Notes under the pieces: model-generated | Databases searched by the model: none | What the model was told of the DNA's origin: nothing | The model's input: the letters and a program-made list of their open reading frames with translations, nothing else | Made by a program: the position numbers and the translations under genes | Shown here: piece by piece, positions 1 to 64,000 of the stretch | Layout of the letters: each line of letters starts with the position of its first letter | Numbering within the stretch: the stretch's first letter is position 1 | Assembly: GCF_009996735.1 (NCBI RefSeq) | Contig: NZ_JAACYI010000007.1 | Location: 62,001 to 126,000, forward strand | Length of the DNA: 64,000 nt | Reading direction: 5' to 3' | Origin: Cellulomonas sp. APG4 | GTDB lineage: Bacteria > Actinomycetota > Actinomycetes > Actinomycetales > Cellulomonadaceae

Positions 1-147
1 ACGGTCCTCGTCGCCGTCACCGCGAGCGACCCCGCGCTCCTCGAGCCCTCGCTCCACCCGTTGCGCTGGCCCGCCCTCCCCCCGGTCGTGGTGCTCAGCG
101 TCGCTGCGGCCGTGGTCCCCGCCCTTCTCCCGGGGAGGCCGGCATGA
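1..147 (+). CDS. ECF transporter T component (EcfT/CbiQ-like), C-terminal end only
   Basis: Frame 1 is open from the window edge to TGA at 145-147 and encodes the last 48 residues of a protein. The tail is hydrophobic, with a final transmembrane stretch rich in Val, Ala and Leu and then a short basic end. Its stop overlaps the start of the next gene (ATGA at 144-147), so the two are translationally coupled. The next genes are a double ATPase and a membrane S component, and the missing member of such a cassette is the transmembrane T subunit that couples the ATPases to the substrate-binding S subunit. The identification rests mainly on context; the visible tail has no diagnostic motif. Confidence 0.6.
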   Translation, partial: TVLVAVTASDPALLEPSLHPLRWPALPPVVVLSVAAAVVPALLPGRPA

Positions 148-1808
148 TCCGCTTCGAGCACGTCGGCGTGACCTATCCCGGGAGCGAACGGCCCGCGCTG
201 CGCGCGGTGGACGTCACCGTCGAGGAAGGTGCCCTCGCCCTCGTCGTCGGCCCCACCGGCTCAGGCAAGTCGACGCTGCTCCGCGCTGCCACGGGGCTGG
301 TGCCGCACTTCACCGGCGGCCTGCTCACCGGGCGCGTCCTGGTCGAGGGCCGCGACACCCGCACCCACCTCCCCCGTGATCTCGCCGACGTCGTCGGCGT
401 CGTCGTGCAGGACCCGGCGCGCGGCTTCGTGACCGACACGGTCGAGGAGGAGCTGGCCTACGCGATGGAGCAGCTCGCCGTGCCGGCGACGGTCATGCGG
501 ACACGGGTCGAGGAGGTGCTCGACCTGCTCGGCCTCGCGTCGCTGCGCAGGCGCGCGCTGGGCGACCTGTCGGGCGGCGAGCAGCAGCGCGTCGCGATCG
601 GGGCGGTGCTGACCGCACGTCCGCGCGTGCTCGTCCTCGACGAGCCGACGTCGGCCCTGGACCCCGGGGCGGCCGAGGACGTCCTGGCGGCGCTCACGCG
701 GCTCGTGCACGACCTCGGCCTCACGGTGCTCCTCGCCGAGCACCGCCTCGAGCGGGTCGTGCAGCACGCCGACACCGTGCTCCACGTGCGCGCCGACGGC
801 ACGGTGCAGCAGGGCGACCCGGACGAGGTGCTCGCGGTCGCGAGCGTCGCGCCGCCCATCGTCGAGCTCGGCCGGCTCGCGGGCTGGTCACCACTGCCGC
901 TCTCGGTACGCGACGCCCGCCGTCGGGCACGTGGGCTGCGTGAAGGGCTCGACGCCGGCGGCGGGTCGTCTCCCACCCACGTCAGGTCCCTCCCTGCCCC
1001 ACCCGCGCACGCTGGGGACCACGCCGCCCCCGCGGCGCTGCTCCGGGCCGACGACGTCCACGTGCAGCACGGCAGGGTCGCCGCCGTCCGCGGGGTCTCG
1101 CTCGAGCTCCACGCGGGCGAGGTCACGGCGCTCATGGGCCGCAACGGTGCCGGCAAGTCGTCCCTGCTGTGGGCGCTGCAGGGGTCGGGCCCCCGCCGCC
1201 GCGGGACCGTCCGGGTGGCGGGCCGTGGTGAGGTCGCGGGCGACCCGTCGACCATGGCCCCCGCGGAGGCGCGGCGACACGTGGGCCTGGTACCGCAGGA
1301 CCCGGACGCGCTCCTCTACCTCGAGTCGGTGGCCGCCGAGTGCGCGGCCGGTGACCGCCAGGCCGGCGCCCCTGCGGGCACGACGGCGCGCCTCCTGCGA
1401 GGCCTGGTCCCCGAGGCGGCTCCCGACCAGGACCCGCGGGACCTGTCGGAGGGTCAGCGGCTCGGGCTCGTCCTCGCGATCCAGCTCGCGGCGCAGCCCC
1501 GCGTCCTGCTCCTCGACGAGCCCACGCGGGGGCTCGACTACGGCGCCAAACGACGTCTCGCGAGCCATCTCGTCGCCCATGCCCGCGCGGGGGGTGCCGT
1601 GCTGCTGTCGACCCACGACGTCGAGTTCGTCGCCGTGTGCGCCGAGCGCGTCGTGCTGCTCGCGGAGGGCGAGCTGGTCGCCGACGGCGCGGCGCGCGAC
1701 GTGCTGGTCGCCTCGCCCACGTTCGCCCCCCAGGTCGCCCGCATCATGCACCCGCATCCCGTGCTGACGGTCGACGAGCTGCGACCGTCGCTCGAGGTCG
1801 GCGCATGA
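144..1808 (+). CDS. ECF transporter ATPase, two fused ABC domains (EcfA-EcfA')
   Basis: This 554-residue protein has two tandem ABC ATPase domains, as in YkoD/CbiO-type fused energising units. Domain 1 has a Walker A at residues 36-44 (GPTGSGKST), the signature LSGGEQQRV and a Walker B ending LVLDEPTSALD. Domain 2 has a Walker A near residue 331 (GRNGAGKSS), a slightly degenerate signature (LSEGQRLGL) and a Walker B LLLDEPTRGLD. A low-complexity linker of about 60 residues joins them. It hydrolyses ATP on the cytoplasmic face to drive vitamin uptake by the neighbouring T and S subunits. ATGA overlaps on both sides indicate a tight operon. Confidence 0.9.
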   Translation: MIRFEHVGVTYPGSERPALRAVDVTVEEGALALVVGPTGSGKSTLLRAATGLVPHFTGGLLTGRVLVEGRDTRTHLPRDLADVVGVVVQDPARGFVTDTVEEELAYAMEQLAVPATVMRTRVEEVLDLLGLASLRRRALGDLSGGEQQRVAIGAVLTARPRVLVLDEPTSALDPGAAEDVLAALTRLVHDLGLTVLLAEHRLERVVQHADTVLHVRADGTVQQGDPDEVLAVASVAPPIVELGRLAGWSPLPLSVRDARRRARGLREGLDAGGGSSPTHVRSLPAPPAHAGDHAAPAALLRADDVHVQHGRVAAVRGVSLELHAGEVTALMGRNGAGKSSLLWALQGSGPRRRGTVRVAGRGEVAGDPSTMAPAEARRHVGLVPQDPDALLYLESVAAECAAGDRQAGAPAGTTARLLRGLVPEAAPDQDPRDLSEGQRLGLVLAIQLAAQPRVLLLDEPTRGLDYGAKRRLASHLVAHARAGGAVLLSTHDVEFVAVCAERVVLLAEGELVADGAARDVLVASPTFAPQVARIMHPHPVLTVDELRPSLEVGA

Positions 1809-2701
1809 CCTGGCGCAGCCACGGGGACGGGCCGCCCGTGAACGCCGCGCGGCCGCCGCGCGTCGACGCGCTCACGCTGCGCCCGCGCACCGCGACCGCG
1901 CTCGTGCTCGCAAGCCTCGCCGGCCTGCTCGCCTTCGGCTGGCCGCTGCTCGTGGACCCGGGCACGGGCCTCGAGCACGGGCTCGACGCCCCGCTCGTGC
2001 TCGCCGTCGTCCTGACCGCCGTCGTGGTGGTGCTGGCGGTCGCGCTCGGCGAGGGTGGGCTCGACGTCAAGGCGGTCGCGATGCTCGGCCTGCTTGCGGC
2101 GATCGGCTCGGTGCTGCGGCCGCTGTCGGCGGGGACGGCCGGGGTCGAGCTCGTCTTCGTGGTCGTGGTGCTCGGTGGTCGCGCGCTCGGACCGGGCTTC
2201 GGCTTCGCGCTCGGTGCCACCACGATCTTCTCGTCGGCGCTCCTCACCGGGGGCGTGGGGCCGTGGCTCCCGTTCCAGATGCTCGGCGCCGCCTGGATCG
2301 GTCTCGGCGCGGGGCTGCTCCCGCGCGGGATCCGTGGCAGGGGCGAGGTCGCGCTGCTCGTCGCCTACGGCGCGGCGGCGGGGCTGGCGTTCGGCGTCGC
2401 CATGAACCTCTCGTTCTGGCCCTTCCAGGTGGGCCCCGGTACCGAGCTCTCCTACGTGGCGGGCGACCCGCTCGGCACGAACCTCGCTCGGTTCGCGACG
2501 TTCACCGCCGCGACCTCGCTCGGCTGGGACGTGGGCCGCGCCGTCACGACGGCCGTGGGGCTCGCGGTGCTGTCCCGCCCCGTGCTGCGCGGCCTGCGCC
2601 GGGTCGCGACGCGCGCGAGCTTCGGCCCGCCTGTGGATGCACGCTCACCGCGGCCGTCCACACCCTCGTCCCTGCCGACGGGCCGGGTCGCCGGACGCTG
2701 A
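1805..2701 (+). CDS. ECF transporter S component (substrate-binding membrane subunit)
   Basis: The protein has 298 residues from ATG 1805, chosen because it overlaps the ATPase stop (ATGA); the open frame extends further upstream inside the ATPase gene but without coupling. About seven hydrophobic segments are visible, with short loops and a charged C-terminal tail of about 40 residues. Family membership is inferred from the cassette order T, A-A', S and the membrane topology. The substrate is not readable from sequence. Because the next gene on the same strand is a B12-dependent ribonucleotide reductase, cobalamin is an attractive guess, but thiamine-type (YkoEDC) cassettes have the same fused ATPase. 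Confidence 0.7.
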   Translation: MTWRSHGDGPPVNAARPPRVDALTLRPRTATALVLASLAGLLAFGWPLLVDPGTGLEHGLDAPLVLAVVLTAVVVVLAVALGEGGLDVKAVAMLGLLAAIGSVLRPLSAGTAGVELVFVVVVLGGRALGPGFGFALGATTIFSSALLTGGVGPWLPFQMLGAAWIGLGAGLLPRGIRGRGEVALLVAYGAAAGLAFGVAMNLSFWPFQVGPGTELSYVAGDPLGTNLARFATFTAATSLGWDVGRAVTTAVGLAVLSRPVLRGLRRVATRASFGPPVDARSPRPSTPSSLPTGRVAGR

Positions 2702-3174
2702 CGGCGGTCCGACGCCACCTCCGCGTCCGGTCTGTCCGGTACGTCCCACCGGCGACACGCCGCCCCTGATCGGCTTTTCGGGTGACCCCGGGGGCGTCGC
2801 GCCGCGGTCGGGTGTGCGCTCACCTGCGACGACGCGACGGGCCGGGCAGCGGTGCGTGGTGATGGGACGACCTGGGCGGTGTTCAATGTCGCAGGCACTA
2901 CATATAGTGGTTACCAGCATGTAGTTCGGGCACGGCTTGTGGTGATCGGCCCGCGACAGATGTCCACAGACATCCGCGGCCACCCACAGGTTTCCCACAG
3001 CGGGACCCACAGCAGCACGCAGGACGAGTACCCGCGAGCGGGTGCCCGCAGCACTGACATCCGTCGACATCGCAGACGCACGGCCCGGGCGACAACCGCG
3101 GCCTCGCACCACCCGAAGAACCGGCAGGCCGCTCGTACCGACCCGCCCCATCCTGGAGCCTGAAGGAGCACGAC
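2702..3174 (+). other. 473-bp non-coding leader upstream of nrdJ
   Basis: No credible gene is seen here; the open frames on both strands are GC-bias shadows. The stretch holds an NrdR-type operator at 2895-2910, the most AT-rich patch of the area. Further down is a run of repeated CCACAG words (about 2960-3010) of unknown meaning. A cobalamin riboswitch was looked for because the gene downstream needs B12, but the conserved B12-box was not recognised. The transcription start of nrdJ is probably near the operator, leaving a long leader of more than 200 nt. Confidence 0.6.
2895..2910 (+). promoter_or_regulatory. NrdR box (ribonucleotide reductase operator)
   Basis: The 16-mer gCACtacatataGTGg matches the NrdR-box pattern CAC-N8-GTG with an AT-rich TATATA-like core, in front of a ribonucleotide reductase gene where NrdR boxes normally occur. 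A second CAC-N8-GTG match lies at 2930-2945, but its core is GC-rich and the 35-bp spacing differs from the usual 31-32 bp between paired boxes, so it may be chance. NrdR represses RNR genes when ATP/dATP is bound. No nrdR gene is present in this window. Confidence 0.7.
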
Positions 3175-6051
3175 ATGACTGAGACGTCCCAGAGCGCACG
3201 CAAGGGCGCGGGACGCGGCACCGCGAAGGGCCGCACGGCGGGACTGACGATCGAGCGGGTCTTCACCACGCCCGGCGTCCACCCCTACGACGAGGTGACG
3301 TGGGACCGCCGCGACGTGGTCCAGACGAACTGGAAGTCGGGCGAGACGATCTTCGAGCAGAAGGGTGTCGAGTTCCCCGACGCCTGGAGCATGAACGCGA
3401 CGACCATCGTCACGACCAAGTACTTCCGGGGCGCGCTCGGCTCGCCGCAGCGCGAGTGGAGCCTCAAGCAGCTCATCGACCGGGTGGTGCTCACCTACAC
3501 CAAGGCGGGCCGCGACCACGGCTACTTCACGACCGAGGACGACGCGACCGTCTTCGAGCACGAGCTGACCTGGATGCTGCTGCACCAGGTGTTCAGCTTC
3601 AACTCGCCCGTGTGGTTCAACGTCGGGACGCCCTCGCCGCAGCAGGTGAGCGCGTGCTTCATCCTGTCGGTCGACGACACCATGGAGTCGATCCTCAACT
3701 GGTACCGCGAGGAGGGGATGATCTTCAAGGGCGGCTCGGGCGCCGGCCTCAACCTCTCGCGCATCCGCTCGTCGAAGGAGCTGCTCTCGTCGGGCGGCAC
3801 CGCGAGCGGCCCGATCTCGTTCATGCGCGGCGCCGACGCCTCGGCCGGGACCATCAAGTCGGGTGGCGCGACCCGTCGTGCGGCGAAGATGGTCGTGCTC
3901 GACGTCGACCACCCGGACATCGAGGAGTTCGTCGAGACGAAGGCGCGCGAGGAGGACAAGATCCGTGCGCTGCGCGACGCAGGCTTCGACATGGACCTCG
4001 GCGGCCGCGACATCGTCTCGGTGCAGTACCAGAACGCCAACAACTCGGTCCGCGTGAACGACGAGTTCATGCAGGCGGTCGAGGACGGCACGAGCTTCGG
4101 CCTGCGCTCGCGCGCCGACGGCAGCGTGATCGAGACCGTCGACGCACGTGACCTCTTCCGCAAGATCGCCAAGGCGGCCTGGGAGTGCGCCGACCCGGGC
4201 CTGCAGTACGACTCGACGATCAACGACTGGCACACGAGCCCCGAGTCGGGCCGCATCACCGCGTCCAACCCCTGCAGCGAGTACATGCACCTGGACAACT
4301 CGTCCTGCAACCTCGCCTCGCTCAACCTGCTGACCTTCCTCAAGGCCGACGACACGTTCGACGTGGTGCGGTTCGAGAAGGCCGTCGAGCTGGTCATCAC
4401 GGCGATGGACATCTCGATCTGCTTCGCCGACTTCCCGACCGAGCCGATCGGCGACACGACGCGCAAGTTCCGCCAGCTCGGCATCGGCTACGCGAACCTG
4501 GGCGCGCTGCTCATGGCGACCGGTCACGGCTACGACTCCGAGGGCGGCCGTGCGCTGGCCGCGTCGATCACCTCGCTCATGACGGGCACCGCGTACAAGC
4601 GGTCGGCCGAGCTCGCGGGCGTCGTCGGCCCGTACGAGGGGTACGCGCTCAACTCGGCGGCCCACAAGCGCGTCATGCGCAAGCACGCCGCCGCCAACGA
4701 CGACGTGCGCACGCTGCACTCGATGGACGCCTCGATCCACCAGGCCGCGACCCGCGTCTGGGCCCAGGGCAACGCACTCGGCGAGAAGAACGGCTGGCGC
4801 AACGCGCAGGCGTCGGTGCTCGCCCCCACCGGGACCATCGGCTTCATGATGGACTGCGACACGACGGGCGTGGAGCCCGACTTCTCGCTCGTCAAGTTCA
4901 AGAAGCTCGTGGGCGGCGGCTCGATGCAGATCGTCAACCAGACGATCCCGCGGGCGCTGCGCCGCCTGGGCTACGCCGAGGAGACGGTCGAGGCGATCGT
5001 CGAGTACATCGCCGAGCACGGCCACGTCGTGGACGCCCCCGGCCTCAAGACCGAGCACTACGAGGTCTTCGACTGCGCCATGGGTGAGCGTGCCATCTCC
5101 CCCATGGGTCACGTCCGGATGATGGCCGCCGTGCAGCCGTTCATCTCGGGTGCCATCTCCAAGACGGTCAACCTGCCTGAGACGGCCACGATCGACGAGA
5201 TCGAGGAGATCCACTTCAAGGCGTGGAAGATGGGCATCAAGGCGCTCGCCATCTACCGCGACAACTGCAAGGTGGGTCAGCCGCTCTCGGACGCCAAGGC
5301 GAAGGTCGCCGAGGCCCCGGCACCTGTCGAGGCCGCCGAGCCGTCCGCTCCTGCGCGGGCGACGCGCAAGCGCCTGCCTCGCCAGCGCACCTCGCTCACC
5401 ACGTCGTTCACGGTGGGCGGCGCCGACGGGTACATCACCGCGGGCTCCTACCCCGGTGACGGCCTGGGCGAGCTCTTCGTCAAGCTCGGCAAGCAGGGCT
5501 CGACGCTCGCCGGCGTCATGGACGCGTTCTCGATCGCCGTCTCGGTCGCCCTCCAGTACGGCGTGCCGCTCGAGACCTACGTGCAGAAGTTCACCAACAT
5601 GCGGTTCGAGCCGGCGGGCATGACGGACGACCCGGACATCCGCATGGCGCAGTCGATGATGGACTACATCTTCCGTCGGCTCGCGCTGGACTACCTGCCG
5701 TTCGAGACCCGTGCCTCACTCGGCATCTACACGGTCGAGGAGCGCCAGCGTCAGCTCGAGACGGGCAGCTACGAGCCCGTCGTCGAGCCGTCGGCGTCGG
5801 CCGAGGCACCGCAGGCGCCGGCGGCGTCGGCCGCCCCGGCGGTCGCGGCGGAGCCCGCGTCCGCAGCGCCGGAGGCCGCCGCGACGGCCCCCGTCCGTTC
5901 GGAGTCGGTGCACTCGTCGGCCGAGCTCATGGACCTGATCCAGGGCCGTGAGGCGGATGCCCCGCTGTGCATGAACTGCGGCATCAAGATGCGGCCCGCC
6001 GGTTCGTGCCACGTGTGCGAGGGCTGCGGCAGCACCAGCGGCTGCAGCTGA
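3175..6051 (+). CDS. nrdJ: Vitamin B12-dependent (class II) ribonucleoside-diphosphate reductase
   Basis: This 958-residue adenosylcobalamin-dependent enzyme reduces ribonucleotides to deoxyribonucleotides in the cytoplasm without needing oxygen. Visible landmarks are Cys161 in SACFILS, one of the redox thiols; the NPCSE active-site motif with Asn365, Cys367 and Glu369; an APTGTIG phosphate-binding loop; and a TSCPD-like domain. An Ala/Pro/Glu-rich linker of about 70 residues leads to a C-terminal Cys-rich zinc-type tail (CxxC pairs, ending GCS) that regenerates the active-site disulfide. The length is normal for NrdJ. GGAG lies about 8 nt before the ATG. It appears to be transcribed alone, under the NrdR box upstream. 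Confidence 0.97.
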   Translation: MTETSQSARKGAGRGTAKGRTAGLTIERVFTTPGVHPYDEVTWDRRDVVQTNWKSGETIFEQKGVEFPDAWSMNATTIVTTKYFRGALGSPQREWSLKQLIDRVVLTYTKAGRDHGYFTTEDDATVFEHELTWMLLHQVFSFNSPVWFNVGTPSPQQVSACFILSVDDTMESILNWYREEGMIFKGGSGAGLNLSRIRSSKELLSSGGTASGPISFMRGADASAGTIKSGGATRRAAKMVVLDVDHPDIEEFVETKAREEDKIRALRDAGFDMDLGGRDIVSVQYQNANNSVRVNDEFMQAVEDGTSFGLRSRADGSVIETVDARDLFRKIAKAAWECADPGLQYDSTINDWHTSPESGRITASNPCSEYMHLDNSSCNLASLNLLTFLKADDTFDVVRFEKAVELVITAMDISICFADFPTEPIGDTTRKFRQLGIGYANLGALLMATGHGYDSEGGRALAASITSLMTGTAYKRSAELAGVVGPYEGYALNSAAHKRVMRKHAAANDDVRTLHSMDASIHQAATRVWAQGNALGEKNGWRNAQASVLAPTGTIGFMMDCDTTGVEPDFSLVKFKKLVGGGSMQIVNQTIPRALRRLGYAEETVEAIVEYIAEHGHVVDAPGLKTEHYEVFDCAMGERAISPMGHVRMMAAVQPFISGAISKTVNLPETATIDEIEEIHFKAWKMGIKALAIYRDNCKVGQPLSDAKAKVAEAPAPVEAAEPSAPARATRKRLPRQRTSLTTSFTVGGADGYITAGSYPGDGLGELFVKLGKQGSTLAGVMDAFSIAVSVALQYGVPLETYVQKFTNMRFEPAGMTDDPDIRMAQSMMDYIFRRLALDYLPFETRASLGIYTVEERQRQLETGSYEPVVEPSASAEAPQAPAASAAPAVAAEPASAAPEAAATAPVRSESVHSSAELMDLIQGREADAPLCMNCGIKMRPAGSCHVCEGCGSTSGCS

Positions 6052-6070
6052 CGCTCCAGCAGCGCACCAC

Positions 6071-6104
6071 GCGAGGGCGGTCGGGACATCCCGGCCGCCC
6101 TCGC
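6071..6104 (+). terminator. Rho-independent-type hairpin after nrdJ
   Basis: A 16-bp stem (6071-6086 with 6089-6104, one G-T pair near the top) begins 20 nt after the nrdJ stop. There is no clear U-tract, which is usual for GC-rich actinobacterial terminators. Confidence 0.75.
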
Positions 6105-6159
6105 GGCGTCCGCAGCCCCTTGGCGCAGGGCGCAGGGCGCAGGTCGCTACGGTGCTCGC

Positions 6160-6648
6160 ATGGTCAGCGCCGAGCAGTCGATCTCTCTTCGCCGGTATCG
6201 GCGTAGCGAGGACGCCGAGGCGACGTACGCGACCTTCCGCGCTGCGATCCACGAGACGGCTGCGCACCACTACCGGGCCGACCAGGTCGAGGCCTGGGCG
6301 GGCCCGCAGCTCACGGACCTGAGCGCGTGGGACGGGCGACGTGACGGTGCCTTCACCGTCGTCGCCGAGCTGGATGCCACGGTCGTCGGCTTCGCCGACC
6401 TCCGGCCGGACGGCCTCGTCGACATGCTGTTCGTCCATCCGCGTGCCGGCGGTCGAGGTGCCGGCTCGCGGCTGCTGCGCGCGGTCCTGGCCGAGGGCCG
6501 GCGACGAGATCTCACCGGGTTGCACGCGTTCGTGAGCCTCGTGGCCGAGCCGGTCTTCGCCCGGCAAGGATTCCAGGTGGTCGATCGCCGTGCCAACGCC
6601 GTACGTGGGGTCGTCGTGCCCAACGCGGAGATGCGGCTGGCCCTCTGA
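6160..6648 (+). CDS. GNAT family N-acetyltransferase
   Basis: This 162-residue single-domain GNAT enzyme would transfer an acetyl group from acetyl-CoA to an unknown amine. The acetyl-CoA pyrophosphate loop is seen as GRGAGSRLL (near residue 108), preceded by the beta-4 strand LVDMLFVHP, and the C-terminal RQGFQVVDR matches the usual GF motif of the fold. There is no recognisable ribosome site; a TACGGT box at 6148-6153 lies 6 nt before the ATG, so the mRNA is probably leaderless. It is a stand-alone gene between a terminator and a convergent exporter gene. Confidence 0.85.
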   Translation: MVSAEQSISLRRYRRSEDAEATYATFRAAIHETAAHHYRADQVEAWAGPQLTDLSAWDGRRDGAFTVVAELDATVVGFADLRPDGLVDMLFVHPRAGGRGAGSRLLRAVLAEGRRRDLTGLHAFVSLVAEPVFARQGFQVVDRRANAVRGVVVPNAEMRLAL

Positions 6649-6675
6649 GGACGGTGCAGCCGGCCATGGGACCAC

Positions 6676-8157
6676 CTAGGTCGCCGCGCCTGCGTCCTCG
6701 CTCGAGGCCGCCGGCCGGCGGCGCCGCAGCCGATCCATCGCCGGGCGACGACGCCGAAGGTCTGGCAACTCGCGGCGGCGGCGCGCGCCGAGCCGCATCG
6801 GTGCGCCGAGGAACTCCCCCAGCGTCACACCCGCGGCGATGCCGAGCCCGATCATCGCGGCGCCCAGCAGCTCCTCGATCCCGAGGATGAGCCCGGTCTC
6901 CTCGTTCACCAGCGCGAACAGGCCCCGGTAGACGGCGAGGCCGGGCAGCAGCGGCACGATCCCGCACACCGACGTGACCACCGACGGCACACCCAGACGC
7001 CGACCGAGGGTCTCGCTCAGCACCCCCACCGCGAGTGCCGCCGCGGCGCTCGCGACCGCGGGACCCGCGCCGGCCTCGCCGACGGCGCGTAGGACGAGCC
7101 ACGCGACGGCGCCGACGGCGCCCGCGAGCAGGATCGCGCGCGGACCTGCGTAGGACGCGACGGCCCAGGCGATGGCGATCACCGCAGCGGCGACCACCTG
7201 CCGCAGGACGGGCCCGCCCGTGCCTGCTCCCTGGACCACCTCGAGCGGCACGCCGAGGCGTCGCGCGACGTCGAGCACCGCGCCGATACCGACGACGATG
7301 CCCAGGGTCAGCACGACCACCTCGAACGTGCGTGCGCCGGCGGTGAGCGGGAAGCCGCTGATCGCGTCCTCGGCGGCGCCGACGAGCGACAGTCCGGCCA
7401 GCAGCACGACGATGCCCGAGGCGACCACGAGCGACGGTGGCAGCACGGGGAGGTCGACGGGCAGGTAGGGAACGGCCACGAAGAGGGCGACGGCGACCAA
7501 CGTCGCGACCGCGGCGCCTGCGACCTGGAGGAAGAACGGCGGGAGGCCACGGCGTCCGAGCGCCCAGGTGACGCGGTCGATGAGCGCCGTCGTCGCGGCC
7601 GCGACCATGACGACCTCGACTCCGCCGCCCAGGAGCACGGCGACGGCACCGGCGAGCGCTGCGAGCGCCACCGTCACGACCCACCGGCGGTAGGGCCGCG
7701 GTGCCATCACTACGGCGTCGAGCTCCTCGTGCGCCTCGGCGAGGCGCTGGACGACGTCGCCGGCCGGGACCCGCTCGGCCAGCAGAGGCTCGACCACGGT
7801 CAGGACCGCGGCGAGGCGCCCGTAGTCCGGCACGCGGTCGTCCACCATGCGCATCACCGTCAGCGGCTGGCCCGCACCTCCGCGCGCGTACGAGACGACG
7901 AGCGAGGTGAACGTGACCTCGACCTGTGCCCCGGCCAGGCCGAAGGTGCGCAGGAGGCCGCGCACCGTGCGGGTCGCGTCGACGGCTGCCGCACCGAGGG
8001 CGAGCATCGCCTCGCCCACACGCACGGCGAGCTCGACGGTCGCGAGCGCGACGGCGTCCTCGACGCCCCCGTCGCGTGCGCGCACGCCCACGGGTGCGGT
8101 GGGGGGCCCCCCGACGACTCGGCGGACGACACCGCTCACGGGGAACCTGCGAACCAT
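6676..8157 (-). CDS. Threonine/serine exporter family protein (ThrE-like)
   Basis: This 493-residue membrane protein combines the DUF1212/ThrE N-terminal part and the ThrE_2/DUF3815 C-terminal part in one chain, as in corynebacterial ThrE. The first ~170 residues are soluble, then follow about ten hydrophobic helices, a basic Arg-rich tail and the cytoplasmic end. The segment around HEELDAV just before the first helix is typical of the family. The family exports threonine and serine by proton antiport; the substrate here is inferred. It is monocistronic, convergent with the acetyltransferase and divergent from the peptidase gene. Confidence 0.85.
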   Translation of the reverse strand: MVRRFPVSGVVRRVVGGPPTAPVGVRARDGGVEDAVALATVELAVRVGEAMLALGAAAVDATRTVRGLLRTFGLAGAQVEVTFTSLVVSYARGGAGQPLTVMRMVDDRVPDYGRLAAVLTVVEPLLAERVPAGDVVQRLAEAHEELDAVVMAPRPYRRWVVTVALAALAGAVAVLLGGGVEVVMVAAATTALIDRVTWALGRRGLPPFFLQVAGAAVATLVAVALFVAVPYLPVDLPVLPPSLVVASGIVVLLAGLSLVGAAEDAISGFPLTAGARTFEVVVLTLGIVVGIGAVLDVARRLGVPLEVVQGAGTGGPVLRQVVAAAVIAIAWAVASYAGPRAILLAGAVGAVAWLVLRAVGEAGAGPAVASAAAALAVGVLSETLGRRLGVPSVVTSVCGIVPLLPGLAVYRGLFALVNEETGLILGIEELLGAAMIGLGIAAGVTLGEFLGAPMRLGARRRRELPDLRRRRPAMDRLRRRRPAASSEDAGAAT

Positions 8158-8470
8158 GCGGCGAGACTATCTGCGGCTCGGCGGGCCGGCCTCCGCGGTG
8201 GCCCCGGTTCGCCCGGAGCGGCCCGTCCCCGCCCGCACCTCACCGAGCGGAGCGACAAGACGTCCCATGACCTGACCAACCCGCGAAGCACCTCTGACGC
8301 GTCTCGCCCCGGTCCTGACCTGAGGACGACGCGTTCCGTGTGCGCATTCGGTGGATGTCACCCGGGTGGGCGTTCAGGTCGACGTAGGAAGGACCGACAG
8401 AGAGATGAAGGCCCGGGTCCCCCGCCGGGCCGCGACCGCCGACCACGAGAAGCCGAGGACCACCCACCAC
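8158..8470. other. Divergent intergenic region, thrE-like / vanY-like genes
   Basis: About 310 bp with no supported gene. It must hold the promoters for both flanking genes. An in-frame ATG at 8405 with a purine-rich GAGAG directly before it is an alternative start for the peptidase gene. No riboswitch or clear operator was recognised. Confidence 0.4.
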
Positions 8471-10051
8471 ATGACGGAGCCAGCCCCCCGCCCGCTGACG
8501 CGGCGCGAGCTCCGGCGTGCCGAGGACGCCGTACGGCGCCCGGCGGCCGTGCCCGCACCCACGTCGACGCCGCACACCGCTCCCCCCGCGGTGGTCCGTC
8601 GTCGCGACCTGCGCGCGGGCACGGCTCCTGCCACGTCGCGCGAGGGCCACGGCCCGCGCGCGACGTCGAGCGGTCCGCGGCCGGGTGCGGCCTTCGTCGC
8701 GAGCCCTTCCTCCGGTGCGCCCGCCGTTCGCCGGCGGGACCTGCGCTCGGCCGATGCCTCGTGCACGCGTCCGTTCGCCCTGGTCGCTCCCGCGGCTCCC
8801 GCGGCACCCGCGCGTCGTCGCACGCCGACCGCCGCCGCCAAGGGACTGGTCACGGTTGCCCTGTCAGGGGCGCTCGTGGCGAGCGGCCTGAGCTACCTCC
8901 AGGTGGACCCGACGTCGTCCGGGCTCACGGGCGCCGCCGAGGCGGCGGCCGCCGAGCGCTCCGCCCAGCTCGAGGCGCGGCTCGCGGCAGCACGGTCCGA
9001 CCAGGCGTCGGCGAACCGCCTCACGCTCCAGGCCAACGCGTACGCGGCGCAGAAGCGTCTCGAGGCCCTCGCGGTGGCCGAGGAGGCCCTGCTGGTGGCG
9101 AGCACGGCCGCTGACGGCGCCGCGCCGGTGCTGGGTGAGGAGGGTCTTGCGGACCTGGAGTCGGCTGTCGCCGAGCTCTCGGCCCTCGTCGAGAAGGCCC
9201 CGGCGCCCGAGGTCACCGTCGCCGACCGCACGACGGCGCCGGCCTCCCGCTCGGGCGAGGACGTCGAGCGCTCCCCGGAGCCGGCCGAGACCGCCGAGGC
9301 ACCCGCTCCCGCGGACGACGCCGGCACCGCCGCGGCAGCTCCGCCCGTGCGGCCCACGACCCGCACGCCTGCGGCGCGGGTCCCCGCCCCGGAGGACCCC
9401 GCGGCCGACACGGCACCCGAGACGCCCACGCCGAGCGCGAGCTCCGCGGCCCTGCTCGCGCTCGACACCGAGTCGATCGACCTCGACGTCACGTCGGACC
9501 TGCTCGCGGCCGCCGCCACCGTCGGGACGCTCTCGCAGCAGGTCGAGCAGACGGCGCAGGAGACCGCTGCGGCACAGGAGGCCGCGCGCCTCGCTGCCGA
9601 GGCCGCGGCGGCCGAGCGCGAGCGCAAGATCGCCGTCGCGCGCGACGCCGGCAACGGCGCGATCCCCGCGGACGTGCTGTGCGACGTCGGCTTCGACGCC
9701 GACGTGCGGCTGCGTTGCGACGCGGCCGAGGCCCTCGAGCGCCTGAACGTCGCCTACCGGGCCGAGTTCGGCGCAGATCTCGAGGTCACGAGCTCGTACC
9801 GGAGCTACTCGGCACAGATCTCGACCAAGGCGTCCCGAGGCTCCCTCGCCGCCACCCCTGGGACGTCCAACCACGGTCTGGGCCTCGCGGTGGACCTCGG
9901 CGGGTTCGGCGACGTGGGCCAGTTCTCGAGCCCGCGGTACCGGTGGATGAAGGCCCACGCGGCCGAGTTCGGCTGGTACCACCCGCGCATCATGGAGCCC
10001 GGGGGCGGCGGCCCGCAGGAGCCGTGGCACTGGGAGTTCGGCCGGCTCTGA
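8471..10051 (+). CDS. M15-family D-alanyl-D-alanine carboxypeptidase (VanY-like), membrane-anchored
   Basis: The protein has 526 residues from ATG 8471, preferred because LTRRELRRAED directly after it is a common N-terminus in such proteins and GAGGA lies upstream; ATG 8405 is possible. There is a ~120-residue cytoplasmic Arg/Pro-rich region with three RRRDLR-like repeats and a transmembrane helix near 125-142. An Ala/Glu coiled coil and a Pro/Ala-rich wall-spanning linker follow. The C-terminal VanY domain has SSYRSY (~442), the zinc motif SNHGLGLAVD (~465-475) and WHWE (~519). It trims D-Ala from peptidoglycan stem peptides outside the membrane. Confidence 0.88.
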   Translation: MTEPAPRPLTRRELRRAEDAVRRPAAVPAPTSTPHTAPPAVVRRRDLRAGTAPATSREGHGPRATSSGPRPGAAFVASPSSGAPAVRRRDLRSADASCTRPFALVAPAAPAAPARRRTPTAAAKGLVTVALSGALVASGLSYLQVDPTSSGLTGAAEAAAAERSAQLEARLAAARSDQASANRLTLQANAYAAQKRLEALAVAEEALLVASTAADGAAPVLGEEGLADLESAVAELSALVEKAPAPEVTVADRTTAPASRSGEDVERSPEPAETAEAPAPADDAGTAAAAPPVRPTTRTPAARVPAPEDPAADTAPETPTPSASSAALLALDTESIDLDVTSDLLAAAATVGTLSQQVEQTAQETAAAQEAARLAAEAAAAERERKIAVARDAGNGAIPADVLCDVGFDADVRLRCDAAEALERLNVAYRAEFGADLEVTSSYRSYSAQISTKASRGSLAATPGTSNHGLGLAVDLGGFGDVGQFSSPRYRWMKAHAAEFGWYHPRIMEPGGGGPQEPWHWEFGRL

Positions 10052-10058
10052 GCCGCCC

Positions 10059-11690
10059 TCAGCTCGGCGGGACGGGCTCGGGCACCATGAGGATCGCCCC
10101 CGCCGGGCACTCGGCGGCGCAGAGCCCGCAGCCCTTGCAGTAGTCGTAGTCGATCTCGAACCGCAGGCCGGGACCGAGCTTGACCACGGCGTCGTCGGGG
10201 CACACGCCGTAGCAGTTGTCGCACTCGAAGCAGCTCCCGCACGACATGCACCTGCGCGCCTCGTAGAGCGCGGTGGTCTCGTCGAGTCCCTGGACCACCT
10301 CCTCGAAGCCCGTGACGCGACGCGCGGCCTCGAGGCGCGGTCGCACGGCGTGCGGGGCGTCGGCGAAGTACCAGGGGTTGAGCTGCTCGAAGTCCACGAC
10401 GGGGAGCTCGGCGGCCACCGTCGGCTCGCGACCGCGCAGCCACGCGTCGATGAAGCGTGCCACGCGCGTGCCGTGGCCGATCGCGGCGGTGACGCTGCGT
10501 TGCCCGGGAACCGTGTCACCGCCGGCGAACACCCCCGCGCGGCCCGTGCGCAGGAACTCGTCGACCTGGACCACCCCGTCGCGCACCTCGACACCCGCCA
10601 CGCCGTCGAGGAACGCGAGGTCGCAGTCCTGTCCCACGGCGAGCACGAGTGCATCGGCCGACAGCTCCTCGATCTCGCCGGTCGGCTGCGGGAACCCGGC
10701 CTCGTCGAGCTCCATGCGCTCGACCGCGAGACGGCCCGGCTCGGCGCGCGCGACGGTGGTGAGCCATCGCACGACCACGCCCTCGTCGAGGGCCTCGGCG
10801 AGCTCGGCGGGGTGCGCCGGCATGTGCGCTCGGTCTCGTCGGTAGACGATCACGGACTCCTCGGCCCCGAGGCGGCGCACGGTGCGCGCCGCGTCGACGG
10901 CGGTGCTCCCGCCGCCGTAGACGACGACCCGGCGACCGATGCGCGGAGCGGCGCCCTCGGCGACGTCGTGCAGGAGCGTGACGGCGTCGAGCACCCGGGC
11001 CGCCTCTCCGGCCGGCACGTACGCGCGGTGACCGAGCTGGGCTCCGACCGCCAGCAGCGTCGCGTCGAAGCCCTCCTCCAGGGCCGCGTCGAGGTCGGTG
11101 ACCTGGCTGTCCTGCTCGAGGCCGACGCCGAGCCGGACGATGCGTGCGATCTCCGCGTCCAGCACGTCCCGGGGCAACCTGTAGGTCGGGATGCCGTAGC
11201 GCATCATCCCGCCGGGCTCGTGCCCGGCGTCGCGCACGGTGACCTCGTGACCGAGGCGCCGCAGCTGGTAGGCCGCGGTCAGACCTGTCGGGCCCGCCCC
11301 GACGACCAGGACGTGCCGACCGGTCGCCGGCCCCGGCCCCGGCAGGTCCCAGCCGTGCGTGAGGGCGTGGTCACCGAGGAAGCGCTCGACGGCGTTGATG
11401 CCGACCGCCTCGTCGAGCCGCCCCCGGTTGCACGCCGTCTCGCAGGGGTGGTAGCAGACGCGTCCCATCACCGCAGGGAACGGGTTCGCGGCGACCAGCC
11501 GCGTCCAGGCGGTGCGGTAGTCCCCCTCCTCGGCCGCGTAGAGCCAGTCCTGAGGGTCCTCGTGCGCCGGGCACGCGTGCCCGCACGGAGCACGTCCGTC
11601 GGCGTACACGGGTCGCTCGACGCGCCAGGCGCCGGTCCGGTTGCCCAGGCTCGAACCCACGGGCAGCGTGATCCCGTACGGCAGCTCCAT
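10059..11690 (-). CDS. GltD/KorQ-like NAD(P)H flavoprotein with N- and C-terminal Fe-S clusters
   Basis: The protein has 543 residues. ATG 11690 is preferred over GTG 11693 because GGAGG then lies 7 nt away. Order of parts: a GltD-type N-terminal cysteine region (CGHAC near 37, CYHPCETAC near 80), an FAD Rossmann fold (VVGAGPTGL), an NAD(P) fold (VYGGGSTAV) and GGD near the FAD. The end is ferredoxin-like: a dense run of cysteines (CMSCGSCFECDNCYGVCP) and a second CxxCxxCxxxCP cluster. It is the last gene of an operon with 2-oxoacid oxidoreductase subunits, so it probably shuttles electrons between their Fe-S centres and NAD(P), like KorQ of Azoarcus-type 2-oxoglutarate:NADP oxidoreductase. 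Confidence 0.85.
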   Translation of the reverse strand: MELPYGITLPVGSSLGNRTGAWRVERPVYADGRAPCGHACPAHEDPQDWLYAAEEGDYRTAWTRLVAANPFPAVMGRVCYHPCETACNRGRLDEAVGINAVERFLGDHALTHGWDLPGPGPATGRHVLVVGAGPTGLTAAYQLRRLGHEVTVRDAGHEPGGMMRYGIPTYRLPRDVLDAEIARIVRLGVGLEQDSQVTDLDAALEEGFDATLLAVGAQLGHRAYVPAGEAARVLDAVTLLHDVAEGAAPRIGRRVVVYGGGSTAVDAARTVRRLGAEESVIVYRRDRAHMPAHPAELAEALDEGVVVRWLTTVARAEPGRLAVERMELDEAGFPQPTGEIEELSADALVLAVGQDCDLAFLDGVAGVEVRDGVVQVDEFLRTGRAGVFAGGDTVPGQRSVTAAIGHGTRVARFIDAWLRGREPTVAAELPVVDFEQLNPWYFADAPHAVRPRLEAARRVTGFEEVVQGLDETTALYEARRCMSCGSCFECDNCYGVCPDDAVVKLGPGLRFEIDYDYCKGCGLCAAECPAGAILMVPEPVPPS

Positions 11691-12742
11691 CACGGCACCT
11701 CCCCGTGACCGTCCGGCCCGCCCCCGGCCGTACTGATCGCCGCCGCGGGCGCGGCGAGGCCGTACCGCTCGACGTTCGCGTCGGCGATCTGCTGGAGACG
11801 ACCGAGCACGTCCTCGCGTCGGTGCGGCGTGAACAGGTGGGCGTACCGCCCTTGCGGACGCAGGTACTCCTCGACCGGGACGCGGTGCCGGATCCGCCGC
11901 ACGGTGGTCACCCGGCCCCGCTCACCCTCGAAGACCGGGAAGAACCCGCTCTCCGTCGCGAGCCTCGCGATCCGCACGGTCTCGTGGGGTGCGGTCCCCC
12001 AGCCCAGCGGGCACGGGACGAGCACGTGCAGATACCGGGCGCCCCGAAGCGACATCGCACGCTCGACCTTCGCCTCGAGGTCGCGCAGGTCCGCGACGGT
12101 CGCCGTGGCCACGTAGGGGATCTCGTGCGCGAGGGCGATCCGGGGGGCGTCCTTGCCCTGACCGAAGGCATGACCGTAGGAGTGTCCGACCGGCTGCGTC
12201 GTCGTGGTCCGAGCCGCGGGCGGGGTCGCACCCGAGCGTTGGACCCCCGTGTTCATGTACCCACCGTTGTCGTAGCAGACGTACAGGACGTCGTCGTCGC
12301 GCTCGAACATCCCCGAGAGGCAGCCCAGACCGATGTCCACGGTGCCGCCGTCACCGCCCTGCGCGACCACCCGTACGTCCGTGCCGAGGGCGCGCAGCCC
12401 GGCGGCGGCACCGCTCGCGACCGCGGGCGCGTTGCCGAACAGCGAGTGGAGCCACGCGACGCGCCAGGAGGTCTCGGGGAACGGGGTCGAGAACACCTCG
12501 AGGCAGCCGGTCGCGTTGACCGTCACCATCCGGCCTCCCGTGGCGCGCATCGCGGTGTCCAGGACGTAGCGGGCCCCGAGCGCCTCGCCACATCCCCGGC
12601 ACGCCCGGTGCCCCTTGGTGAGCGACGCGGCGCGGTCAGGTCTCGCCTGCTCGCTGCGCAGGTCGGGGTCGACGAGCCGGTTGCCGACGGCGAAGCTGCC
12701 GACCTGGTAGTACATCAGCGGCATCCCCAGGTGCGTGCTCAT
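11690..12742 (-). CDS. 2-oxoacid:ferredoxin oxidoreductase beta subunit (TPP-binding, PorB-like)
   Basis: This 350-residue catalytic subunit binds thiamine diphosphate. The TPP/Mg motif GDGGTVDIG followed by YDNGGYMNTGVQ is clear, and CRGCGE near residue 48 plus a downstream Cys are probable ligands of a [4Fe-4S] cluster. It decarboxylates a 2-oxoacid to an acyl-CoA together with the alpha subunit. Whether the substrate is pyruvate, 2-oxoglutarate or a branched-chain 2-oxoacid is not readable by eye. Overlaps of 1-4 nt with both neighbours show translational coupling. Confidence 0.92.
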   Translation of the reverse strand: MSTHLGMPLMYYQVGSFAVGNRLVDPDLRSEQARPDRAASLTKGHRACRGCGEALGARYVLDTAMRATGGRMVTVNATGCLEVFSTPFPETSWRVAWLHSLFGNAPAVASGAAAGLRALGTDVRVVAQGGDGGTVDIGLGCLSGMFERDDDVLYVCYDNGGYMNTGVQRSGATPPAARTTTTQPVGHSYGHAFGQGKDAPRIALAHEIPYVATATVADLRDLEAKVERAMSLRGARYLHVLVPCPLGWGTAPHETVRIARLATESGFFPVFEGERGRVTTVRRIRHRVPVEEYLRPQGRYAHLFTPHRREDVLGRLQQIADANVERYGLAAPAAAISTAGGGPDGHGEVP

Positions 12743-13917
12743 GCCGGCCTCCCCACCTCATGGGCCACGACGTCGGACCGCAGGTCCAGGAACGTCGTGC
12801 CGTCGAGGAGACCGCTGCGCTCGCGCGCGAGCAGCTCGGCGAGAGCGCGCGACGTCACCGGGCGTCCGCCGAGGCCCGCGACGACGGTGTGCAGGGCGGC
12901 GTCGCGGCCGACGAGGGCCTCACGGACGTCGGCCGTCACGGGACCGGAGGACCCCGGCGCGAGCGAGCGCTCGATCACGAGCACCCGTGCGCCCGGGGGC
13001 ACGGCGCCCGCCACGGCTGCGGCCGGGAAGGGACGGTACGTGGTGACGGTCAGGGCACCTGCGCGGCGGCCCGCGTCTCTCTCGGTGTCGACGACGTCGC
13101 GCACGGTCCCCATGACGGAGCCGAGACCCACCAGGACGACGTCGGCGTCGTCGGTGCGGTAGGGCTGCACGAGGCCGGCGCTGTGGCGGCCCAGGTGGCG
13201 CGCGAGCTCGTCCGCCACGCGGGGTACCTCCTCGAGCGCACGCCTGAGCTGCCGGTCACCGAGGTACCGCACCTCGGTGAACGCCTCGGGCCCGACCATC
13301 GCCCCGATCGACACCGGCGCCTCCGGGTCGAGCCGCTGGCGCGGCACGAAGGGCGGGAGGAAGGCGTCGACCACGCCCTGCTCGGGCACGTCGACGGGCT
13401 CGGTCGCGTGGGTGAGCACGAAGCCGTCCATGCACACCATGACCGGCACCGAGAGGGACTCAGCCAGACGGAAGGCCTGCAGGTGCAGGTCGACGGCCTC
13501 CTGGTTGGAGGCAGCGTGCAGGTGCACCCAGCCCGCATCGCGCTGGGACATCGAGTCGGAGTGGTCGTTCCAGATGTTGATCGGTGCGCCGATCGCGCGG
13601 TTGGCGACCGTCATGACGATCGGCAGGCCGAGCCCGGCTGCGTTGTGGACCGCCTCGCTCATGTGCAGCAGGCCCTGGCTCGCGGTCGCGGTCCAGGAGC
13701 GCACGCCCACCGCGCTCGCGCCGATCACCCCGGACATCGCGGAGGTCTCGGAGTCCATGGTGAGGAACTCGCACGTGAGCTCGCCGGCCGCGACAAGGCG
13801 GCTCACCTCCTCGACGATGTGGGTCTGCGGGGAGATCGGGTAGGCGCAGACCACCTGCGGTCGACACCGGGCCACCGCGAGCGCCACCGCCGCCGAGCCC
13901 TCACGCTGTCGCAGCAC
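12739..13917 (-). CDS. 2-oxoacid:ferredoxin oxidoreductase alpha subunit (PorA-like)
   Basis: The protein has 392 residues from GTG 13917, chosen because GGAGG lies 5-6 nt upstream on the minus strand; the longer in-frame start would overlap the gamma gene by about 100 bp. The pyrimidine-binding domain begins with AYPISPQTHIVE. The motif TMDSETSAMSGVIGAS and the conserved ATASQGLLHMSE follow, then a transketolase-C-like domain. With the beta subunit it forms the TPP active site. It overlaps the gamma gene by 17 bp and the beta gene by 4 bp. No ferredoxin domain is fused, so electron transfer depends on beta and the flavoprotein. Confidence 0.92.
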   Translation of the reverse strand: MLRQREGSAAVALAVARCRPQVVCAYPISPQTHIVEEVSRLVAAGELTCEFLTMDSETSAMSGVIGASAVGVRSWTATASQGLLHMSEAVHNAAGLGLPIVMTVANRAIGAPINIWNDHSDSMSQRDAGWVHLHAASNQEAVDLHLQAFRLAESLSVPVMVCMDGFVLTHATEPVDVPEQGVVDAFLPPFVPRQRLDPEAPVSIGAMVGPEAFTEVRYLGDRQLRRALEEVPRVADELARHLGRHSAGLVQPYRTDDADVVLVGLGSVMGTVRDVVDTERDAGRRAGALTVTTYRPFPAAAVAGAVPPGARVLVIERSLAPGSSGPVTADVREALVGRDAALHTVVAGLGGRPVTSRALAELLARERSGLLDGTTFLDLRSDVVAHEVGRPA

Positions 13918-14464
13918 CGTGCACCTCCGGGTGGGTCGCCGCGTCGAAGCCCGCACGGACGGCGGCGGCGTTGCGTTCGGCCACCGGTGGGGTGAAGCGC
14001 TCACGCAGGGCTGTCACGAGGGCGTCGACGCCCACCTGAGCGGTGAGCGCGGCGAAGGCTCCGAGCAGTGGGACGTTGGGCACCGCGCGGCCCACATGCG
14101 TCAGCGCGATCTCGGTCGCGCCGATCGCGGCGATGTGCGTCGCCGGCACCACACCCGCGGGGACGGCGGCCGCAGGCCCGTTGAGGACGAGGAAGCCGTC
14201 GCGCCGCAGACCGCTCAGGACGCCGAGGCGCAGCAGCGTGAGGTCCTGGACGACGACGGCGTCGGCGTCGACCACCGGCTCGTGCGCCCTGATCGGCGTG
14301 GTCGCGATCCGGCAGTAGGACACGACGGGCGCGCCCGTGCGCTCCGAGCCGAAGCTCGGGAAGGCCTGCGCGTACCGCCCCTCGGCGAAGCACGCAACCG
14401 AGAGGAGCTCGGCGGCGGTCACCACACCTTGGCCGCCGCGGCCGTGGAACCTGACCTGGAACAT
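13901..14464 (-). CDS. 2-oxoacid:ferredoxin oxidoreductase gamma subunit
   Basis: This is the 187-residue CoA-binding-type gamma chain and the first gene of the four-gene operon. The N-terminus VRFHGRGGQGVVTAAELL is diagnostic for PorC/KorC-like subunits, followed by the usual SFGSERTGAPV. The operon order gamma, alpha, beta, flavoprotein resembles pyruvate/2-ketoisovalerate oxidoreductase loci but lacks a small delta ferredoxin, whose role the C-terminal ferredoxin part of the flavoprotein may fill. Confidence 0.92.
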   Translation of the reverse strand: MFQVRFHGRGGQGVVTAAELLSVACFAEGRYAQAFPSFGSERTGAPVVSYCRIATTPIRAHEPVVDADAVVVQDLTLLRLGVLSGLRRDGFLVLNGPAAAVPAGVVPATHIAAIGATEIALTHVGRAVPNVPLLGAFAALTAQVGVDALVTALRERFTPPVAERNAAAVRAGFDAATHPEVHGAATA

Positions 14465-14537
14465 GGACGCTCACCGGCTTCCTCAGCTCCTCCCGGCATA
14501 CCGCACCGCGCCGGGGGCGAGCGAGGACCTACGTCCC

Positions 14538-14885
14538 TCAGCGTGCGCGTTCGGGATCCCCCGCGGGAGGCACGCTGGTCACGGTCGTGAGCAGGAACAC
14601 CGAGTCCTCGTGCGCGCGGACGGCGTGCCGCTCGTGCGTCAGGAGCACGAGGTCGCCCTCGGTCACGACAGGGCTCGGCTCCCCCGTGACCTCGAGCCGA
14701 CCGGCGAGCACCTGCAGGGAGGCCGCGTGCGGGGAGTTGTGCTCGGCGAGCTCGGTGCCTGCCACCAGGGCGATGACGGTCTGCCGCAGCACGCCGTCGT
14801 GCAGGAGCAGCTCGGCGCTGCGTCCGTGCTCGGAGGCGCGCGCGGCCTCGAGATGGGTCCGGGCGAGCTCGGGTAGATGCGCCAT
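14538..14885 (-). CDS. Small cupin-domain protein
   Basis: The protein has 115 residues from ATG 14885 with GGAGG 5 nt upstream. It is a single cupin barrel: an AEHNSPHAASLQVLAGRLEV core with a His in the first cupin motif and GDLVLLTHERHAV in the second. Such small cupins bind metals or small ligands. No catalytic role can be assigned. It lies 70 bp upstream of the oxidoreductase operon on the same strand but is probably a separate unit. Confidence 0.8.
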   Translation of the reverse strand: MAHLPELARTHLEAARASEHGRSAELLLHDGVLRQTVIALVAGTELAEHNSPHAASLQVLAGRLEVTGEPSPVVTEGDLVLLTHERHAVRAHEDSVFLLTTVTSVPPAGDPERAR

Positions 14886-14976
14886 GGGTCCTCCTCGCGG
14901 TCGCCCCGGCGGGACGGCTCGTGGGACAGCCTGGCCCCAGGCCGCGGCCGCGGCAACCGGCCCGAAGGACTGCGCC

Positions 14977-15360
14977 TCAGGGGCCGAGCGCCGCGCACGC
15001 GATGCACGTGCGCGCCGCGGGCCGGGCCATGAGCCTGCCCGGGGCGATCGGGTCGCCGCAGCGCCCGCAGATCCCGAAGCTCCCGTCCGCCACCCGCCCG
15101 AGCGCGGCGTCGACCTCGGCGAGGCGCGCGAGCACGGCGCGCGCCACCGCGTCGATCTGAGCACGCTCGTACGCGATCGTCGCGCCCTCGGGGTCGTGCT
15201 CGTCGTCGATGTTGGAGCCCGAGCCGGCGTCGACGAGCACCTCGTGGCTCGACCGCAGCTCGGCGAGCCTGGCGTCGAGCTCCGCACGCGCGGCCCGCAG
15301 CGCGGTCACCGGGTCGACGTCGTCGGCGGCCGGGGCCCCGAGCTGCTCCTGCCTCGCCAC
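14977..15360 (-). CDS. TraR/DksA-type C4 zinc-finger protein
   Basis: The protein has 127 residues from GTG 15360; an in-frame ATG at 15489 exists but overlaps the start of the divergent gene. An N-terminal helical region holds acidic residues, and a C-terminal C4 zinc finger has CGRC and CIAC pairs 17 residues apart. Family members bind the RNA polymerase secondary channel (DksA) or are uncharacterised actinobacterial relatives. The coiled-coil tip DxxDxA of true DksA is not evident, so ppGpp-type control is not implied. Confidence 0.8.
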   Translation of the reverse strand: MARQEQLGAPAADDVDPVTALRAARAELDARLAELRSSHEVLVDAGSGSNIDDEHDPEGATIAYERAQIDAVARAVLARLAEVDAALGRVADGSFGICGRCGDPIAPGRLMARPAARTCIACAALGP

Positions 15361-15487
15361 GTCCCGCCCCTTCCGTCGTCGGACGATCCCCCACGCTCGC
15401 ACGCCCGGACGGCTCCCGCGACGTGCCCCGGGAGCGCTACCGTCGGAGAGACGGCCACGCGGGCCGCCCGCAGGAGCAGGAGTGGAC

Positions 15488-15763
15488 ATGTCGGAGCCGG
15501 TGGAGGAGCTCGAGCTGCGGCGTCAGGCCGAGAAGCGGTTGCGAGCCAAGCGCGACCTGGGGGCCAACGCGCTCGCTTACGTGCTGGTCAACGCGTTCCT
15601 CGTGGGGATCTGGTTCGTCTCCAGCCCCGACGGCTTCTTCTGGCCGCTGTTCCCGATCGCGGGCTGGGGCATCGGTCTCGCCTTCCACGCCTGGGACGTG
15701 TACTCCGGTCCGCCGTCGGAGCGCGCCATCCAGGCCGAGATGGACCGGATGCGGCGTCGCTGA
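15488..15763 (+). CDS. 2TM domain-containing small membrane protein
   Basis: This 91-residue protein has a charged N-terminal helix (EELELRRQAEKRLRAKRD), two hydrophobic helices (about 26-44 and 50-68) and a basic tail. This is the actinobacterial 2TM-domain architecture, sometimes found fused to histidine kinases. A GGAG-rich site precedes the ATG. The function is unknown. Confidence 0.8.
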   Translation: MSEPVEELELRRQAEKRLRAKRDLGANALAYVLVNAFLVGIWFVSSPDGFFWPLFPIAGWGIGLAFHAWDVYSGPPSERAIQAEMDRMRRR

Positions 15764-15834
15764 CGCACACGATCACGGGCGCCCTGCCGTCTCACGACGG
15801 CGGCACGCCCGTGGTCCGTCCCGACGCACGTGTG

Positions 15835-15840
15835 TACCCT
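15835..15840 (+). promoter_or_regulatory. -10 box of a leaderless transcript (cysteine leader peptide)
   Basis: TACCCT ends 7 nt before the ATG at 15848. This places the transcription start at the A of the ATG, the standard leaderless arrangement in actinobacteria. No good -35 box is visible. Confidence 0.6.
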
Positions 15841-15847
15841 CGGCTCC

Positions 15848-15925
15848 ATGTCCCCGCTCCTGGTGCGCCGTGTCCACGTGGACCTGCTGCGCACCGGCAG
15901 CTGTCTGTGTCTGTGTCGCGTCTGA
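15848..15925 (+). CDS. Cysteine-rich leader peptide (uORF, attenuator type)
   Basis: This 25-residue ORF is too short for usual gene calls. Its sequence has the family pattern of actinobacterial putative leader peptides: LLVRRVHVDLLR followed by a Cys-rich end, here C-L-C-L-C-R-V and stop. Three Cys codons (TGT) alternate with Leu codons (CTG) at positions 19-23, giving a ribosome-stall sensor for charged tRNA-Cys. It starts without a ribosome site and has a -10 box at the leaderless distance. The next gene, 129 nt downstream, is an isopenicillin-N-synthase-family oxygenase. The inferred role is cysteine-dependent attenuation or translation control of that gene. Confidence 0.8.
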   Translation: MSPLLVRRVHVDLLRTGSCLCLCRV

Positions 15926-15949
15926 GCCAGCCCGTCTGAGCCGGACGCC

Positions 15950-15979
15950 CGCGACGCCCTCCTCCGGGACCGCGTCGCG
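15950..15979 (+). promoter_or_regulatory. Hairpin between leader peptide and oxygenase gene
   Basis: A perfect 8-bp stem (15950-15957 with 15972-15979, 14-nt loop) lies 24 nt after the leader-peptide stop and about 75 nt before the oxygenase start. It could be the attenuating or RBS-masking structure controlled by ribosome stalling in the leader. A competing structure is not obvious by eye. Confidence 0.35.
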
Positions 15980-16054
15980 CGGCGCGGGCCGCCCTCGTCA
16001 CGAGGTGCCGCCCGTGCACGCCCACCACACGACCAGACCCCCAAAGGACCCTTC

Positions 16055-17098
16055 ATGTCTGCCACCACCCTCGACCGTCCCGTCCTCAACCTCCCCGTCC
16101 TCGACCTCTCGACGGCGGACGACCCGGCCACGGCCGCGGACTTCCAGGCCGCGCTGCGCCAGGCCACGCACGAGCACGGCTTCTTCTACCTCGTGGGCCA
16201 CGGTGCGGGCCGTGAGCTCACCGAGCGCGTCATCACCACGGCTCGCCGCTTCTTCGCGCTCCCCGAGGAGCGCAAGCTCCGGATCGAGAACACCCGCAGC
16301 CCGCACTTCCGCGGCTACACCCGTGTGGGCGGCGAGCGCACCCAGGGCAAGGTCGACTGGCGCGAGCAGATCGACGTCGGGCCCGAGCGCCCGGTGCTGC
16401 CGAGCGGGCCCGAGCACCCCGCCTACAACGTGCTCCAGGGCCCGAACCTGTGGCCCGAGGAGCTGCCCGAGCTCCGTGAGGTGCTCACCGCCTGGAACAC
16501 CGCGATGGCGTCCGTCGCCGACCGGCTGCTGCGCGCGTGGGCCGTCTCCCTCGGCCAGCAGGAGGACGTGTTCGACCCCGCTTTCGCCGAGACCCCGGCG
16601 ACCCTGACGAAGGTCGTGCGCTACCCGGGTCGGGTCGAGGGCGGCACGGACCAGGGCGTCGGGTGGCACAACGACTTCGGGGTGCTCACGCTGCTGCTGG
16701 TCGAGCCAGGCCGCCGTGGCCTGCAGGTCGAGTACCAGGGCGAACCGCTCGACGCACCGCCCCACGAGGACGCGTTGATCGTCAACATCGGCGAGATGCT
16801 CGAGTACGCGACCGACGGCTACCTGCGCGCGACCCGCCACCGCGTGCTCGCACCCGAGCCGGGCACCGACCGCATCTCGGTGCCGTACTTCCACAACCCC
16901 CGCCTCGATGCGGTCTTCCCGCGGCTGACCCTGCCCGCGGAGCTCGCTGCCGAGGCGCCCGGGGTGCGGCCCGACGCCGATGACGAGGCGATCCTCGACG
17001 AGTACGGCTACAACGCGCTCAAGAGCCGCGTGCGCGCGCACCCGAACGTCGTCGAGGCCCACCACCCGCACCTGCGCGACGGCGTCCGGGTGCCGTGA
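16055..17098 (+). CDS. 2-oxoglutarate/Fe(II)-dependent oxygenase, isopenicillin N synthase family
   Basis: This 347-residue oxygenase has an N-terminal DIOX_N region with HGFFYLVGHG and a double-stranded beta-helix core. The iron ligands are visible: His205-x-Asp207 (WHNDFG) and His262. Arg273-x-Ser275 (RIS) is the pair that binds the 2-oxoglutarate carboxylate, or the substrate valine carboxylate in IPNS. AAGGA precedes the ATG. The substrate is unknown; no beta-lactam genes are nearby. The cysteine leader peptide upstream suggests a link to cysteine or sulfur status. A perfect terminator follows immediately, so the leader and this gene form the whole unit. Confidence 0.9.
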   Translation: MSATTLDRPVLNLPVLDLSTADDPATAADFQAALRQATHEHGFFYLVGHGAGRELTERVITTARRFFALPEERKLRIENTRSPHFRGYTRVGGERTQGKVDWREQIDVGPERPVLPSGPEHPAYNVLQGPNLWPEELPELREVLTAWNTAMASVADRLLRAWAVSLGQQEDVFDPAFAETPATLTKVVRYPGRVEGGTDQGVGWHNDFGVLTLLLVEPGRRGLQVEYQGEPLDAPPHEDALIVNIGEMLEYATDGYLRATRHRVLAPEPGTDRISVPYFHNPRLDAVFPRLTLPAELAAEAPGVRPDADDEAILDEYGYNALKSRVRAHPNVVEAHHPHLRDGVRVP

Positions 17099-17101
17099 CG
17101 C

Positions 17102-17152
17102 GCGAGGGTGGGGCCGCGCCGGGCACCCTGGCCCGCGCGGCCCCACCCTCGC
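17102..17152 (+). terminator. Perfect 18-bp terminator hairpin
   Basis: 17102-17119 pairs perfectly with 17135-17152 around a 15-nt loop, 3 nt after the oxygenase stop codon. It is GC-rich without a U-tract. Confidence 0.85.
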
Positions 17153-17220
17153 CGCGCCGCCCGTCGTGGGTCCACACTGGCGCGTGAGGCGGGGACCGTC
17201 CCCGCGGTGAGGGGACGGCC

Positions 17221-18606
17221 ATGGACGCGACACCCGAGCGTGCGGTGCACGACGTCGTCGTGATCGGTGCCGGCCCGGGCGGGGAGGTGGCCGCGGGCTA
17301 CCTCGCGCAGGCCGGGCTCGACGTCGCGATCGTCGAGGACCGCAAGGTGGGCGGCGAGTGCTCGTACTGGGCGTGCATGCCCTCGAAGACGCTGCTGCGC
17401 CCCGGCGAGGTGCTCGCCGAGGCGCGGCGCGTGCCGGGCGCGGCCGCCTCCGTCTCCGGCGAGCTCGACACGGCGGCGGTGCTCGCCTGGCGCGACGACG
17501 TGGTGAACCACCTGGACGACTCCGCCCAGCTCCCGTGGCTCGACGAGCGGGGGATCACGCTCTACCGCGGGTGGGGCAGGCTCGTCGGCCCGCAGCGCGT
17601 CGAGGTGGACGGGCGCGTGCTCGAGGCGCGGCGCGCGGTGGTGCTCGCGGGCGGTTCGACACCGACCGTCCCCCCGATCGACGGTCTGGCCGAGGCGCGG
17701 CCGTGGACCAACCGTGAGGCGACCACGGCCGCGCGCCTGCCCGCGAGCCTCGTCGTGCTGGGCGGCGGTGTGGTGGGGGTCGAGACGTCCCAGGCGTACC
17801 GCTCGCTCGGCGTGGACGTCACGCTCGTCGAGGGCGAGCGGCACCTGCTCCCGCGTGAGGAGGAGTTCGCGTGCGAGCAGGTGACCGCGGCGCTGCGCGA
17901 CGCCGGGGTGGACATCCGCACGGGTGCACGCGCGACCGCGGTGCGGCGCACGGCCGATCGGGTCGAGGTCACCCTGGACGACGGCGGCTCCGTCGAGGCG
18001 GACGAGGTGCTCGTCGCGCTGGGGCGGACTCCGCAGACGACGGGCCTCGGCCTGGAGTCCGTGGGCCTCGCGGACGACGCGACCCTGTCCCCCGGCCTCG
18101 ACGGACGCGTCGGCGGCCTGCCGTGGCTGTACGTGCTCGGCGACCTGGACGGCCGGGCCCCCTTCACCCACATGGCCAAGTACCGCGCGGGTCTCGTCGC
18201 CGACGCCGTGCTCGGGCGGGACACCGCGGTGCGGCACGGCGCCGACGACGAGCTCGCGCCGAGAGTCGTGTTCAGCGACCCGCAGGTCGCGGCCGTGGGC
18301 CACACCACGCGCACGGCCGCACGGGCGGGGCTCGAGGTGCGAGTGGTCGACGTGCCGACCTCGGGCAACGCGGGCGGGACCTTCCACGGTGCGGGTACCG
18401 CGGGCACCAGCAGGTTCCTCGTCGACGAGGCCCGCGGCGTGCTCGTGGGCGTGACCCTCACCGGGACCGAGGTGGCCGAGATGCTCCACGCGGCCACGAT
18501 CGCCGTCGTCGGCGAGGTGCCGATCGCGCGGCTTCGGCACGCCGTGCCCGCGTTCCCCACGCGCAGCGAGATCTGGCTGCACCTGCTCGACGCCCTGCGG
18601 GAGTGA
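17221..18606 (+). CDS. Pyridine nucleotide-disulfide oxidoreductase (dihydrolipoyl dehydrogenase/mercuric reductase-like)
   Basis: This 461-residue class I flavin disulfide reductase has an FAD-binding GAGPGGEVAAGYLA at the N-terminus and the redox-active pair Cys47/Cys52 (CSYWAC). The NAD(P) fold is LGGGVVGVE near 180, GDLDGRAPFTH is the second FAD motif, and the C-terminus is the dimerisation domain. The usual catalytic HPT/HAHP near the end is replaced by LLHAATIA plus LRHAVPAFPT, so the exact substrate is uncertain. It is not next to 2-oxoacid dehydrogenase genes, so lipoamide is not assured; thiol- or metal-related reductases of this group are equally possible. Confidence 0.85.
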   Translation: MDATPERAVHDVVVIGAGPGGEVAAGYLAQAGLDVAIVEDRKVGGECSYWACMPSKTLLRPGEVLAEARRVPGAAASVSGELDTAAVLAWRDDVVNHLDDSAQLPWLDERGITLYRGWGRLVGPQRVEVDGRVLEARRAVVLAGGSTPTVPPIDGLAEARPWTNREATTAARLPASLVVLGGGVVGVETSQAYRSLGVDVTLVEGERHLLPREEEFACEQVTAALRDAGVDIRTGARATAVRRTADRVEVTLDDGGSVEADEVLVALGRTPQTTGLGLESVGLADDATLSPGLDGRVGGLPWLYVLGDLDGRAPFTHMAKYRAGLVADAVLGRDTAVRHGADDELAPRVVFSDPQVAAVGHTTRTAARAGLEVRVVDVPTSGNAGGTFHGAGTAGTSRFLVDEARGVLVGVTLTGTEVAEMLHAATIAVVGEVPIARLRHAVPAFPTRSEIWLHLLDALRE

Positions 18607-18620
18607 ACCCGCGGAGCGCG

Positions 18621-19466
18621 CTAGTAGACGAAGATCGCGAACATGTCGGGGTTGTGCGCGTGCACGATCGCGAGGAAGACGATCGCGTCGAACAGCAGGT
18701 GGACGATCAGCACGTACGTGAGCGACCCCGTGCGCGTGAAGATGAAGCCCTGGAGCAGCGCGAACGGGATCGTGAGCAGCGGCCCCCACGAGCGGTAGCC
18801 CAGCTCCCACAGGAACGAGACGAAGATCGTCGCCTGCAGCAGGTTGGCCTGCCACACCGGGAAGTGCCGGCGCAGCAGGGCGAAGCACGTGCAGATGAAG
18901 AACAGCTCGTCCCACGTCCCCACCGCGTTGACCCCGACGAAGAACCGCGCGAGCTCGCTGCCGTCGGTGATGTGCGGCCAGTTCTCGTAGGCGCCCGAGG
19001 AGATGAAGTAGAACGGCAGGATCGCCCACCCCAGCAGCGGCACGAGCACGAGGTAGGCCTTCTCGATCCGTGGCCAGCGCCTCCCGGTGCGCCACGGGAA
19101 CCGGATCGCCCGCCTGCGGTAGACGAACCTGTCGACGAGGAACGGCACGGCGACCGCGAGCGTCAGTGCGGTCCCGATCGCGAAGAACCGGTCCCACGAG
19201 ACGTCGGCCTCCATCGAGGTGGTGCTGACGATCGAGATCCCGAGGCCGATCAGCAGCAGGTCCTTGGCCAGCACCCGGTCCACCAGCACGGCCCCCGCGA
19301 GACTGAGCAGCAGCACCACGTACCCGAGCGGTCGCACGTGCAGCCCGAAGAGCAGGAGTGCGGACGCGGAGACCCCGGCGGCGGGAAGCAGCGCCCACCG
19401 GCTCGCCGTGTCGGCGTGCGGCTCGGACGCACCCGTGCCCGTCATCGGCATCGGGGGGTTCGCCAC
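18621..19466 (-). CDS. CPBP family intramembrane protease-like protein
   Basis: This 281-residue protein has about eight transmembrane helices. The C-terminal half carries CPBP/Abi-like landmarks: WDELFF followed by ALLRR (in place of EExxxR), FLWELGYRSWG, and VHLLFDA (motif 3, HxxxD rather than HxxxN). The family includes type II CAAX prenyl endopeptidases and bacteriocin-immunity proteins. The altered first Glu (DE instead of EE) means activity is not certain. No prenylation genes are nearby. It is followed by an exonuclease gene on the same strand after 60 bp on the downstream side. Confidence 0.65.
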   Translation of the reverse strand: MANPPMPMTGTGASEPHADTASRWALLPAAGVSASALLLFGLHVRPLGYVVLLLSLAGAVLVDRVLAKDLLLIGLGISIVSTTSMEADVSWDRFFAIGTALTLAVAVPFLVDRFVYRRRAIRFPWRTGRRWPRIEKAYLVLVPLLGWAILPFYFISSGAYENWPHITDGSELARFFVGVNAVGTWDELFFICTCFALLRRHFPVWQANLLQATIFVSFLWELGYRSWGPLLTIPFALLQGFIFTRTGSLTYVLIVHLLFDAIVFLAIVHAHNPDMFAIFVY

Positions 19467-19526
19467 GGCGTCAGCATGCCAGCCCGACGGCGGCTCCTCC
19501 TGTCGAGGTAGCAGCGCCAGCCGGGG

Positions 19527-20186
19527 TCACCAGAGGGTCGGCTCGACGTGCTGCGCTGTGCCGCGGGGCGACCCGTGCCAGCGCGACCGGCCGACGACAC
19601 GGCACGGCACGGCCTCCGGCCCGGTGGACCATCCCAGACCGATGCCGTGCGCGTCGAACGCCTCCTCGACGCTGGTCGCGCCGACGTCGGAGCAGACCCG
19701 CAGCAGCACCTCGGCTGCCGCACGCGCGTCCGCGAGGGCGTCGTGGTGGGCCTCGAGCGTGACGCCGGCCGCCTCGGCGACCACGTCGAGGCCGTACGAC
19801 GGGAGGTCGAAGTGACGCCGCGCGAGCGTGAGCGTGCAGCCGTACCTCAGTCGTGGACAGTGCAGGCCGCTCGCCCACGTAGCGTCCTTGACCACGTCGA
19901 GGTCGAACCTCGCGTTGTGGGCCACCGCGGTGTCCGCGACGAGCCACGACTCGACCGTGGGCCACGCCTCGGCGAAGGACGGGGCCTCGGTGACGTCGTC
20001 GGCGCACAGACCGTGGACCGCGGTGTTCGCCGGGTCGAACCCCGCGAACGGTGCGGGTGGCCGCAGCAGGCTCGACCACGTCGAGACCACCTGCCCGTCC
20101 CGAACCCGGACGAGCCCGACGGCGCATGCCGAGCCCCGCGCACCGTTGGCGGTCTCCCAGTCGAACGCGACGAAGTCGAGTGCCAT
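19527..20186 (-). CDS. 3'-5' exonuclease, DEDD family (DnaQ-like)
   Basis: The protein has 219 residues from ATG 20186. Exo I is FDWETAN with the metal-binding Asp and Glu (residues 9 and 11), Exo II is HNARFDLD and Exo III is HDALADA, giving the DEDDh set. A ~45-residue C-terminal extension after the nuclease domain has no recognised motif. The first motif reads DWE, where most DnaQ proteins have DxE with a Thr or Leu, a common variant in stand-alone exonucleases. It probably acts in DNA or RNA 3'-end trimming; the polymerase partner is unknown. Confidence 0.88.
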   Translation of the reverse strand: MALDFVAFDWETANGARGSACAVGLVRVRDGQVVSTWSSLLRPPAPFAGFDPANTAVHGLCADDVTEAPSFAEAWPTVESWLVADTAVAHNARFDLDVVKDATWASGLHCPRLRYGCTLTLARRHFDLPSYGLDVVAEAAGVTLEAHHDALADARAAAEVLLRVCSDVGATSVEEAFDAHGIGLGWSTGPEAVPCRVVGRSRWHGSPRGTAQHVEPTLW

Positions 20187-20269
20187 GCGAGCCTCCCGGT
20201 GCGCTTCTCGCGGCCATGACACCGCCGGAGACGGCGCGGTCGCCGGGACCTAGGACCCGGCGACACCAC

Positions 20270-20310
20270 GGGTCCGGGCGGAGCACCGCGCCGGTACCCC
20301 GCCCGGACCC
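20270..20310 (-). terminator. Terminator of the DUF4956-VTC-lipoprotein operon
   Basis: A perfect 12-bp stem (20270-20281 with 20299-20310) lies 4 nt after the lipoprotein stop codon on the minus strand. Confidence 0.75.
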
Positions 20311-20314
20311 CACC

Positions 20315-22201
20315 TCATCCCGCTGTGACGGGGCCGAGCTCGCGTCCGTCGACGAGCACCCCGTACGTCGTCCCCGCGGTCAGCGAAGGTGAGCTCACCA
20401 CGACAGCCTCCGTCGCGCGTTCGCTCACCAGCGTCGCGACGACGGCGCCGTCCTCCAAGACGAGCTCGATCGTCGCACCGGCCGGGGCCGCGGACCCGAA
20501 CGCCACCACGGCGACGCCCTGCCCGTCGCCCTGCGGCGTCACGAGCATCTCCGCGCTCCCGCCGGCGACGAGCGTCCCGCCGCTCACCACGAAGGTGCCG
20601 TCGACGTCGAGCGCACCGTTGCCCTGACTCGTGGGGCCGTGCACGGTGACGGTGCCGCCCGTCACCGCCGCCGATCCGTTCGCGTCGAGGCCGTCACCGT
20701 CGGCGTGCACCGTGACCGTGCCCCCCGAGATCACCAGCGAGCCCTCGTCGCCCGGCTGCGGTGCGGCACCCGTCGCCGCCTGCTGCGCACCCGTCGCGCG
20801 GGGCGTCGTGAGGGCGAGCTGGTCGGTCGTGACGATGCCGTCCCCGTCGTCCGCGCTCCCGGTCGCCGCGGGACCACGATCACCGCCCCAGCCGTCGTCG
20901 CGTGACGGACGGTCCGCCGGAGCCGGCCCGCCGCCTGGCATGCCTCCGTCGGCCGCACCGCCCGGACCCGCGAAGCCGGAGCCGTCGGCGCCGCCCGCGA
21001 CGTTCAGCCCGTCGTCGTCCGCGGTCACGTCCACCTCGCCCGAGGCGACGACGATCGCGCCACCCTCGAGGCCCTCGTACGACGACGTGACGGTCACCTG
21101 GGCGCCGTCCACCGCGAGGGTGCCGTCGGCGTGCACGCCGTCGTCGCTCGACGCCAGCGTGAGGTCGCCGCCCGTGACGCTCACGGTGCCGTTCGCGTGC
21201 ACCGCGTCGTCGCTCGCGTCCACCGCCACCGTCCCACCCGCGACGGCCACGTGGACGCCGCCCTTGAGCCCCTTGGTCGAGACCTCCTCGTCCGGCGCCG
21301 CCGTGTGGCCGCCTCCGGCTGTGACGTGGAGCTTCCCGCCGTCCACGAGGACGTCGGTGACGGCGTCGACGCCGTCACCGTCCGCGGTGACGGTCACCTC
21401 ACCGTCCGTCACCTGGATGTAGCCCGCGGTCGCGTCCTCGTCCTCGTCCGCCTTCAGGCCGTCGCCGCCCGCCGTGACGTCCAGCGTCCCGCCCTCCACG
21501 AGCACGTAGTCCTTGCCGCGCACGCCGTCGTCGACGGCGTCGACCTCGATCGTCGGGTCCTCGGTGACGACGAGCCCGTCCTTGGACGCGATCGCGTCGT
21601 TGCTGCGCCCCTGCACCACCAGGTCCCCGCTGCCCGCGAGGGTCAGGTCCGCGGTCGAGAACAGCGCCGCGTTGGGCTCGTCGACCCCGTCGGCCAGCAC
21701 GTACGCGGTCGCGTCGGTGAGCGTGCTCGTGGTCCCGTCGGCGAGCACGACCACCACCTCGTCGGCCTCCTCGACGTAGAGCGCACTGCCCGTGGTGCTG
21801 GTGATGTCCACCCCGTCGAGGACGAGCCGCACGATCCCCTCGTCCTGGGTCGAGACGCGCAGCTGGCCGTCGGTGAGGGTCCCGGTGACCCGGTAGGTGC
21901 CGGCCCGCGTCACCGTCACGGTGCCTCCGTCCACCGTGACCGCGTCCGACGACGACGTGGCGCCCGTGCCGTCGAGCGCCACCACCTCCTCGTCGGCCAC
22001 GTCCCACACGTGGTCGTCGGGCTCGTCGTGGTCGACCATGTTCTCGGACGTCGCGGCCGTCTGGGCGACCGCTGCGTCCTGCTCGACCGTCGCCGTCCCC
22101 GACGAGGTGGACGCCGACGTCGCGGTCGTGGTCCCGCACGCTCCGACGAGCGCCAGCGCGGTGGCGAGGGACAGGGATCGGGTGAGGTGACTGCGCTTCA
22201 T
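20315..22201 (-). CDS. Carbohydrate-binding-domain (DUF4353-like) beta-helix lipoprotein
   Basis: The protein has 628 residues from ATG 22201, which overlaps the upstream stop by 4 bp. The N-terminus has a basic n-region, a hydrophobic core and the lipobox VGAC, so it is lipid-anchored outside the membrane. The rest is a long series of about 20-residue turns of the type DGGxVTVTADGDGVDA, with many Asp/Gly pairs; this looks like a right-handed beta-helix with possible calcium sites. A Gly/Asp/Pro-rich insert (about 430-500) interrupts it. DUF4353-type proteins are often encoded with VTC and DUF4956 genes, as here. The ligand is unknown. Confidence 0.8.
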   Translation of the reverse strand: MKRSHLTRSLSLATALALVGACGTTTATSASTSSGTATVEQDAAVAQTAATSENMVDHDEPDDHVWDVADEEVVALDGTGATSSSDAVTVDGGTVTVTRAGTYRVTGTLTDGQLRVSTQDEGIVRLVLDGVDITSTTGSALYVEEADEVVVVLADGTTSTLTDATAYVLADGVDEPNAALFSTADLTLAGSGDLVVQGRSNDAIASKDGLVVTEDPTIEVDAVDDGVRGKDYVLVEGGTLDVTAGGDGLKADEDEDATAGYIQVTDGEVTVTADGDGVDAVTDVLVDGGKLHVTAGGGHTAAPDEEVSTKGLKGGVHVAVAGGTVAVDASDDAVHANGTVSVTGGDLTLASSDDGVHADGTLAVDGAQVTVTSSYEGLEGGAIVVASGEVDVTADDDGLNVAGGADGSGFAGPGGAADGGMPGGGPAPADRPSRDDGWGGDRGPAATGSADDGDGIVTTDQLALTTPRATGAQQAATGAAPQPGDEGSLVISGGTVTVHADGDGLDANGSAAVTGGTVTVHGPTSQGNGALDVDGTFVVSGGTLVAGGSAEMLVTPQGDGQGVAVVAFGSAAPAGATIELVLEDGAVVATLVSERATEAVVVSSPSLTAGTTYGVLVDGRELGPVTAG

Positions 22202-23019
22202 GACGTCCTCCTGGACGGCTCGGTGACGGTGGTGCAGACGAAGGGATGACGGCTCAGGACGGGCCGCCACGGGGTCGCGGGGAGTGCGGGGTCGAGCGCC
22301 GCCATGCCCGTCGCGTACTTCGAGACACGTGCGGGCCGGTGCCCCGCCCGCCACAGCACGTGGTCGGCGGCCGACGGCGCCCCGGGAGACTTCGTCTCGA
22401 CGACGGCCCGGCGTGCGAGCGCGACCCCGGCCCCGAGCGAGCGGCACACGAGCTCGGTGTCGACGGTGACGCGCACGTCGTCACCGGGGAGCCAGACGGT
22501 GGTGCGTCGGTAGGAGGTGACGAGCGCGGGCCTGAGCTGGTCGGTCGGGAGCCCGAGGCCGTGGTCCTCGAGCACCTGCGCGACGAATGCGCGCTCGGGC
22601 ACGCTCAGCGCGCGGTCGTCGGCGCTGCTCCCGTCGCGCGGCACGCGGTGCTTGGTGGTGCGCCCGCGCCGGTCGCGCGTCTTGACCTCGAGCCACTCCC
22701 CACCCGAGTCGACGTAGGAGCGGGTGCGCACCTTGCAGCGCAGCGGACGGCGGTGCGCCGCCTCCCGGTAGCACTGGAGCGCGGGGGTGTCGAGGTACAC
22801 GGACCGGTAGCCGAAGCTCCGGCGGCCGTCGATGTCGAGCACACGGGCACCGCCGGGAAGCGATGCGAGCGCGCGCACCAGCCCGGTGACCGCCGCGTCC
22901 GGGACGACGTACTTGCGGTCGGTGCGGGTCAGCAGGGCGGCCCGGTCCATCAGCTCGTCCAGACCCACCGGGGGCAGGTCGGTCACAGCCCGGCCCGGCA
23001 CACCCGCGAGGGCGCTCAC
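22198..23019 (-). CDS. VTC-domain protein (polyphosphate polymerase-like)
   Basis: This 273-residue protein has the VTC4-type tunnel fold. Signature pieces are DRKYVV near residue 35, YRSVYLDT, the basic strand RRPLRCKVRTRSY, WLEVKTRDRRGRTTKHR, and a late VVETKS with the acidic metal-binding Glu. In yeast, VTC4 makes polyphosphate from ATP. The bacterial homologues are unproven but keep the basic tunnel residues. It is coupled on both sides (4-bp overlaps) to a DUF4956 membrane protein and a beta-helix lipoprotein. Confidence 0.88.
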   Translation of the reverse strand: MSALAGVPGRAVTDLPPVGLDELMDRAALLTRTDRKYVVPDAAVTGLVRALASLPGGARVLDIDGRRSFGYRSVYLDTPALQCYREAAHRRPLRCKVRTRSYVDSGGEWLEVKTRDRRGRTTKHRVPRDGSSADDRALSVPERAFVAQVLEDHGLGLPTDQLRPALVTSYRRTTVWLPGDDVRVTVDTELVCRSLGAGVALARRAVVETKSPGAPSAADHVLWRAGHRPARVSKYATGMAALDPALPATPWRPVLSRHPFVCTTVTEPSRRTS

Positions 23020-23618
23020 GCGGCGACCCCGAGCCGGTCCCGGGCGACCGCGGCGGAGGGCGCATCGACGGGCGGGACCTCGTAGCGGACCTCGACCAGC
23101 GTCGTCTGGAGCACCTGGTCGACCTTCACGACGTCGGCGCGGTGCACGCGGGCGCCCAGCAGACCCTCGAGGTGGGCCACCAGGGCGTCGTGCCGGGTGA
23201 AGGCCGTGTCGAGGACCATGAGCTGGGCGCGGTGCCTGCGCAGCAGCCGTGGATGGTCGCCCACGGCGACGACGCCCAGCACCAGCGCGCTGAGCCCTGC
23301 GGCCATGCCCGGGTTCGGTGCGAGCCCACCGACGAGCCCCAGGGCGAGCGCCGAGAAGTAGTAGGCGACCTCCTGCTGGCCCAGCTCGGTCGAGCGCAGC
23401 CGGATGATCGACAGCACCCCGAACAGGCCGAGCCCCAGGCCTACGGCCACGGTCGACTGCGCGAGCACGGTGGCGACCGCGAGCACGCCCGCGTTGACGC
23501 CGAGGAACGCGACCACGAGGTCACGGCGCCGGTGCCGGGGTACGTACAGCGCGAACGTCAGCACGAGGATCGCGACGAGGTCGATGAGGTAGGGCAGGTA
23601 GGGCACGGCGGCGTTCAT
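23016..23618 (-). CDS. DUF4956 family membrane protein
   Basis: The protein has 200 residues from ATG 23618. Four to five transmembrane helices fill the first 130 residues, with the family-typical FGVLSIIRLRSTELGQQEVAYYFSALALG region, and a soluble C-terminal domain of about 70 residues follows. It is the first gene of the coupled operon with VTC and the lipoprotein. It could anchor the VTC protein at the membrane or form a channel for its product, by analogy with the membrane parts of eukaryotic VTC complexes (inference). Confidence 0.85.
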   Translation of the reverse strand: MNAAVPYLPYLIDLVAILVLTFALYVPRHRRRDLVVAFLGVNAGVLAVATVLAQSTVAVGLGLGLFGVLSIIRLRSTELGQQEVAYYFSALALGLVGGLAPNPGMAAGLSALVLGVVAVGDHPRLLRRHRAQLMVLDTAFTRHDALVAHLEGLLGARVHRADVVKVDQVLQTTLVEVRYEVPPVDAPSAAVARDRLGVAA

Positions 23619-23772
23619 CAGGGCTCCCTGGGTCGGTGTGTCGCCACGACCTTCGCGACGTGCGCTGTGGCGTGGCCCAGCGGATCCTGTGCGTCCGGTG
23701 TGAGCCGCGGTCCACAGGTGGCGCACAGACTCCTCCCAGCGGTTCCTCGGGTCGCGCGCGCACGATCGCGTC

Positions 23773-24522
23773 ATGAGCCCCCGCCCCGCCCCTCACGCCG
23801 TGCTGACCCGCGCCGACGGCTCGCGCGTCCGCGCCCTCGTCGTCGACGACGAGCCGTCGCTCGGCGAGCTGCTGTCGACCGTGCTGCGCTACGAGGGGTG
23901 GGACGTCGAGGCGGTCACCGCAGGCCAGCCCGCGATCCGGTCGGCACGCGCGACCCGGCCCGACGTCGTGGTGCTCGACGTGATGCTCCCCGACATGTCC
24001 GGCCTCGAGGTGCTGCGCCGCATACGCGCGGTGCACCCGGACGTCCCCGTGCTGTTCCTGACCGCGCGCGACGCCGTCGAGGACCGCGTGGCCGGACTCA
24101 CCGCGGGCGGTGACGACTACGTGACCAAGCCGTTCAGCCTCGAGGAGGTCGTCGCACGCCTGCGCGCGCTGCTCCGCCGCTCGGGGCTCACCGAGGCGCA
24201 GGAGGACGGCGCCCTCGTGGTGGGTGACCTCGTCCTCGACGAGGACAGCCACGAGGTGACCCGCGCCGGCCAGGAGGTGCGCCTGACCGCGACGGAGTTC
24301 GAGCTGCTGCGCTTCTTCATGCGCAACCCGCGGCGTGTGCTGTCCAAGGCGCAGATCCTTGACCGCGTGTGGCAGTACGACTTCGGCGGCCAGGCCAACA
24401 TCGTCGAGCTCTACGTCTCCTACCTGCGTCGCAAGATCGACGCGGGACGTGCACCCATGATCCACACGCTGCGCGGTGCGGGCTACGTGCTCAAGCCGGC
24501 CGACGACGCCGCGCGCCCGTGA
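23773..24522 (+). CDS. OmpR/PhoB-family response regulator
   Basis: The protein has 249 residues. The receiver domain has VVDDEPS, a phospho-acceptor Asp in VVLDVMLPD (near 72), TA and K in VTKPF. The C-terminal winged helix has LTATEFELLRFF and the recognition helix around NIVELYVSYLRRKID. It overlaps the kinase gene by 4 bp. It diverges from the DUF4956 operon with 154 bp between, so that operon is the first candidate target. Confidence 0.95.
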   Translation: MSPRPAPHAVLTRADGSRVRALVVDDEPSLGELLSTVLRYEGWDVEAVTAGQPAIRSARATRPDVVVLDVMLPDMSGLEVLRRIRAVHPDVPVLFLTARDAVEDRVAGLTAGGDDYVTKPFSLEEVVARLRALLRRSGLTEAQEDGALVVGDLVLDEDSHEVTRAGQEVRLTATEFELLRFFMRNPRRVLSKAQILDRVWQYDFGGQANIVELYVSYLRRKIDAGRAPMIHTLRGAGYVLKPADDAARP

Positions 24523-26054
24523 CCGGCTGGACGCTCCGCCGGCGCCTCGTGGTGCTCGTCGCCGCCATGGTCGTGGTGCTCGCGGGGGCGATGGGCACGG
24601 TGTCGACCCTCGCGCTGCGCGGAAGCCTGGTGGACCGCCTCGACGACACCCTTCGGGCCGCGAGCGAGCGCGTGCTCGGCGCCGAGGACCGTCCCCGCGC
24701 GGGCTCCGCACCCTCGGACGAGACCGACCTCCCGCCCTGGGAGGCGGACGGGCCGCTCGGTGAGCCACCTCCGGGGCTCGACGTCCGGGGCCAGGCCGTC
24801 GGGACGGTGACCGTCAGCATCCGTGACGGCGAGGTGGTCGCGGGGCGGATCGACGCCGAGGGGCAGGTGCAGGCCCTCTCCGACGCCGCGGTCGCGACGT
24901 TGCGGGCGCTGGACCCGGCCGCCGGGCCGACCACCGTCGAGCTCGGCGAGCTGGGCACCTACCGGGCGCTCGCGACGACCACGAGCTCAGGCGACCTGGT
25001 CGTCACCGGGGTGTCGGCGCAGGACGTCGAGGGCACGGTCACGAGCTACCTCGTCGTCGAGCTGCTGGTCACGATCGCCGGTGTCGCCGCGGCGGTGGTC
25101 GTGGGCGGGGCGCTCGTGCGCAGGGAGCTGCGTCCCCTCGAGCGTGTCGCGAGCACGGCCGCTCACGTCGCAGCGGCGCCGCTCGCTCGCGGCGAGGTGG
25201 CTCCCGTCGCCCGCGTGCCCACGGTCGACACCGACCCGCGCACCGAGGTGGGCCAGGTGGGTAGTGCGCTCAACCGGCTGCTGGACCACGTCGAGGCCGC
25301 GCTCGGGGCGCGCCACGCGAGCGAGACCCAGGTGCGGCAGTTCGTGGCCGACGCGAGTCACGAGCTGCGCACACCCCTCGCGTCGATCCGCGGCTACGCC
25401 GAGCTCGTGCGGCGGATGCGCTCCGAGGTTCCCGACGACGTGCTGGTCGCGATGGGACGCGTCGAGGCCGAGTCCGAGCGCATGACGCGGCTCGTGGAGG
25501 ACATGCTGCTGCTCGCGCGCCTCGACGCGGGCCGCGACCTCGAGCGTGCGCCGGTCGACCTCTCGCTCCTCGCGGCCGACGCCGTGACCGACGCGCACGT
25601 CGCCGGCCCGGACCACCGGTGGCACCTCGACGTCCCCGCACCCGACGACGACGTCCCGCCGACCGTGGTGCGCGGCGACGAGCACCGCCTGCGTCAGGTG
25701 CTCGTGAACCTCCTTGCGAACGCGCGGGTCCACACCCCGCCCGGCACCACGGTGGTGGCGTCGGTCCGTCGCGACGACGGCGACGTCGTGCTGACCGTGC
25801 GCGACGACGGCCCGGGCATCGCGCCGGAGCTGGTGCCGCACCTCTTCCGCCGGTTCACGCGCGGCGACGAGGCCCGCAGCCCGCGGAGCGGTTCCACGGG
25901 CCTCGGTCTGGCCATCGTGGACGCCGTCGTCGGCGCCCACGGCGGGACGATCGCCGTCACGAGCGCTCACGGGGTGACCCAGTTCGTCGTGCGCCTCCCC
26001 GTCACGCCGGTACAGGGCCACGAGCGTGCGCCGTCGGCCGACGGGCACGCCTGA
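24519..26054 (+). CDS. Sensor histidine kinase (HAMP, HisKA, HATPase)
   Basis: The protein has 511 residues from GTG 24519 (GTGA overlap with the regulator stop). TM1 is at about 12-31, followed by an extracytoplasmic sensor of ~140 residues, TM2 near 175-195 and a HAMP region. The H-box is DASHELRTPL with the phospho-His, followed by N-, G1- (DDGPGI) and G2-boxes (GSTGLGLAIV). It autophosphorylates and passes phosphate to the adjacent regulator. The signal is unknown; the sensor domain is Asp/Gly/Pro-rich without recognised motifs. Confidence 0.95.
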   Translation: MTGWTLRRRLVVLVAAMVVVLAGAMGTVSTLALRGSLVDRLDDTLRAASERVLGAEDRPRAGSAPSDETDLPPWEADGPLGEPPPGLDVRGQAVGTVTVSIRDGEVVAGRIDAEGQVQALSDAAVATLRALDPAAGPTTVELGELGTYRALATTTSSGDLVVTGVSAQDVEGTVTSYLVVELLVTIAGVAAAVVVGGALVRRELRPLERVASTAAHVAAAPLARGEVAPVARVPTVDTDPRTEVGQVGSALNRLLDHVEAALGARHASETQVRQFVADASHELRTPLASIRGYAELVRRMRSEVPDDVLVAMGRVEAESERMTRLVEDMLLLARLDAGRDLERAPVDLSLLAADAVTDAHVAGPDHRWHLDVPAPDDDVPPTVVRGDEHRLRQVLVNLLANARVHTPPGTTVVASVRRDDGDVVLTVRDDGPGIAPELVPHLFRRFTRGDEARSPRSGSTGLGLAIVDAVVGAHGGTIAVTSAHGVTQFVVRLPVTPVQGHERAPSADGHA

Positions 26055-26069
26055 GCCGCGCGGGCCCCG

Positions 26070-27089
26070 CTATCGAGGGGCTCGGCCCGCCAGCGCGGCG
26101 TCGGTGCGCAGGCACCATGCCGTGTGGTCCACGTCGAGGTGGACCGGCGGGACGTGGTCGGCGCAGGCGTCGATCGCGAGCGGGCAGCGCGTGCGGAACA
26201 CGCAGCCGGACGGCGGGTCGACGGGGCTCGGGAGCTCGCCGCTCAGCAGGATCCGCTCACGTGTGCGCTCGACCGCAGGGTCGTCCGCAGGGATCGCGGA
26301 CATCAGGGCCTGCGTGTACGGGTGCGCGGGCCGCTCGTACAGGCCCGACCGCTCCCCCTGCTCCATGAGACGCCCGAGGTACATCACCACGACCCGGTGG
26401 CTCATGTGCTCGACAGCTGCCAGGTCGTGCGAGATGAACAGGTAGGTGAGTCCGAGCTCGCGCTGCAGGCGGCGCAGCAGGTTCATGATCTGGGCCTGCA
26501 CCGAGACGTCGAGCGACGCCGTCGCCTCGTCGAGCACGATCAGGTCGGGATCGGCGGCCAGCGCCCGGGCGATGCTGACGCGTTGCCGCTGACCTCCAGA
26601 GAGCTCGTGCGGGTAGCGCTGGGCGGCCTGGGCGGGGAGCCCGACGAGGTCGAGGAGCTCTGCGACGCGGGCCGCCCGCTGCGCGCGCGACGCGAGCAGT
26701 CGGTGCACGTCGAGGGGCTCGCGGATCGTCGCGCCGATGCTCCGCCGCGGGTCGAGCGACGCGTAGGGGTCCTGGAAGACCATCGCGATGCGTCGGCGAA
26801 GCTCCCGGGCCGCGCGGCCGCGAGCGGTGAGCACGTCCGTCCCGTCGAGGTGGACGGTGCCGGACGTCGCACGGACGAGTCCGGTGAGGGCGTTGCCGAT
26901 GGTCGACTTCCCCGAGCCGGACTCCCCCACGAGCCCGAGCGTGCGTCCGCGCTCGACGTCGAACCCGACGCCCTCGACGGCGTGCACCCATCGCCGGACG
27001 CGGCCCTCGCGCCCCGCCGGGAAGCGCACGCTCAGGTCGCGCACCGAGAGCAGCGGGCGGTCCGTCGTGGACGCGTCGTCGGGGGTCAT
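26070..27089 (-). CDS. Peptide ABC transporter ATPase (DppF/OppF-like)
   Basis: The protein has 339 residues from ATG 27089 (ATGA overlap). It has Walker [11 protein letters not shown]-loop VFQDPYASLDPR, signature ELSGGQRQRV, Walker B LIVLDEATASLD and H-switch FISHD. A C-terminal oligopeptide-transport domain holds a CxxR-x-x-C-P cysteine set (CVFRTRCPLA), typical of the Opp/Dpp family. It is the last gene of a five-gene importer operon. A hairpin at 26055-26099 overlaps its 3' end and may terminate transcription from either side. Confidence 0.93.
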   Translation of the reverse strand: MTPDDASTTDRPLLSVRDLSVRFPAGREGRVRRWVHAVEGVGFDVERGRTLGLVGESGSGKSTIGNALTGLVRATSGTVHLDGTDVLTARGRAARELRRRIAMVFQDPYASLDPRRSIGATIREPLDVHRLLASRAQRAARVAELLDLVGLPAQAAQRYPHELSGGQRQRVSIARALAADPDLIVLDEATASLDVSVQAQIMNLLRRLQRELGLTYLFISHDLAAVEHMSHRVVVMYLGRLMEQGERSGLYERPAHPYTQALMSAIPADDPAVERTRERILLSGELPSPVDPPSGCVFRTRCPLAIDACADHVPPVHLDVDHTAWCLRTDAALAGRAPR

Positions 27090-28060
27090 CGCTCCTCCGT
27101 GCAGAACGTCCGCGCGAGATGACCTGGTGCCACCTCGGCCAGCGGCGGGACCTCGTGCGCGCACCGTTCCGCCTTGATCGGGCACCGCTCGTAGAAGACG
27201 CATCCGCCCGGCAGTGCGCGCGGGTCGGGTGGTGCGCCGGGGATCGCGACGAGCTCCTCGCGCAGCCTGCCCAGACGAGGGCGGGCACCGAGCAGCCCGC
27301 GCGTGTACGGATGGGCCGGGGCGTCGTGCAGGGTCTGCACGCCCGCGCTCTCCAGCACCTGGCCGCCGTACATGACCACGACCTCGTCTGCGAGGCCACC
27401 CACCACCCCGAGGTCGTGACTGATCCAGACGACGCCCATGCCGATGCGTTCCTGGAGCTCGCGCACGATGTCCAGGATCTGCGCCTGCGTCGTCACGTCG
27501 AGCGCGGTGGTCGGCTCGTCCGCGACAAGCATCGTGGGCTCGCACGCGAGGGCGATCGCGATCATGACCCGCTGACGCATGCCGCCCGACATCTGGTGCG
27601 GGTACGCCTCGAGGCGGCGTGCGGCGTCGGGGATGCCCACCATCTCGAGCAGCTCGAGCGCACGGGTGCGCGCCGCGCGCCGGGTCGCGCCCAGGTGCTC
27701 CTCGATCCCCTCGGTGATCTGCCGCTCGACCGTCAGCAGCGGGTTGAGCGAGGTCATCGGGTCCTGGAAGACGAAGCCGAGCCCGCGTCCGCGGGTGCGA
27801 CGCAGCTCGCCCGGCCCGAGTCCGAGCAGGTCGGTGCCGTCGAGGAACGCGCGTCCCTCGACGCGCGCCGTGGCCGGGGCGAGGCCGGTCGCGGCGAGCA
27901 CCGACATCGACTTGCCGGAGCCCGACTCCCCCACCACGCCGAGGGTCTGCCCCGGCTGGACGGACCAGGACACACCCCGCACGATCCGCGCGACCCGGGC
28001 GCCCCGACCGATGGTCACGTGCAGGTCCTCGACCGCGAGGGCCGCCGTCGTCGTGCTCAT
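27086..28060 (-). CDS. Peptide ABC transporter ATPase (DppD/OppD-like)
   Basis: The protein has 324 residues from ATG 28060. It has Walker [10 protein letters not shown], a Q-loop with [14 protein letters not shown] (a DppD hallmark), signature [10 protein letters not shown], Walker [13 protein letters not shown] and WISHDLGVV. The C-terminal [14 protein letters not shown] set binds a probable Fe-S cluster or stabilises the family domain. It pairs with the DppF-like ATPase as a heterodimer energising the two permeases. It overlaps both neighbours by 4 bp. Confidence 0.93.
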
Positions 28061-28917
28061 CGGTCCCTCCGGGACTCCAGGACGGACCTCTGGCGTGGGT
28101 CGAGCACGTCGCGCAGCCCGTCCCCGACCAGGTTGAACGCCAGCACGGTCACGAAGATCGCGAGGCCGGGGAACACGCTCATCCACCACGACCCCGTGAA
28201 GCCCTTGCCGTCGAAGAGCATGCGGCCCCACGAGGGTTCGGGCGGCTGGATCCCGAGTCCGAGGAACGACAACGCGGCCTCGGCGAGGATCGCGAACGCG
28301 AGGCTCAGTGACGTCTGCACGATGATCGGCGCGGTCACGTTGGGCAGCACGTGCGTGCGGATGATGCGCAGCGGCCCGGCCCCGATCGCCACGGCGGCGC
28401 GGACGTACGGCTCCTCGCGCACGCCGAGCACGCTCGCGCGCGTGACCCGGGCGAACACGGGTACGTAGACGATGCCGATCGCGATCATGGCCGTGGTCAG
28501 GCCGGGGCCGAGCACCGCGACGATCGCGATCGCGAGGAGCATCACAGGGAACGCGAAGAGCACGTCGACCACGCGCATCGCCACGGCGTCGGCCCACCCA
28601 CGGAAGTAGCCCGCGACCAGGCCGAGCGCCACGCCGAGCACGAGCGCGATGCTCACGCTGACCACGCTCACCTGGAGCGACGCGCGCGCCGCCAGGACCA
28701 CCCGGCTCAGCACGTCGCGGCCCAGGTCGTCGGTGCCGAACCAGTGCGCGCCGCTCGGCGGCTGGAGCGCGCGCGTCACGTCCACGGCGTTCGCGCCGTA
28801 GGGCACGAGCACGGGTCCCAGCAGGGCGAGCACCACGAGCAGACCCAGCGCGCCCAGTCCCGCGACCGCGACCGGGCTGCGCAGCAGCAGGCGCCATGCG
28901 CTCGTCGAGGCGCTCAT
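28057..28917 (-). CDS. Peptide ABC transporter permease (DppC-like)
   Basis: The protein has 286 residues from ATG 28917 (overlaps the DppB stop by 4 bp). It has an N-terminal TM helix plus the DppC signature HWFGTDDLGRDVLSRV, then five further helices. The EAA loop (EEPYVRAAVAIGAGPLRIIRTHVLPN) contacts the ATPases. Confidence 0.92.
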   Translation of the reverse strand: MSASTSAWRLLLRSPVAVAGLGALGLLVVLALLGPVLVPYGANAVDVTRALQPPSGAHWFGTDDLGRDVLSRVVLAARASLQVSVVSVSIALVLGVALGLVAGYFRGWADAVAMRVVDVLFAFPVMLLAIAIVAVLGPGLTTAMIAIGIVYVPVFARVTRASVLGVREEPYVRAAVAIGAGPLRIIRTHVLPNVTAPIIVQTSLSLAFAILAEAALSFLGLGIQPPEPSWGRMLFDGKGFTGSWWMSVFPGLAIFVTVLAFNLVGDGLRDVLDPRQRSVLESRRDR

Positions 28918-29858
28918 CGGGCCGAGATCCTCGGGTCGATCCGGCCGTAGAGCACGTCGACCAGGAAGCTCACCAGCAGGAACAGGGCGGCCACCAGCAG
29001 CACCGAGCCCTGCAGCACCGGGTAGTCCCGTGCGGCGACGGCGTCGTACGTCAACCGCCCGAGCCCGGGCCACGCGAACACCACCTCGACGACGATGATC
29101 CCGCCCAGCAGGGTCGCGGCCTGGACGCCGATCACCGTCACGACGGGCACGAGCGCGTTGCGCACCACGTGCCGCAGCAGCACGACCCTCGCCCGCAGGC
29201 CCTTGGCGCGCGCCGTCCGCGCATGGTCCGAACCCAGCGACTCGAGCACCGCGCTGCGCACGAACCTCGTGAGGATCGCCCCCGAGACGAGGCCGACGGC
29301 GAGGGCGGGCATCGCCACGCGACGCGCCCACTCGAGCGGGTCCTCGGTGAGCGGGACGTAGCCCGAGGGCGGGAGCCAGCCGAGCGTGACCGAGAAGAGC
29401 AGGATGAACATGATCCCCAGCCAGAAGTCCGGGACCGAGACGCCCGCCTGGCTCGCGACCCGCACCACGGTGTCCGACGCCCGACCGTGCCGTGTCGCGG
29501 CGAAGACGCCGAGCGGGAACGCGATGACGAGCGCGATCACCAGCGCCGCGGCCGCGAGCGACACCGTCGCGGGGAGCCGCTCGAGCAGGATGGTCGTCAC
29601 CGGTTGACCGGTGCGGAAGCTCACCCCCAGGTCACCCGTGACGGCACTGCCGAGGTACTGCACGTACTGCGTCAGCAGCGGCTGGTCGAGGCCCGAGGCG
29701 GCGCGCAACGCGTCGTAGGACTCCTGCGTGAACCTCGTGCCCAGGGCCACCCGCACGGGGTCCCCGGGCACGAGGTGCACGAGCGCGAACACCACGACCG
29801 TGACACCGAGCAGCACGACGACGGCGTGCCCGGCGCGCAGCAGGGTGAAGCGCAGCAT
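28914..29858 (-). CDS. Peptide ABC transporter permease (DppB-like)
   Basis: This 314-residue inner-membrane permease has an N-terminal helix typical of DppB/OppB, followed by LVPGDPVRVALG. Five more helices and the EAA motif around ARAKGLRARVVLLRHVVRNA complete it. Its ATG overlaps the binding-protein stop by 1 nt (TGATG). Confidence 0.92.
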   Translation of the reverse strand: MLRFTLLRAGHAVVVLLGVTVVVFALVHLVPGDPVRVALGTRFTQESYDALRAASGLDQPLLTQYVQYLGSAVTGDLGVSFRTGQPVTTILLERLPATVSLAAAALVIALVIAFPLGVFAATRHGRASDTVVRVASQAGVSVPDFWLGIMFILLFSVTLGWLPPSGYVPLTEDPLEWARRVAMPALAVGLVSGAILTRFVRSAVLESLGSDHARTARAKGLRARVVLLRHVVRNALVPVVTVIGVQAATLLGGIIVVEVVFAWPGLGRLTYDAVAARDYPVLQGSVLLVAALFLLVSFLVDVLYGRIDPRISAR

Positions 29859-31393
29859 CAGTCGGCGAGGCTCACGTCGCGGAACCGGATCGCGCCGTCA
29901 CCGCGGGCCTCGTAGCCCTCGAGCTCGGGGACCCAGGCCTGCACGACGTCGGGGTTGTAGAGGTAGACGTAGCTCGCGTCGTCGGCGATCTGCGTGGCCG
30001 CCTCGGCGTAGAGGTCCTTGCGGGCGGCCTCGTCGGTCTCGGTCCGGGCCTCGTCGAGCAGCGCGTCGACCTCGGGGTTGGCGTAGCCCTGGAAGTTGAA
30101 CGAGCCCGTGCTGTGGTGCTGGGCGTAGTAGAAGTCGTCGGGGTCGATGTTGCCGAGCCACGACAGCATCAGCAGGTCGAAGTTCCCCTGGCCCTGCTCA
30201 TCGAGCCACGTGGCGAAGTCGAGCTCACGCGGCGTCACCGTGACGCCGATCTCCGCGAGCTGGGAGGCGATCGCCTGGGCCGCCGTCACCGTCTCGGGGT
30301 ACTCGCTCGTGACCATCATGTCGATCTCGAGCCCGTCGACCCCGGCCTCCTCGAGCAGCTCGCTCGCACGCGCAGGGTCGTGGCTGTAGGTGTCGTACGC
30401 GGTGTACCAGCCGCTGGTCTCCGGGATCGCGAGCTGGTTGACGGTCGCGTTGCCGTACTGCGTCACCTGCGCGATCGCCTCGCGGTCGATCGCGTACGCG
30501 AGGGCCTGCCGCACGCGCACGTCGTCGAACGGCGGGCGCGCCTGGTTCGCGGCGAGGTACCAGTAGTCGTTGCTCGCGGCCGCCCCGACGACGACGTCGT
30601 CGTTCCCCTCGAGGTCACTCACCTGCTGCGGCGGCACGTTGTCGGTCCAGTGCACGTCGCCCGCGGTGAGCTCGGCGACGGCCGTCGTCGGCTCCGGGAC
30701 GAACCGGAAGGTCACGCCGCCGACCTCGGGTGCCCCGCCCCACCAGTCGGCGTTGGCGGTGAGGTCGATGGCCTCGCCCGCCGCGTAGTCGGCGACCGAG
30801 AACGGCCCGGTGCCGACGGGCGCCGTCACGATGTCCCCGCTCTCGACGTTCTCCTGCTGCACGATGGCCATGCCCTTGAAGCCACCGATGCTCGAGAGGA
30901 GGTTCGGCGAAGGCTGGGCCACCTCGATCACCACCGTGTCGTCGTCGGGTGCGCTCACCTCGGTGACGGCCGCGAAGCGCCACGCGTTCGCGAGCTCCTC
31001 GTCGATGATCCGCGTGTAGGAGTACACGACGTCGTCGGCCGTGAAGTCCGAGCCGTCGTGCCACGTGACACCGTCACGCAGGTCGAACGTCCAGGTCAGC
31101 TGGTCGTCGCTGACCTCCCAGGACTCGGCCAGGGCTGGCTGCATCTCGAGGTTCTCATCCGGCTCGACGAGCGTGTCGAACACGTTCTCGAGGACCTGGA
31201 ACGAGAAGTACGACGACGTGCGGTGCGGGTCGAGCTGGTCCGGCTCCCCCGCGATGGCCGCGACGAGGACCTCGCCCGTCGCGTCGCCGCCCGTGCCCTC
31301 GTCGCCGTCGAGGTCGACGCCCTCCCCCGTGGAGCATGCGGCCAGCAGACCGACTGCGGCTCCTGCGCTGATCCATCGTGCTGCTCGCCTCAT
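29858..31393 (-). CDS. Peptide/nickel-type ABC substrate-binding lipoprotein (SBP_bac_5)
   Basis: The protein has 511 residues from ATG 31393. A signal peptide with lipobox LAAC is followed by a Gly/Asp-rich linker and a family 5 extracellular binding domain (GEPDQLDPH, FDLRDGVTWHDGSDFTADDVVYSY). It captures peptides or related solutes outside the membrane and delivers them to the DppBC-like channel. It is first in the operon. The divergently transcribed DUF1028 gene suggests the ligand may be a peptide-like or amide compound handled by that protein (inference). Confidence 0.93.
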   Translation of the reverse strand: MRRAARWISAGAAVGLLAACSTGEGVDLDGDEGTGGDATGEVLVAAIAGEPDQLDPHRTSSYFSFQVLENVFDTLVEPDENLEMQPALAESWEVSDDQLTWTFDLRDGVTWHDGSDFTADDVVYSYTRIIDEELANAWRFAAVTEVSAPDDDTVVIEVAQPSPNLLSSIGGFKGMAIVQQENVESGDIVTAPVGTGPFSVADYAAGEAIDLTANADWWGGAPEVGGVTFRFVPEPTTAVAELTAGDVHWTDNVPPQQVSDLEGNDDVVVGAAASNDYWYLAANQARPPFDDVRVRQALAYAIDREAIAQVTQYGNATVNQLAIPETSGWYTAYDTYSHDPARASELLEEAGVDGLEIDMMVTSEYPETVTAAQAIASQLAEIGVTVTPRELDFATWLDEQGQGNFDLLMLSWLGNIDPDDFYYAQHHSTGSFNFQGYANPEVDALLDEARTETDEAARKDLYAEAATQIADDASYVYLYNPDVVQAWVPELEGYEARGDGAIRFRDVSLAD

Positions 31394-31562
31394 GGGGGAT
31401 TCCTTCCGGGGTCGTGTGCCCGGTGCTTCACGTACCGGACCCTGCATCACTATGGTGAGGATCCGTCATTATGTCGAAGGCGATGTCGTCCACGTCAAGC
31501 ATCGACCACGGTCGTTACACGCTGGTGACACAAGGCACGCGCCACCGAGACCGCGGAGGGTC

Positions 31563-32417
31563 ATGACCTACTCGATCGTCGCCCGCGACGCCGACGGTGC
31601 CCTGGGGGTCGCCACGGCCTCGAAGTTCCTCGCGATCGGCGCGACGGTGCCCGCGGTGGCCCCGGGGCTCGGCGCGGTCGCGAGCCAGGGACACACCAAC
31701 CCCTCGCTGCGGGGGCAGGGGCTCGACCTCCTGCGGGACGGTCGGGATCCCACCGCCGCCGTGACGGACCTCCTCGGCCTGGACCCGGAGGCGGCACAGC
31801 GCCAGGTCGCCCTCGTCGGGCCGCGCGGATGGGGCGCCGCCGTGACCGGCGATGCGTGCACCCGACCGGCGGGGCACCGGACAGGTGACGGCTGGGCGGT
31901 GATCGGCAACCTGCTCGCGGCCGAGGAGGTGCTCGACGCGATGCGCGACGCCTTCCTGACGGCGACCGGTCGCCTGGACGCACGGCTGCTCGACGCGCTG
32001 CGCGCCGGGGAACGCGCCGGCGGTGACCGGCGCGGCCGGCAGAGCGCCGCCCTGCTCGTCCTCGGAGCCGACGACGCACCGTCCCTGCGGAGGGGTCTGC
32101 GCACCGACCTGCGGGTCGACGACCACCCGAACCCCGTCGACGAGCTCGCGCGCCTCCTCGGCCGCCAGCACGTCGTCCTCGACCCGCCCGACGAGACGCT
32201 CCTCGTCCCCCTGACGGACGCGGTGGCGGGCACGGTCGACGACCTTCTCGGCAGCGTGGGGCTGCCCGAAGGGCCCCTGCCCCAGCGCCTCGCCGCGTGG
32301 GCCCACCTCGCCAACGTCGAGCACCGACTCGTGGACGGCCACCTGGACCCCGTCCTCCTGCGCGAGCTGCGGGCCGCGGCCGCCGAGCGGGCCTCGGGCG
32401 GTCGCGCGGAGGGCTAG
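31563..32417 (+). CDS. DUF1028 family protein (Ntn-hydrolase-like)
   Basis: The protein has 284 residues with GGAGG-type spacing before ATG 31563. The DUF1028 core covers residues 1-200: TYSIVARDADGALGVATAS, GLGAVASQG, VTGDACTRPAGHRTGDGWAVIGNLL. The family resembles N-terminal nucleophile amidohydrolases, but the residue after Met here is Thr2, which could serve as the nucleophile after Met removal. The C-terminal ~80 residues resemble the putative peptidoglycan-binding tail of longer members. It is divergent from a peptide importer, a recurring neighbourhood for this family. Confidence 0.85.
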   Translation: MTYSIVARDADGALGVATASKFLAIGATVPAVAPGLGAVASQGHTNPSLRGQGLDLLRDGRDPTAAVTDLLGLDPEAAQRQVALVGPRGWGAAVTGDACTRPAGHRTGDGWAVIGNLLAAEEVLDAMRDAFLTATGRLDARLLDALRAGERAGGDRRGRQSAALLVLGADDAPSLRRGLRTDLRVDDHPNPVDELARLLGRQHVVLDPPDETLLVPLTDAVAGTVDDLLGSVGLPEGPLPQRLAAWAHLANVEHRLVDGHLDPVLLRELRAAAAERASGGRAEG

Positions 32418-33016
32418 AACGCGAGCGGCGTCACCGAGCCGAGGACGACCACCGTGCCGCTCCCGCGGTTCGCCCACCAGTGGGCGACAGTGCAGTCGTA
32501 GGTGATCGCGTCGCCCTCGTCGAGCTCGACCACCTCGTCGCCGACGCCCACCGTGAGCCGACCCTGCTGGACGACGACGCACTCCTCGCCGAGGTGTCGG
32601 TACGAGCGGCCCTCGTTGCTGAACCCGGGCGGCAGCTCGCTGCGGATCACCTGCATCCGCCCGCCCGACGGCGTGAGCAGCTCGCGGACCACGTCGATCC
32701 CCTCGGGGTCACCGTTCGCCGCCGGGAGCCGCGGCCGCTCGCCGGCGCGGACCACCAGGTGGTCGGGCGGGGTCGAGCCCTGGAGCAACCGCGCGAGCGG
32801 GACGCCGAGCGCCGTCGCGAGCCGCTGGAGCGTGAGCAACGAGGGGTTCCCCTGACCGCGTTCGAGCTGGCTGAGGGCGCCCGTGCTGACCCCTGAGCGC
32901 TGGGCGAGGGCCTCGACCGTGAGCCCGAGGACCCGCCGGGTCGAGCGCACGGCCACCCCCACGGTCGCCGTCGGCGCCGCGACCGCGTCCGGTCCGTCCT
33001 CGCTCGGCTGGCCCAC
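32414..33016 (-). CDS. XRE-family regulator with C-terminal cupin domain
   Basis: The protein has 200 residues from GTG 33016 (GGGGA 9-11 nt upstream); ATG 33058 is an in-frame alternative. The N-terminal helix-turn-helix reads LAQRSGVSTGALSQLERGQGNPSLLTL, and the C-terminal cupin has a ligand pocket (HLGEECVVVQQGRL, DAITYD). This architecture (SutR/PuuR-like) usually controls nearby catabolic or transport genes, so the DUF1028 gene and the peptide importer are candidate targets. Its stop TAG interlocks with the DUF1028 stop TAG in the palindrome CTAG (32414-32417). Confidence 0.88.
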   Translation of the reverse strand: MGQPSEDGPDAVAAPTATVGVAVRSTRRVLGLTVEALAQRSGVSTGALSQLERGQGNPSLLTLQRLATALGVPLARLLQGSTPPDHLVVRAGERPRLPAANGDPEGIDVVRELLTPSGGRMQVIRSELPPGFSNEGRSYRHLGEECVVVQQGRLTVGVGDEVVELDEGDAITYDCTVAHWWANRGSGTVVVLGSVTPLAF

Positions 33017-33093
33017 GTGTCCCGTCCCCTGCGCTCGACTGCACCCGGCCTGCCGCATCCTAGGGGTACCCGCTTGCGGCCCGCGGCACCACG

Positions 33094-33666
33094 GTGTCGC
33101 ATGTCTCCGTGCCCGCCTCCCCCGCTCGCGCCGCCCGTGCGCCCATCGCCCGCGGGCCGCTGCGCCTCGTGCTCATGGCCGACACGCACCTGCCCGTCCG
33201 TGCGAAGGACCTGCCGGGCGAGCTCTGGGCCGCGGTCGACGGCGCCGACGTCGTCGTGCACGCGGGCGACTGGGTGGACGAGGCCACCCTCGACGCGCTC
33301 GAGCAGCGCTCGCGTCGCCTGGTCGCGTGCTACGGGAACAACGACGGCCCGGGACTCCGCGCGCGGCTGCCGGAGGTCGCTCGCGTCGAGCTCGACGGCG
33401 TGCGCATGGCCGTGGTCCACGAGACGGGACCGACGCGTGGCCGTGAGCAGCGCTGCGACGACCTCTTCGCGGACTCCGCGGACGTCCTGGTCTTCGGGCA
33501 CAGCCACATCCCCTGGGACACCCGTACCCCGCGCGGCCTACGGCTGCTCAACCCGGGCTCACCGACCGACCGCCGCAGGCAGCCCGCCTGTACGTACGTG
33601 ACGGCACACGTGACGCAGGGCGAGCTCGCGGACGTCGTCCTGCACCGCCTGCCGCCGCGCAGGTGA
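33094..33666 (+). CDS. Metallophosphoesterase (YfcE/MJ0936 family)
   Basis: The protein has 190 residues from GTG 33094; several other GTG codons follow within the Ala-rich N-terminus, so the start is uncertain. The dimetal phosphoesterase motifs are in order: MADTHLP (D-x-H), HAGDWVD (GD), GNNDG (GNxD), VVHET (H) and GHSHIP (GHxH). Such small enzymes hydrolyse phosphodiesters. It is divergent from the XRE-cupin gene. Confidence 0.9.
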   Translation: MSHVSVPASPARAARAPIARGPLRLVLMADTHLPVRAKDLPGELWAAVDGADVVVHAGDWVDEATLDALEQRSRRLVACYGNNDGPGLRARLPEVARVELDGVRMAVVHETGPTRGREQRCDDLFADSADVLVFGHSHIPWDTRTPRGLRLLNPGSPTDRRRQPACTYVTAHVTQGELADVVLHRLPPRR

Positions 33667-33681
33667 CGACGGCACCCGAGG

Positions 33682-34536
33682 TCATGGGTTCCCGCGTGTG
33701 GTGCCCGACGGCAGGCGGGCGACGACGGCGAACGTCGGCCCGTCCGGGTCGTAGGGCGCGCCCGTGAGGTCGCCGAACAGCTCGGGTGGGGCGAGGCCGG
33801 CGGCCTCGAGCTCACGCGTGACCTCGTCGGGAGTGAGGCAGTGCGTCCAGTTCCAGAACTGCCGCTCGGACGCGCCGTCGTCGATCGTGTAGCGGTCGAG
33901 CACGAGCCGCAGCTCGGGGTAGGTCCACCGCTCGTGCTGGCCCTCGTAGGGCGACGGCGCCCAGAAGCCGCCGTCCAGGTCGTGATCCTTCTCCTCGAAG
34001 GGCTGCTCCGAGGTGAACCGCGCGGCCGCGGTCACGTCCATCACGAACGCGCCGTCGGGCACGAGCGCGCGGGCGACGGCGCGCAGCAGGCCCGCCCGCT
34101 GGGTCGGGCTCAGCGCGCAGAAGTCCTCGTAGACGAGGAGGGCGGCGTCGTACCCCGAGCCCAGGCTCGCGTCGAGGTAGCTCGCCCTGCGGAACTCTGC
34201 GGGCAGCCCCTCGGCCGAGGCGATGGCGCGCGCGTGGGCGATCGAACGACGTGAGACGTCGATCCCGGTCACTCGGACCCCCCGACGTGCGAGACGGTGC
34301 GCGTAGAGCCCGGGGCCGCACCCGAGGTCGAGCACGCGGGCCCCGGTCGCCAGGCCCAGGTGCCGGACGAGCCAGTCGACGGAGCGGTCGACCACGTCGT
34401 GGGGCCGCGACGCGAGCTCGGCGTCGGGGTCCAGGTGCAGCGCAAGCATCCCGGCGGAGATGTGCGGGTCGTCCCAGAACGCGGGCGTGGTGAACGCGCT
34501 GAACGGCTCGGGTCGTGGTGCGGTGGGCGTCGGCAT
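33682..34536 (-). CDS. SAM-dependent methyltransferase
   Basis: The protein has 284 residues from ATG 34536. It is a class I methyltransferase: motif I VLDLGCGPGLYAHRLA (near 76), TGIDVSRRSI for the ribose-binding acidic residue, LVYEDFCALS as motif II/III. An N-terminal segment before the fold (FWDDPHISAGMLALHLDPD) often marks small-molecule methyltransferases. The substrate is unknown. It lies 8 bp after the lipoprotein gene on the same strand, so the two may be co-transcribed. Confidence 0.88.
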   Translation of the reverse strand: MPTPTAPRPEPFSAFTTPAFWDDPHISAGMLALHLDPDAELASRPHDVVDRSVDWLVRHLGLATGARVLDLGCGPGLYAHRLARRGVRVTGIDVSRRSIAHARAIASAEGLPAEFRRASYLDASLGSGYDAALLVYEDFCALSPTQRAGLLRAVARALVPDGAFVMDVTAAARFTSEQPFEEKDHDLDGGFWAPSPYEGQHERWTYPELRLVLDRYTIDDGASERQFWNWTHCLTPDEVTRELEAAGLAPPELFGDLTGAPYDPDGPTFAVVARLPSGTTRGNP

Positions 34537-34544
34537 CGGAGGGC

Positions 34545-34871
34545 TCAGTCGGATGTGGCCGTGTCGACGACCCTCGCCGCCGTGCCGTCGACCGCCAGCT
34601 CCTGCCCGGGGCAGATCTCCTGGTCGAGCTCGACCGTGCGACCGTCGGCGTACTCGAGGACGATCGGGCCGTAGCACTCCGTGACCTCGAGCAGCACGAC
34701 GCCACCGTCCTGGGGCACCTCACCGACGTCCTCGTCGCCGATCCGTACGGAGACCGCGACCTCGCTGGTACTGGTCACGCTGATGTCCGGGGGGTCGCCG
34801 CAGCCAGCCAGCCCGAGCGCTCCGAGAGCGACGAGACCCACGGTCGTGCACCGACGTCGACGCCTGCTCAC
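34545..34871 (-). CDS. Small secreted lipoprotein, function unknown
   Basis: The protein has 108 residues from GTG 34871 with GGAGG 5 nt upstream. A basic n-region (SRRRRR), hydrophobic core and lipobox LAGC predict a lipid-anchored exported protein. The mature part is about 80 residues, acidic, predicted mostly beta, with two cysteines (near residues 65 and 85) that could form a disulfide. No family is recognised. Confidence 0.7.
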   Translation of the reverse strand: MSRRRRRCTTVGLVALGALGLAGCGDPPDISVTSTSEVAVSVRIGDEDVGEVPQDGGVVLLEVTECYGPIVLEYADGRTVELDQEICPGQELAVDGTAARVVDTATSD

Positions 34872-35012
34872 ATGGCCTCCTCGGGGCGGCGGCCGGGGCA
34901 CTCCCGACCCTTGATCAGACCGTAGCGCGGGCCTCATGGCTGTGGGCCGTCGTGCCGTGGCGACCTCGCGGAGAGGTGGTGTGCATCGGGGTGCGCGATC
35001 CTCGGCGCGCGG

Positions 35013-35792
35013 TCAGCGGTGCACGACCCGCCGCAGTACGGCTCGGAAGAAGAGGCCGTCGGCGGACCACCGGTCGGTCCCGGGGAACCAACCCGCCTCG
35101 ATCGTCTCCGGAAGCCTCACCCCGCCGTCTTCCCGTTCCCCCGTGAAGAACACCCCGAACCGGTGCAGCGCGAAGGGCTCGCCCGCCGGGCCGCCCCACC
35201 GGGGCAACGAGACCTCGGTCAGTCGGCCGGTGTCGTCGACCACGGCGTCGATCGCGTGCGTCCAGCCGCCCACCTCCAGCTCCGCGACCGCTCGGTGGTC
35301 GTCGACGCCCCGCCACGCGACGGAAGGATCGAGCGCCGTCGTCGGGCTGAGGAAGGCCTCGGCCGCGAGCCGCCCTGCACCCGACCGCGTCACGTCCGGG
35401 CCCGTCCCGGACATCACGGGGACGAGTCCGGCCATCCGCCAGCGCATCTCACCCTGGCCCTCGGCCCACCTGTCGTACCCGACCACCGGCACCGGACCGA
35501 ACCGGGCCGAGGCCGTCCAGATGAACCCACGGGAGCTGGCGAGCACCTGGCTGGCGGTGAACGGCCGCCATGCCCCGAGGCGGATGAGCCCGTCCATCTC
35601 GAGCAGCAGGGTGCGCGTGAGCGGTGTGCCCGGCGCGATGGAGTGCCGCACCCACCGCGCGACCGGGATCGGCAGGCGGTCCACGCACGTCGGGTCGAAC
35701 GGAGCCGGAACGGGCGTCGGTGCGGCGAGCCTCACCCACTGGTCTGCGACGGCCAGGGCGCTGCGTGGCACGGCACTCAGGTCGGAGGGCAC
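35013..35792 (-). CDS. DUF6544/DUF6920-like protein, function unknown
   Basis: The protein has 259 residues from a GTG start. It has no signal peptide or membrane helix. Recognisable pieces are LPIPVARWVRHSI near residue 40, GEMRWRMAGLVPV in the middle and FGVFFTGERE near the end. This fits a family of bacterial proteins often seen next to stress or membrane genes and built as a lipid-transfer-like beta fold. The biochemical role is unknown. Confidence 0.65.
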   Translation of the reverse strand: MPSDLSAVPRSALAVADQWVRLAAPTPVPAPFDPTCVDRLPIPVARWVRHSIAPGTPLTRTLLLEMDGLIRLGAWRPFTASQVLASSRGFIWTASARFGPVPVVGYDRWAEGQGEMRWRMAGLVPVMSGTGPDVTRSGAGRLAAEAFLSPTTALDPSVAWRGVDDHRAVAELEVGGWTHAIDAVVDDTGRLTEVSLPRWGGPAGEPFALHRFGVFFTGEREDGGVRLPETIEAGWFPGTDRWSADGLFFRAVLRRVVHR

Positions 35793-35853
35793 AGATCCAT
35801 GCTCGTCCGACGCCGCACGGTGGCTCCCGGTCGAAGGTCCTCCGTCGGGCGGC

Positions 35854-37488
35854 CTAGTAGGTGAACGTGTCGACGCGGGCCCTGAGCTCGGCCGACATCT
35901 GCGCGAGCTCCCTCGTCGAGGCCTCCATCTGGGCCACGACCTCGGTGGTCGTCGACGCAGCGGACGCGACGCCCGTGATGTTCACCGCGATCTCGCCCGA
36001 GCCGGTGGCCGCCTCCGTCACGCCGCGCGAGATCTCTGTCGTCGTCGCGGTCTGCTCCTCCACGGCCGAGGCGATGGTCATCTGGTAGTCGTTGATCGAC
36101 CCGATGATGTCGGAGATCTGGCCGATCGCCGCGACGGCGTCGGCGCTGTCCCCCTGGATGGCCTGGATCCGGCGCGCGATGTCCTCCGTCGCCTTGGCGG
36201 TCTCCTGCGCGAGGTCCTTCACCTCGCCGGCCACGACGGCGAAGCCCTTCCCGGCCTCACCCGCTCGCGCCGCCTCGATCGTCGCGTTGAGGGCGAGCAG
36301 GTTCGTCTGCTCGGCGATCGAGGTGATGAGCTTCACGACGTTGCCGATCTCCTGGCTCGAGGCGCCCAGCCGCGTCACGGTGGCGTTCGTCGAGGCAGCG
36401 ACAGCGGTGGCGCGCTCAGCGACCTGCGCCGCCTCGTGCGCGTTCTGCGCGATCTCCCGGATCGACGCACCCATCTGCTCGGCGCCCGCCGACACGGTCT
36501 CGACGTTGCGCGAGACCTGCTCGGCGGCGGCGGCGACCACGCCCGCCTGCGCCGAGGTCTCCTCGGCACCCGCCGCGACCTGGCTCCCGGCCGCGGACAT
36601 CTTCTCCGATGCTGCGGCGATGGTCGCCGACGCCTCCCCCACGCTCGCGAGCGTGCGCCGCAACGCGACCTGGGCGCCAGCCAACGCACCGGCCATCTGG
36701 CCGAGCTCGTCGTGCGAGTCGACCTTCGGTGCGCGGGTCAGGTCGCCGGTGGCCATCGCACCCGCCGCGGCCCTGACCTCGCCGACCGTCGTGGTGATGC
36801 CACGGACGATCACCCAGGCGAGCGCGAGGGCAGCGCCCAGGCCCGCGACGAGGGCGCCGACGATCAGCACGCGCCGCTCCGCGACCATCACCTCGCCGAC
36901 GGCGTACTCGTCCGCCGCCGCAACGGCCTGCTCCTCGGCCTCGGCCGAGAACGCGTCGAGTGCGGCGTCCGCCGCGGGGTAGATCACGTCGTCGTAGAGC
37001 GCGGAGAGCGCGGCCTGGTCACCTCGCTCGATGGCGGGTGCGAACTGGGCCTCGAACTCGGCGTGGAACTGCAGCGCCGAGGCGAGCCCGTCGGACGTGC
37101 GGTCCGCGTCGGCCGCGAGCGGCAGGTACCCCTCCACGAGGCTCTCGAGCGTCGCACGGCGCTCGGCGATCTCGGCCCGCAGGTCACCGCGCGTGTCCTC
37201 CGGCTCGAACGTGTACGCGTTGACGCGCACCCTGCTGCCCTGCAGCGTGCGCTGGATCTCGTCGAGCTGGTCCATCGGGACCACGTGCTCGAGGTACAAC
37301 CTGTGCTGGCCGGCGTTCAGCTGCTGGGCCGTGAGCATGCCGAGGCCACCCATCCCGGCGGCGACGACCGCGAGTGCCCCGACGGCGGTACCGATCCGGA
37401 CCGCGACCGCCAGGTCCCGGAACCGTCGCCGGGATGCCGCCCGCCGCGGCGGCACCGTGCCCTCCGTGGCCCGCTCTTCCTCGATCAT
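35854..37488 (-). CDS. Methyl-accepting chemotaxis protein
   Basis: This 544-residue transmembrane chemoreceptor has TM1 at about 30-52, a periplasmic-type four-helix-bundle sensor of ~145 residues, TM2 near 200-222, a HAMP domain and a long signalling coiled coil. The hairpin tip [19 protein letters not shown] is intact for CheA/CheW contact. No che genes are in the window. Putative methylation helices flank the tip with Glu/Gln pairs. The stimulus is unknown. Confidence 0.95.
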
Positions 37489-37695
37489 CGCCGTCCCCCT
37501 TCATCGCCGCCCTCGAATCGATTCACTGATCGACCGGCGGTCGACCCTCCTGAGCGGGTCGGCGTGTGACGGACGTGACGCCTGTCGGCACGGCCGCGAT
37601 CCCGGCGCTCAGAGGGGTGACGTGGTAGCGCCCGCTGCTCCCCAGCCATCGTCGGGGTCCGAGCCTGATGGCAGCCATATAAGTGCACGTTCGTT

Positions 37696-37701
37696 TACTA
37701 T
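37696..37701 (+). promoter_or_regulatory. -10 box, leaderless promoter of the DHFR-like/TetR pair
   Basis: TACTAT ends exactly 7 nt before ATG 37709 in an unusually AT-rich patch (37675-37710), and no ribosome site is present. The patch could also hold the operator for the TetR protein encoded downstream. Confidence 0.6.
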
Positions 37702-37708
37702 TTGCCTC

Positions 37709-38233
37709 ATGACGACCTTCCACGCCTTCCTCGGATGCAGTCTCGACGGGTACATCGCGGGGCCGAACGGCGAGCTCGACTGGCTCACGTCCTTCGACAA
37801 CACGGGATACGAGGAGTTCTTCGCGTCCGTCGAGGCCTTGGCGATGGGCCGGGCGACCTACGAGGTGATGGCCGAGTCCGCTCCGGACTACTACCGAGGC
37901 ACGCCCATCCACGTCCTGTCGTCCACGATGACGCCCGGTCCGCTCCCCGACATGGGTCCGTCACCTGTGACGGCCCACCGGGACATCCCGTCCTTGGTGA
38001 CAGGCCTCGAGGCGGCAGGCGTCGGACGCGTCTACGCGGACGGCGGTCGGACCGTCCAGTCGTTCCTGGCCCTCGGGCGTCTCTCCGACCTCACGGTGAC
38101 GCGAGTGCCCGTGGTCCTCGGCGACGGCATCCCGCTCTTCGGCCCGGTGCCCGCCGCCATCCGCGCCCAGCTCGTCTCGTCGACGTCGACGGAGCAGGGT
38201 GCCGTGCAGTCCGTCTACCGCTTCCCCGCCTGA
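37709..38233 (+). CDS. Dihydrofolate reductase family protein (RibD C-terminal-like)
   Basis: The protein has 174 residues. The fold of DHFR/RibD reductases is recognised from LGCSLDGYIAGPNGELDWL at the N-terminus, AMGRATYEVM, VYADGGRTVQSFL and VPVVLGDGIPLF. These enzymes bind NADPH; many small family members reduce unknown pterin- or aldehyde-like substrates rather than folate. It shares one nucleotide (TGATG) with the TetR gene, which probably regulates it. Confidence 0.88.
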   Translation: MTTFHAFLGCSLDGYIAGPNGELDWLTSFDNTGYEEFFASVEALAMGRATYEVMAESAPDYYRGTPIHVLSSTMTPGPLPDMGPSPVTAHRDIPSLVTGLEAAGVGRVYADGGRTVQSFLALGRLSDLTVTRVPVVLGDGIPLFGPVPAAIRAQLVSSTSTEQGAVQSVYRFPA

Positions 38234-38814
38234 TGCCGCGCCCGAAGCTCATCAGCGACGAAGCCGTCCTGGCCGAGGTGCTACGCCTCGTGCAGCGGAT
38301 CGGGCCTGAGAGGTTCACCCTCACCGCGGCCGGCCAGCAGACCGGGCTGTCCCCGTCGACCTTGGTCCAGCGGTTCGGCTCCAAGCGCGAGCTCCTGCTG
38401 GCGGCCGACCGCTGGGCCGTCGAGCGATGGGTCGGTGGCATGGACGCCGTACCGGACACCGGCTCTGCTCTCGACCGGCTGATCGCCGGCATGGTGCACG
38501 CCGTCGACGCCGACACCACGGCGCAGGAGATGGCCAACTCGGTGTCCCTCCTCCAGATCGGGCTGGCCGACGACGAGTTCCACGCCTCGACCCAGGACGG
38601 CGCCGTGCGCCTGCGCGCGAAGATCGTCGAGCGGCTCCGTGAGGCCGAGTCGACCGCGGAGCTCCGGGCAGGCACAGACCTCGACGCCCTCGCGGAGCTG
38701 CTCGAGGTCACCTACCACGGCGCGATGATCCACTGGGCGATCCATCGGGACGGCCCGCTAGTCCCCGCACTCGAGAGGAAGTTCCTGCGCCTCCTGCAGG
38801 CCTATCGCACCTGA
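38233..38814 (+). CDS. TetR/AcrR family transcriptional regulator
   Basis: The protein has 193 residues. The N-terminal helix-turn-helix covers residues ~10-55 (TLTAAGQQTGLSPSTLVQRFGSKRELLLAA), and the C-terminal ligand domain is all-helical and unassigned. Translational coupling to the DHFR-like gene suggests autoregulation of the pair and a ligand related to that enzyme's substrate. Confidence 0.9.
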   Translation: MPRPKLISDEAVLAEVLRLVQRIGPERFTLTAAGQQTGLSPSTLVQRFGSKRELLLAADRWAVERWVGGMDAVPDTGSALDRLIAGMVHAVDADTTAQEMANSVSLLQIGLADDEFHASTQDGAVRLRAKIVERLREAESTAELRAGTDLDALAELLEVTYHGAMIHWAIHRDGPLVPALERKFLRLLQAYRT

Positions 38815-38824
38815 GACCACCACG

Positions 38825-41355
38825 TCAGCGGTCCCGGCTCACGAGCTCGAGCACGGGCACCCGGGAGACCCGGAACGCGGGCCACGCAGCGGCGGCGACC
38901 CCGGCGGCGACGGCGACGACGAGGGTCAGCGCGATGCGGGACCACGGCATGATCACGGAGGGGATCTCCGAGCCCCCGGTGACATCGATCAGAGCCCAGC
39001 CGAAGCCGGCCGCGACGGCGACGCCGATCACCGCTGCAACGAACGAGAGCAGGCCCGTCTCGAGGCGCACGATGCGACGCAGCTCGGGGCGGGTCGTGCC
39101 GACGGCCCGCAGCAGCCCGATCTCCCCCCTCCGTTCGTTGATCGCGAGCGCCGTGGTGTTGGCGACCCCGAGGAGCGCGATGAGGCTCGCGAGGATGAGC
39201 ATGCCGTCGATGAAGTTGCCGAACGCCGCGACGGAGCTCCCGCTGTTGGCGACGTGCTCTGCCCGGGTCTCGAGGAACGAGCCGGGCACGTCCCGGACCA
39301 GCGCCCTGACGTCGTCCTCGGCGTCGCGGCCGGCGCCGTCGGCGAGGTCCACGAGCACCAGCGCGTCGAGCTGACTCCCTGCGGCGGCGTCGAGCGTGGC
39401 TCGGTCGACGAAGTGCACGGGTGCCTCGAAACCGCCGGTGCTCCTGGCGACCACGGCGACGACCGGCGCCTCCAGCGTCGAGCGCTCGAACTCGATCGAC
39501 ACGACGTCGCCGAGCCGCGCCGGGTCGTCGCCGACCACCGCCACGCCTCCTCCGGTGAGGTCGGCGAGGTCCCCGGCGATCGGGTCGAGGTCGAACATCG
39601 TGGGCAGCGCCGCGGGGTCGATGCCGCCGATCGCCTCGGCCGCCCCCGCCACGACGCCCTCGGCCTTCGTCACGGCCGCGACGGCGCCGACGTCGGGCAG
39701 CGCCTCGATCCGGTCGGCCAGGGTGGGGTCGATCGTCGACACGTCGGGTGTCGCCGAGGTGACCACCATGTCCGCCTGGAGCCCGTCACGGACGTCCGTC
39801 CCTACCCCGCTGGCCAGTGAGCTCGCGAAGATCGCGAACAGCGTGACGATCGCGGTCCCGAGCGTGAGCGCGAGCCCGGTCGACGCCGACCGGCGCGGGC
39901 TCGTCCCCAGGTTGCCGGCTGCGATCACACCACCCACACCCGCGGCGCGGCGGGCCAGCGGAGAGCTCCAGCGTGCCGTGGCGGTCACGATCGCCGGGCC
40001 GCACAGCACGATCGCCGGGACGATGCCGATCACGAGCACGAGCCACGCGGGGGTGGAGCCCACCACAGCGACCGCTCCTCCGGCGATCGCCAGCACGGCG
40101 AGGACGAACCCGCTCGCCGTCCGCGCGGGAGGCACGCGCCGGGGTTCCGCCGCGCTCTCGCGCAGCGCCTCGATCGGCGGCGTCGCCCCCGCGCGGCGCG
40201 CCGGGATCCATGCGGCGAGGATCGTCGCCCCGATCCCGACGGTCGCGGCGATCCCGATCGAGGCGGGGGTCACGATCGTCGGCCCGGTGAGCAGACTGAT
40301 CCCGGTGAGCCCGACGACCCAGCGCAGCGCCCCCACCCCCGCGACCCCGCACACGAGGCCGACCAGGGTCGCGAGCGTCCCCACGAGCGCGGCCTCGACC
40401 ACGACCCCTCCGACCACCTGCCGCCGCTCGGCGCCGATCGCACGCAGCAGTCCTGACTCCCGCCGACGACGGGCGACGATCAGCCCGAACGTGTTGAAGA
40501 TGATGGTCACCCCGATCACCACCGCGACCACGGCGAAGGCGAGGAGGAAGACGTTCAGGAACTCCAGCGGAGAGGTCGCGGCGCCTTGCGCCGTCCGGAC
40601 GTAGGCGGCGCCGTCGACCACGTCACCGTCGGACAGCGCCGCCACCCGGCCCAGCACCTCGGCCCGGTCGGCGCCCTCCGCGACGTCGACGAGCACCTCG
40701 GTCGGTGCCACCGTGTCGAGCCAGGGGGCTGCCGCCGCGTCGGGCAGCAGGACGGTGCGCTGCAGCGGAGCCGCGTCCGCCGACGCGAAGGTCGCGACGC
40801 CGGTGATGGTCGCGTCGTGCATCCCTGTCGCCGTCAGCACCTGCACGACGTCGCCCGGAGCCACGTCTGCAGCCGTCGCGAGCGAGCGGTCGACCACGAT
40901 CTCGCCGACCTCGCTCGGCGCTCGTCCGCTCGCGAGGCGGAACGGGCTGAGCCCCGGGTCCGAGACCCACGTGCGCCCGACGTCGCTCGCCGTGCCGGCC
41001 CCGACCGACGACCCGTCGACGACCAGCTTCGCGAAGCCGACCCACTGCGCGGCGGCCCCCAAGACGCCGTCGACCGCGGCGACGCGTTCGGTGATGCCGG
41101 TGTCGAGGGCCTGCTGCACCGACCTGACCGGGTCCCCCGGCCCTCCGCCGGGCTCGCCCAGCTCGACGCCCTGCACCACCGCGTCCGTCCCGGCGAACGC
41201 CTCGGCGATGTCGCGCGCGGCTCGGCCGCGCATCGAGTCCGTCAGCACGAGTGTCGCGACGAGGAACGCGACGGAGAGCGTGATCGCGGTGCCGGTCAGC
41301 ACGAGTCGGCTCGGGCTCGTGAGCACGCTGCGGGCTGCGCTCCGCGCCATGCCGT

Positions 41356-41359
<4 letters not shown>
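38825..41359 (-). CDS. FtsX-family ABC permease (MacB-like)
   Basis: The protein has 844 residues with two FtsX repeats. Each has large extracytoplasmic domains flanked by transmembrane helices, about ten in all, and the last is followed by the cytoplasmic end [20 protein letters not shown] and [12 protein letters not shown] are the paired ATPase-contact loops. It overlaps the ATPase gene by 4 bp. Such transporters use mechanotransmission on lipids, lipoproteins or peptides rather than transport through a pore. It is the last gene of a six-gene operon with a two-component system. Confidence 0.92.
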
Positions 41360-42147
<788 letters not shown>

Positions 42148-42276
42148 GAGACCTCCAGGGAGTGGTTGACGTCCTCGACCGTGACGGTGGCCACCGACGG
42201 TCCTGGTGGGTCGTCACCGCTCGAGCATGTCGAGCGGGCCCGGTGCCCCGCGTCGCCCTGGTGCGTTGCCTCGCGG

Positions 42277-42978
42277 CTACACCGGAGGCGGTACGCCGCC
42301 CGGAGGCAGCGGACCGACCTGCACCAGCCCGGACTGGTAGGCGGCGACGACGAGCTGCGCCCTGTCGCGCAGGTCGAGCTTGGTCATCGACCGGTTGACG
42401 TGGGTCTTGACGGTCATCGGCGAGATGAAGAGCCTCGCTGCGATCTCGTCGTTGGTCAGGCCGGCCGCGACGAGGGACACGATCTCGCGTTCCCGTTCGG
42501 TGAGCTGGTGGAGCTGCACGGTGGAGCCGGCTGCCGCGACCCGGCTCGGCTGCGCCAGGAAGCTCATGATCAGCGAGCGGGTCGCGGCCGGGGAGAGCAG
42601 CGCCTCACCCGCAGCCACGAGCCTGATGGCGGCGAGGAGCTCGTCGGGGTCCACGCTCTTGCCGAGGAACCCGCTCGCGCCGGCGCGCAGGGCGAGGTAC
42701 ACGTACTCGTCGAGCTCGAAGGTCGTCAGGATGAGCACCTTGACCCCGGCGAGGTCCTCGTCGGCGCTGATGCGTCGGGTGGCCTCGAGCCCGTCGAGAC
42801 CGGGCATCCGGATGTCCATGAGGACGACGTCGGCCCGCTCGCTCCGGGCGAGCGCGACGGCCTGCTCGCCGTCGGACGCCTCGCCGACGACCTCCAGGTC
42901 GTCGGCGCCGTCGACGAGCACGCGGAAGCCTCCACGGATGAGCGCCTGGTCATCGGCGATCACGACTCGCACCGTCAT
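42277..42978 (-). CDS. NarL/LuxR-family response regulator
   Basis: The protein has 233 residues. The receiver has IADDQALIRGGF and phospho-Asp in VVLMDIRMPG (~54). The C-terminal LuxR helix-turn-helix is LTEREREIVSLVAAGLTNDEIAARLFISPMTVKTHV. It overlaps the kinase gene by 4 bp. The ABC transporter downstream is the likely target, as in LiaR/DesR-type systems. Confidence 0.95.
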   Translation of the reverse strand: MTVRVVIADDQALIRGGFRVLVDGADDLEVVGEASDGEQAVALARSERADVVLMDIRMPGLDGLEATRRISADEDLAGVKVLILTTFELDEYVYLALRAGASGFLGKSVDPDELLAAIRLVAAGEALLSPAATRSLIMSFLAQPSRVAAAGSTVQLHQLTEREREIVSLVAAGLTNDEIAARLFISPMTVKTHVNRSMTKLDLRDRAQLVVAAYQSGLVQVGPLPPGGVPPPV

Positions 42979-44213
42979 CGGTCCTCCTGGGTCAGGGGCA
43001 GTCGGGCGGCGACCATGAAGCCGCCGTGAGGGGTCGGTCCGGTCTCGAGCGAGCCACCGGCCGCCACGACCCGCTCCCGCATGCCGACGAGGCCCAGGCC
43101 CGAACCCGGACGGGTGTCCGGCACGTCCGGCCCGCCTGGATCGGGGGTGGGTGAGCGGTCGGGCGGGCGGGCGTTGGTCACGACGACGAGGACGGAGCCG
43201 CCGTCCACCTCGAGGCGGACCGTCGTCGAGGCGGCCGCCGCGTGCTTCTGCACGTTGGTGAGGGCCTCCTGCACGAGCCGCAGTGCGGCGGCGTCGACCG
43301 CCGGGGGCAGAACGGGCAGGGGCGTCGGGATCCGGGTCTCAAGGGGTGCACCCGTCGCCCGGAAGGAGGCGAGGAGTCCCTCGAGCGCCGCGAGGCCGGG
43401 CGCGGGCGCGGTGGGCAGCGCCGTCTCGTCCTGCCGCAGGACACCGAGGACCGACTGGAGCTCGCTCAGCACCGCGCGGCCCGCATCCCGGACATGGCCG
43501 ATCGCCGCGCGGGCCGCCGCCGGGTCCCGCTCCAGCAGGTGCTCGGCGACGCCCGAGTGGACGCTCATGACGGCCACATGGTGGGCGATCACGTCGTGCA
43601 GCTCGCGCGCGATCGTCACCCTCTCCTCGGCGACGCGGCGTCGCGCGGTCGCCTCGCGCGACTCCTCGGCGCGACGAGCGCGGTCCTCGAGCGCGGCGAT
43701 CGTCGCCCGTCGGGCCTGGACGGCGAGCGCGATCGCGGTGGAGGTCCCGACCAGCAGGATGATCGTGTCCAGCCGGTCCCAGTCGTCGCGCCGCACACCG
43801 GCGACGACCCCGCCGATCCCGACCGTGATCGCGGCGGCACCCGCCGCGACGAGGGCGCGGGCGCGATTGCTCCGCACGGTGTACCCGTACATCGTCAGTG
43901 CGAGCGCGAGCGGCGCGAGGTGGACCTGCCACCCGGCAGCCACCGACGCAGCCGTCGCTGCCGTGGCCACGACGAGGGTCGCGGCCGGACGACGACGTCG
44001 CTGCGTGAGAGCGGCGCCGGTCAGCACCGTGAGCGCGACCCCGGGTGGGGTGAGGGTGAGATCGACCGGCGCGCCCTCATCCAGCCAGCCCGGCGCGGCC
44101 ATCGCACCGATCACGAAGAGCAGGGTGAGCCCGGCACCGAGGACGAGGTCCGAGGTCGCAGGATGACGACGGATCCAACCCATGGCCGCTCGGCCCTTGT
44201 CCATGGTGCTCAC
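42975..44213 (-). CDS. Sensor histidine kinase (HisKA_3, NarL-partner type)
   Basis: The protein has 412 residues from GTG 44213, supported by the GTGA overlap with the glycosyltransferase stop; ATG 44204 is an alternative. Five or so transmembrane helices with very short loops (about 18-150) indicate an intramembrane-sensing kinase. The phospho-His lies in ARELHDVIAHH, and the ATPase domain ends with GSGLGLVGMRERV. It is cognate to the adjacent NarL-type regulator. Confidence 0.93.
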   Translation of the reverse strand: MSTMDKGRAAMGWIRRHPATSDLVLGAGLTLLFVIGAMAAPGWLDEGAPVDLTLTPPGVALTVLTGAALTQRRRRPAATLVVATAATAASVAAGWQVHLAPLALALTMYGYTVRSNRARALVAAGAAAITVGIGGVVAGVRRDDWDRLDTIILLVGTSTAIALAVQARRATIAALEDRARRAEESREATARRRVAEERVTIARELHDVIAHHVAVMSVHSGVAEHLLERDPAAARAAIGHVRDAGRAVLSELQSVLGVLRQDETALPTAPAPGLAALEGLLASFRATGAPLETRIPTPLPVLPPAVDAAALRLVQEALTNVQKHAAAASTTVRLEVDGGSVLVVVTNARPPDRSPTPDPGGPDVPDTRPGSGLGLVGMRERVVAAGGSLETGPTPHGGFMVAARLPLTQEDR

Positions 44214-45451
44214 CCTACGGACCGGTCCGGGGCCGTTCGTCGCCCCGGCACCTGCACGGGCGGCATCTGCGAGGGCGTGGAGCCGTCCGCGACGACGGGC
44301 TGTCGGTCGAGCACCCGCGCGTACACGGCCTCGTACGCGTCGAGCGTCGCCTCGATGGCGTGCTCGGCGACGAGCGTGCGACTCGCGGCCCCGCTCCGTT
44401 CGCGTAGCCCGCGGTCGCCGATCAGCTCGGCCAGGTGACGGGCGAGCCCTTCCGTGTCATCCGGCTGGTAGAGCCGGCCGTTGATCCCGGGCCGGACGAG
44501 GTGCGGCAGGGCCATGGCGTCTGCCGCCACGACCGGCAGGCCCGCGGCCATCGCCTCGAGCGTCACCAGGCTCTGCAGCTCGGCCACGCTGGGCATGCAG
44601 AAGACGTCGGCGCGTGCGTAGCACTCGAGGAGCTCGTCGTCGGTGACGCGGCCGGCGAAGCGCACCCGGTCGGCGATGCCGAGCCTCGTCGCCAGGGCGG
44701 TCCACTCGGCGCGTCTGGGCCCTTCTCCGACGATCTCGACGCGACAGCGGACGTCGTGAGGCATCGACGCGACAGCACGCAGGAGGTCGTCGACCCGCTT
44801 CTCCGGATCGAGGCGCCCCACGAACAGGATGGTCGGCGCGACGGCGGCCGCTCTCGCTCGGGGCTGGAACTGCTCCGTGTCGATCCCGTTCGACACCGCG
44901 ACCGCCGCCGTGATCCCGGACCGCGTCGTCAGGAGCTCCACGGCCCGGGGCGTCGGCGCCGTGACGACCTGGGCGTGGGAGTAGACGCGGCCCAGGTCGC
45001 GCCACATCCACATGCCCACGGCGTCCCGGACGAAGGCCGGCAGCGACAGGTAGCCGACGACGTTCTCCGGCATCAGGTGGTTCGTCGCGACGAGTCGGCG
45101 GCCCGAGCGCCGTGCGGCGTGCACGACCGCGCGTCCGACGGAGAGGTGCCCGTTGGTGTGCACCACGTCGGGGTCGACGTCCCGCATGATGCGCGCCGCC
45201 TCCCGTGCGGCGTCCCACGGCATGCAGATCCGCATCGCGTCGAGCGGCCCGTACCTCTTCGAGCTGACGTGGTGGACTGTGTGCCCGTCCACGACGGTCG
45301 CGCCGGGCGGGCCTGTCGGAGAGGGCGCGACGACGTGGACCTCGTGGCCCCGTGCCGCCAGCCCGGTGGCCAGGCGTCCGGCGAAGCGTGCCGCGCCGTT
45401 CACGTCCGGCGGGTAGGTCTCGGCGCCGATGAGCAGCCGGAGTGCAGCCAT
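44210..45451 (-). CDS. GT4-family glycosyltransferase
   Basis: The protein has 413 residues from ATG 45451. It has the GT-B fold: an N-terminal Rossmann domain with GAARFAGRLATGLAARGHEVHVV, a C-terminal domain with ILFVGRLDPEKRVDDLL, and the EX7E-type region PSVAELQSLVTLEAMAAGLPVV. It resembles actinobacterial mannosyl- or diacylglycerol-glycosyltransferases (PimB/MgtA-like), which use GDP-mannose or UDP-sugars. It overlaps the DMT gene by 52 bp and the kinase gene by 4 bp. Confidence 0.9.
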   Translation of the reverse strand: MAALRLLIGAETYPPDVNGAARFAGRLATGLAARGHEVHVVAPSPTGPPGATVVDGHTVHHVSSKRYGPLDAMRICMPWDAAREAARIMRDVDPDVVHTNGHLSVGRAVVHAARRSGRRLVATNHLMPENVVGYLSLPAFVRDAVGMWMWRDLGRVYSHAQVVTAPTPRAVELLTTRSGITAAVAVSNGIDTEQFQPRARAAAVAPTILFVGRLDPEKRVDDLLRAVASMPHDVRCRVEIVGEGPRRAEWTALATRLGIADRVRFAGRVTDDELLECYARADVFCMPSVAELQSLVTLEAMAAGLPVVAADAMALPHLVRPGINGRLYQPDDTEGLARHLAELIGDRGLRERSGAASRTLVAEHAIEATLDAYEAVYARVLDRQPVVADGSTPSQMPPVQVPGRRTAPDRSVG

Positions 45452-46413
45452 GGTGACTCCCAGGGGTGGTGTGAGCGGGAAGCGGGCCTCGCGGCGGCGC
45501 GGGCGCGGACGGCGTCGGGGTGGTGACGGGCGAGGACGAGGACCCCGGCCGTGGCCGCCACCGCCGCGACGGCGAGCAGCGCCCAGGTCGCCGGGGAGGT
45601 GCCCGCGCCCTCGCCGAGGACGAGTGCGCCGAGGAGCACCGCGACGATCGGGTCGACGACGGTGAGGCACGCGATCACGAGCTCGGGCGACCCCGCGTGG
45701 TAGGCCTGCTGGACGAGCCAGCCCCCGACGACGAGCGCCACCACGAGGCCACCGGCCGTGCCGAGCACCCGGGCCGCACCCGTCGTGACGCCGTCGGAGG
45801 TGACCACCTCCGACAGCACGCGGACGAAGACGGAGACGAGCCCGAACGCCGACGCGCCTGCGGTGGCCGTCGCCAGGCACCGCGCCGTGCCGGACCTGAC
45901 GGAGCCGGCCACGGTGCGGAGAGCGACGACGAGCACGAGGACAGCGACGCCGGCGCCCACCGTGGCGCCGGCGGTGGGCGTGCGACTCGTCGCAGTGCCT
46001 GCGGACGCCGCGACGAAGGTGGCGACCCCGGCGACGGCCACCGCCGTGCCCACGACCACACCGCCCGGAGGACGTCGGCGGGTCCGGGCCGTCGCGATCA
46101 CCACGGTCAGCGGGACCGCGAGGACCCCGATCGGTTGCACCACCCGCAGGGGTGCCAGGAGCAGCGCGAGGGCGTGGACGGCGGCACCGACGCCCGCGAG
46201 GCCCAGACCCGCGAGCCACCGCGGACGCCGCATGATCGTTAGCAGGCGGCGTGCCGCCAGGCGCTCGTCGTGTGCGCCGCCGTCGTCCGGGCCGGGCCGG
46301 GCACGCGAGCCCTTGCGTCCCGTGCGCACCTCGTGGTGCTGGAGCGTGGAGGCCACCGCGAAGCAGGCGGCACCCAGCAGAGCGAGCAGGACGGCGGCAC
46401 CGTGGTCGCCCAC
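45400..46413 (-). CDS. DMT-superfamily (EamA-like) transporter
   Basis: The protein has 337 residues from GTG 46413 with GGAGAG upstream. It has nine to ten hydrophobic helices; the first is AAVLLALLGAACFAVASTLQHHEV, typical of the actinobacterial DMT group, followed by a long charged cytoplasmic loop. The C-terminal ~35 residues are basic and Pro/Ser-rich and are encoded inside the overlap with the glycosyltransferase gene, so the true end of the functional protein may be earlier. The substrate is unknown; it is first in the operon. Confidence 0.82.
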   Translation of the reverse strand: MGDHGAAVLLALLGAACFAVASTLQHHEVRTGRKGSRARPGPDDGGAHDERLAARRLLTIMRRPRWLAGLGLAGVGAAVHALALLLAPLRVVQPIGVLAVPLTVVIATARTRRRPPGGVVVGTAVAVAGVATFVAASAGTATSRTPTAGATVGAGVAVLVLVVALRTVAGSVRSGTARCLATATAGASAFGLVSVFVRVLSEVVTSDGVTTGAARVLGTAGGLVVALVVGGWLVQQAYHAGSPELVIACLTVVDPIVAVLLGALVLGEGAGTSPATWALLAVAAVAATAGVLVLARHHPDAVRARAAARPASRSHHPWESPWLHSGCSSAPRPTRRT

Positions 46414-46440
46414 TCAGCTCTCCGGGCGACGCGGGCGGGG

Positions 46441-46477
46441 CCGCCAGACGTCGGCGGGGGTGCCGACGTCCTGGCGG
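46441..46477. promoter_or_regulatory. 15-bp inverted repeat in divergent intergenic region
   Basis: 46441-46455 pairs with 46462-46477 (one bulged C, 6-nt loop GGGGGT). It lies 28 bp before the DMT start on the minus strand, so it would sit in the 5' leader or promoter of the six-gene operon. It may be an operator or a leader hairpin; it is too far from any gene end to be an obvious terminator. Confidence 0.5.
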
Positions 46478-46672
46478 TCAGCGGCGGTCGCCGGCCGTGC
46501 TGTCGTGATGGTCACGCGGTGAGCATCCTGAGCGGGCGTCGTCGCCCACATCACCCTGACGCGGCGACCGGCGGCTACCACCGCGGCAGTAGAGGCGGGA
46601 CCCTCTGGGGGGCTGTCCCCCGAGTTCCGGCTCGGGATGATCCGAAGCGCCCGTGGACCGAGTCCCGGTACC

Positions 46673-46678
46673 TAGGCT
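46673..46678 (+). promoter_or_regulatory. -10 box, leaderless promoter of the hydrolase-GT4 pair
   Basis: TAGGCT ends 7 nt before ATG 46686 and no Shine-Dalgarno sequence is present. This is the third example in the window of the same spacing. Confidence 0.5.
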
Positions 46679-46685
46679 CAGGCCG

Positions 46686-47597
46686 ATGCCTCGTCGATCC
46701 GGGTGGCCCTCCCCCTCCACGCCGCTCCTCGCCGGCCTCCAGGCCCGGCAGGAGGAGATCGTGCTCCGCGGCGCGCTCACCCGTCTGTGGGTGTACGGCC
46801 GCGACGACGCACCCTGCGTGGTGTTCCTGCACGGCTACCGCGGGGACCACCACGGGCTCGAGCCGATCATCGCCCACCTCCCCGCGCTGCGCGTCGTGGT
46901 CCCCGACCTCCCCGGGTTCGGCCGCTCCCAGCCGTTGACCACCGGTCGGCACGACGTCGCGGGGTACGCACGCTGGGCGAGGGACCTGCTCGCTGCGGTC
47001 GCCACCGAGCACCGTCCGGTCCTCGCCGGTCACTCGTTCGGGTCGATCGTGGCCGCTGCCGCGCTGGCCGGTCAGGAGCGACCCCCGGTGCGTGGCCTCG
47101 TGCTGGTGAACCCGATCGCGAGGTCCGCACTGCGGGGACGGCACCGGCTGACCGTGCGCGGGACGGTTCTGCTCCACCGCCTCGCCGGGAGGCTGCCGGA
47201 GCGTGCCGGCACCTGGGTGCTGCGCCACCCGGTCCTGACCCGTGGGGCGAGCATCCTCATGGTCACCACTCCGGACCCCGGGCTGCGCCGGTGGATCCAC
47301 GACGAGCACGATCGCCACTTCTCCTCGTTCGCCGACCGCCGCACGCTGCTGGATGCGTTCGACGCGTCGGTGTCGGGCGAGGTCGCTTCGTTCGCGCCGC
47401 ACGTGACGACACCGACCCTGCTCGTCGCCGGCGACCGTGACGGCGTGGCGCCGCCGGCGGACCAGCATGCGCTGGTGCGCCTGTTCCCGGACGCGCGGCT
47501 CGTGATGCTGCCGCGCGTGGGCCACCTGACCCACTACGAGGCGCCCGACGAGGTGGCGCGGGCGCTCGTCGACTTCGTGGAAGGAGTGTCCGGGTGA
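46686..47597 (+). CDS. Alpha/beta hydrolase
   Basis: The protein has 303 residues from ATG 46686. It has the oxyanion region FLHGYRGDHHG, nucleophile Ser117 in GHSFGS, an acid Asp in AGDRDGV and a catalytic His in RVGHLTHYE. A Trp/Arg-rich cap lies in the middle. The substrate is unknown; esterases of this shape also act as lipid or aromatic-ring-cleavage hydrolases. It overlaps the next glycosyltransferase gene by 4 bp (GTGA), which suggests a role in glycolipid metabolism. Confidence 0.88.
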   Translation: MPRRSGWPSPSTPLLAGLQARQEEIVLRGALTRLWVYGRDDAPCVVFLHGYRGDHHGLEPIIAHLPALRVVVPDLPGFGRSQPLTTGRHDVAGYARWARDLLAAVATEHRPVLAGHSFGSIVAAAALAGQERPPVRGLVLVNPIARSALRGRHRLTVRGTVLLHRLAGRLPERAGTWVLRHPVLTRGASILMVTTPDPGLRRWIHDEHDRHFSSFADRRTLLDAFDASVSGEVASFAPHVTTPTLLVAGDRDGVAPPADQHALVRLFPDARLVMLPRVGHLTHYEAPDEVARALVDFVEGVSG

Positions 47598-48670
47598 GGG
47601 CGCTCGTGGACTGTCGCTACGTGCGGGTGGGCCGGCACGACGGCATCAGCCGCTTCACCGTCGGGCTCGTCACCGAGCTCGCATGGCTGCTACCGGTGGA
47701 GCTGCTCGTCAGCGACGAGCGGCAGCTCGACCATCTCCCGGACCTACCGTGGCACCTGATCAGCGCCCCGACGAGCTGGCGCGAGCCCTTCGTGGCACGG
47801 CAGGTTCGTCGCCTCCACCCGGATGTCGTCTTCAGCCCGATGCAGACGATGGGCAGCTGGGGCCGGGACTACGGGCTCGTGCTCACGCTGCACGACCTCA
47901 TCTACTACCGCCACCGGACCCCACCCGGGGGCCTGCCGGCCGCGGTCCGGGTGCTGTGGCGCGCCTTCCACCTCGCGTGGTGGCCCCAGCGGGCCCTGCT
48001 GAACCGAGCGGACCACGTCGTCACCGTGTCGCGCACCACCCAGCACCTCATGGCGCGGCACCGGCTCACGCGCCGCCCGGTGACCGTCGTGACGAACGCT
48101 GCCGACCCGGGGCTACCGACGGGGACGCCGTCGCGCCACGAGCGACGGCCCGGCGTCCTCGTCTACATGGGCTCGTTCATGCCGTACAAGAACGTGGAGA
48201 CCCTCGCCCGGGCCGTGGCGATGCTGCCCGGGCACGTGCTCCACCTGATGAGCCGGGTCACACCGTCCGACCGCACGCGTCTCTCGGACCTGGCCGGAGC
48301 CGAACGGCTCGTCTTCCACGACGGCGCGACCGACGAGGAGTACTGGCAGGTGCTGCGGGGTGCGACAGCCCTGGTCTCGGCGTCGCGCGACGAGGGGTTC
48401 GGCATCCCGCTCGTCGAGGCGATGGCCCTCGGCACGCCCGTCGTGGTCAGCGACATCCCGGTGTTCCGGGAGATCGGCGGTGATGCTGCGGCGTACGTGG
48501 ACCCGGGTGACGCCGAGGGTTTCGCCGAGGCCGTCCGCGCTCTGGCAGACGGCGGGGAGTGGGAGCGCCGATCCACGGCCGCACGTGCGCGCGCCGACAG
48601 GTTCGCCTGGGACGCGTCCGCCGCGATCCTCGCCGACGTGCTGCGGCGCGTGGCGGGTGCCCGGCGCTGA
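47594..48670 (+). CDS. GT4-family glycosyltransferase
   Basis: The protein has 358 residues from GTG 47594. The N-terminal domain has VGRHDGISRFTVGLV; the nucleotide-sugar domain has VYMGSFMPYKNVETLARAV, SASRDEGFGIPLVEAMALGTPVV with the EX7E glutamates, and DIPVFREIGGDAAAYVDP. It resembles mannosyltransferases of O-antigen or capsule loci. It is distinct in sequence from the other GT4 enzyme encoded divergently 2 kb away. Confidence 0.9.
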   Translation: MRALVDCRYVRVGRHDGISRFTVGLVTELAWLLPVELLVSDERQLDHLPDLPWHLISAPTSWREPFVARQVRRLHPDVVFSPMQTMGSWGRDYGLVLTLHDLIYYRHRTPPGGLPAAVRVLWRAFHLAWWPQRALLNRADHVVTVSRTTQHLMARHRLTRRPVTVVTNAADPGLPTGTPSRHERRPGVLVYMGSFMPYKNVETLARAVAMLPGHVLHLMSRVTPSDRTRLSDLAGAERLVFHDGATDEEYWQVLRGATALVSASRDEGFGIPLVEAMALGTPVVVSDIPVFREIGGDAAAYVDPGDAEGFAEAVRALADGGEWERRSTAARARADRFAWDASAAILADVLRRVAGARR

Positions 48671-48676
48671 GCACCG

Positions 48677-49012
48677 TCACCTTCCGGTGTCGCGCCCCAA
48701 GTACCGGAGGACGGCGAGCACGCGCCTGTGGTCCGCGGTGTCGGGTGTCAGCTCCAGCTTCGAGAAGATCGACGCGACGTTCTTCTCGACCGCCCCGTAC
48801 GACAGGTACACGAGTCGCGCGATCGCGCCGTTGGACCGCCCCTGCGCCATGAGCGCCAGCACCTCGCGCTCGCGCTCGGTGAGCCGTTCGAGACGGTCGT
48901 CGGAGCGCTGCGTGCGCTGAACGTGCGGATGGCCAGGCTGCGCCACGGGGCTGGTCCGCCCGTTCGGGCCATGGACGGGCGTCTCCCGTCGAAGGTGCGC
49001 GCTGATCGTCAT
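48677..49012 (-). CDS. Orphan LuxR-type DNA-binding domain (probably truncated response regulator)
   Basis: The protein has 111 residues from ATG 49012. Only the C-terminal LuxR helix-turn-helix is present: LTEREREVLALMAQGRSNGAIARLVYLSYGAVEKNVASIF and the following helices. The first ~45 residues are low-complexity and show no receiver-domain motifs. Close homologues of this HTH normally sit behind a ~120-residue receiver domain, so this is either a shortened stand-alone regulator or a decayed gene. It is convergent with the GT4 gene, 6 bp apart. Confidence 0.65.
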   Translation of the reverse strand: MTISAHLRRETPVHGPNGRTSPVAQPGHPHVQRTQRSDDRLERLTEREREVLALMAQGRSNGAIARLVYLSYGAVEKNVASIFSKLELTPDTADHRRVLAVLRYLGRDTGR

Positions 49013-49097
49013 GAGCCGATCCTCGCGACCGGCGCGCACGCCCACATCGCCTCTGTGCGGCACCTCCTGCGTACCGCCGCAGCCGTAGGCGGCGGGG

Positions 49098-49679
49098 TCA
49101 GCGTCCGCCCGAGAAGGGCGCCAGGGCGTCGGGGATCAGGTCGTCGAGCTGTCCGGGGCGGATGACGCCGCAGCCGACGAGACCGGCGAGGCCCTGGAGC
49201 GTGGCGAGGAAGACCAGGCCGAGCCGCTCGGGATCGCGCACGGCGACCACGCCGTCGGCCTGGCCGCGACGGAACATCACGAGGATGGGCGCGAACGCGG
49301 ATGCGGCTGCCTTCCCCACGGCGGCTCCGGCCGGCCCGTGCTTGTGAGCGAACATCAGCTCGACCAGGTTCGCCTCGGAGATCATGAAGTCCAGATGGGC
49401 CTCTGCGACCGACCGGAGCTGTGCGCGATAGTCGGACGACGTGTCGAGGGCATCCCGCAGCCGGGTCCCGAGCCGGGCGAAGCCCTCGACGGCCACGGCG
49501 TCCAGCAGATCCTGCCTGCCGGGGAAGTGCCGCCGCGGCGCGGCGTGGGTGACACCGACGGTCGCCGCGATCTCGCGGAGCGAGAGCTCGGCGGCTCCCC
49601 TGTCCCGGACCACCGTCGCGGCCTCGTCCAGGACCGCCTGACGCAGGTTGCCATGATGGTAGCGGCGGGCGGAGGTCAT
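49098..49679 (-). CDS. TetR family transcriptional regulator
   Basis: The protein has 193 residues from ATG 49679; longer versions of the frame would run through the tRNA remnant and are not credible. The N-terminal HTH reads YHHGNLRQAVLDEA and LSLREIAATVGVTHAAPRRHF, and a TetR_C_33-like ligand domain follows. It is the last normal gene before the presumed island boundary. Confidence 0.9.
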   Translation of the reverse strand: MTSARRYHHGNLRQAVLDEAATVVRDRGAAELSLREIAATVGVTHAAPRRHFPGRQDLLDAVAVEGFARLGTRLRDALDTSSDYRAQLRSVAEAHLDFMISEANLVELMFAHKHGPAGAAVGKAAASAFAPILVMFRRGQADGVVAVRDPERLGLVFLATLQGLAGLVGCGVIRPGQLDDLIPDALAPFSGGR

Positions 49680-49735
49680 GACTGCCGCTGTATCCGTCGG
49701 CCATGGGCGCGGGGGTCTGCCCACCAGACAGCGAG

Positions 49736-49765
49736 AGGCCCGCACCGCCGAAGCGGTGCGGGCCT
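49736..49765 (-). terminator. UUCG-tetraloop terminator of the tRNA-Pro locus
   Basis: A perfect 13-bp stem (49736-49748 with 49753-49765) closes on UUCG when read on the minus strand. It starts 20 nt after the 3' end of the tRNA remnant, where the terminator of the original tRNA gene is expected. Confidence 0.85.
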
Positions 49766-49785
49766 TCCGACCTGCTGTTTCACTG

Positions 49786-49827
49786 TCGGGATGACAGGAT
49801 TTGAACCTGCGACCCCTTGACCCCCAG
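49786..49827 (-). pseudogene. 3' half of tRNA-Pro(GGG), truncated at the anticodon loop (att site)
   Basis: Read on the minus strand, the 42 nt give the anticodon loop CTGGGGG (anticodon GGG), the 3' anticodon stem TCAAG, a variable loop, the T-arm GCAGG-TTCAAAT-CCTGT, the 3' acceptor strand CATCCCG and discriminator A. The 5' half (acceptor CGGGATG, D-arm, CTTGA) is missing upstream; the sequence there is unrelated. This is the typical displaced 3' end left when a tyrosine-recombinase element integrates in a tRNA gene. The native terminator remains on the left, so the inserted DNA lies to the right (higher coordinates). Confidence 0.82.
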
Positions 49828-49830
49828 GCT
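49819..49830. repeat. 12-bp inverted repeat, left copy (partner at 52739-52750)
   Basis: GACCCCCAGGCT at 49819-49830 is the exact reverse complement of 52739-52750. The two copies bracket the three-gene amino acid importer. The left copy spans the breakpoint of the tRNA remnant. It could be chance in GC-rich DNA. Confidence 0.5.
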
Positions 49831-50380
49831 CCCCCGCGCGGTTGGCCGACCGTATTCGCAGCGCCGTTTGTGCAGGTCAGGTGTCCTTTCGCGTCCAGCC
49901 GCGTCCGAGATTGCCCACCCCGTCTTAGCCTAGTTAGGCTGTCACTTTGGCAGTCAAGGCGGACCCCATGATGGTGCAGCCTGGACGACGTCACCGTCAC
50001 CCAGGCCTCGGCCGTGTGGGAGTTGCGCGCCTCCTCCCCGACGCGTCGCGTCGGCAGGTCTTCTCCCGCGCGGGGAACCTCCGGCTTTCCTAGCTGCATC
50101 ACCCATTTGCGTGCGGCCACGCGCTGGGCTGTGGTGGACTACGCCCATGGGCCCCTTCGTGTCTCGTGTGTCGTGTCGTGCCGGCCATGTGCGCACGTCG
50201 TGTTGTCCGGGACCCCGCGCCCACTGAGCCCGACGTCTCCGACCGGACCTGAACCGGTCTGCCACCGCGCGAGCCCCCGATTGGCCGATGCCTCGGCATG
50301 CGGGAATTCCCTGCGCGCTCACTCGTGTTGCCCACCCGTTGGAGCGTCACTCGACGCTTGCCGTCTCCCGAAGGACCACC
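49828..50380. other. 553-bp non-coding region at presumed island edge
   Basis: No supported gene is seen; open frames are arginine-rich shadows. It contains a palindrome at 49927-49940, a short hairpin at 50241-50259 and the promoter and leader of the amino acid importer. No integrase or integrase remnant was seen. A SAM-type riboswitch was considered and not supported. Confidence 0.5.
49927..49940. promoter_or_regulatory. Palindrome resembling a DtxR/MntR-family operator
   Basis: AGCCTAGTTAGGCT has perfect 6-bp arms around GT and is preceded by TT. The TTAGCCTA/TTAGGCT halves resemble, but do not match exactly, the TTAGGTTAG-CTAACCTAA box of DtxR/IdeR proteins. It lies 440 bp before the next plus-strand gene, so the target is unclear. 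Confidence 0.35.
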
Positions 50381-51211
50381 ATGACCAGGTTTTCTCGAGT
50401 TCTGTCCCTGAGCGCGGTCGTGACCGCCGCGGCTCTGGCCACCGCCGGCTGCTCGGCCGCTGACGACGACGCCGCCCCCGACACCACCGCGGGTTCGCAG
50501 GGCGACACGTCGTGGGTCGACGTCCAGGAGGCTGGCGTCCTGGTGGTCGGCACGGAGGGCACCTACCGGCCGTTCTCCTTCCACGAGGACGGGTCCGGTG
50601 ACCTGGTCGGCTACGACGTGGAGGTCATCCAGGCGGTAGCCGACGAGCTCGGCGTCGAGGTGGAGTTCCAGGAGACCCAGTGGGACGCCATCTTCGCCGG
50701 CTTGGAGGCGGGTCGGTTCGACGTCATCGCTAACCAGGTGTCGATCACCCCGGATCGCGAGGAGTCGTACACGTTCACCGAGCCGTACACGGTCTCGAAC
50801 GGCGTGGTCGTGGTTCGCGCGGACGACGACTCGATCAGCTCGTTCGAGGACCTCGACGGCAAGACCACCGCGCAGTCGCTGACGAGCAACTGGCACGCGC
50901 TGGCGAAGGAGAACGGGGCGCAGATCGAGGCGGTGGAGGGCTGGGCCCCGGCCGTGGCTCTGGTGGAGCAGCGCCGGGTCGACGCCACGATCAACGACGA
51001 GCTGACGTTCCTCGACTACGCGCAGAACAACGACGCCTCAGGACTGAAGGTCGCGGCGGAGACCACGGACCAGTCCTTCAGCGCGTTCGCCCTCGCCCAG
51101 GGGCATGAGGAGCTCGCGCGTGCGATCGACGAGGCGCTCGCCACGCTGGCGGACGACGGCACCCTTGCGGCGATCTCCGAGAAGTACTTCGGTGCCGACG
51201 TCTCCCGCTGA
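50381..51211 (+). CDS. Polar amino acid ABC transporter substrate-binding lipoprotein
   Basis: The protein has 276 residues from ATG 50381 with AAGGA upstream. The signal peptide ends in lipobox TAGC. The family 3 binding domain has LVVGTEGTYRPFSFHED, GYDVEVIQAVADELG, FAGLEAGRFDVIANQVSITPDREESYTFTEPY and a late LDGKTTAQS. This resembles cystine- or glutamine-type binders (FliY/TcyA-like). It delivers the amino acid to the downstream permease. Confidence 0.92.
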   Translation: MTRFSRVLSLSAVVTAAALATAGCSAADDDAAPDTTAGSQGDTSWVDVQEAGVLVVGTEGTYRPFSFHEDGSGDLVGYDVEVIQAVADELGVEVEFQETQWDAIFAGLEAGRFDVIANQVSITPDREESYTFTEPYTVSNGVVVVRADDDSISSFEDLDGKTTAQSLTSNWHALAKENGAQIEAVEGWAPAVALVEQRRVDATINDELTFLDYAQNNDASGLKVAAETTDQSFSAFALAQGHEELARAIDEALATLADDGTLAAISEKYFGADVSR

Positions 51212-51231
51212 CCAGTGCGGGAGAAGGTGAC

Positions 51232-51900
51232 GTGAGCCCGGAGACGCTCGAGCTCCTGACCAGCTCCTTCTGGCCGATGGCGCGGGGGGCGATCACCGGC
51301 ACGATCCCGTTGGCCCTAGTGTCCTTCTCCCTCGGCCTGGTGATCGCGCTGGTGGTCGCCCTCATGCGCCTGTCGAAGCGCCGGTGGCTCTCGCGGCCGG
51401 CGCGGGCGTACGTGTCGGTCGTCCGCGGGACGCCGCTGCTCGTGCAGCTGTTCGTGATCTTCTACGGGCTGCCGTCGATCGGTGTGGTGATCGACCCGTG
51501 GCCCAGTGCCGTGGTGGCGTTCTCGGTGAACGTGGGTGGCTACGCCGCCGAGGTGATCCGGGCGGCGATCCTCTCCGTGCCCAAGGGGCAGTGGGAGGCG
51601 GCCCACATGGTGGGCATGTCCCACGCCGTCGCCCTGCGCCGGATCGTCCTGCCGCAGGCCGCGCGAGTCTCGGTGCCGCCGCTGTCCAACACGTTCATCA
51701 GCTTGGTCAAGGACACGTCGTTGGCGTCCCTGATCCTCGTGACCGAGCTATTCCGCGAGGCTCAGCAGATCGCGGCGTTCAGCGGGCAGTTCATGGTGCT
51801 GTACCTCGAGGCTGCCGCCCTCTACTGGGTGATCTGCCTGGTGCTGTCCGCCGGGCAGAGCCGTCTCGAGCAACGATTGGATCGCTATGTCGCCCGGTGA
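51232..51900 (+). CDS. Polar amino acid ABC transporter permease (HisM/TcyB-like)
   Basis: The protein has 222 residues from GTG 51232 after GAGAAGG. It has five transmembrane helices; the family signature YVSVVRGTPLLVQLFVIFYGLP and the EAA loop (EAAHMVGMSHAVALRRIVLPQA) are clear. It overlaps the ATPase gene by 14 bp. A single permease implies a homodimeric channel. Confidence 0.94.
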   Translation: MSPETLELLTSSFWPMARGAITGTIPLALVSFSLGLVIALVVALMRLSKRRWLSRPARAYVSVVRGTPLLVQLFVIFYGLPSIGVVIDPWPSAVVAFSVNVGGYAAEVIRAAILSVPKGQWEAAHMVGMSHAVALRRIVLPQAARVSVPPLSNTFISLVKDTSLASLILVTELFREAQQIAAFSGQFMVLYLEAAALYWVICLVLSAGQSRLEQRLDRYVAR

Positions 51901-52705
51901 CCACGACGTCCTGGAGCCCCCGGGCGGCCACCCCGCGCCCGGGGAGCCCGGCGAGCCCGTCCTCGTGGTGGACGGGCTCGGCAAACGGTTCGGCGACCAC
52001 GAGGTGCTGCGGTCGGTGGACCTCCGGGTGCGACGCGGCCAGGTGCTCGCCGTCATCGGCCCCTCCGGCTCGGGCAAGACCACCGCACTTCGGTGCCTCA
52101 ACGGTCTGGAGATCCCGGACACCGGGCGTGTCGCCGTGGGCTCGGAGCTCGTCGTGGACTTCTCTGGCGGCGCCTCCCGCGCTGAGATCGCGGCCTTGCG
52201 GGACCGTTCCGCGATGGTGTTCCAGCACTACAACCTGTTCCCGCACAAGACCGTCCTGGAGAACGTGCTGGAGGGGCCGGTCGTCGTCCAGCGGCGGCCC
52301 CGCGCCGAGGTCACCGTTGAGGCCGTGGAGCTGCTGCGGCGCGTGGGGCTGGCCGACAGGAAGGACGCCTACCCGTTCGAGCTGTCCGGCGGGCAGCAGC
52401 AGCGCGTGGGCATCGTGCGGGCCCTGGCCCTTCGCCCCACCCTCCTGCTCTTCGACGAGCCCACGTCCTCGCTGGACCCTGAGCTGGTCGGAGACGTCCT
52501 GGGACTCATCAAGGAGCTCGCGGACGAGGGCTGGACCATGGTGATCGTCACCCACGAGCTCCAGTTCGCCCGGGAAGTCGCCCACGAGGTCGCCTTCATC
52601 GACGGCGGGACGGTCGTCGAACACGGGCACCCCGACCAGGTGCTGCGCGACCCACGCGAGGAACGCACCCGGCAGTTCGTCCAACGCCTCCTGCACCCCT
52701 TCTGA
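51887..52705 (+). CDS. Polar amino acid ABC transporter ATPase (GlnQ-like)
   Basis: The protein has 272 residues. A Pro/Gly-rich N-terminus of ~25 residues precedes the ABC domain: Walker A GPSGSGKTT, Q-loop VFQHYNLFPHKTVLENV, signature [12 protein letters not shown], Walker B LLFDEPTSSLDPE and VTHELQFAREV. This is the standard GlnQ/TcyC form energising the single permease upstream. Confidence 0.95.
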   Translation: MSPGDHDVLEPPGGHPAPGEPGEPVLVVDGLGKRFGDHEVLRSVDLRVRRGQVLAVIGPSGSGKTTALRCLNGLEIPDTGRVAVGSELVVDFSGGASRAEIAALRDRSAMVFQHYNLFPHKTVLENVLEGPVVVQRRPRAEVTVEAVELLRRVGLADRKDAYPFELSGGQQQRVGIVRALALRPTLLLFDEPTSSLDPELVGDVLGLIKELADEGWTMVIVTHELQFAREVAHEVAFIDGGTVVEHGHPDQVLRDPREERTRQFVQRLLHPF

Positions 52706-52738
52706 TCGCCATGATGGAAACGGCGGTCCGCACTGTGA

Positions 52739-52750
52739 AGCCTGGGGGTC
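52739..52750. repeat. 12-bp inverted repeat, right copy (partner at 49819-49830)
   Basis: AGCCTGGGGGTC is identical to the minus-strand sequence across the tRNA-Pro breakpoint at 49819-49830. Confidence 0.5.
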
Positions 52751-52760
52751 TGGACCCCAG
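52742..52760 (+). terminator. Imperfect hairpin after the amino acid importer
   Basis: CTGGGG (52742-52747) pairs with CCCCAG (52755-52760), extended by TC/GA, 36 nt after the ATPase stop. The stem is short for a terminator in this genome and overlaps the right copy of the 12-bp inverted repeat. Confidence 0.4.
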
Positions 52761-53293
52761 CAGGAACATCGGACGCGGCACGCTGAGGACCACAGGGGCG
52801 CGGAGCCCATCGTCCTGCGCCCATCACAGGTCGCCGCGGTAGCCCGTCCAAGCGCGGTGCGTTCGAGGGACGGCATCTTCAGTGAACCTTGACCATTCCC
52901 GAACGAACAGCACGGGATTGGCGCGCAATCGTGGGCACCTGCATCGGTTCACGGTCCTGCGAGAGGGCGGCCATGGCGCGTCGAACACCTAAACGGCGAT
53001 CCTCGGGCACGCGCAAGCCCCCAGCGGCGCCTCGAGCAGCGAGCCCACCCACGCCTGGTGGGTTGCGCGATCCGATCCGTGACCCGGCAGAGGCTTCGAC
53101 CCTTTCGTTGCCGATCCGCTTCCCCCTCCTGGGAGCCCACACGCCGGGCGCTTCTCAGCCGCGGGTGCCGCCGTCGGGCGTGACCCGGCCGAGGATCAGC
53201 GGCACCGCCGCTAGCCAGACCTCCGGCGCCACTTCCGCCAAGGCGACTCCGAGTCAGGCCCCTGGTCCGGCACCTCTGCCTCCGACACATCCC
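52761..53293. other. 533-bp region with no supported gene
   Basis: An open frame continuous with the Lgt-like gene runs through much of it (from 52889) but encodes a Pro/Ala/Arg/Ser/Thr-rich sequence with no motifs. It may be a disordered N-terminal extension or non-coding. No terminator, integrase or repeat was seen. Confidence 0.4.
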
Positions 53294-54415
53294 ATGCCAA
53301 GGCTCGCACGGGTAGGCGGTGCGGGGGGCCGCGCCAGCGCCTTGGAGTTCGTCGCGTCACCCTTCCCGGTCGTGGACGGGCTCGGCCCGCATGCCCTGGG
53401 CATCACCTACTGGTTCGACCCTCCAGCGACGTCGGGTCCCCACCAGGTGGCGGTCCGCCTCACCGGCCGTCGGCTCGACGTCGACGAACCCCGGACCCCC
53501 GCCGACGACTTCGCCACTGTGGCGAGGCTCGCTGAGGTGCGACCAGACAGCGGCCGGACGGCCCTGACGCACCGCGTTGTCGGTAAAGCGGCCGGGCGCT
53601 GGCACGTGACGGCGGACGCCGTGGCCACGGTCAAGTCTGGTCGCGACCGCCCGGACGTGGTGCGACTACCCTCCGCTGAAGCCGCTGGAGAATCGACATT
53701 CGCGACCGTTGCGACCATGCGGGCACCCGGGGTGCTGCTGGGTGCCTGGCCCGCGATGGTCGTGCTCGGCGTCACGCTGGCCCTGATCCTGCAGAGCGTC
53801 TTGGCTCGGGCGCACGGCCTCGCGTCGGCCAACGTTCTGGTTGTTGCGCTCGTGGCCAGCGTGCTTGGCGCAATCGGGGCCAAGGGCTACTACCGACTGA
53901 CTCACATGAAGGAGCGCACCAGGCTCTCGCTCTCGGGCCTGAGCGTTCAAGGTTTCGTGATCGTCGCAACCGCGACGTTCATCATTGGTGGGGCGATCCA
54001 AGGTCTTGCTGTCGGGCACCTCCTGGATGCCACGGTGCCCGCCCTGCTCGTCGGTCAGGCGGTCGGCCGGCTCGGCTGTCTACTGGCCGGGTGCTGTGCA
54101 GGCGTACCGACCACCTCCCGATGGGGTGTGTGGTCCTCCGACCGTCGCGTGGGCACCCGTCGCGTGCCGGTTCAACTGATGGAGGCGGCTGCGGCCGCAA
54201 CCCTGGCGGTAGCGACGACTGTTCTCGCCTGGCGCACGCCGACGTCATCGGGAGGTCTTCTCTTCGTCGCCGGCGTTGCCGGGTACGTCGTCGTACGCCA
54301 GCTTCTCTTTCCCCTTCGCGGGCTCCCGCGCTCCACCCCGCATGGCCGCCAGGTCACCTTGGCGCTGGCACTGGTGACCCTGGCCGGCGCCCTGGCGGCG
54401 ACCCTGCTCGGTTGA
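53294..54415 (+). CDS. Lgt-like membrane protein with soluble N-terminal domain
   Basis: The protein has 373 residues from ATG 53294; an upstream extension of up to 135 low-complexity residues is possible. Residues 1-135 form an unassigned, beta-rich-looking soluble domain. The rest has about seven helices and the region GQAVGRLGCLLAGCCAGVPT, the counterpart of the GRxGN(F)xNxE core of prolipoprotein diacylglyceryl transferase, followed by VPVQLMEA. The GCCAG form marks a divergent Lgt-like group rather than housekeeping Lgt. It may modify lipoproteins or another thiol substrate at the membrane. Confidence 0.72.
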   Translation: MPRLARVGGAGGRASALEFVASPFPVVDGLGPHALGITYWFDPPATSGPHQVAVRLTGRRLDVDEPRTPADDFATVARLAEVRPDSGRTALTHRVVGKAAGRWHVTADAVATVKSGRDRPDVVRLPSAEAAGESTFATVATMRAPGVLLGAWPAMVVLGVTLALILQSVLARAHGLASANVLVVALVASVLGAIGAKGYYRLTHMKERTRLSLSGLSVQGFVIVATATFIIGGAIQGLAVGHLLDATVPALLVGQAVGRLGCLLAGCCAGVPTTSRWGVWSSDRRVGTRRVPVQLMEAAAAATLAVATTVLAWRTPTSSGGLLFVAGVAGYVVVRQLLFPLRGLPRSTPHGRQVTLALALVTLAGALAATLLG

Positions 54416-54550
54416 GCGCCCCTTGCTCATGCACCCGCGCTGCCTCGATCCAGCACAGCGGAGGGGACATGTGCCTGGCCTGTGTGCTCGTCGCCCCGGT
54501 CTCGGTGGGCGGCGCATCGTCGCGTGGTGACAGGACTGGGGCGGGGTGGG

Positions 54551-57500
54551 TCATTGCTGCTCAGCGCACGGGCCGGTGCGGCTCCCCTGCCTCCCGGCTC
54601 GGCCTTCCTCCTCGGGTTGCCACCCGTCTGCCGCGCGGCGGAAGCGGTGGACGCTGCCTGGGGTCAGTGCGCGCACGTGCTCGTCCACCCGCAGTCGGAT
54701 CCGCGCGTCGCTCACGCCTGGATTGGAGGCGACGGTCAGGCTCTTGTCGTCGATCGCGATCTCCAGGCGCTGTCCGCGGTGCTGGGTGCTGAACCGAAGA
54801 CCACGCTGCCTGGCGGGCAGGGCGGGGTCCAGGACGACGTTGGGGCCCTCGGTGCGTAGTCCGGCGAAGGAACGCATGAGGATGTCGATCGTGCCAGCCA
54901 TGGCGCCGAGGTGGATGCCTTCCTGGGTCGTTCCGCCCTGGGTGTCGTCCAAGTCGGCGGCCAGGGCTTCGCGGAAGACGTCCCAGCCGCGGGTCGGATC
55001 CAGGCCGGCGAGGACCGAGGCATGCACCACTCTGCTCAGCGTGGAGCCGTGCGCGGTGCGGGCAAGGTAGTAGTCGACGGTGCGGGTCAGCGCCTGACGG
55101 GTTGTGGGGTAGCCAAGCCGGTCCAGCATCCCCAGCAGCGTGTCGGGCCCAAGGAGGTAGGCGAGCATGAGGACGTCGGCCTGCTTGGCGACCTTGTACC
55201 GGTTCGTGGTGTCGCCCTCGGCCTCGAGAATCAGGTCTAGGCGGCCGATGTTGCCGTACCGGCGGCGGTAGAGGCCCCAGTCCAGCTCGGCGAGATCGTC
55301 GTAATCTGCGAACTGGCCGATGACACCGTCGCGGAGGAACGGCACGCTCATGCGTCGACTCAGGTGCTGCCAGGCAGCCCTCTCCTCGGGCCGGATCTGA
55401 AGGCGGGCGTGGACGTCGTCACACCCGTGCCCGGTCACCTCGCGAAGGACGTCGACGGCGCGCTGGCACACCCACGCGGTGAGGACGTTCGTGTAGGCGT
55501 TGTCGGTCAGGCCCGCCCCGGGATCGTCGGGGTAGCCGTCGTGGTACTCGTCCGGGCCCATCACCCCCCGGATGTGGTAGCGGTCGTCGACGGTGTCGTG
55601 GCTCGCCATGGCGGTGAAGAGGCGGGCGACCTCGATGATGAGGTCAGCGCCACGCTCCGCGAGCCAGGCAGCATCACCCGTGGCCTGGTAGTACTGCCAG
55701 GCGTTGACCGCGACGGCGAGCCCGACGTGACGCTGCCGATGAGAGTTGTCCGGCATCCAGCGGCCCGAGCGACTGTTGAACAGCATCACCGGTGTCTCTT
55801 CGCGGCCGTCGCTGCCGGACTGCCACGGGAACATCGCCCCGGGGAGCCCTTCCCGGGCCGCAGCCCGCCGCGCGGCATCCAGCCGGCGCCACCGGTAGTC
55901 CAGCAGACCGCGACTGACCTGCGGCAGGTAGGCGGTGAGCACTGGCAGGACGAACAGCTCGTCCCAGAAGACGTGTCCGCGGTAGCCCTCGCCGTGCAGG
56001 CCGCGGGCCGGTACGCCGGTGTCGAGCTCGGAAGTGTGCACCGAGAGGGTCTGCTGCAGGTGGAACAGGTGCAGGTTGAGCACGAGGCCGGTCTGGGTGT
56101 CGGCGTCCAGCTCGACACCGAAGCGCTTCCATAACCGCTCCCACGCGGCAGCGTGAGGGCCGAGAAGGTCCTCTAAGCCGCCCGACGTCGCGTCGAGCTC
56201 CCCGAACACGGCCGACAGGGGCGAAGCAATGGCAGGGTCACGCGAGGACACGGCCGCTACCGCCTTGTCGATGGTGACCGGCGCGCCGTCGGTGACCGCT
56301 ACCTCAAGGGCGTGCCAGTGCAGATCTCCGTCGTGCTCCAGGACGGCGTCCGGTGCTGCTTGGTCGACGGTGGTCAGGGCCCCCACCGCGATGTGGATCT
56401 GGCTCTGCAGTGTCGTGACCTCCACCACCAGCCTGCCCGGTCCGGCGTCGTGGACACCGGTGGTGCGCAGGTGACGGTTGGCCAGGGCGGCGTACTCGGC
56501 GACGTTGGCGTTGACCACGCCGGCATCGATGCCGGAGCGCACTCGCAGAGTCCCGCTCCACCCCTCGGGCACGACCGTGGTCTCCAGCGCCGCGACGTGC
56601 CGGCGAGCCATGGAGACGATGCGCCGCTGCCGAAGACGCATCCGCCGGCCGGCGCCGTCGGTGAGCACCGCGGTGCGGGTGAGCACTCCGCGGCGCAGGT
56701 CGAGCTCGCGCCGCTCGTCGGTGGCCGTCAGTCCGCCGGCGGACCACCACGGTCCTTCGGTGGCGAGGTCGAGAACCAGCCAGTTCGGCGCATTGACCAG
56801 GCTCTCGTCCTCCACCTGGCGGCCATGGACCGTGGAGACCAGGCGGTTGTAGACACCGGCGAGGTAAGTCCCGGGGTAGTGCACCCCGTCCGCACCACGC
56901 TCCGGTGCCGCGCCCCGGGCGCCGAGGTAGCCGTTGGCAAGGGTCGTCAACGCCTCACGATGACCCTCGTGGGCGGGGTCGAAACCCTCATACACCAGCG
57001 TCCACGGGTCGGCCCGGAGGGCACCAAGGTCGAGCTGCGCGACATCCTCCACGACCAGATGAGCGCCGGCGTCCTCGAGTTCGCTCCGCTGCCCGGCCCG
57101 GGCTACGCCAACCACGAGCCCGAAGCCCCCTCGCCTGGCAGCCTGAACGCCGGCGACGGCGTCCTCCACCACCGCAACCCGGTCCGGGGATACCCCCAGC
57201 TCGTGCGCCGCCTGGAGGAAGGTGGCGGGGTCGGGCTTGCCCGCCAGGCCGAGCTCGCCGGCACGCTCGCCGTCCACAACGACGTCGAAGGCCCCGGACA
57301 GACCTGCGGCCGTCAGCAGGGCCGCAGCGTTGCGGCTCGCCGTGACCAGCGCGACCGGCACACCACCGGCCCGCAACCGCTCGAGCAGGCCGACCGTGCC
57401 GGGGAACGCCTCAACGCCTCGGTCGGCGATCAGATGGAGGTAGATCTCGTTCTTCCGCGCCCCCAGCCCGTGCACCGTCCACTCCCCCGCGGCGTCTTGT

Positions 57501-57808
57501 CGCGTCCCCAGGGGAATGTCGAGGCCGCGGGCGGCGAGGAAGGCGGCAACCCCGTCCTCCCGGGCGCGTCCGTCGACGTAGCGCCGGTAGTCCGCGTCCG
57601 TATCGAACGGCTCTGCGGAGGCCGCCCCCGCTGTGCGTGGATCGGCGAGCACCATGTCGAAGAGCTGTCGCCACGCCTCGGCGTGCAGTGTGGCGGTGTC
57701 GGTGACCACACCGTCCATGTCGAAGATCACGGCCTCCTGCGGCGGTAGAGCCCCAGTCGGGGCAGGCGCGCGCAAGGAGCCCCCAGGCTCTGGCGTCGGA
57801 TGTCTCAC
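54551..57808 (-). CDS. HAD (beta-phosphoglucomutase-like)-GH65 fusion, disaccharide phosphorylase
   Basis: The protein has 1085 residues from GTG 57808 with GGAGG upstream. Residues ~25-255 form a HAD hydrolase: DMDGVVTDT nucleophile region, VTASRNAA, KPDPATF and EDAVAGVQAA, as in beta-phosphoglucomutase. Residues ~270-1060 form a family 65 glycoside phosphorylase: N-terminal beta-sandwich, (alpha/alpha)6 barrel with general acid Glu754 in MGPDEYHDG, and the phosphate loop TTQEGIHLGAMAGT near 970. It would phosphorolyse trehalose, maltose or kojibiose to glucose and beta-glucose-1-phosphate, and the fused mutase converts the latter to glucose-6-phosphate. Confidence 0.93.
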   Translation of the reverse strand: MRHPTPEPGGSLRAPAPTGALPPQEAVIFDMDGVVTDTATLHAEAWRQLFDMVLADPRTAGAASAEPFDTDADYRRYVDGRAREDGVAAFLAARGLDIPLGTRQDAAGEWTVHGLGARKNEIYLHLIADRGVEAFPGTVGLLERLRAGGVPVALVTASRNAAALLTAAGLSGAFDVVVDGERAGELGLAGKPDPATFLQAAHELGVSPDRVAVVEDAVAGVQAARRGGFGLVVGVARAGQRSELEDAGAHLVVEDVAQLDLGALRADPWTLVYEGFDPAHEGHREALTTLANGYLGARGAAPERGADGVHYPGTYLAGVYNRLVSTVHGRQVEDESLVNAPNWLVLDLATEGPWWSAGGLTATDERRELDLRRGVLTRTAVLTDGAGRRMRLRQRRIVSMARRHVAALETTVVPEGWSGTLRVRSGIDAGVVNANVAEYAALANRHLRTTGVHDAGPGRLVVEVTTLQSQIHIAVGALTTVDQAAPDAVLEHDGDLHWHALEVAVTDGAPVTIDKAVAAVSSRDPAIASPLSAVFGELDATSGGLEDLLGPHAAAWERLWKRFGVELDADTQTGLVLNLHLFHLQQTLSVHTSELDTGVPARGLHGEGYRGHVFWDELFVLPVLTAYLPQVSRGLLDYRWRRLDAARRAAAREGLPGAMFPWQSGSDGREETPVMLFNSRSGRWMPDNSHRQRHVGLAVAVNAWQYYQATGDAAWLAERGADLIIEVARLFTAMASHDTVDDRYHIRGVMGPDEYHDGYPDDPGAGLTDNAYTNVLTAWVCQRAVDVLREVTGHGCDDVHARLQIRPEERAAWQHLSRRMSVPFLRDGVIGQFADYDDLAELDWGLYRRRYGNIGRLDLILEAEGDTTNRYKVAKQADVLMLAYLLGPDTLLGMLDRLGYPTTRQALTRTVDYYLARTAHGSTLSRVVHASVLAGLDPTRGWDVFREALAADLDDTQGGTTQEGIHLGAMAGTIDILMRSFAGLRTEGPNVVLDPALPARQRGLRFSTQHRGQRLEIAIDDKSLTVASNPGVSDARIRLRVDEHVRALTPGSVHRFRRAADGWQPEEEGRAGRQGSRTGPCAEQQ

Positions 57809-57872
57809 GGGCTCCTCCGATCTGTTCGCCGGCCCGGTGCTGCCTCCAGCCGGGGTCGAGCCCTCCAGCGGG

Positions 57873-58838
57873 TCAGTGGTGGGGCCGAAGCGGGGACTGG
57901 GACGTCGGCGTCGGGGCGGTGGACCGCCATCGGGGGCGCAACGCGACCCACATGGCCGCCAGCACCGCGGTCAGGCCCGCAGCCGTCCAACCGCCGGGGC
58001 GCTCTCCCAGGACGACGGCGGCCAGCAGGATGCCAAGGACGGGTGTCAAGAAGGTCCACGTGGTCAGCGTGTCGAGGCGGCTGCGGCGGACCTCGGTGAA
58101 CCAGGCAACCGTTGTCGCCGCAGTGCCTACCAGTGCCAGGAACGCCAGCGACAGCACGAAGCGTGGGGTCCACGCCACCTCAGGGGCGCCCTCCACGGCT
58201 GCCGCGACGGCGGCGAGCACCACCCCGCCGATGACCAGGTGCCAGCCGGTGGCGGTGATCACGTCCATCCCGCCCAGGCGACGGGAGAGCAGGGTCCCAC
58301 CGGTCACGGCGGCCGCGGAGAGCAGCGACAGCGCCGCCCCGCCACCCCCACCCCCGGGCACGGCTACCAGGACTAGGCCCGCGAAACCAACCGCAAGCGC
58401 GGTCGCTGTCCGGATCGAGAGTCTCTCGCCGTAGAGCCACCAGGCGGGCAGCAGGATCAGAAGTGGCTGGGCGTTGGCCAACACCGCGGCGGTGCCCGCG
58501 GCACCACCGGCCACCCCAGCGAACATCGCCGCGAAGGCCACCGTGACATTCACGAGGCCCAGAACGGCGAGGAGCATCCAAGCGTTCCTGCCGCGGGGGG
58601 TCGGCCGGTGCCACGCCGCTCCCAGGGCCAGCAGCGCCAGGCCGGCCACCAGAGCACGCAGTGCCGCGAACCAGAGCAGCGGGGCATCGCGCAGCCCCCA
58701 GTCGATGAGGACGAAGCACACCGCCCCCGCCGCGGTGATCCACAGCATGCGACCCCACCGTGGGCTCGCCATCGCCCCGCCCTCCACCGCGGGCGAACCG
58801 CGGGGAGCCACCGCTGCGCGGTCCACGCCGACCGGCAT
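57873..58838 (-). CDS. EamA/DMT-family transporter
   Basis: The protein has 321 residues from ATG 58838; an internal ATG (residue 23) is also possible. Ten transmembrane helices form two EamA repeats; ANAQPLLILLPAWWLYGERLS and TFLTPVLGILLAAVVLGERP are the paired family motifs. Export of an amino acid or metabolite is usual, and the substrate is unknown. It starts 1 nt after the stop of the copper ATPase gene upstream, so it is probably in the same transcript. Confidence 0.88.
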   Translation of the reverse strand: MPVGVDRAAVAPRGSPAVEGGAMASPRWGRMLWITAAGAVCFVLIDWGLRDAPLLWFAALRALVAGLALLALGAAWHRPTPRGRNAWMLLAVLGLVNVTVAFAAMFAGVAGGAAGTAAVLANAQPLLILLPAWWLYGERLSIRTATALAVGFAGLVLVAVPGGGGGGAALSLLSAAAVTGGTLLSRRLGGMDVITATGWHLVIGGVVLAAVAAAVEGAPEVAWTPRFVLSLAFLALVGTAATTVAWFTEVRRSRLDTLTTWTFLTPVLGILLAAVVLGERPGGWTAAGLTAVLAAMWVALRPRWRSTAPTPTSQSPLRPHH

Positions 58839-58839
58839 G

Positions 58840-61302
58840 TCAGCTGACCCCGGCGGGGGCCGGTGCCGCCGGCTCCGGCTCGCGTGCCGTGCCCTGCGGC
58901 GCGGCCGGAGTCTGCTGCGCCGGCAGCCGGAGCCGCTTGAGCAATAGCGCGTTGACCGTCACGACGACCGTCGAGCCCGACATCGACAGGGCCGCGATCT
59001 CCGGGCGCAGCATCAGGCCGAACGCGGGGTAGAACACCCCGGCGGCGATCGGCAGTGCCAGGGCGTTGTATGCGATCGCCCAGGCCACGTTCTGCCGTTC
59101 CTTGCGCACCGTGCCCTTGCCGATGCGTAGCGCCACGGACACGTCCAGGGGGTCCGAACGCATCAGGACGATGTCCGCGGTCTCGATCGCAACGTCGGTC
59201 CCCGCGCCGATCGCGATGCCGATGTCCGCCTTGGCCAGCGCGGGGGCGTCGTTGACGCCGTCGCCGACCATCGCCACGGTCTTGCCGGCCTGCTGCAGCT
59301 CGGCGACCTTCTCCGCCTTGTCGCCGGGAAGGACCTCGGCGATGACGGTGTCGATGCCGAGCTGCTCGGCGATGCGCTGAGCGGTCGCCTCGTTGTCTCC
59401 TGTGAGCATGACCACCTCGATCCCGGACTCGTGCAGCGCGGCGACCGCCGCCGCCGCCGTCTCGCGGGCGGCGTCGGCCAAAGCGATGACCCCGACCCCG
59501 CGTCCGTCCACCGCGACGAGTACCGCGGTGCGACCGGACGCCGCCAGCTCGTCCCGGCTCGCAGCCAGATCGCCGAGCTCCACGCCTTCTTTCGCCATGA
59601 GGCGGAGGTTGCCCACCAGCACCCGCCGCCCGTCGACCACTGCCGTCGCGCCATGTCCCGGCACATTCAGGAACTCGCTGACCTCCCGCCCGGGCACACC
59701 CAGCCGAGCGGCGTGGCTCTCGATGGCCCGGGCCAGGGGGTGCTCGGACTCCCGTTCGACGGCAGCGACCAGGGCGAGCATCTCCTCCTCGCTCATGCCC
59801 GCCACGACGACGTCGGTGACCTCCGGCTCCCCCTTGGTCAGGGTGCCTGTCTTGTCCAGGACCACCGTGTCGATCCGCGCAGTGCCCTCCAGGGCGGTCG
59901 CGTTCTTGAACAGCACCCCGCGCCGCGCCCCCACACCGGTGCCCACCATGATCGCCATGGGTGTCGCGAGTCCGAGGGCATCGGGGCAGGTGATGACCAC
60001 GACCGTGATCGCGAACAGCATCGCCAGGGCCACACCGGCACCGGCGAGCATCCACACCGCGAACGTCGTGCCGCCGGCGACGAGGGCGACGAACACCAGC
60101 CAGAACGCGGCGCGGTCGGCCAGGCGCTGCCCGGGGGCCTTGGAGTTCTGCGCCTCCTGGACCATCTTGACGATCTGCGCCAACGCCGTGTCCGCGCCGA
60201 CCTTCGTGGCCCGTGCCCGCAGGGTCCCCGTGGTGTTGATCGACGCACCGATCAACTGAGCCCCCGGCGCCTTCTCCACCGGCATGGACTCCCCGGTCAC
60301 CATGGACTCGTCGACCTCGGACTCCCCCTCCTCCACCACGGCGTCGACCGGGATCTTCGAGCCCGGCCGCACCAGCAGCAGGTCACCGACGACGACCTCA
60401 GACGTCGGGACCTCCACCGGCTCGCCGTCGCGGAGCACGACCGCCTGGGACGGGGCGAGCTCGAGCAACGTGCGCACGGCGTCGTTCGCTCCGCCCCGGG
60501 CTCGCATCTCCAGCCAGTGCCCGAGGAGCACGAAGGTGGTCAGAACCGTGGCCGCCTCGTAGAAGACCTCTCCCCCGCCGGTGAAGGTCACCACCAGGCT
60601 GTACAACCAGCCCGCGCCGACGCCCACCGCGACCAGGACCATCATGTCCAGCGTCCTGGCCCGCAACGCCCGGTAGGCGCCGTCGAAGAAGATCCACGCC
60701 GAGTAGAACACCACCGGCAAAGACAAGATCAGCGAGAAGACATCGTCACGCAGACCGAACGGCGCCGGAAGGGTGAACCCCAGGACCTCGCGCCCGATCG
60801 GCGACCAGAACAAGATCACCACTGACAGGACGGCCGCGACCAGGAACCGGTTGCGCATGTCCCGGGTCATGTCCGCCATCGACCCGCCGTGCCCGCCATG
60901 GCCCATCGCCTCCTGTGCGGACTGACCGGTCGGTGCGTCGCCGTCCTTGTCCCCGTGCCCGGTGTCCCCGTGCCCAGCGGCCCCGTGCGTGCCATGGCCC
61001 TCGGCCCCCGTGCGGGTGTCGTCTGGGGTCCGGGCCTCGGTCGACGCCGGCTCCGTCATCGGGTGGCACATGTGACCCGGTACGGACTGCCCCGCACAGT
61101 GGTACCCGCACTCGTTGACCCAGCTCACCAGCTGGGCGATGGAGGTCTCGTCCGGGTCGTAGGTGACCGTCGCCGTCTGCGAGACGGCGCTGGCCTCGAC
61201 GGCCAGCACTCCTCCCTGGCGCATCAGGGTCTTCTCGATGACCGACTCGGAGGTGGCCCAGTGCAGACCGCCCACCTCCAGCACAGTGGATTGGCGTTTC
61301 AT
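58840..61302 (-). CDS. P1B-type heavy-metal ATPase with CPD motif and His-rich N-terminus
   Basis: The protein has 820 residues from ATG 61302 (AAGGA ~10 nt upstream; GTG 61311 is also in frame). It has an HMA-like N-terminal domain lacking the CxxC (GGLHWATSE in its place) but ending ECGYHC, then a His/Gly-rich stretch (~85-145) and eight TM helices. TGES is in the actuator, Cys439-Pro-Asp in the metal-binding helix, phospho-Asp483 in DKTGT, HP in SEHPLARA and GDGVNDAP. The CPD in place of CPC or CPH is non-canonical. With CsoR and a second ATPase nearby, copper or silver export is most likely. Confidence 0.92.
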   Translation of the reverse strand: MKRQSTVLEVGGLHWATSESVIEKTLMRQGGVLAVEASAVSQTATVTYDPDETSIAQLVSWVNECGYHCAGQSVPGHMCHPMTEPASTEARTPDDTRTGAEGHGTHGAAGHGDTGHGDKDGDAPTGQSAQEAMGHGGHGGSMADMTRDMRNRFLVAAVLSVVILFWSPIGREVLGFTLPAPFGLRDDVFSLILSLPVVFYSAWIFFDGAYRALRARTLDMMVLVAVGVGAGWLYSLVVTFTGGGEVFYEAATVLTTFVLLGHWLEMRARGGANDAVRTLLELAPSQAVVLRDGEPVEVPTSEVVVGDLLLVRPGSKIPVDAVVEEGESEVDESMVTGESMPVEKAPGAQLIGASINTTGTLRARATKVGADTALAQIVKMVQEAQNSKAPGQRLADRAAFWLVFVALVAGGTTFAVWMLAGAGVALAMLFAITVVVITCPDALGLATPMAIMVGTGVGARRGVLFKNATALEGTARIDTVVLDKTGTLTKGEPEVTDVVVAGMSEEEMLALVAAVERESEHPLARAIESHAARLGVPGREVSEFLNVPGHGATAVVDGRRVLVGNLRLMAKEGVELGDLAASRDELAASGRTAVLVAVDGRGVGVIALADAARETAAAAVAALHESGIEVVMLTGDNEATAQRIAEQLGIDTVIAEVLPGDKAEKVAELQQAGKTVAMVGDGVNDAPALAKADIGIAIGAGTDVAIETADIVLMRSDPLDVSVALRIGKGTVRKERQNVAWAIAYNALALPIAAGVFYPAFGLMLRPEIAALSMSGSTVVVTVNALLLKRLRLPAQQTPAAPQGTAREPEPAAPAPAGVS

Positions 61303-61344
61303 GATCTTCACGTCCTTGCCCGGCCTCGTGGCCGATCGATGGTG

Positions 61345-61363
61345 CTCCGCGCCTGGCGCGGAG
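61345..61363 (-). terminator. Hairpin after the type II GAPDH gene
   Basis: CTCCGCGCC (61345-61353) is complementary to GGCGCGGAG (61355-61363), 30 nt after the GAPDH stop and 42 nt before the ATPase start on the minus strand. It may reduce read-through into the ATPase gene rather than stop it completely. Confidence 0.5.
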
Positions 61364-61392
61364 GGTGTCCCTCATGGCCCGTCAGGCGGGCC

Positions 61393-62436
61393 TCACGCGG
61401 AGGGGTCGGGCAGGAAGTCGCGGCGCATGCCCAGGACCTCGTCGGTCGTGGCGATCGAGGTGGCGCCGTCGGTCACGGTCCCGGCCAGCGCCCGGATGGC
61501 GTCGATCGTCTCGGGGATGACGATCGACTCGTTGTTGACCTGGTAAGTCAGGTATGCCTCGTCCCCCTCAACGGTCAGGACGTCCTCCCACACGGCGACC
61601 TCCCACATGTCCCCGCGTGGCCGGCCCAGGTCGCGCATCAGCTCGACCGTGGTGTTCGAGGCGGTCAGCCCGTCCGCCATGCGGATGAAGGCGATCCGCG
61701 GCGCAGCACGCAGAGCCTCGAGAACCTCCTCGCGGCTGGCCACTCGGGTCAGCTGCAGGGTCCAGAAGTGGGTGTGGGTCTGGGTGTGGGCGGCCTTGGC
61801 CGCGATGGTCACGACGTCCAGGTCGGGCCGCACCGTGCGGGCGTCCGGGCCCTGATGTGAGGGGATGGAGCTCTCGGGCACCAGGGTGTTCATGATTCCG
61901 CCCTGGTGGGACTCTCCCGGGTCGGTGGCCCGACGGATCAGAACCCCGCGGGCGCGGGCGAGGAGGTCGGCGTCCTGCAAGGCCCCAAGGACACGCACGA
62001 TGCTGGTGGTGTTGCACGAGACCACCCGCGTGGTGTCCCGGCCGAGCGCCGTGGCGTAGTTGGCCTGGGCGACGAAGGAGTGGCCGGTGGTGGCGTGCGA
62101 CTCCCCTCCCTGGAAGACGGCCTTGACCCCGGCGGCCCGGTATGCCTCGAGGTTGAGTGCCGCGACCTTCTTCGGCGTCGTGTCCACCACCACGTCCACC
62201 TGGCTGAGCAGGTCGGCCACGGTGCCGGCCACCGGCATCCGGGCAGCCCGCATCGCGGTGCCCGCGTCCGTGGTGGCAGCGAACACGTCTAGGCCGAGCC
62301 CGACAGCGGTGCGCACCCGCCAGTCCGTGGCGACGTCCGCCACCCCGACCAGCTCCATGTCGGGCATGACGCGGACAGCATCCGCGACCCGCTTGCCGAT
62401 AACTCCGTAGCCGTTGACAGCAACCCTGATGTTCAT
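61393..62436 (-). CDS. Type II (archaeal-type) glyceraldehyde-3-phosphate dehydrogenase
   Basis: The protein has 347 residues from ATG 62436. The N-terminal NAD(P) fold VNGYGVIGKRVADAV is the archaeal GAPDH signature, different from bacterial GapA (NGFGRIGR). Catalytic Cys141 lies in SCNTTSIVRVL, and a late HQGPDARTV region and THTHFWTLQL strand are also family-typical. It would oxidise glyceraldehyde-3-phosphate to 1,3-bisphosphoglycerate. It sits between csoR and a copper-type ATPase, away from other glycolysis genes, which points to a metal-response role (inference). Confidence 0.9.
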   Translation of the reverse strand: MNIRVAVNGYGVIGKRVADAVRVMPDMELVGVADVATDWRVRTAVGLGLDVFAATTDAGTAMRAARMPVAGTVADLLSQVDVVVDTTPKKVAALNLEAYRAAGVKAVFQGGESHATTGHSFVAQANYATALGRDTTRVVSCNTTSIVRVLGALQDADLLARARGVLIRRATDPGESHQGGIMNTLVPESSIPSHQGPDARTVRPDLDVVTIAAKAAHTQTHTHFWTLQLTRVASREEVLEALRAAPRIAFIRMADGLTASNTTVELMRDLGRPRGDMWEVAVWEDVLTVEGDEAYLTYQVNNESIVIPETIDAIRALAGTVTDGATSIATTDEVLGMRRDFLPDPSA

Positions 62437-62532
62437 CCTGGCCTCCAGTACCTGTTCCGTATCGTGTGTTCTCTGAGTCGGCATCGCGGCCGGGGTTGTG
62501 CCGTGGTCGACGGCTGCAGTGGTTCTACCGTT

Positions 62533-62811
62533 CTAGCTGCGGACCAGGCGGGCGATCGCGTCGGCGGCTTCCTTGAGCTTGGCGTCCTTCTCGGGTCCGC
62601 CGACTTGGGCGGCGTCGACCAGGCAGTGGCCCATGTGATCCTCCAGCAGGCCCAGGGCCACACACTGCAGGGCCCGGGAGGCGGCCGAGACCTGGGTGAG
62701 GACGTCGATGCAGTACTTGTCCTCCTCGACCATGCGGGCGATGCCACGGACCTGACCCTCGATGCGGCGCAACCGGATGAGCAGGTCATGCTTGGAGTCG
62801 GTGTCGGTCAT
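62533..62811 (-). CDS. csoR: CsoR-family copper-sensing repressor
   Basis: This 92-residue all-helical repressor has the copper-binding trio Cys34 (KYCIDVL), His59 (LEDHM) and Cys63 (GHC) in the same spacing as Mycobacterium CsoR (36/61/65). GGAGG precedes the ATG. Copper binding releases it from DNA. It lies between the two metal ATPase genes and is the likely regulator of this block. No clear CsoR operator (GC-rich dyad around TACCC/GGGTA) was recognised in the short gaps beside it. Confidence 0.95.
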   Translation of the reverse strand: MTDTDSKHDLLIRLRRIEGQVRGIARMVEEDKYCIDVLTQVSAASRALQCVALGLLEDHMGHCLVDAAQVGGPEKDAKLKEAADAIARLVRS

Positions 62812-62831
62812 CAGATCCTCCTGCCGGAAGG

Positions 62832-62875
62832 CCCCCGGGGTGCCACCGCTGTCAGGTTCGGTGGCACCCCGGGGG
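62832..62875 (-). terminator. Perfect 16-bp terminator between ATPase-YHS gene and csoR
   Basis: 62832-62847 pairs perfectly with 62860-62875 (12-nt loop), 14 nt after the stop of the upstream ATPase gene. It separates csoR and the genes beyond from the ATPase-YHS transcript. Confidence 0.85.
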
Positions 62876-62888
62876 GGGCTCGTCCGAG

Positions 62889-64000
62889 TTAGGGCGCCAC
62901 CGCGGTGGCGTAGCGGGCGGGGTCGGCACGGAAGCTCTCCGCGCAGTGGGGGGAGCAGAAGTGGTACGTCGTGCCCTCGTGCTCGGCGGTGTCGGCCGCC
63001 GAGGCGGGGTCGATGCTCATCCGGCAGACCGGGTCGGTGACCTTCTGGGACTTCTCGGACATGGCGTGCTCCGTTCCTTCTTCATCGTCTTTCCCTATCT
63101 CCACCACCGGGTCGATGGCGGCGACCTGGACGGCCTCGGGCAGAGGCCGTGGGGTGAAGGTGCGCAGGCGATTGGCGTTGGCGACCACTGACAGCGAGGA
63201 CAAGGCCATAGCAGCCGCGGCGATGATCGGGCTGAGCATCAAGCCGAAAGTCGGGTACAACGCACCCGCGGCGATCGGGATGCCGATCGCGTTGTACATG
63301 AACGCGAAGACCAGGTTCTGACGGATGTTGCGCATGGTGGCCCGGGACAGGTCCACCGCCGTGACCAGGCCGGACAGCGCACCGGAGATCAAGGTGATGT
63401 CGGAGGACTCGATGGCCACGTCGGTGCCGGTGCCGATCGCCGATCCGACGTCGGCCTGGGCCAGGGCCGGTGCATCGTTGATGCCGTCCCCGACCATCCC
63501 GACCACACGGCCCTCCCCCTGGAGCCGCTTGACCTCGGCGGCCTTGTGCTCGGGCATGACCTCGGCCACCACGCGCCCGATGCCGACCTGACGGGCGATG
63601 GCCGCGGCCGTGGCCCGGTTGTCCCCGGTCATCATGATCACGTCGATGCTGCGCTTCTGCAGTGCCGCGATGGCGGCCGCTGAGCCTTCCTTCAGGGTGT
63701 CGGCCACGCCGACCACACCGGCGAACCGCCCGTCGACGACCACGAACATCGGGGTCTTGCCGTCGGCGGCGAGCCGGTCCGCGTCGCTGGTTCGGGCGGC
63801 GACGCCGACGCTGTCGAGAAGGCGTCGATTCCCGACCAGGACCTCGCGGCCCTGGACCAGGGCACGCACTCCTTGACCGGTCACGGAGTCGAATGCGCTC
63901 ACCTCCGGCAGTCGGATGCCGCTGTTGAGGGCGCCGGTCACGATGGCCGTAGCCAGGGGGTGCTCGGAGGAACGCTCCACCGCCGCGACGAGGGTGAGGA
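62889..64000 (-). CDS. P1B-type copper ATPase with C-terminal YHS domain, N-terminus beyond window
   Basis: The frame is open to the window edge; the visible ~370 residues are the C-terminal part. Seen are the ATP-binding SEHPLATAI, MTGDNRAT, GDGINDAPALAQADVG, and the last two transmembrane helices (QNLVFAFMYNAIGIPIAAG, AAAMALSSLSVVANANRL). After a charged linker, an in-frame Met begins a ~55-residue YHS domain (DPVCRM, YHFCSPHCAESF) with three Cys for metal delivery. YHS is more often N-terminal or a separate protein; here it is fused at the C-terminus, downstream of an internal ATG that could also yield a free YHS protein. Confidence 0.9.
   Translation of the reverse strand, partial: LTLVAAVERSSEHPLATAIVTGALNSGIRLPEVSAFDSVTGQGVRALVQGREVLVGNRRLLDSVGVAARTSDADRLAADGKTPMFVVVDGRFAGVVGVADTLKEGSAAAIAALQKRSIDVIMMTGDNRATAAAIARQVGIGRVVAEVMPEHKAAEVKRLQGEGRVVGMVGDGINDAPALAQADVGSAIGTGTDVAIESSDITLISGALSGLVTAVDLSRATMRNIRQNLVFAFMYNAIGIPIAAGALYPTFGLMLSPIIAAAAMALSSLSVVANANRLRTFTPRPLPEAVQVAAIDPVVEIGKDDEEGTEHAMSEKSQKVTDPVCRMSIDPASAADTAEHEGTTYHFCSPHCAESFRADPARYATAVAP

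Follow-up and report, generated by a model that had tools for sequence, protein, structure and literature searches.

The intact tRNA-Pro(GGG) gene of Cellulomonas sp. APG4 is separated from a displaced copy of its own 3' part by at least 39.8 kb of inserted DNA, leaving an unread gap aside, and this insertion is very probably a tRNA-Pro(GGG) island. We believe it is very probably a decayed ICE, in other words a cis-mobilizable element (CIME), with a copper cargo. It is an ordinary kind of mobile island and a well-documented case of one. The window (the whole stretch of 64,000 nucleotides that we analysed) holds its left boundary, as a sequence-only reading had claimed and as the direct repeat and the intact minus-strand tRNA bear out. 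The contig that contains the window, C46, stops 19,168 bases beyond the window's end, and the far end of the island lies on another contig, C22.

The tRNA fragment is confirmed. On the minus strand, window 49719-49827 holds the 3' portion of a tRNA-Pro(GGG), which begins two bases before the anticodon, together with a UUCG hairpin. ARAGORN calls no tRNA within the window, so the tRNA-Pro gene there is a fragment. Folding gives the hairpin -34.1 kcal/mol, and none of 200 shuffles was as stable. The sequence-only reading had described a tRNA-Pro 3' half cut at the anticodon loop with its UUCG terminator retained, and this description stands. A 37-base core occurs twice in the 3.74 Mb assembly when up to 3 mismatches are allowed, both times exactly, and a reversed control pattern does not occur at all. 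The second copy sits within C22:6474-6548 (-), the sole intact tRNA-Pro(GGG) found, on a different contig from the fragment. From tRNA nucleotide 33 onward (the anticodon is at 35 according to ARAGORN), the copies agree exactly for 50 bases; over 108 bases, terminator included, they are 94% identical. The same reading had proposed a search for a second copy of a 42-nt segment; it is present as a direct repeat on C22, and the coordinates given for the segment were accurate within one base. It had also placed the intact tRNA-Pro beyond position 64000. The gene is indeed at the far end and on the minus strand, but on C22 across the gap rather than on the same contig.

Table 1. Features of the window that bear on the island, with window coordinates and supporting evidence
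Feature	Position	Strand	Evidence
nrdJ, B12-dependent ribonucleotide reductase, left-flank anchor outside the island	3175..6051	+	NF005122, 1613 bits
Remainder of the ~108-bp direct repeat, including UUCG-loop hairpin terminator 49737-49764	49719..49784	-	94% to C22:6409-6516; fold z -5.5
Displaced 3' part of tRNA-Pro(GGG), nucleotides 33-75, att core	49785..49827	-	two 37-mer copies; intact partner on C22; 50-base identity
att-site arm, in relatives between 3' half and integrase start	49828..49979	-	80% match to G015; arm score 136
yibE/F gene fragment at expected integrase start	49987..50029	+	90.7% over 43 bp, E 1e-9
Solute-binding lipoprotein family 3, amino-acid importer	50381..51211	+	PF00497, E 1.8e-42
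ABC importer permease	51232..51900	+	PF00528, E 9.8e-30
ABC importer ATPase	51887..52705	+	PF00005, E 6.9e-33
Lgt-like membrane protein, start codon uncertain	52889..54415	+	PF01790, E 2.5e-22; under NCBIfam lgt cut-offs
Beta-phosphoglucomutase-type HAD-GH65 fusion	54551..57808	-	PF03632, PF03636, PF00702; TIGR02009 above cut-off
EamA transporter	57873..58838	-	PF00892
Copper-type P-type ATPase, N-terminal HMA domain	58840..61311	-	PF00122, PF00403; TIGR01511 above cut-off
Type II (archaeal-type) GAPDH, start codon uncertain	61393..62484	-	NF003251 441 bits (cut-off 185), TIGR01546 316 bits (cut-off 232.9)
CsoR/RicR-type repressor	62533..62811	-	PF02583; best NCBIfam RicR 131.6 bits, under cut-off 175
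Second heavy-metal-type P-ATPase, runs past the window into C46	62889..64000	-	open frame; named from translation and similarity; A. ferrariae gene 92% similar

An intact tRNA gene and a displaced 3' fragment, the pair that defines such an island, are both found here, and their orientations match across the contig gap because the flank anchors fix them. C46 and C22 were probably neighbours, because the der-like gene beside the tRNA on C22 and nrdJ on the window's left flank match the arrangement in relatives. This adjacency makes C46:111828-145168, the gap and C22:1-6473 the probable inserted DNA. The anchors do not all speak with one voice. The ends lie on separate contigs; the der-like gene is upstream of the same tRNA in 13/13 relatives' loci tested, and in 7/8 relatives searched nrdJ is located 3' of the tRNA-Pro region, its orientation also matching in 5/8. 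In G016 and G017 nrdJ is 230-340 kb off and inverted, and in G018 it has no match. The left-flank gene at 33094-33666 disagrees, with matches on the opposite side of the tRNA in four genomes (G007, G011, G012 and G016); when two of these were checked, one neighbour of this gene in G007 and none in G011 had a match within the first 140 kb of C22. No left-flank gene that we tried lies at the matching place next to the relatives' tRNA region, so the junction has no empty-site counterpart.

Both att ends are kept: each carries the repeat, and the one in the window also has a conserved arm. Within this arm, window 49873-49979 aligns with L092:14774-14880 of G015 over 107 bp at 80% identity (E 7e-17), and integrase homology in G015 starts at L092:14766. 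None of 200 shuffles scored above 13, against 136 for the arm. Against the arms of relatives it beats the maximum of 200 simple shuffles in 14/14 cases, narrowly for G003a, G003b and G016, and the tRNA 5' flank scores negative. At the other end, C22 resembles G002, G012, G011 and G014 along 101-282 bp that take in the terminator. In the matching lineage the integrase directly adjoins the 3' half, at the equivalent of window ~49980, and here a yibE/F fragment stands in its place. A second copy of this stretch lies at C46:131023-131065, and the full gene is PF07907.

Searches of both assembled parts of the island, which leave out the unread gap, did not find the integrase that the sequence-only reading had expected beyond 64000. 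The genome has 11 tyrosine-recombinase matches and the assembled island has 0. No integrase remnant was found in window 49700-64000 with 16 queries, one of which (L015) is a wrong-strand frame and another (L058) a frame with only part of an integrase, and the best E was 0.12 among the matches listed. The 2,200 bp next to the fragment likewise gave no match to three lineage queries at E 1e-3. As to the relaxase and conjugation genes of an ICE, which the G014 relative has, TrwC was the relaxase family searched and it had no match on C46 or C22; no integration or transfer genes were recognised in the assembled parts.

Relatives carry the same scar. The 3'-half duplication with the same breakpoint occurs in at least 11/18 genus relatives, and four of them (G012, G003, G015 and G017) have two extra 3'-half copies each. 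In G010 the intact tRNA is seen only in part, at a contig end. We looked closely at 14 3'-half copies in 10 genomes, leaving out G010, G003:C19 and the copies outside the genus except G023. Six adjoin an uninterrupted related integrase, five adjoin broken or partial remains and three have none. The uninterrupted lineage integrases are in G002, G007, G014, G012a and G015a, at 71-86% to the query integrases, and G003a has one at about 50%. The gene is broken or partial in G012b, G003b, G011 and G015b, G017b has a weak partial match, and the copies in G017a, G016 and G009 have no integrase of their own alongside. The 45 kb element of G014 is ICE-like, with a TrwC relaxase, a TraG/D coupling protein, a T2SSE ATPase, an HTH_17 protein and the integrase. 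In another genus, G023 has a 64% homologue that also adjoins a tRNA-Pro 3' half. Near its tRNA, G014 has homologues of C22:721-2507 next to the relaxase, and G002 has them for part of this region. Phage and plasmid collections hold no record at >=60% identity to the G014 integrase; below 60% there are 26 phage and 13 plasmid records at an E limit of 1e-20.

These data suggest how the island could have formed. An ICE of a Cellulomonadaceae lineage would have entered when its tyrosine integrase recombined attP with the part of tRNA-Pro(GGG) that runs from the anticodon loop to the terminator. The tRNA would stay functional because the incoming element would have brought a new 3' part with its terminator. 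The integrase may then have been lost from its start onward through the rearrangement that introduced the yibE/F fragment. Remobilization would be predicted to need a related integrase from elsewhere, such as one from a second element that integrates in tandem, and tandem structures do occur in relatives. Retained att ends with the recombination and transfer genes apparently gone fit a CIME.

It is very unlikely, in our opinion, that this is a still-mobile ICE or IME with its integrase and transfer genes in the unassembled gap. That gap is unclosed, has repeats at its edges and could contain anything, even an integrase or an additional copy of att; C44 also encodes, close to another integrase, a match to a TrwC relaxase that is divided between two frames. 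However, identity between the C44 integrase and the lineage is only about 30%, none of the genome's tyrosine-recombinase matches falls within the assembled island, and the junction where the lineage integrase adjoins the 3' half is assembled here and lacks the gene. A single insertion sequence bridging C46 and C22 was considered and rejected, since the two ends belong to different IS types. C19 begins with the last 127 bases of C46, and C8 ends with the first 127 of C22. From its translation, we take the end of C46 to encode the C-terminal part of an IS110-like transposase; the start of C22 matches the 5' flank of presumably ISL3-like transposases in relatives. At least two elements therefore contribute parts to the gap.

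A tandem array of two or more tRNA-Pro elements with just its outer ends assembled is rather unlikely and would be compatible with decay. The extra 3'-half copies in four relatives speak for such an array; the 48 contigs have only two core copies, although unassembled repeats could hide more. Fragments of tRNA genes may form by routes other than integration, and this one might be a chance or segmental-duplication remnant. We consider that extremely improbable, as the anticodon-loop break recurs in relatives, in many cases with integrases and the conserved arm, and the flank relationships mostly fit an insertion. A decayed element remains our preferred reading.

The definition of CIMEs in PMC5704250 agrees with what is kept here (the att ends), with what was not found in the assembled parts (integration and transfer genes) and with the tandem elements of relatives; the island is known from sequence with a gap, and its mobilization in cis is predicted. 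The Islander tRNA/tmRNA islands (PMC4383910) share an intact tRNA and a displaced 3' fragment as ends and a crossover at an anticodon-loop subsite. They differ in that this island has no integrase in its assembled parts, which is an Islander filter, its ends are on separate contigs and its repeat runs through the terminator. The target of pSAM2 is a tRNA-Pro gene, and the G014 relative, with its TrwC relaxase and coupling protein, probably departs from the replicating plan of the AICEs. The likeness to actinomycete ICEs (PMC3218068) is the entry of an actinobacterial element into a tRNA 3' end by a tyrosine integrase. A passage of PMC5644110 describes a prophage adjoining a tRNA-Pro(tgg), and a literature search on Cellulomonas with a tRNA-Pro genomic island found nothing.

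In this genus, tRNA-Pro(GGG) beside the der-like gene is a recurrent integration hotspot with its own integrase lineage. The one site displays several stages, with an ICE-like element at one extreme and islands without an integrase at the other. This is useful for the annotation of actinobacterial genomes and as a natural pair of att site and integrase, and island finders that filter on integrases are expected to overlook this island.

The contents are of the accessory type that the sequence-only reading had proposed, with an importer, copper genes and other cargo, and GC is 70.0% in the island vs 73.5-73.9% in the flanks. The cargo it named (importer, Lgt-like protein, GH65 fusion, copper resistance and archaeal-type GAPDH) has profile support, except that the second P-ATPase is identified by translation and similarity alone. 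The island also contains an IS21 pair and what we take to be IS3-, IS110- and ISL3-like sequences. A literature search linking type II glyceraldehyde-3-phosphate dehydrogenase with copper found nothing. It is a doubtful idea that an integrase-less att cassette, mobilizable in trans or by accretion, is paired here with a csoR/type II GAPDH/copA operon whose archaeal-type GAPDH provides a glycolytic bypass of the cell's own copper-inhibited GAPDH. If true, metabolic insurance against copper would travel together with copper pumps.

Heavy-metal clusters with type II GAPDH are known in Micrococcales, for example in Actinotalea ferrariae CF5-4 (L106). The same block, with the importer permease at one end and the second P-ATPase at the other, recurs there in pieces that are 80-90% identical at the DNA level. 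The idea that this cargo also sits at tRNA-Pro in A. ferrariae is unsupported. The block is on a 21.6-kb contig, the only tRNA-Pro(GGG) match is on another, and that genome has no second copy. The cargo was therefore not necessarily gained together with this element. We infer that G013 is the same assembly as A. ferrariae, because the match positions are identical, and that A. ferrariae belongs within this genus. In G013 the integrase next to that tRNA-Pro is a different one, which shares 28-32% identity with the lineage.

There is strong support for a site-specific insertion at tRNA-Pro(GGG), and the sequence-only reading was right to see a genomic island in the right end of the window. The main reservation is the unclosed gap between the contigs that carry the two ends. 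ARAGORN reports no tRNA gene within the window, which, as had been observed, holds a displaced 3' portion of tRNA-Pro(GGG) that starts at tRNA nucleotide 33 and is followed by a strong UUCG hairpin. The second copy of the 3' segment and the intact minus-strand gene that were predicted to lie elsewhere are present on contig C22. The copies on C46, the contig of which the window covers positions 62001-126000, and C22 have 50 exact bases in common and are 94% identical over 108. The genome assembly is nearly complete (48 contigs, 3.74 Mb), and a search allowing up to 3 mismatches finds the 37-base core exactly twice and the reversed pattern nowhere. The isoacceptors with anticodons CGG and TGG are on C2 and C7, respectively.

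Features of the island, its flank and its target gene
Feature	Location	Strand	Remark
nrdJ	window 3175-6051		left flank on C46
3' part of tRNA-Pro(GGG)	window 49827-49785	minus	from tRNA nucleotide 33 on
UUCG hairpin	window 49764-49737		fold computation
Intact tRNA-Pro(GGG)	C22:6474-6548	minus	
Truncated TIR domain (PF13676)	L013:104-370		C22 contig end

C46 and C22 probably belong together. To the right of the tRNA, on its 5' side, C22 carries a Na+/H+ exchanger (PF00999), a phosphoglycerate-mutase-like gene and a membrane protein, and then a row named from translations: der, a plsC-like gene, cmk, tyrA, rluB, scpB, scpA, parA and xerD, of which only xerD has profile support (PF00589). All 13 loci tested in relatives have a homologue of the der-like gene upstream of the intact tRNA-Pro(GGG), and 11 of these 13 have one of the membrane protein as well. 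The other genes of the row keep the same order in relatives within the extent of the stretches compared; homologues of the exchanger and the mutase were not found upstream of the tRNA at these 13 loci. On the other contig, nrdJ has a strong match in 7 of 8 relatives searched (none in G018), and all seven are on the tRNA 3' side, which in G002 is the 3' side of the 3' half. Its orientation is that of our genome in five (G007, G008, G011, G012 and G002, at 35-225 kb) and inverted in G016 and G017 (230-340 kb). No counterpart of the left-neighbour genes (window 42975-49704) was found at the matching place in relatives' stretches, and for that reason no empty site is seen. One gene points in the opposite direction: window 33094-33666, metallophosphoesterase-like by its translation, matches the tRNA 5' side in G007, G011, G012 and G016. 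In the two genomes where its neighbours were compared with C22, one matches in G007 and none in G011, and we read this discordant gene as a local rearrangement.

The same site is in use across the genus. At least 11 of 18 genus relatives have an extra 3'-half copy with the same anticodon-loop start (G002, G003, G007, G009, G010, G011, G012, G014, G015, G016, G017), and there is none among the matches listed for G001, G004, G005, G006, G008, G013 and G018. We looked closely at 14 copies in 10 genomes, where a and b mark separate copies in one genome. Five adjoin an uninterrupted integrase of one tyrosine integrase lineage (G002, G007, G014, G012a, G015a; 71-86% identical to the query integrases), with homology that starts no more than about 165 bp from the fragment or overlaps it. 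G003a has an uninterrupted integrase of about 50% identity; beside G012b, G003b, G011 and G015b the gene is broken or partial; G017b has only a 31-33% match over some 100 residues; G017a, G016 and G009 have no integrase of their own. Among 396 genomes drawn evenly from the order, a search at E <= 1e-60 returned two matches, G007 itself and G023, from another genus of the same family; the G023 integrase (64%) also lies next to a tRNA-Pro 3' half, one that begins at the same place. In G014 the copies are about 45 kb apart, and the element between them resembles an integrative and conjugative element (ICE): its genes include those for a TrwC relaxase, a TraG/D-type coupling protein, a T2SSE-type ATPase, two Eco57I-type methylases and, near the integrase, an HTH_17 protein. 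C22:721-2507 has homologues close to the tRNA: in G014 they sit next to the relaxase, and in G002 only part of the stretch is represented. In G009 (L055:9947-12413) only about 2.3 kb separates the intact tRNA-Pro from the 3' half; the att arm is conserved there and an integrase is lacking, a second integrase-less case.

The arm, the att-site DNA between 3' half and integrase, measures roughly 140-160 bp in relatives. Our island has kept it: window 49873-49979 matches the G015 arm at 80% over 107 bp. With fixed scoring, 150 bases and 200 simple shuffles each, the score exceeded the shuffle maximum for all 14 relatives' arms, far in G015a (136 vs 13) and narrowly in G003a (15.5 vs 12), G003b (11.5 vs 9.5) and G016 (20 vs 19); a control with the tRNA 5' flank scored negative. 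Where the integrase should start, the similarity is instead to a yibE/F fragment with a second copy at C46:131023-131065. The predicted integrase was not borne out: of the 11 tyrosine-recombinase matches in the genome, not one falls within the assembled island, and no remnant was detected in window 49700-64000.

We infer that the island began as an ICE whose integrase disappeared once it had inserted, and that it would now need help to move. Such a state would fit the definition of a cis-mobilizable element (CIME) in PMC5704250. The island also fits the tRNA-island geometry in PMC4383910, whose filters, as set out there, test for an integrase gene and would therefore be expected to reject it. 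It is ordinary in kind; the comparative evidence is unusually full. Elsewhere in the genome, on C44 (104117-105078 and 107750-108277), a TrwC relaxase match split over two frames and a tyrosine integrase lie about 2.7 kb apart, perhaps another decayed ICE.

Between the two copies the island comprises C46:111828-145168 (33,341 bp) and C22:1-6473 (6,473 bp), separated by an unassembled gap; their GC contents are 70.0% and 70.3%, respectively, vs 73.5% and 73.9% in the flanks. By profiles, the cargo in the window includes an amino-acid ABC importer, an Lgt-like protein, a HAD-GH65 fusion, an EamA transporter, a copper-type P-ATPase, a type II GAPDH and a CsoR-type repressor; a second P-ATPase is named from its translation. 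Past the window follow a second solute-binding protein, YibE/F, DUF305, another Lgt-like protein, a multicopper-oxidase-like protein, a third heavy-metal P-ATPase and a protein with a CopZ-like start, the Lgt-, oxidase- and CopZ-like matches being under NCBIfam cut-offs. The C46 part ends in a gene that we take to be IS3-like, interrupted by a presumably IS110-like end. The C22 part holds two genes without Pfam match, a Hypoth_Ymh protein, an IS21 pair and the TIR fragment, possibly a broken defence gene, next to sequence we take to be ISL3-like. The block from importer permease to second P-ATPase recurs in pieces in Actinotalea ferrariae CF5-4 at 80-90% DNA identity. The solute-binding protein gene is present in two island copies (window 50546-51192 and L012:2562-3208, 83.7% over 650 bp).

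The type II GAPDH passes NCBIfam cut-offs and sits between the CsoR-type and a copA-like gene on one strand (window 58840-62811). Relatives number 337 in GTDB genomes; in the best 80, the closest ones and some on short contigs, a heavy-metal-type P-ATPase or CsoR matches nearby in 57 and in 23 there is no match (tblastn E <= 1e-10, flanks up to about 10 kb), a figure that is indicative only, without a random-locus control. CsoR itself matches in 14 of these 80. Eight loci without such genes were viewed, and several have neighbours whose translations resemble general carbon metabolism or other functions. The Staphylococcus aureus GAPDH is reported to be inhibited by copper (PMC6350627); a bypass role for the type II enzyme is a testable guess.

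In G013, which we take to be A. ferrariae, the tRNA-Pro(GGG) has another tyrosine integrase next to it on the 3' side (L093:11244-12769; 28-32% identity to the lineage), so the site may serve more than one type of integrase.
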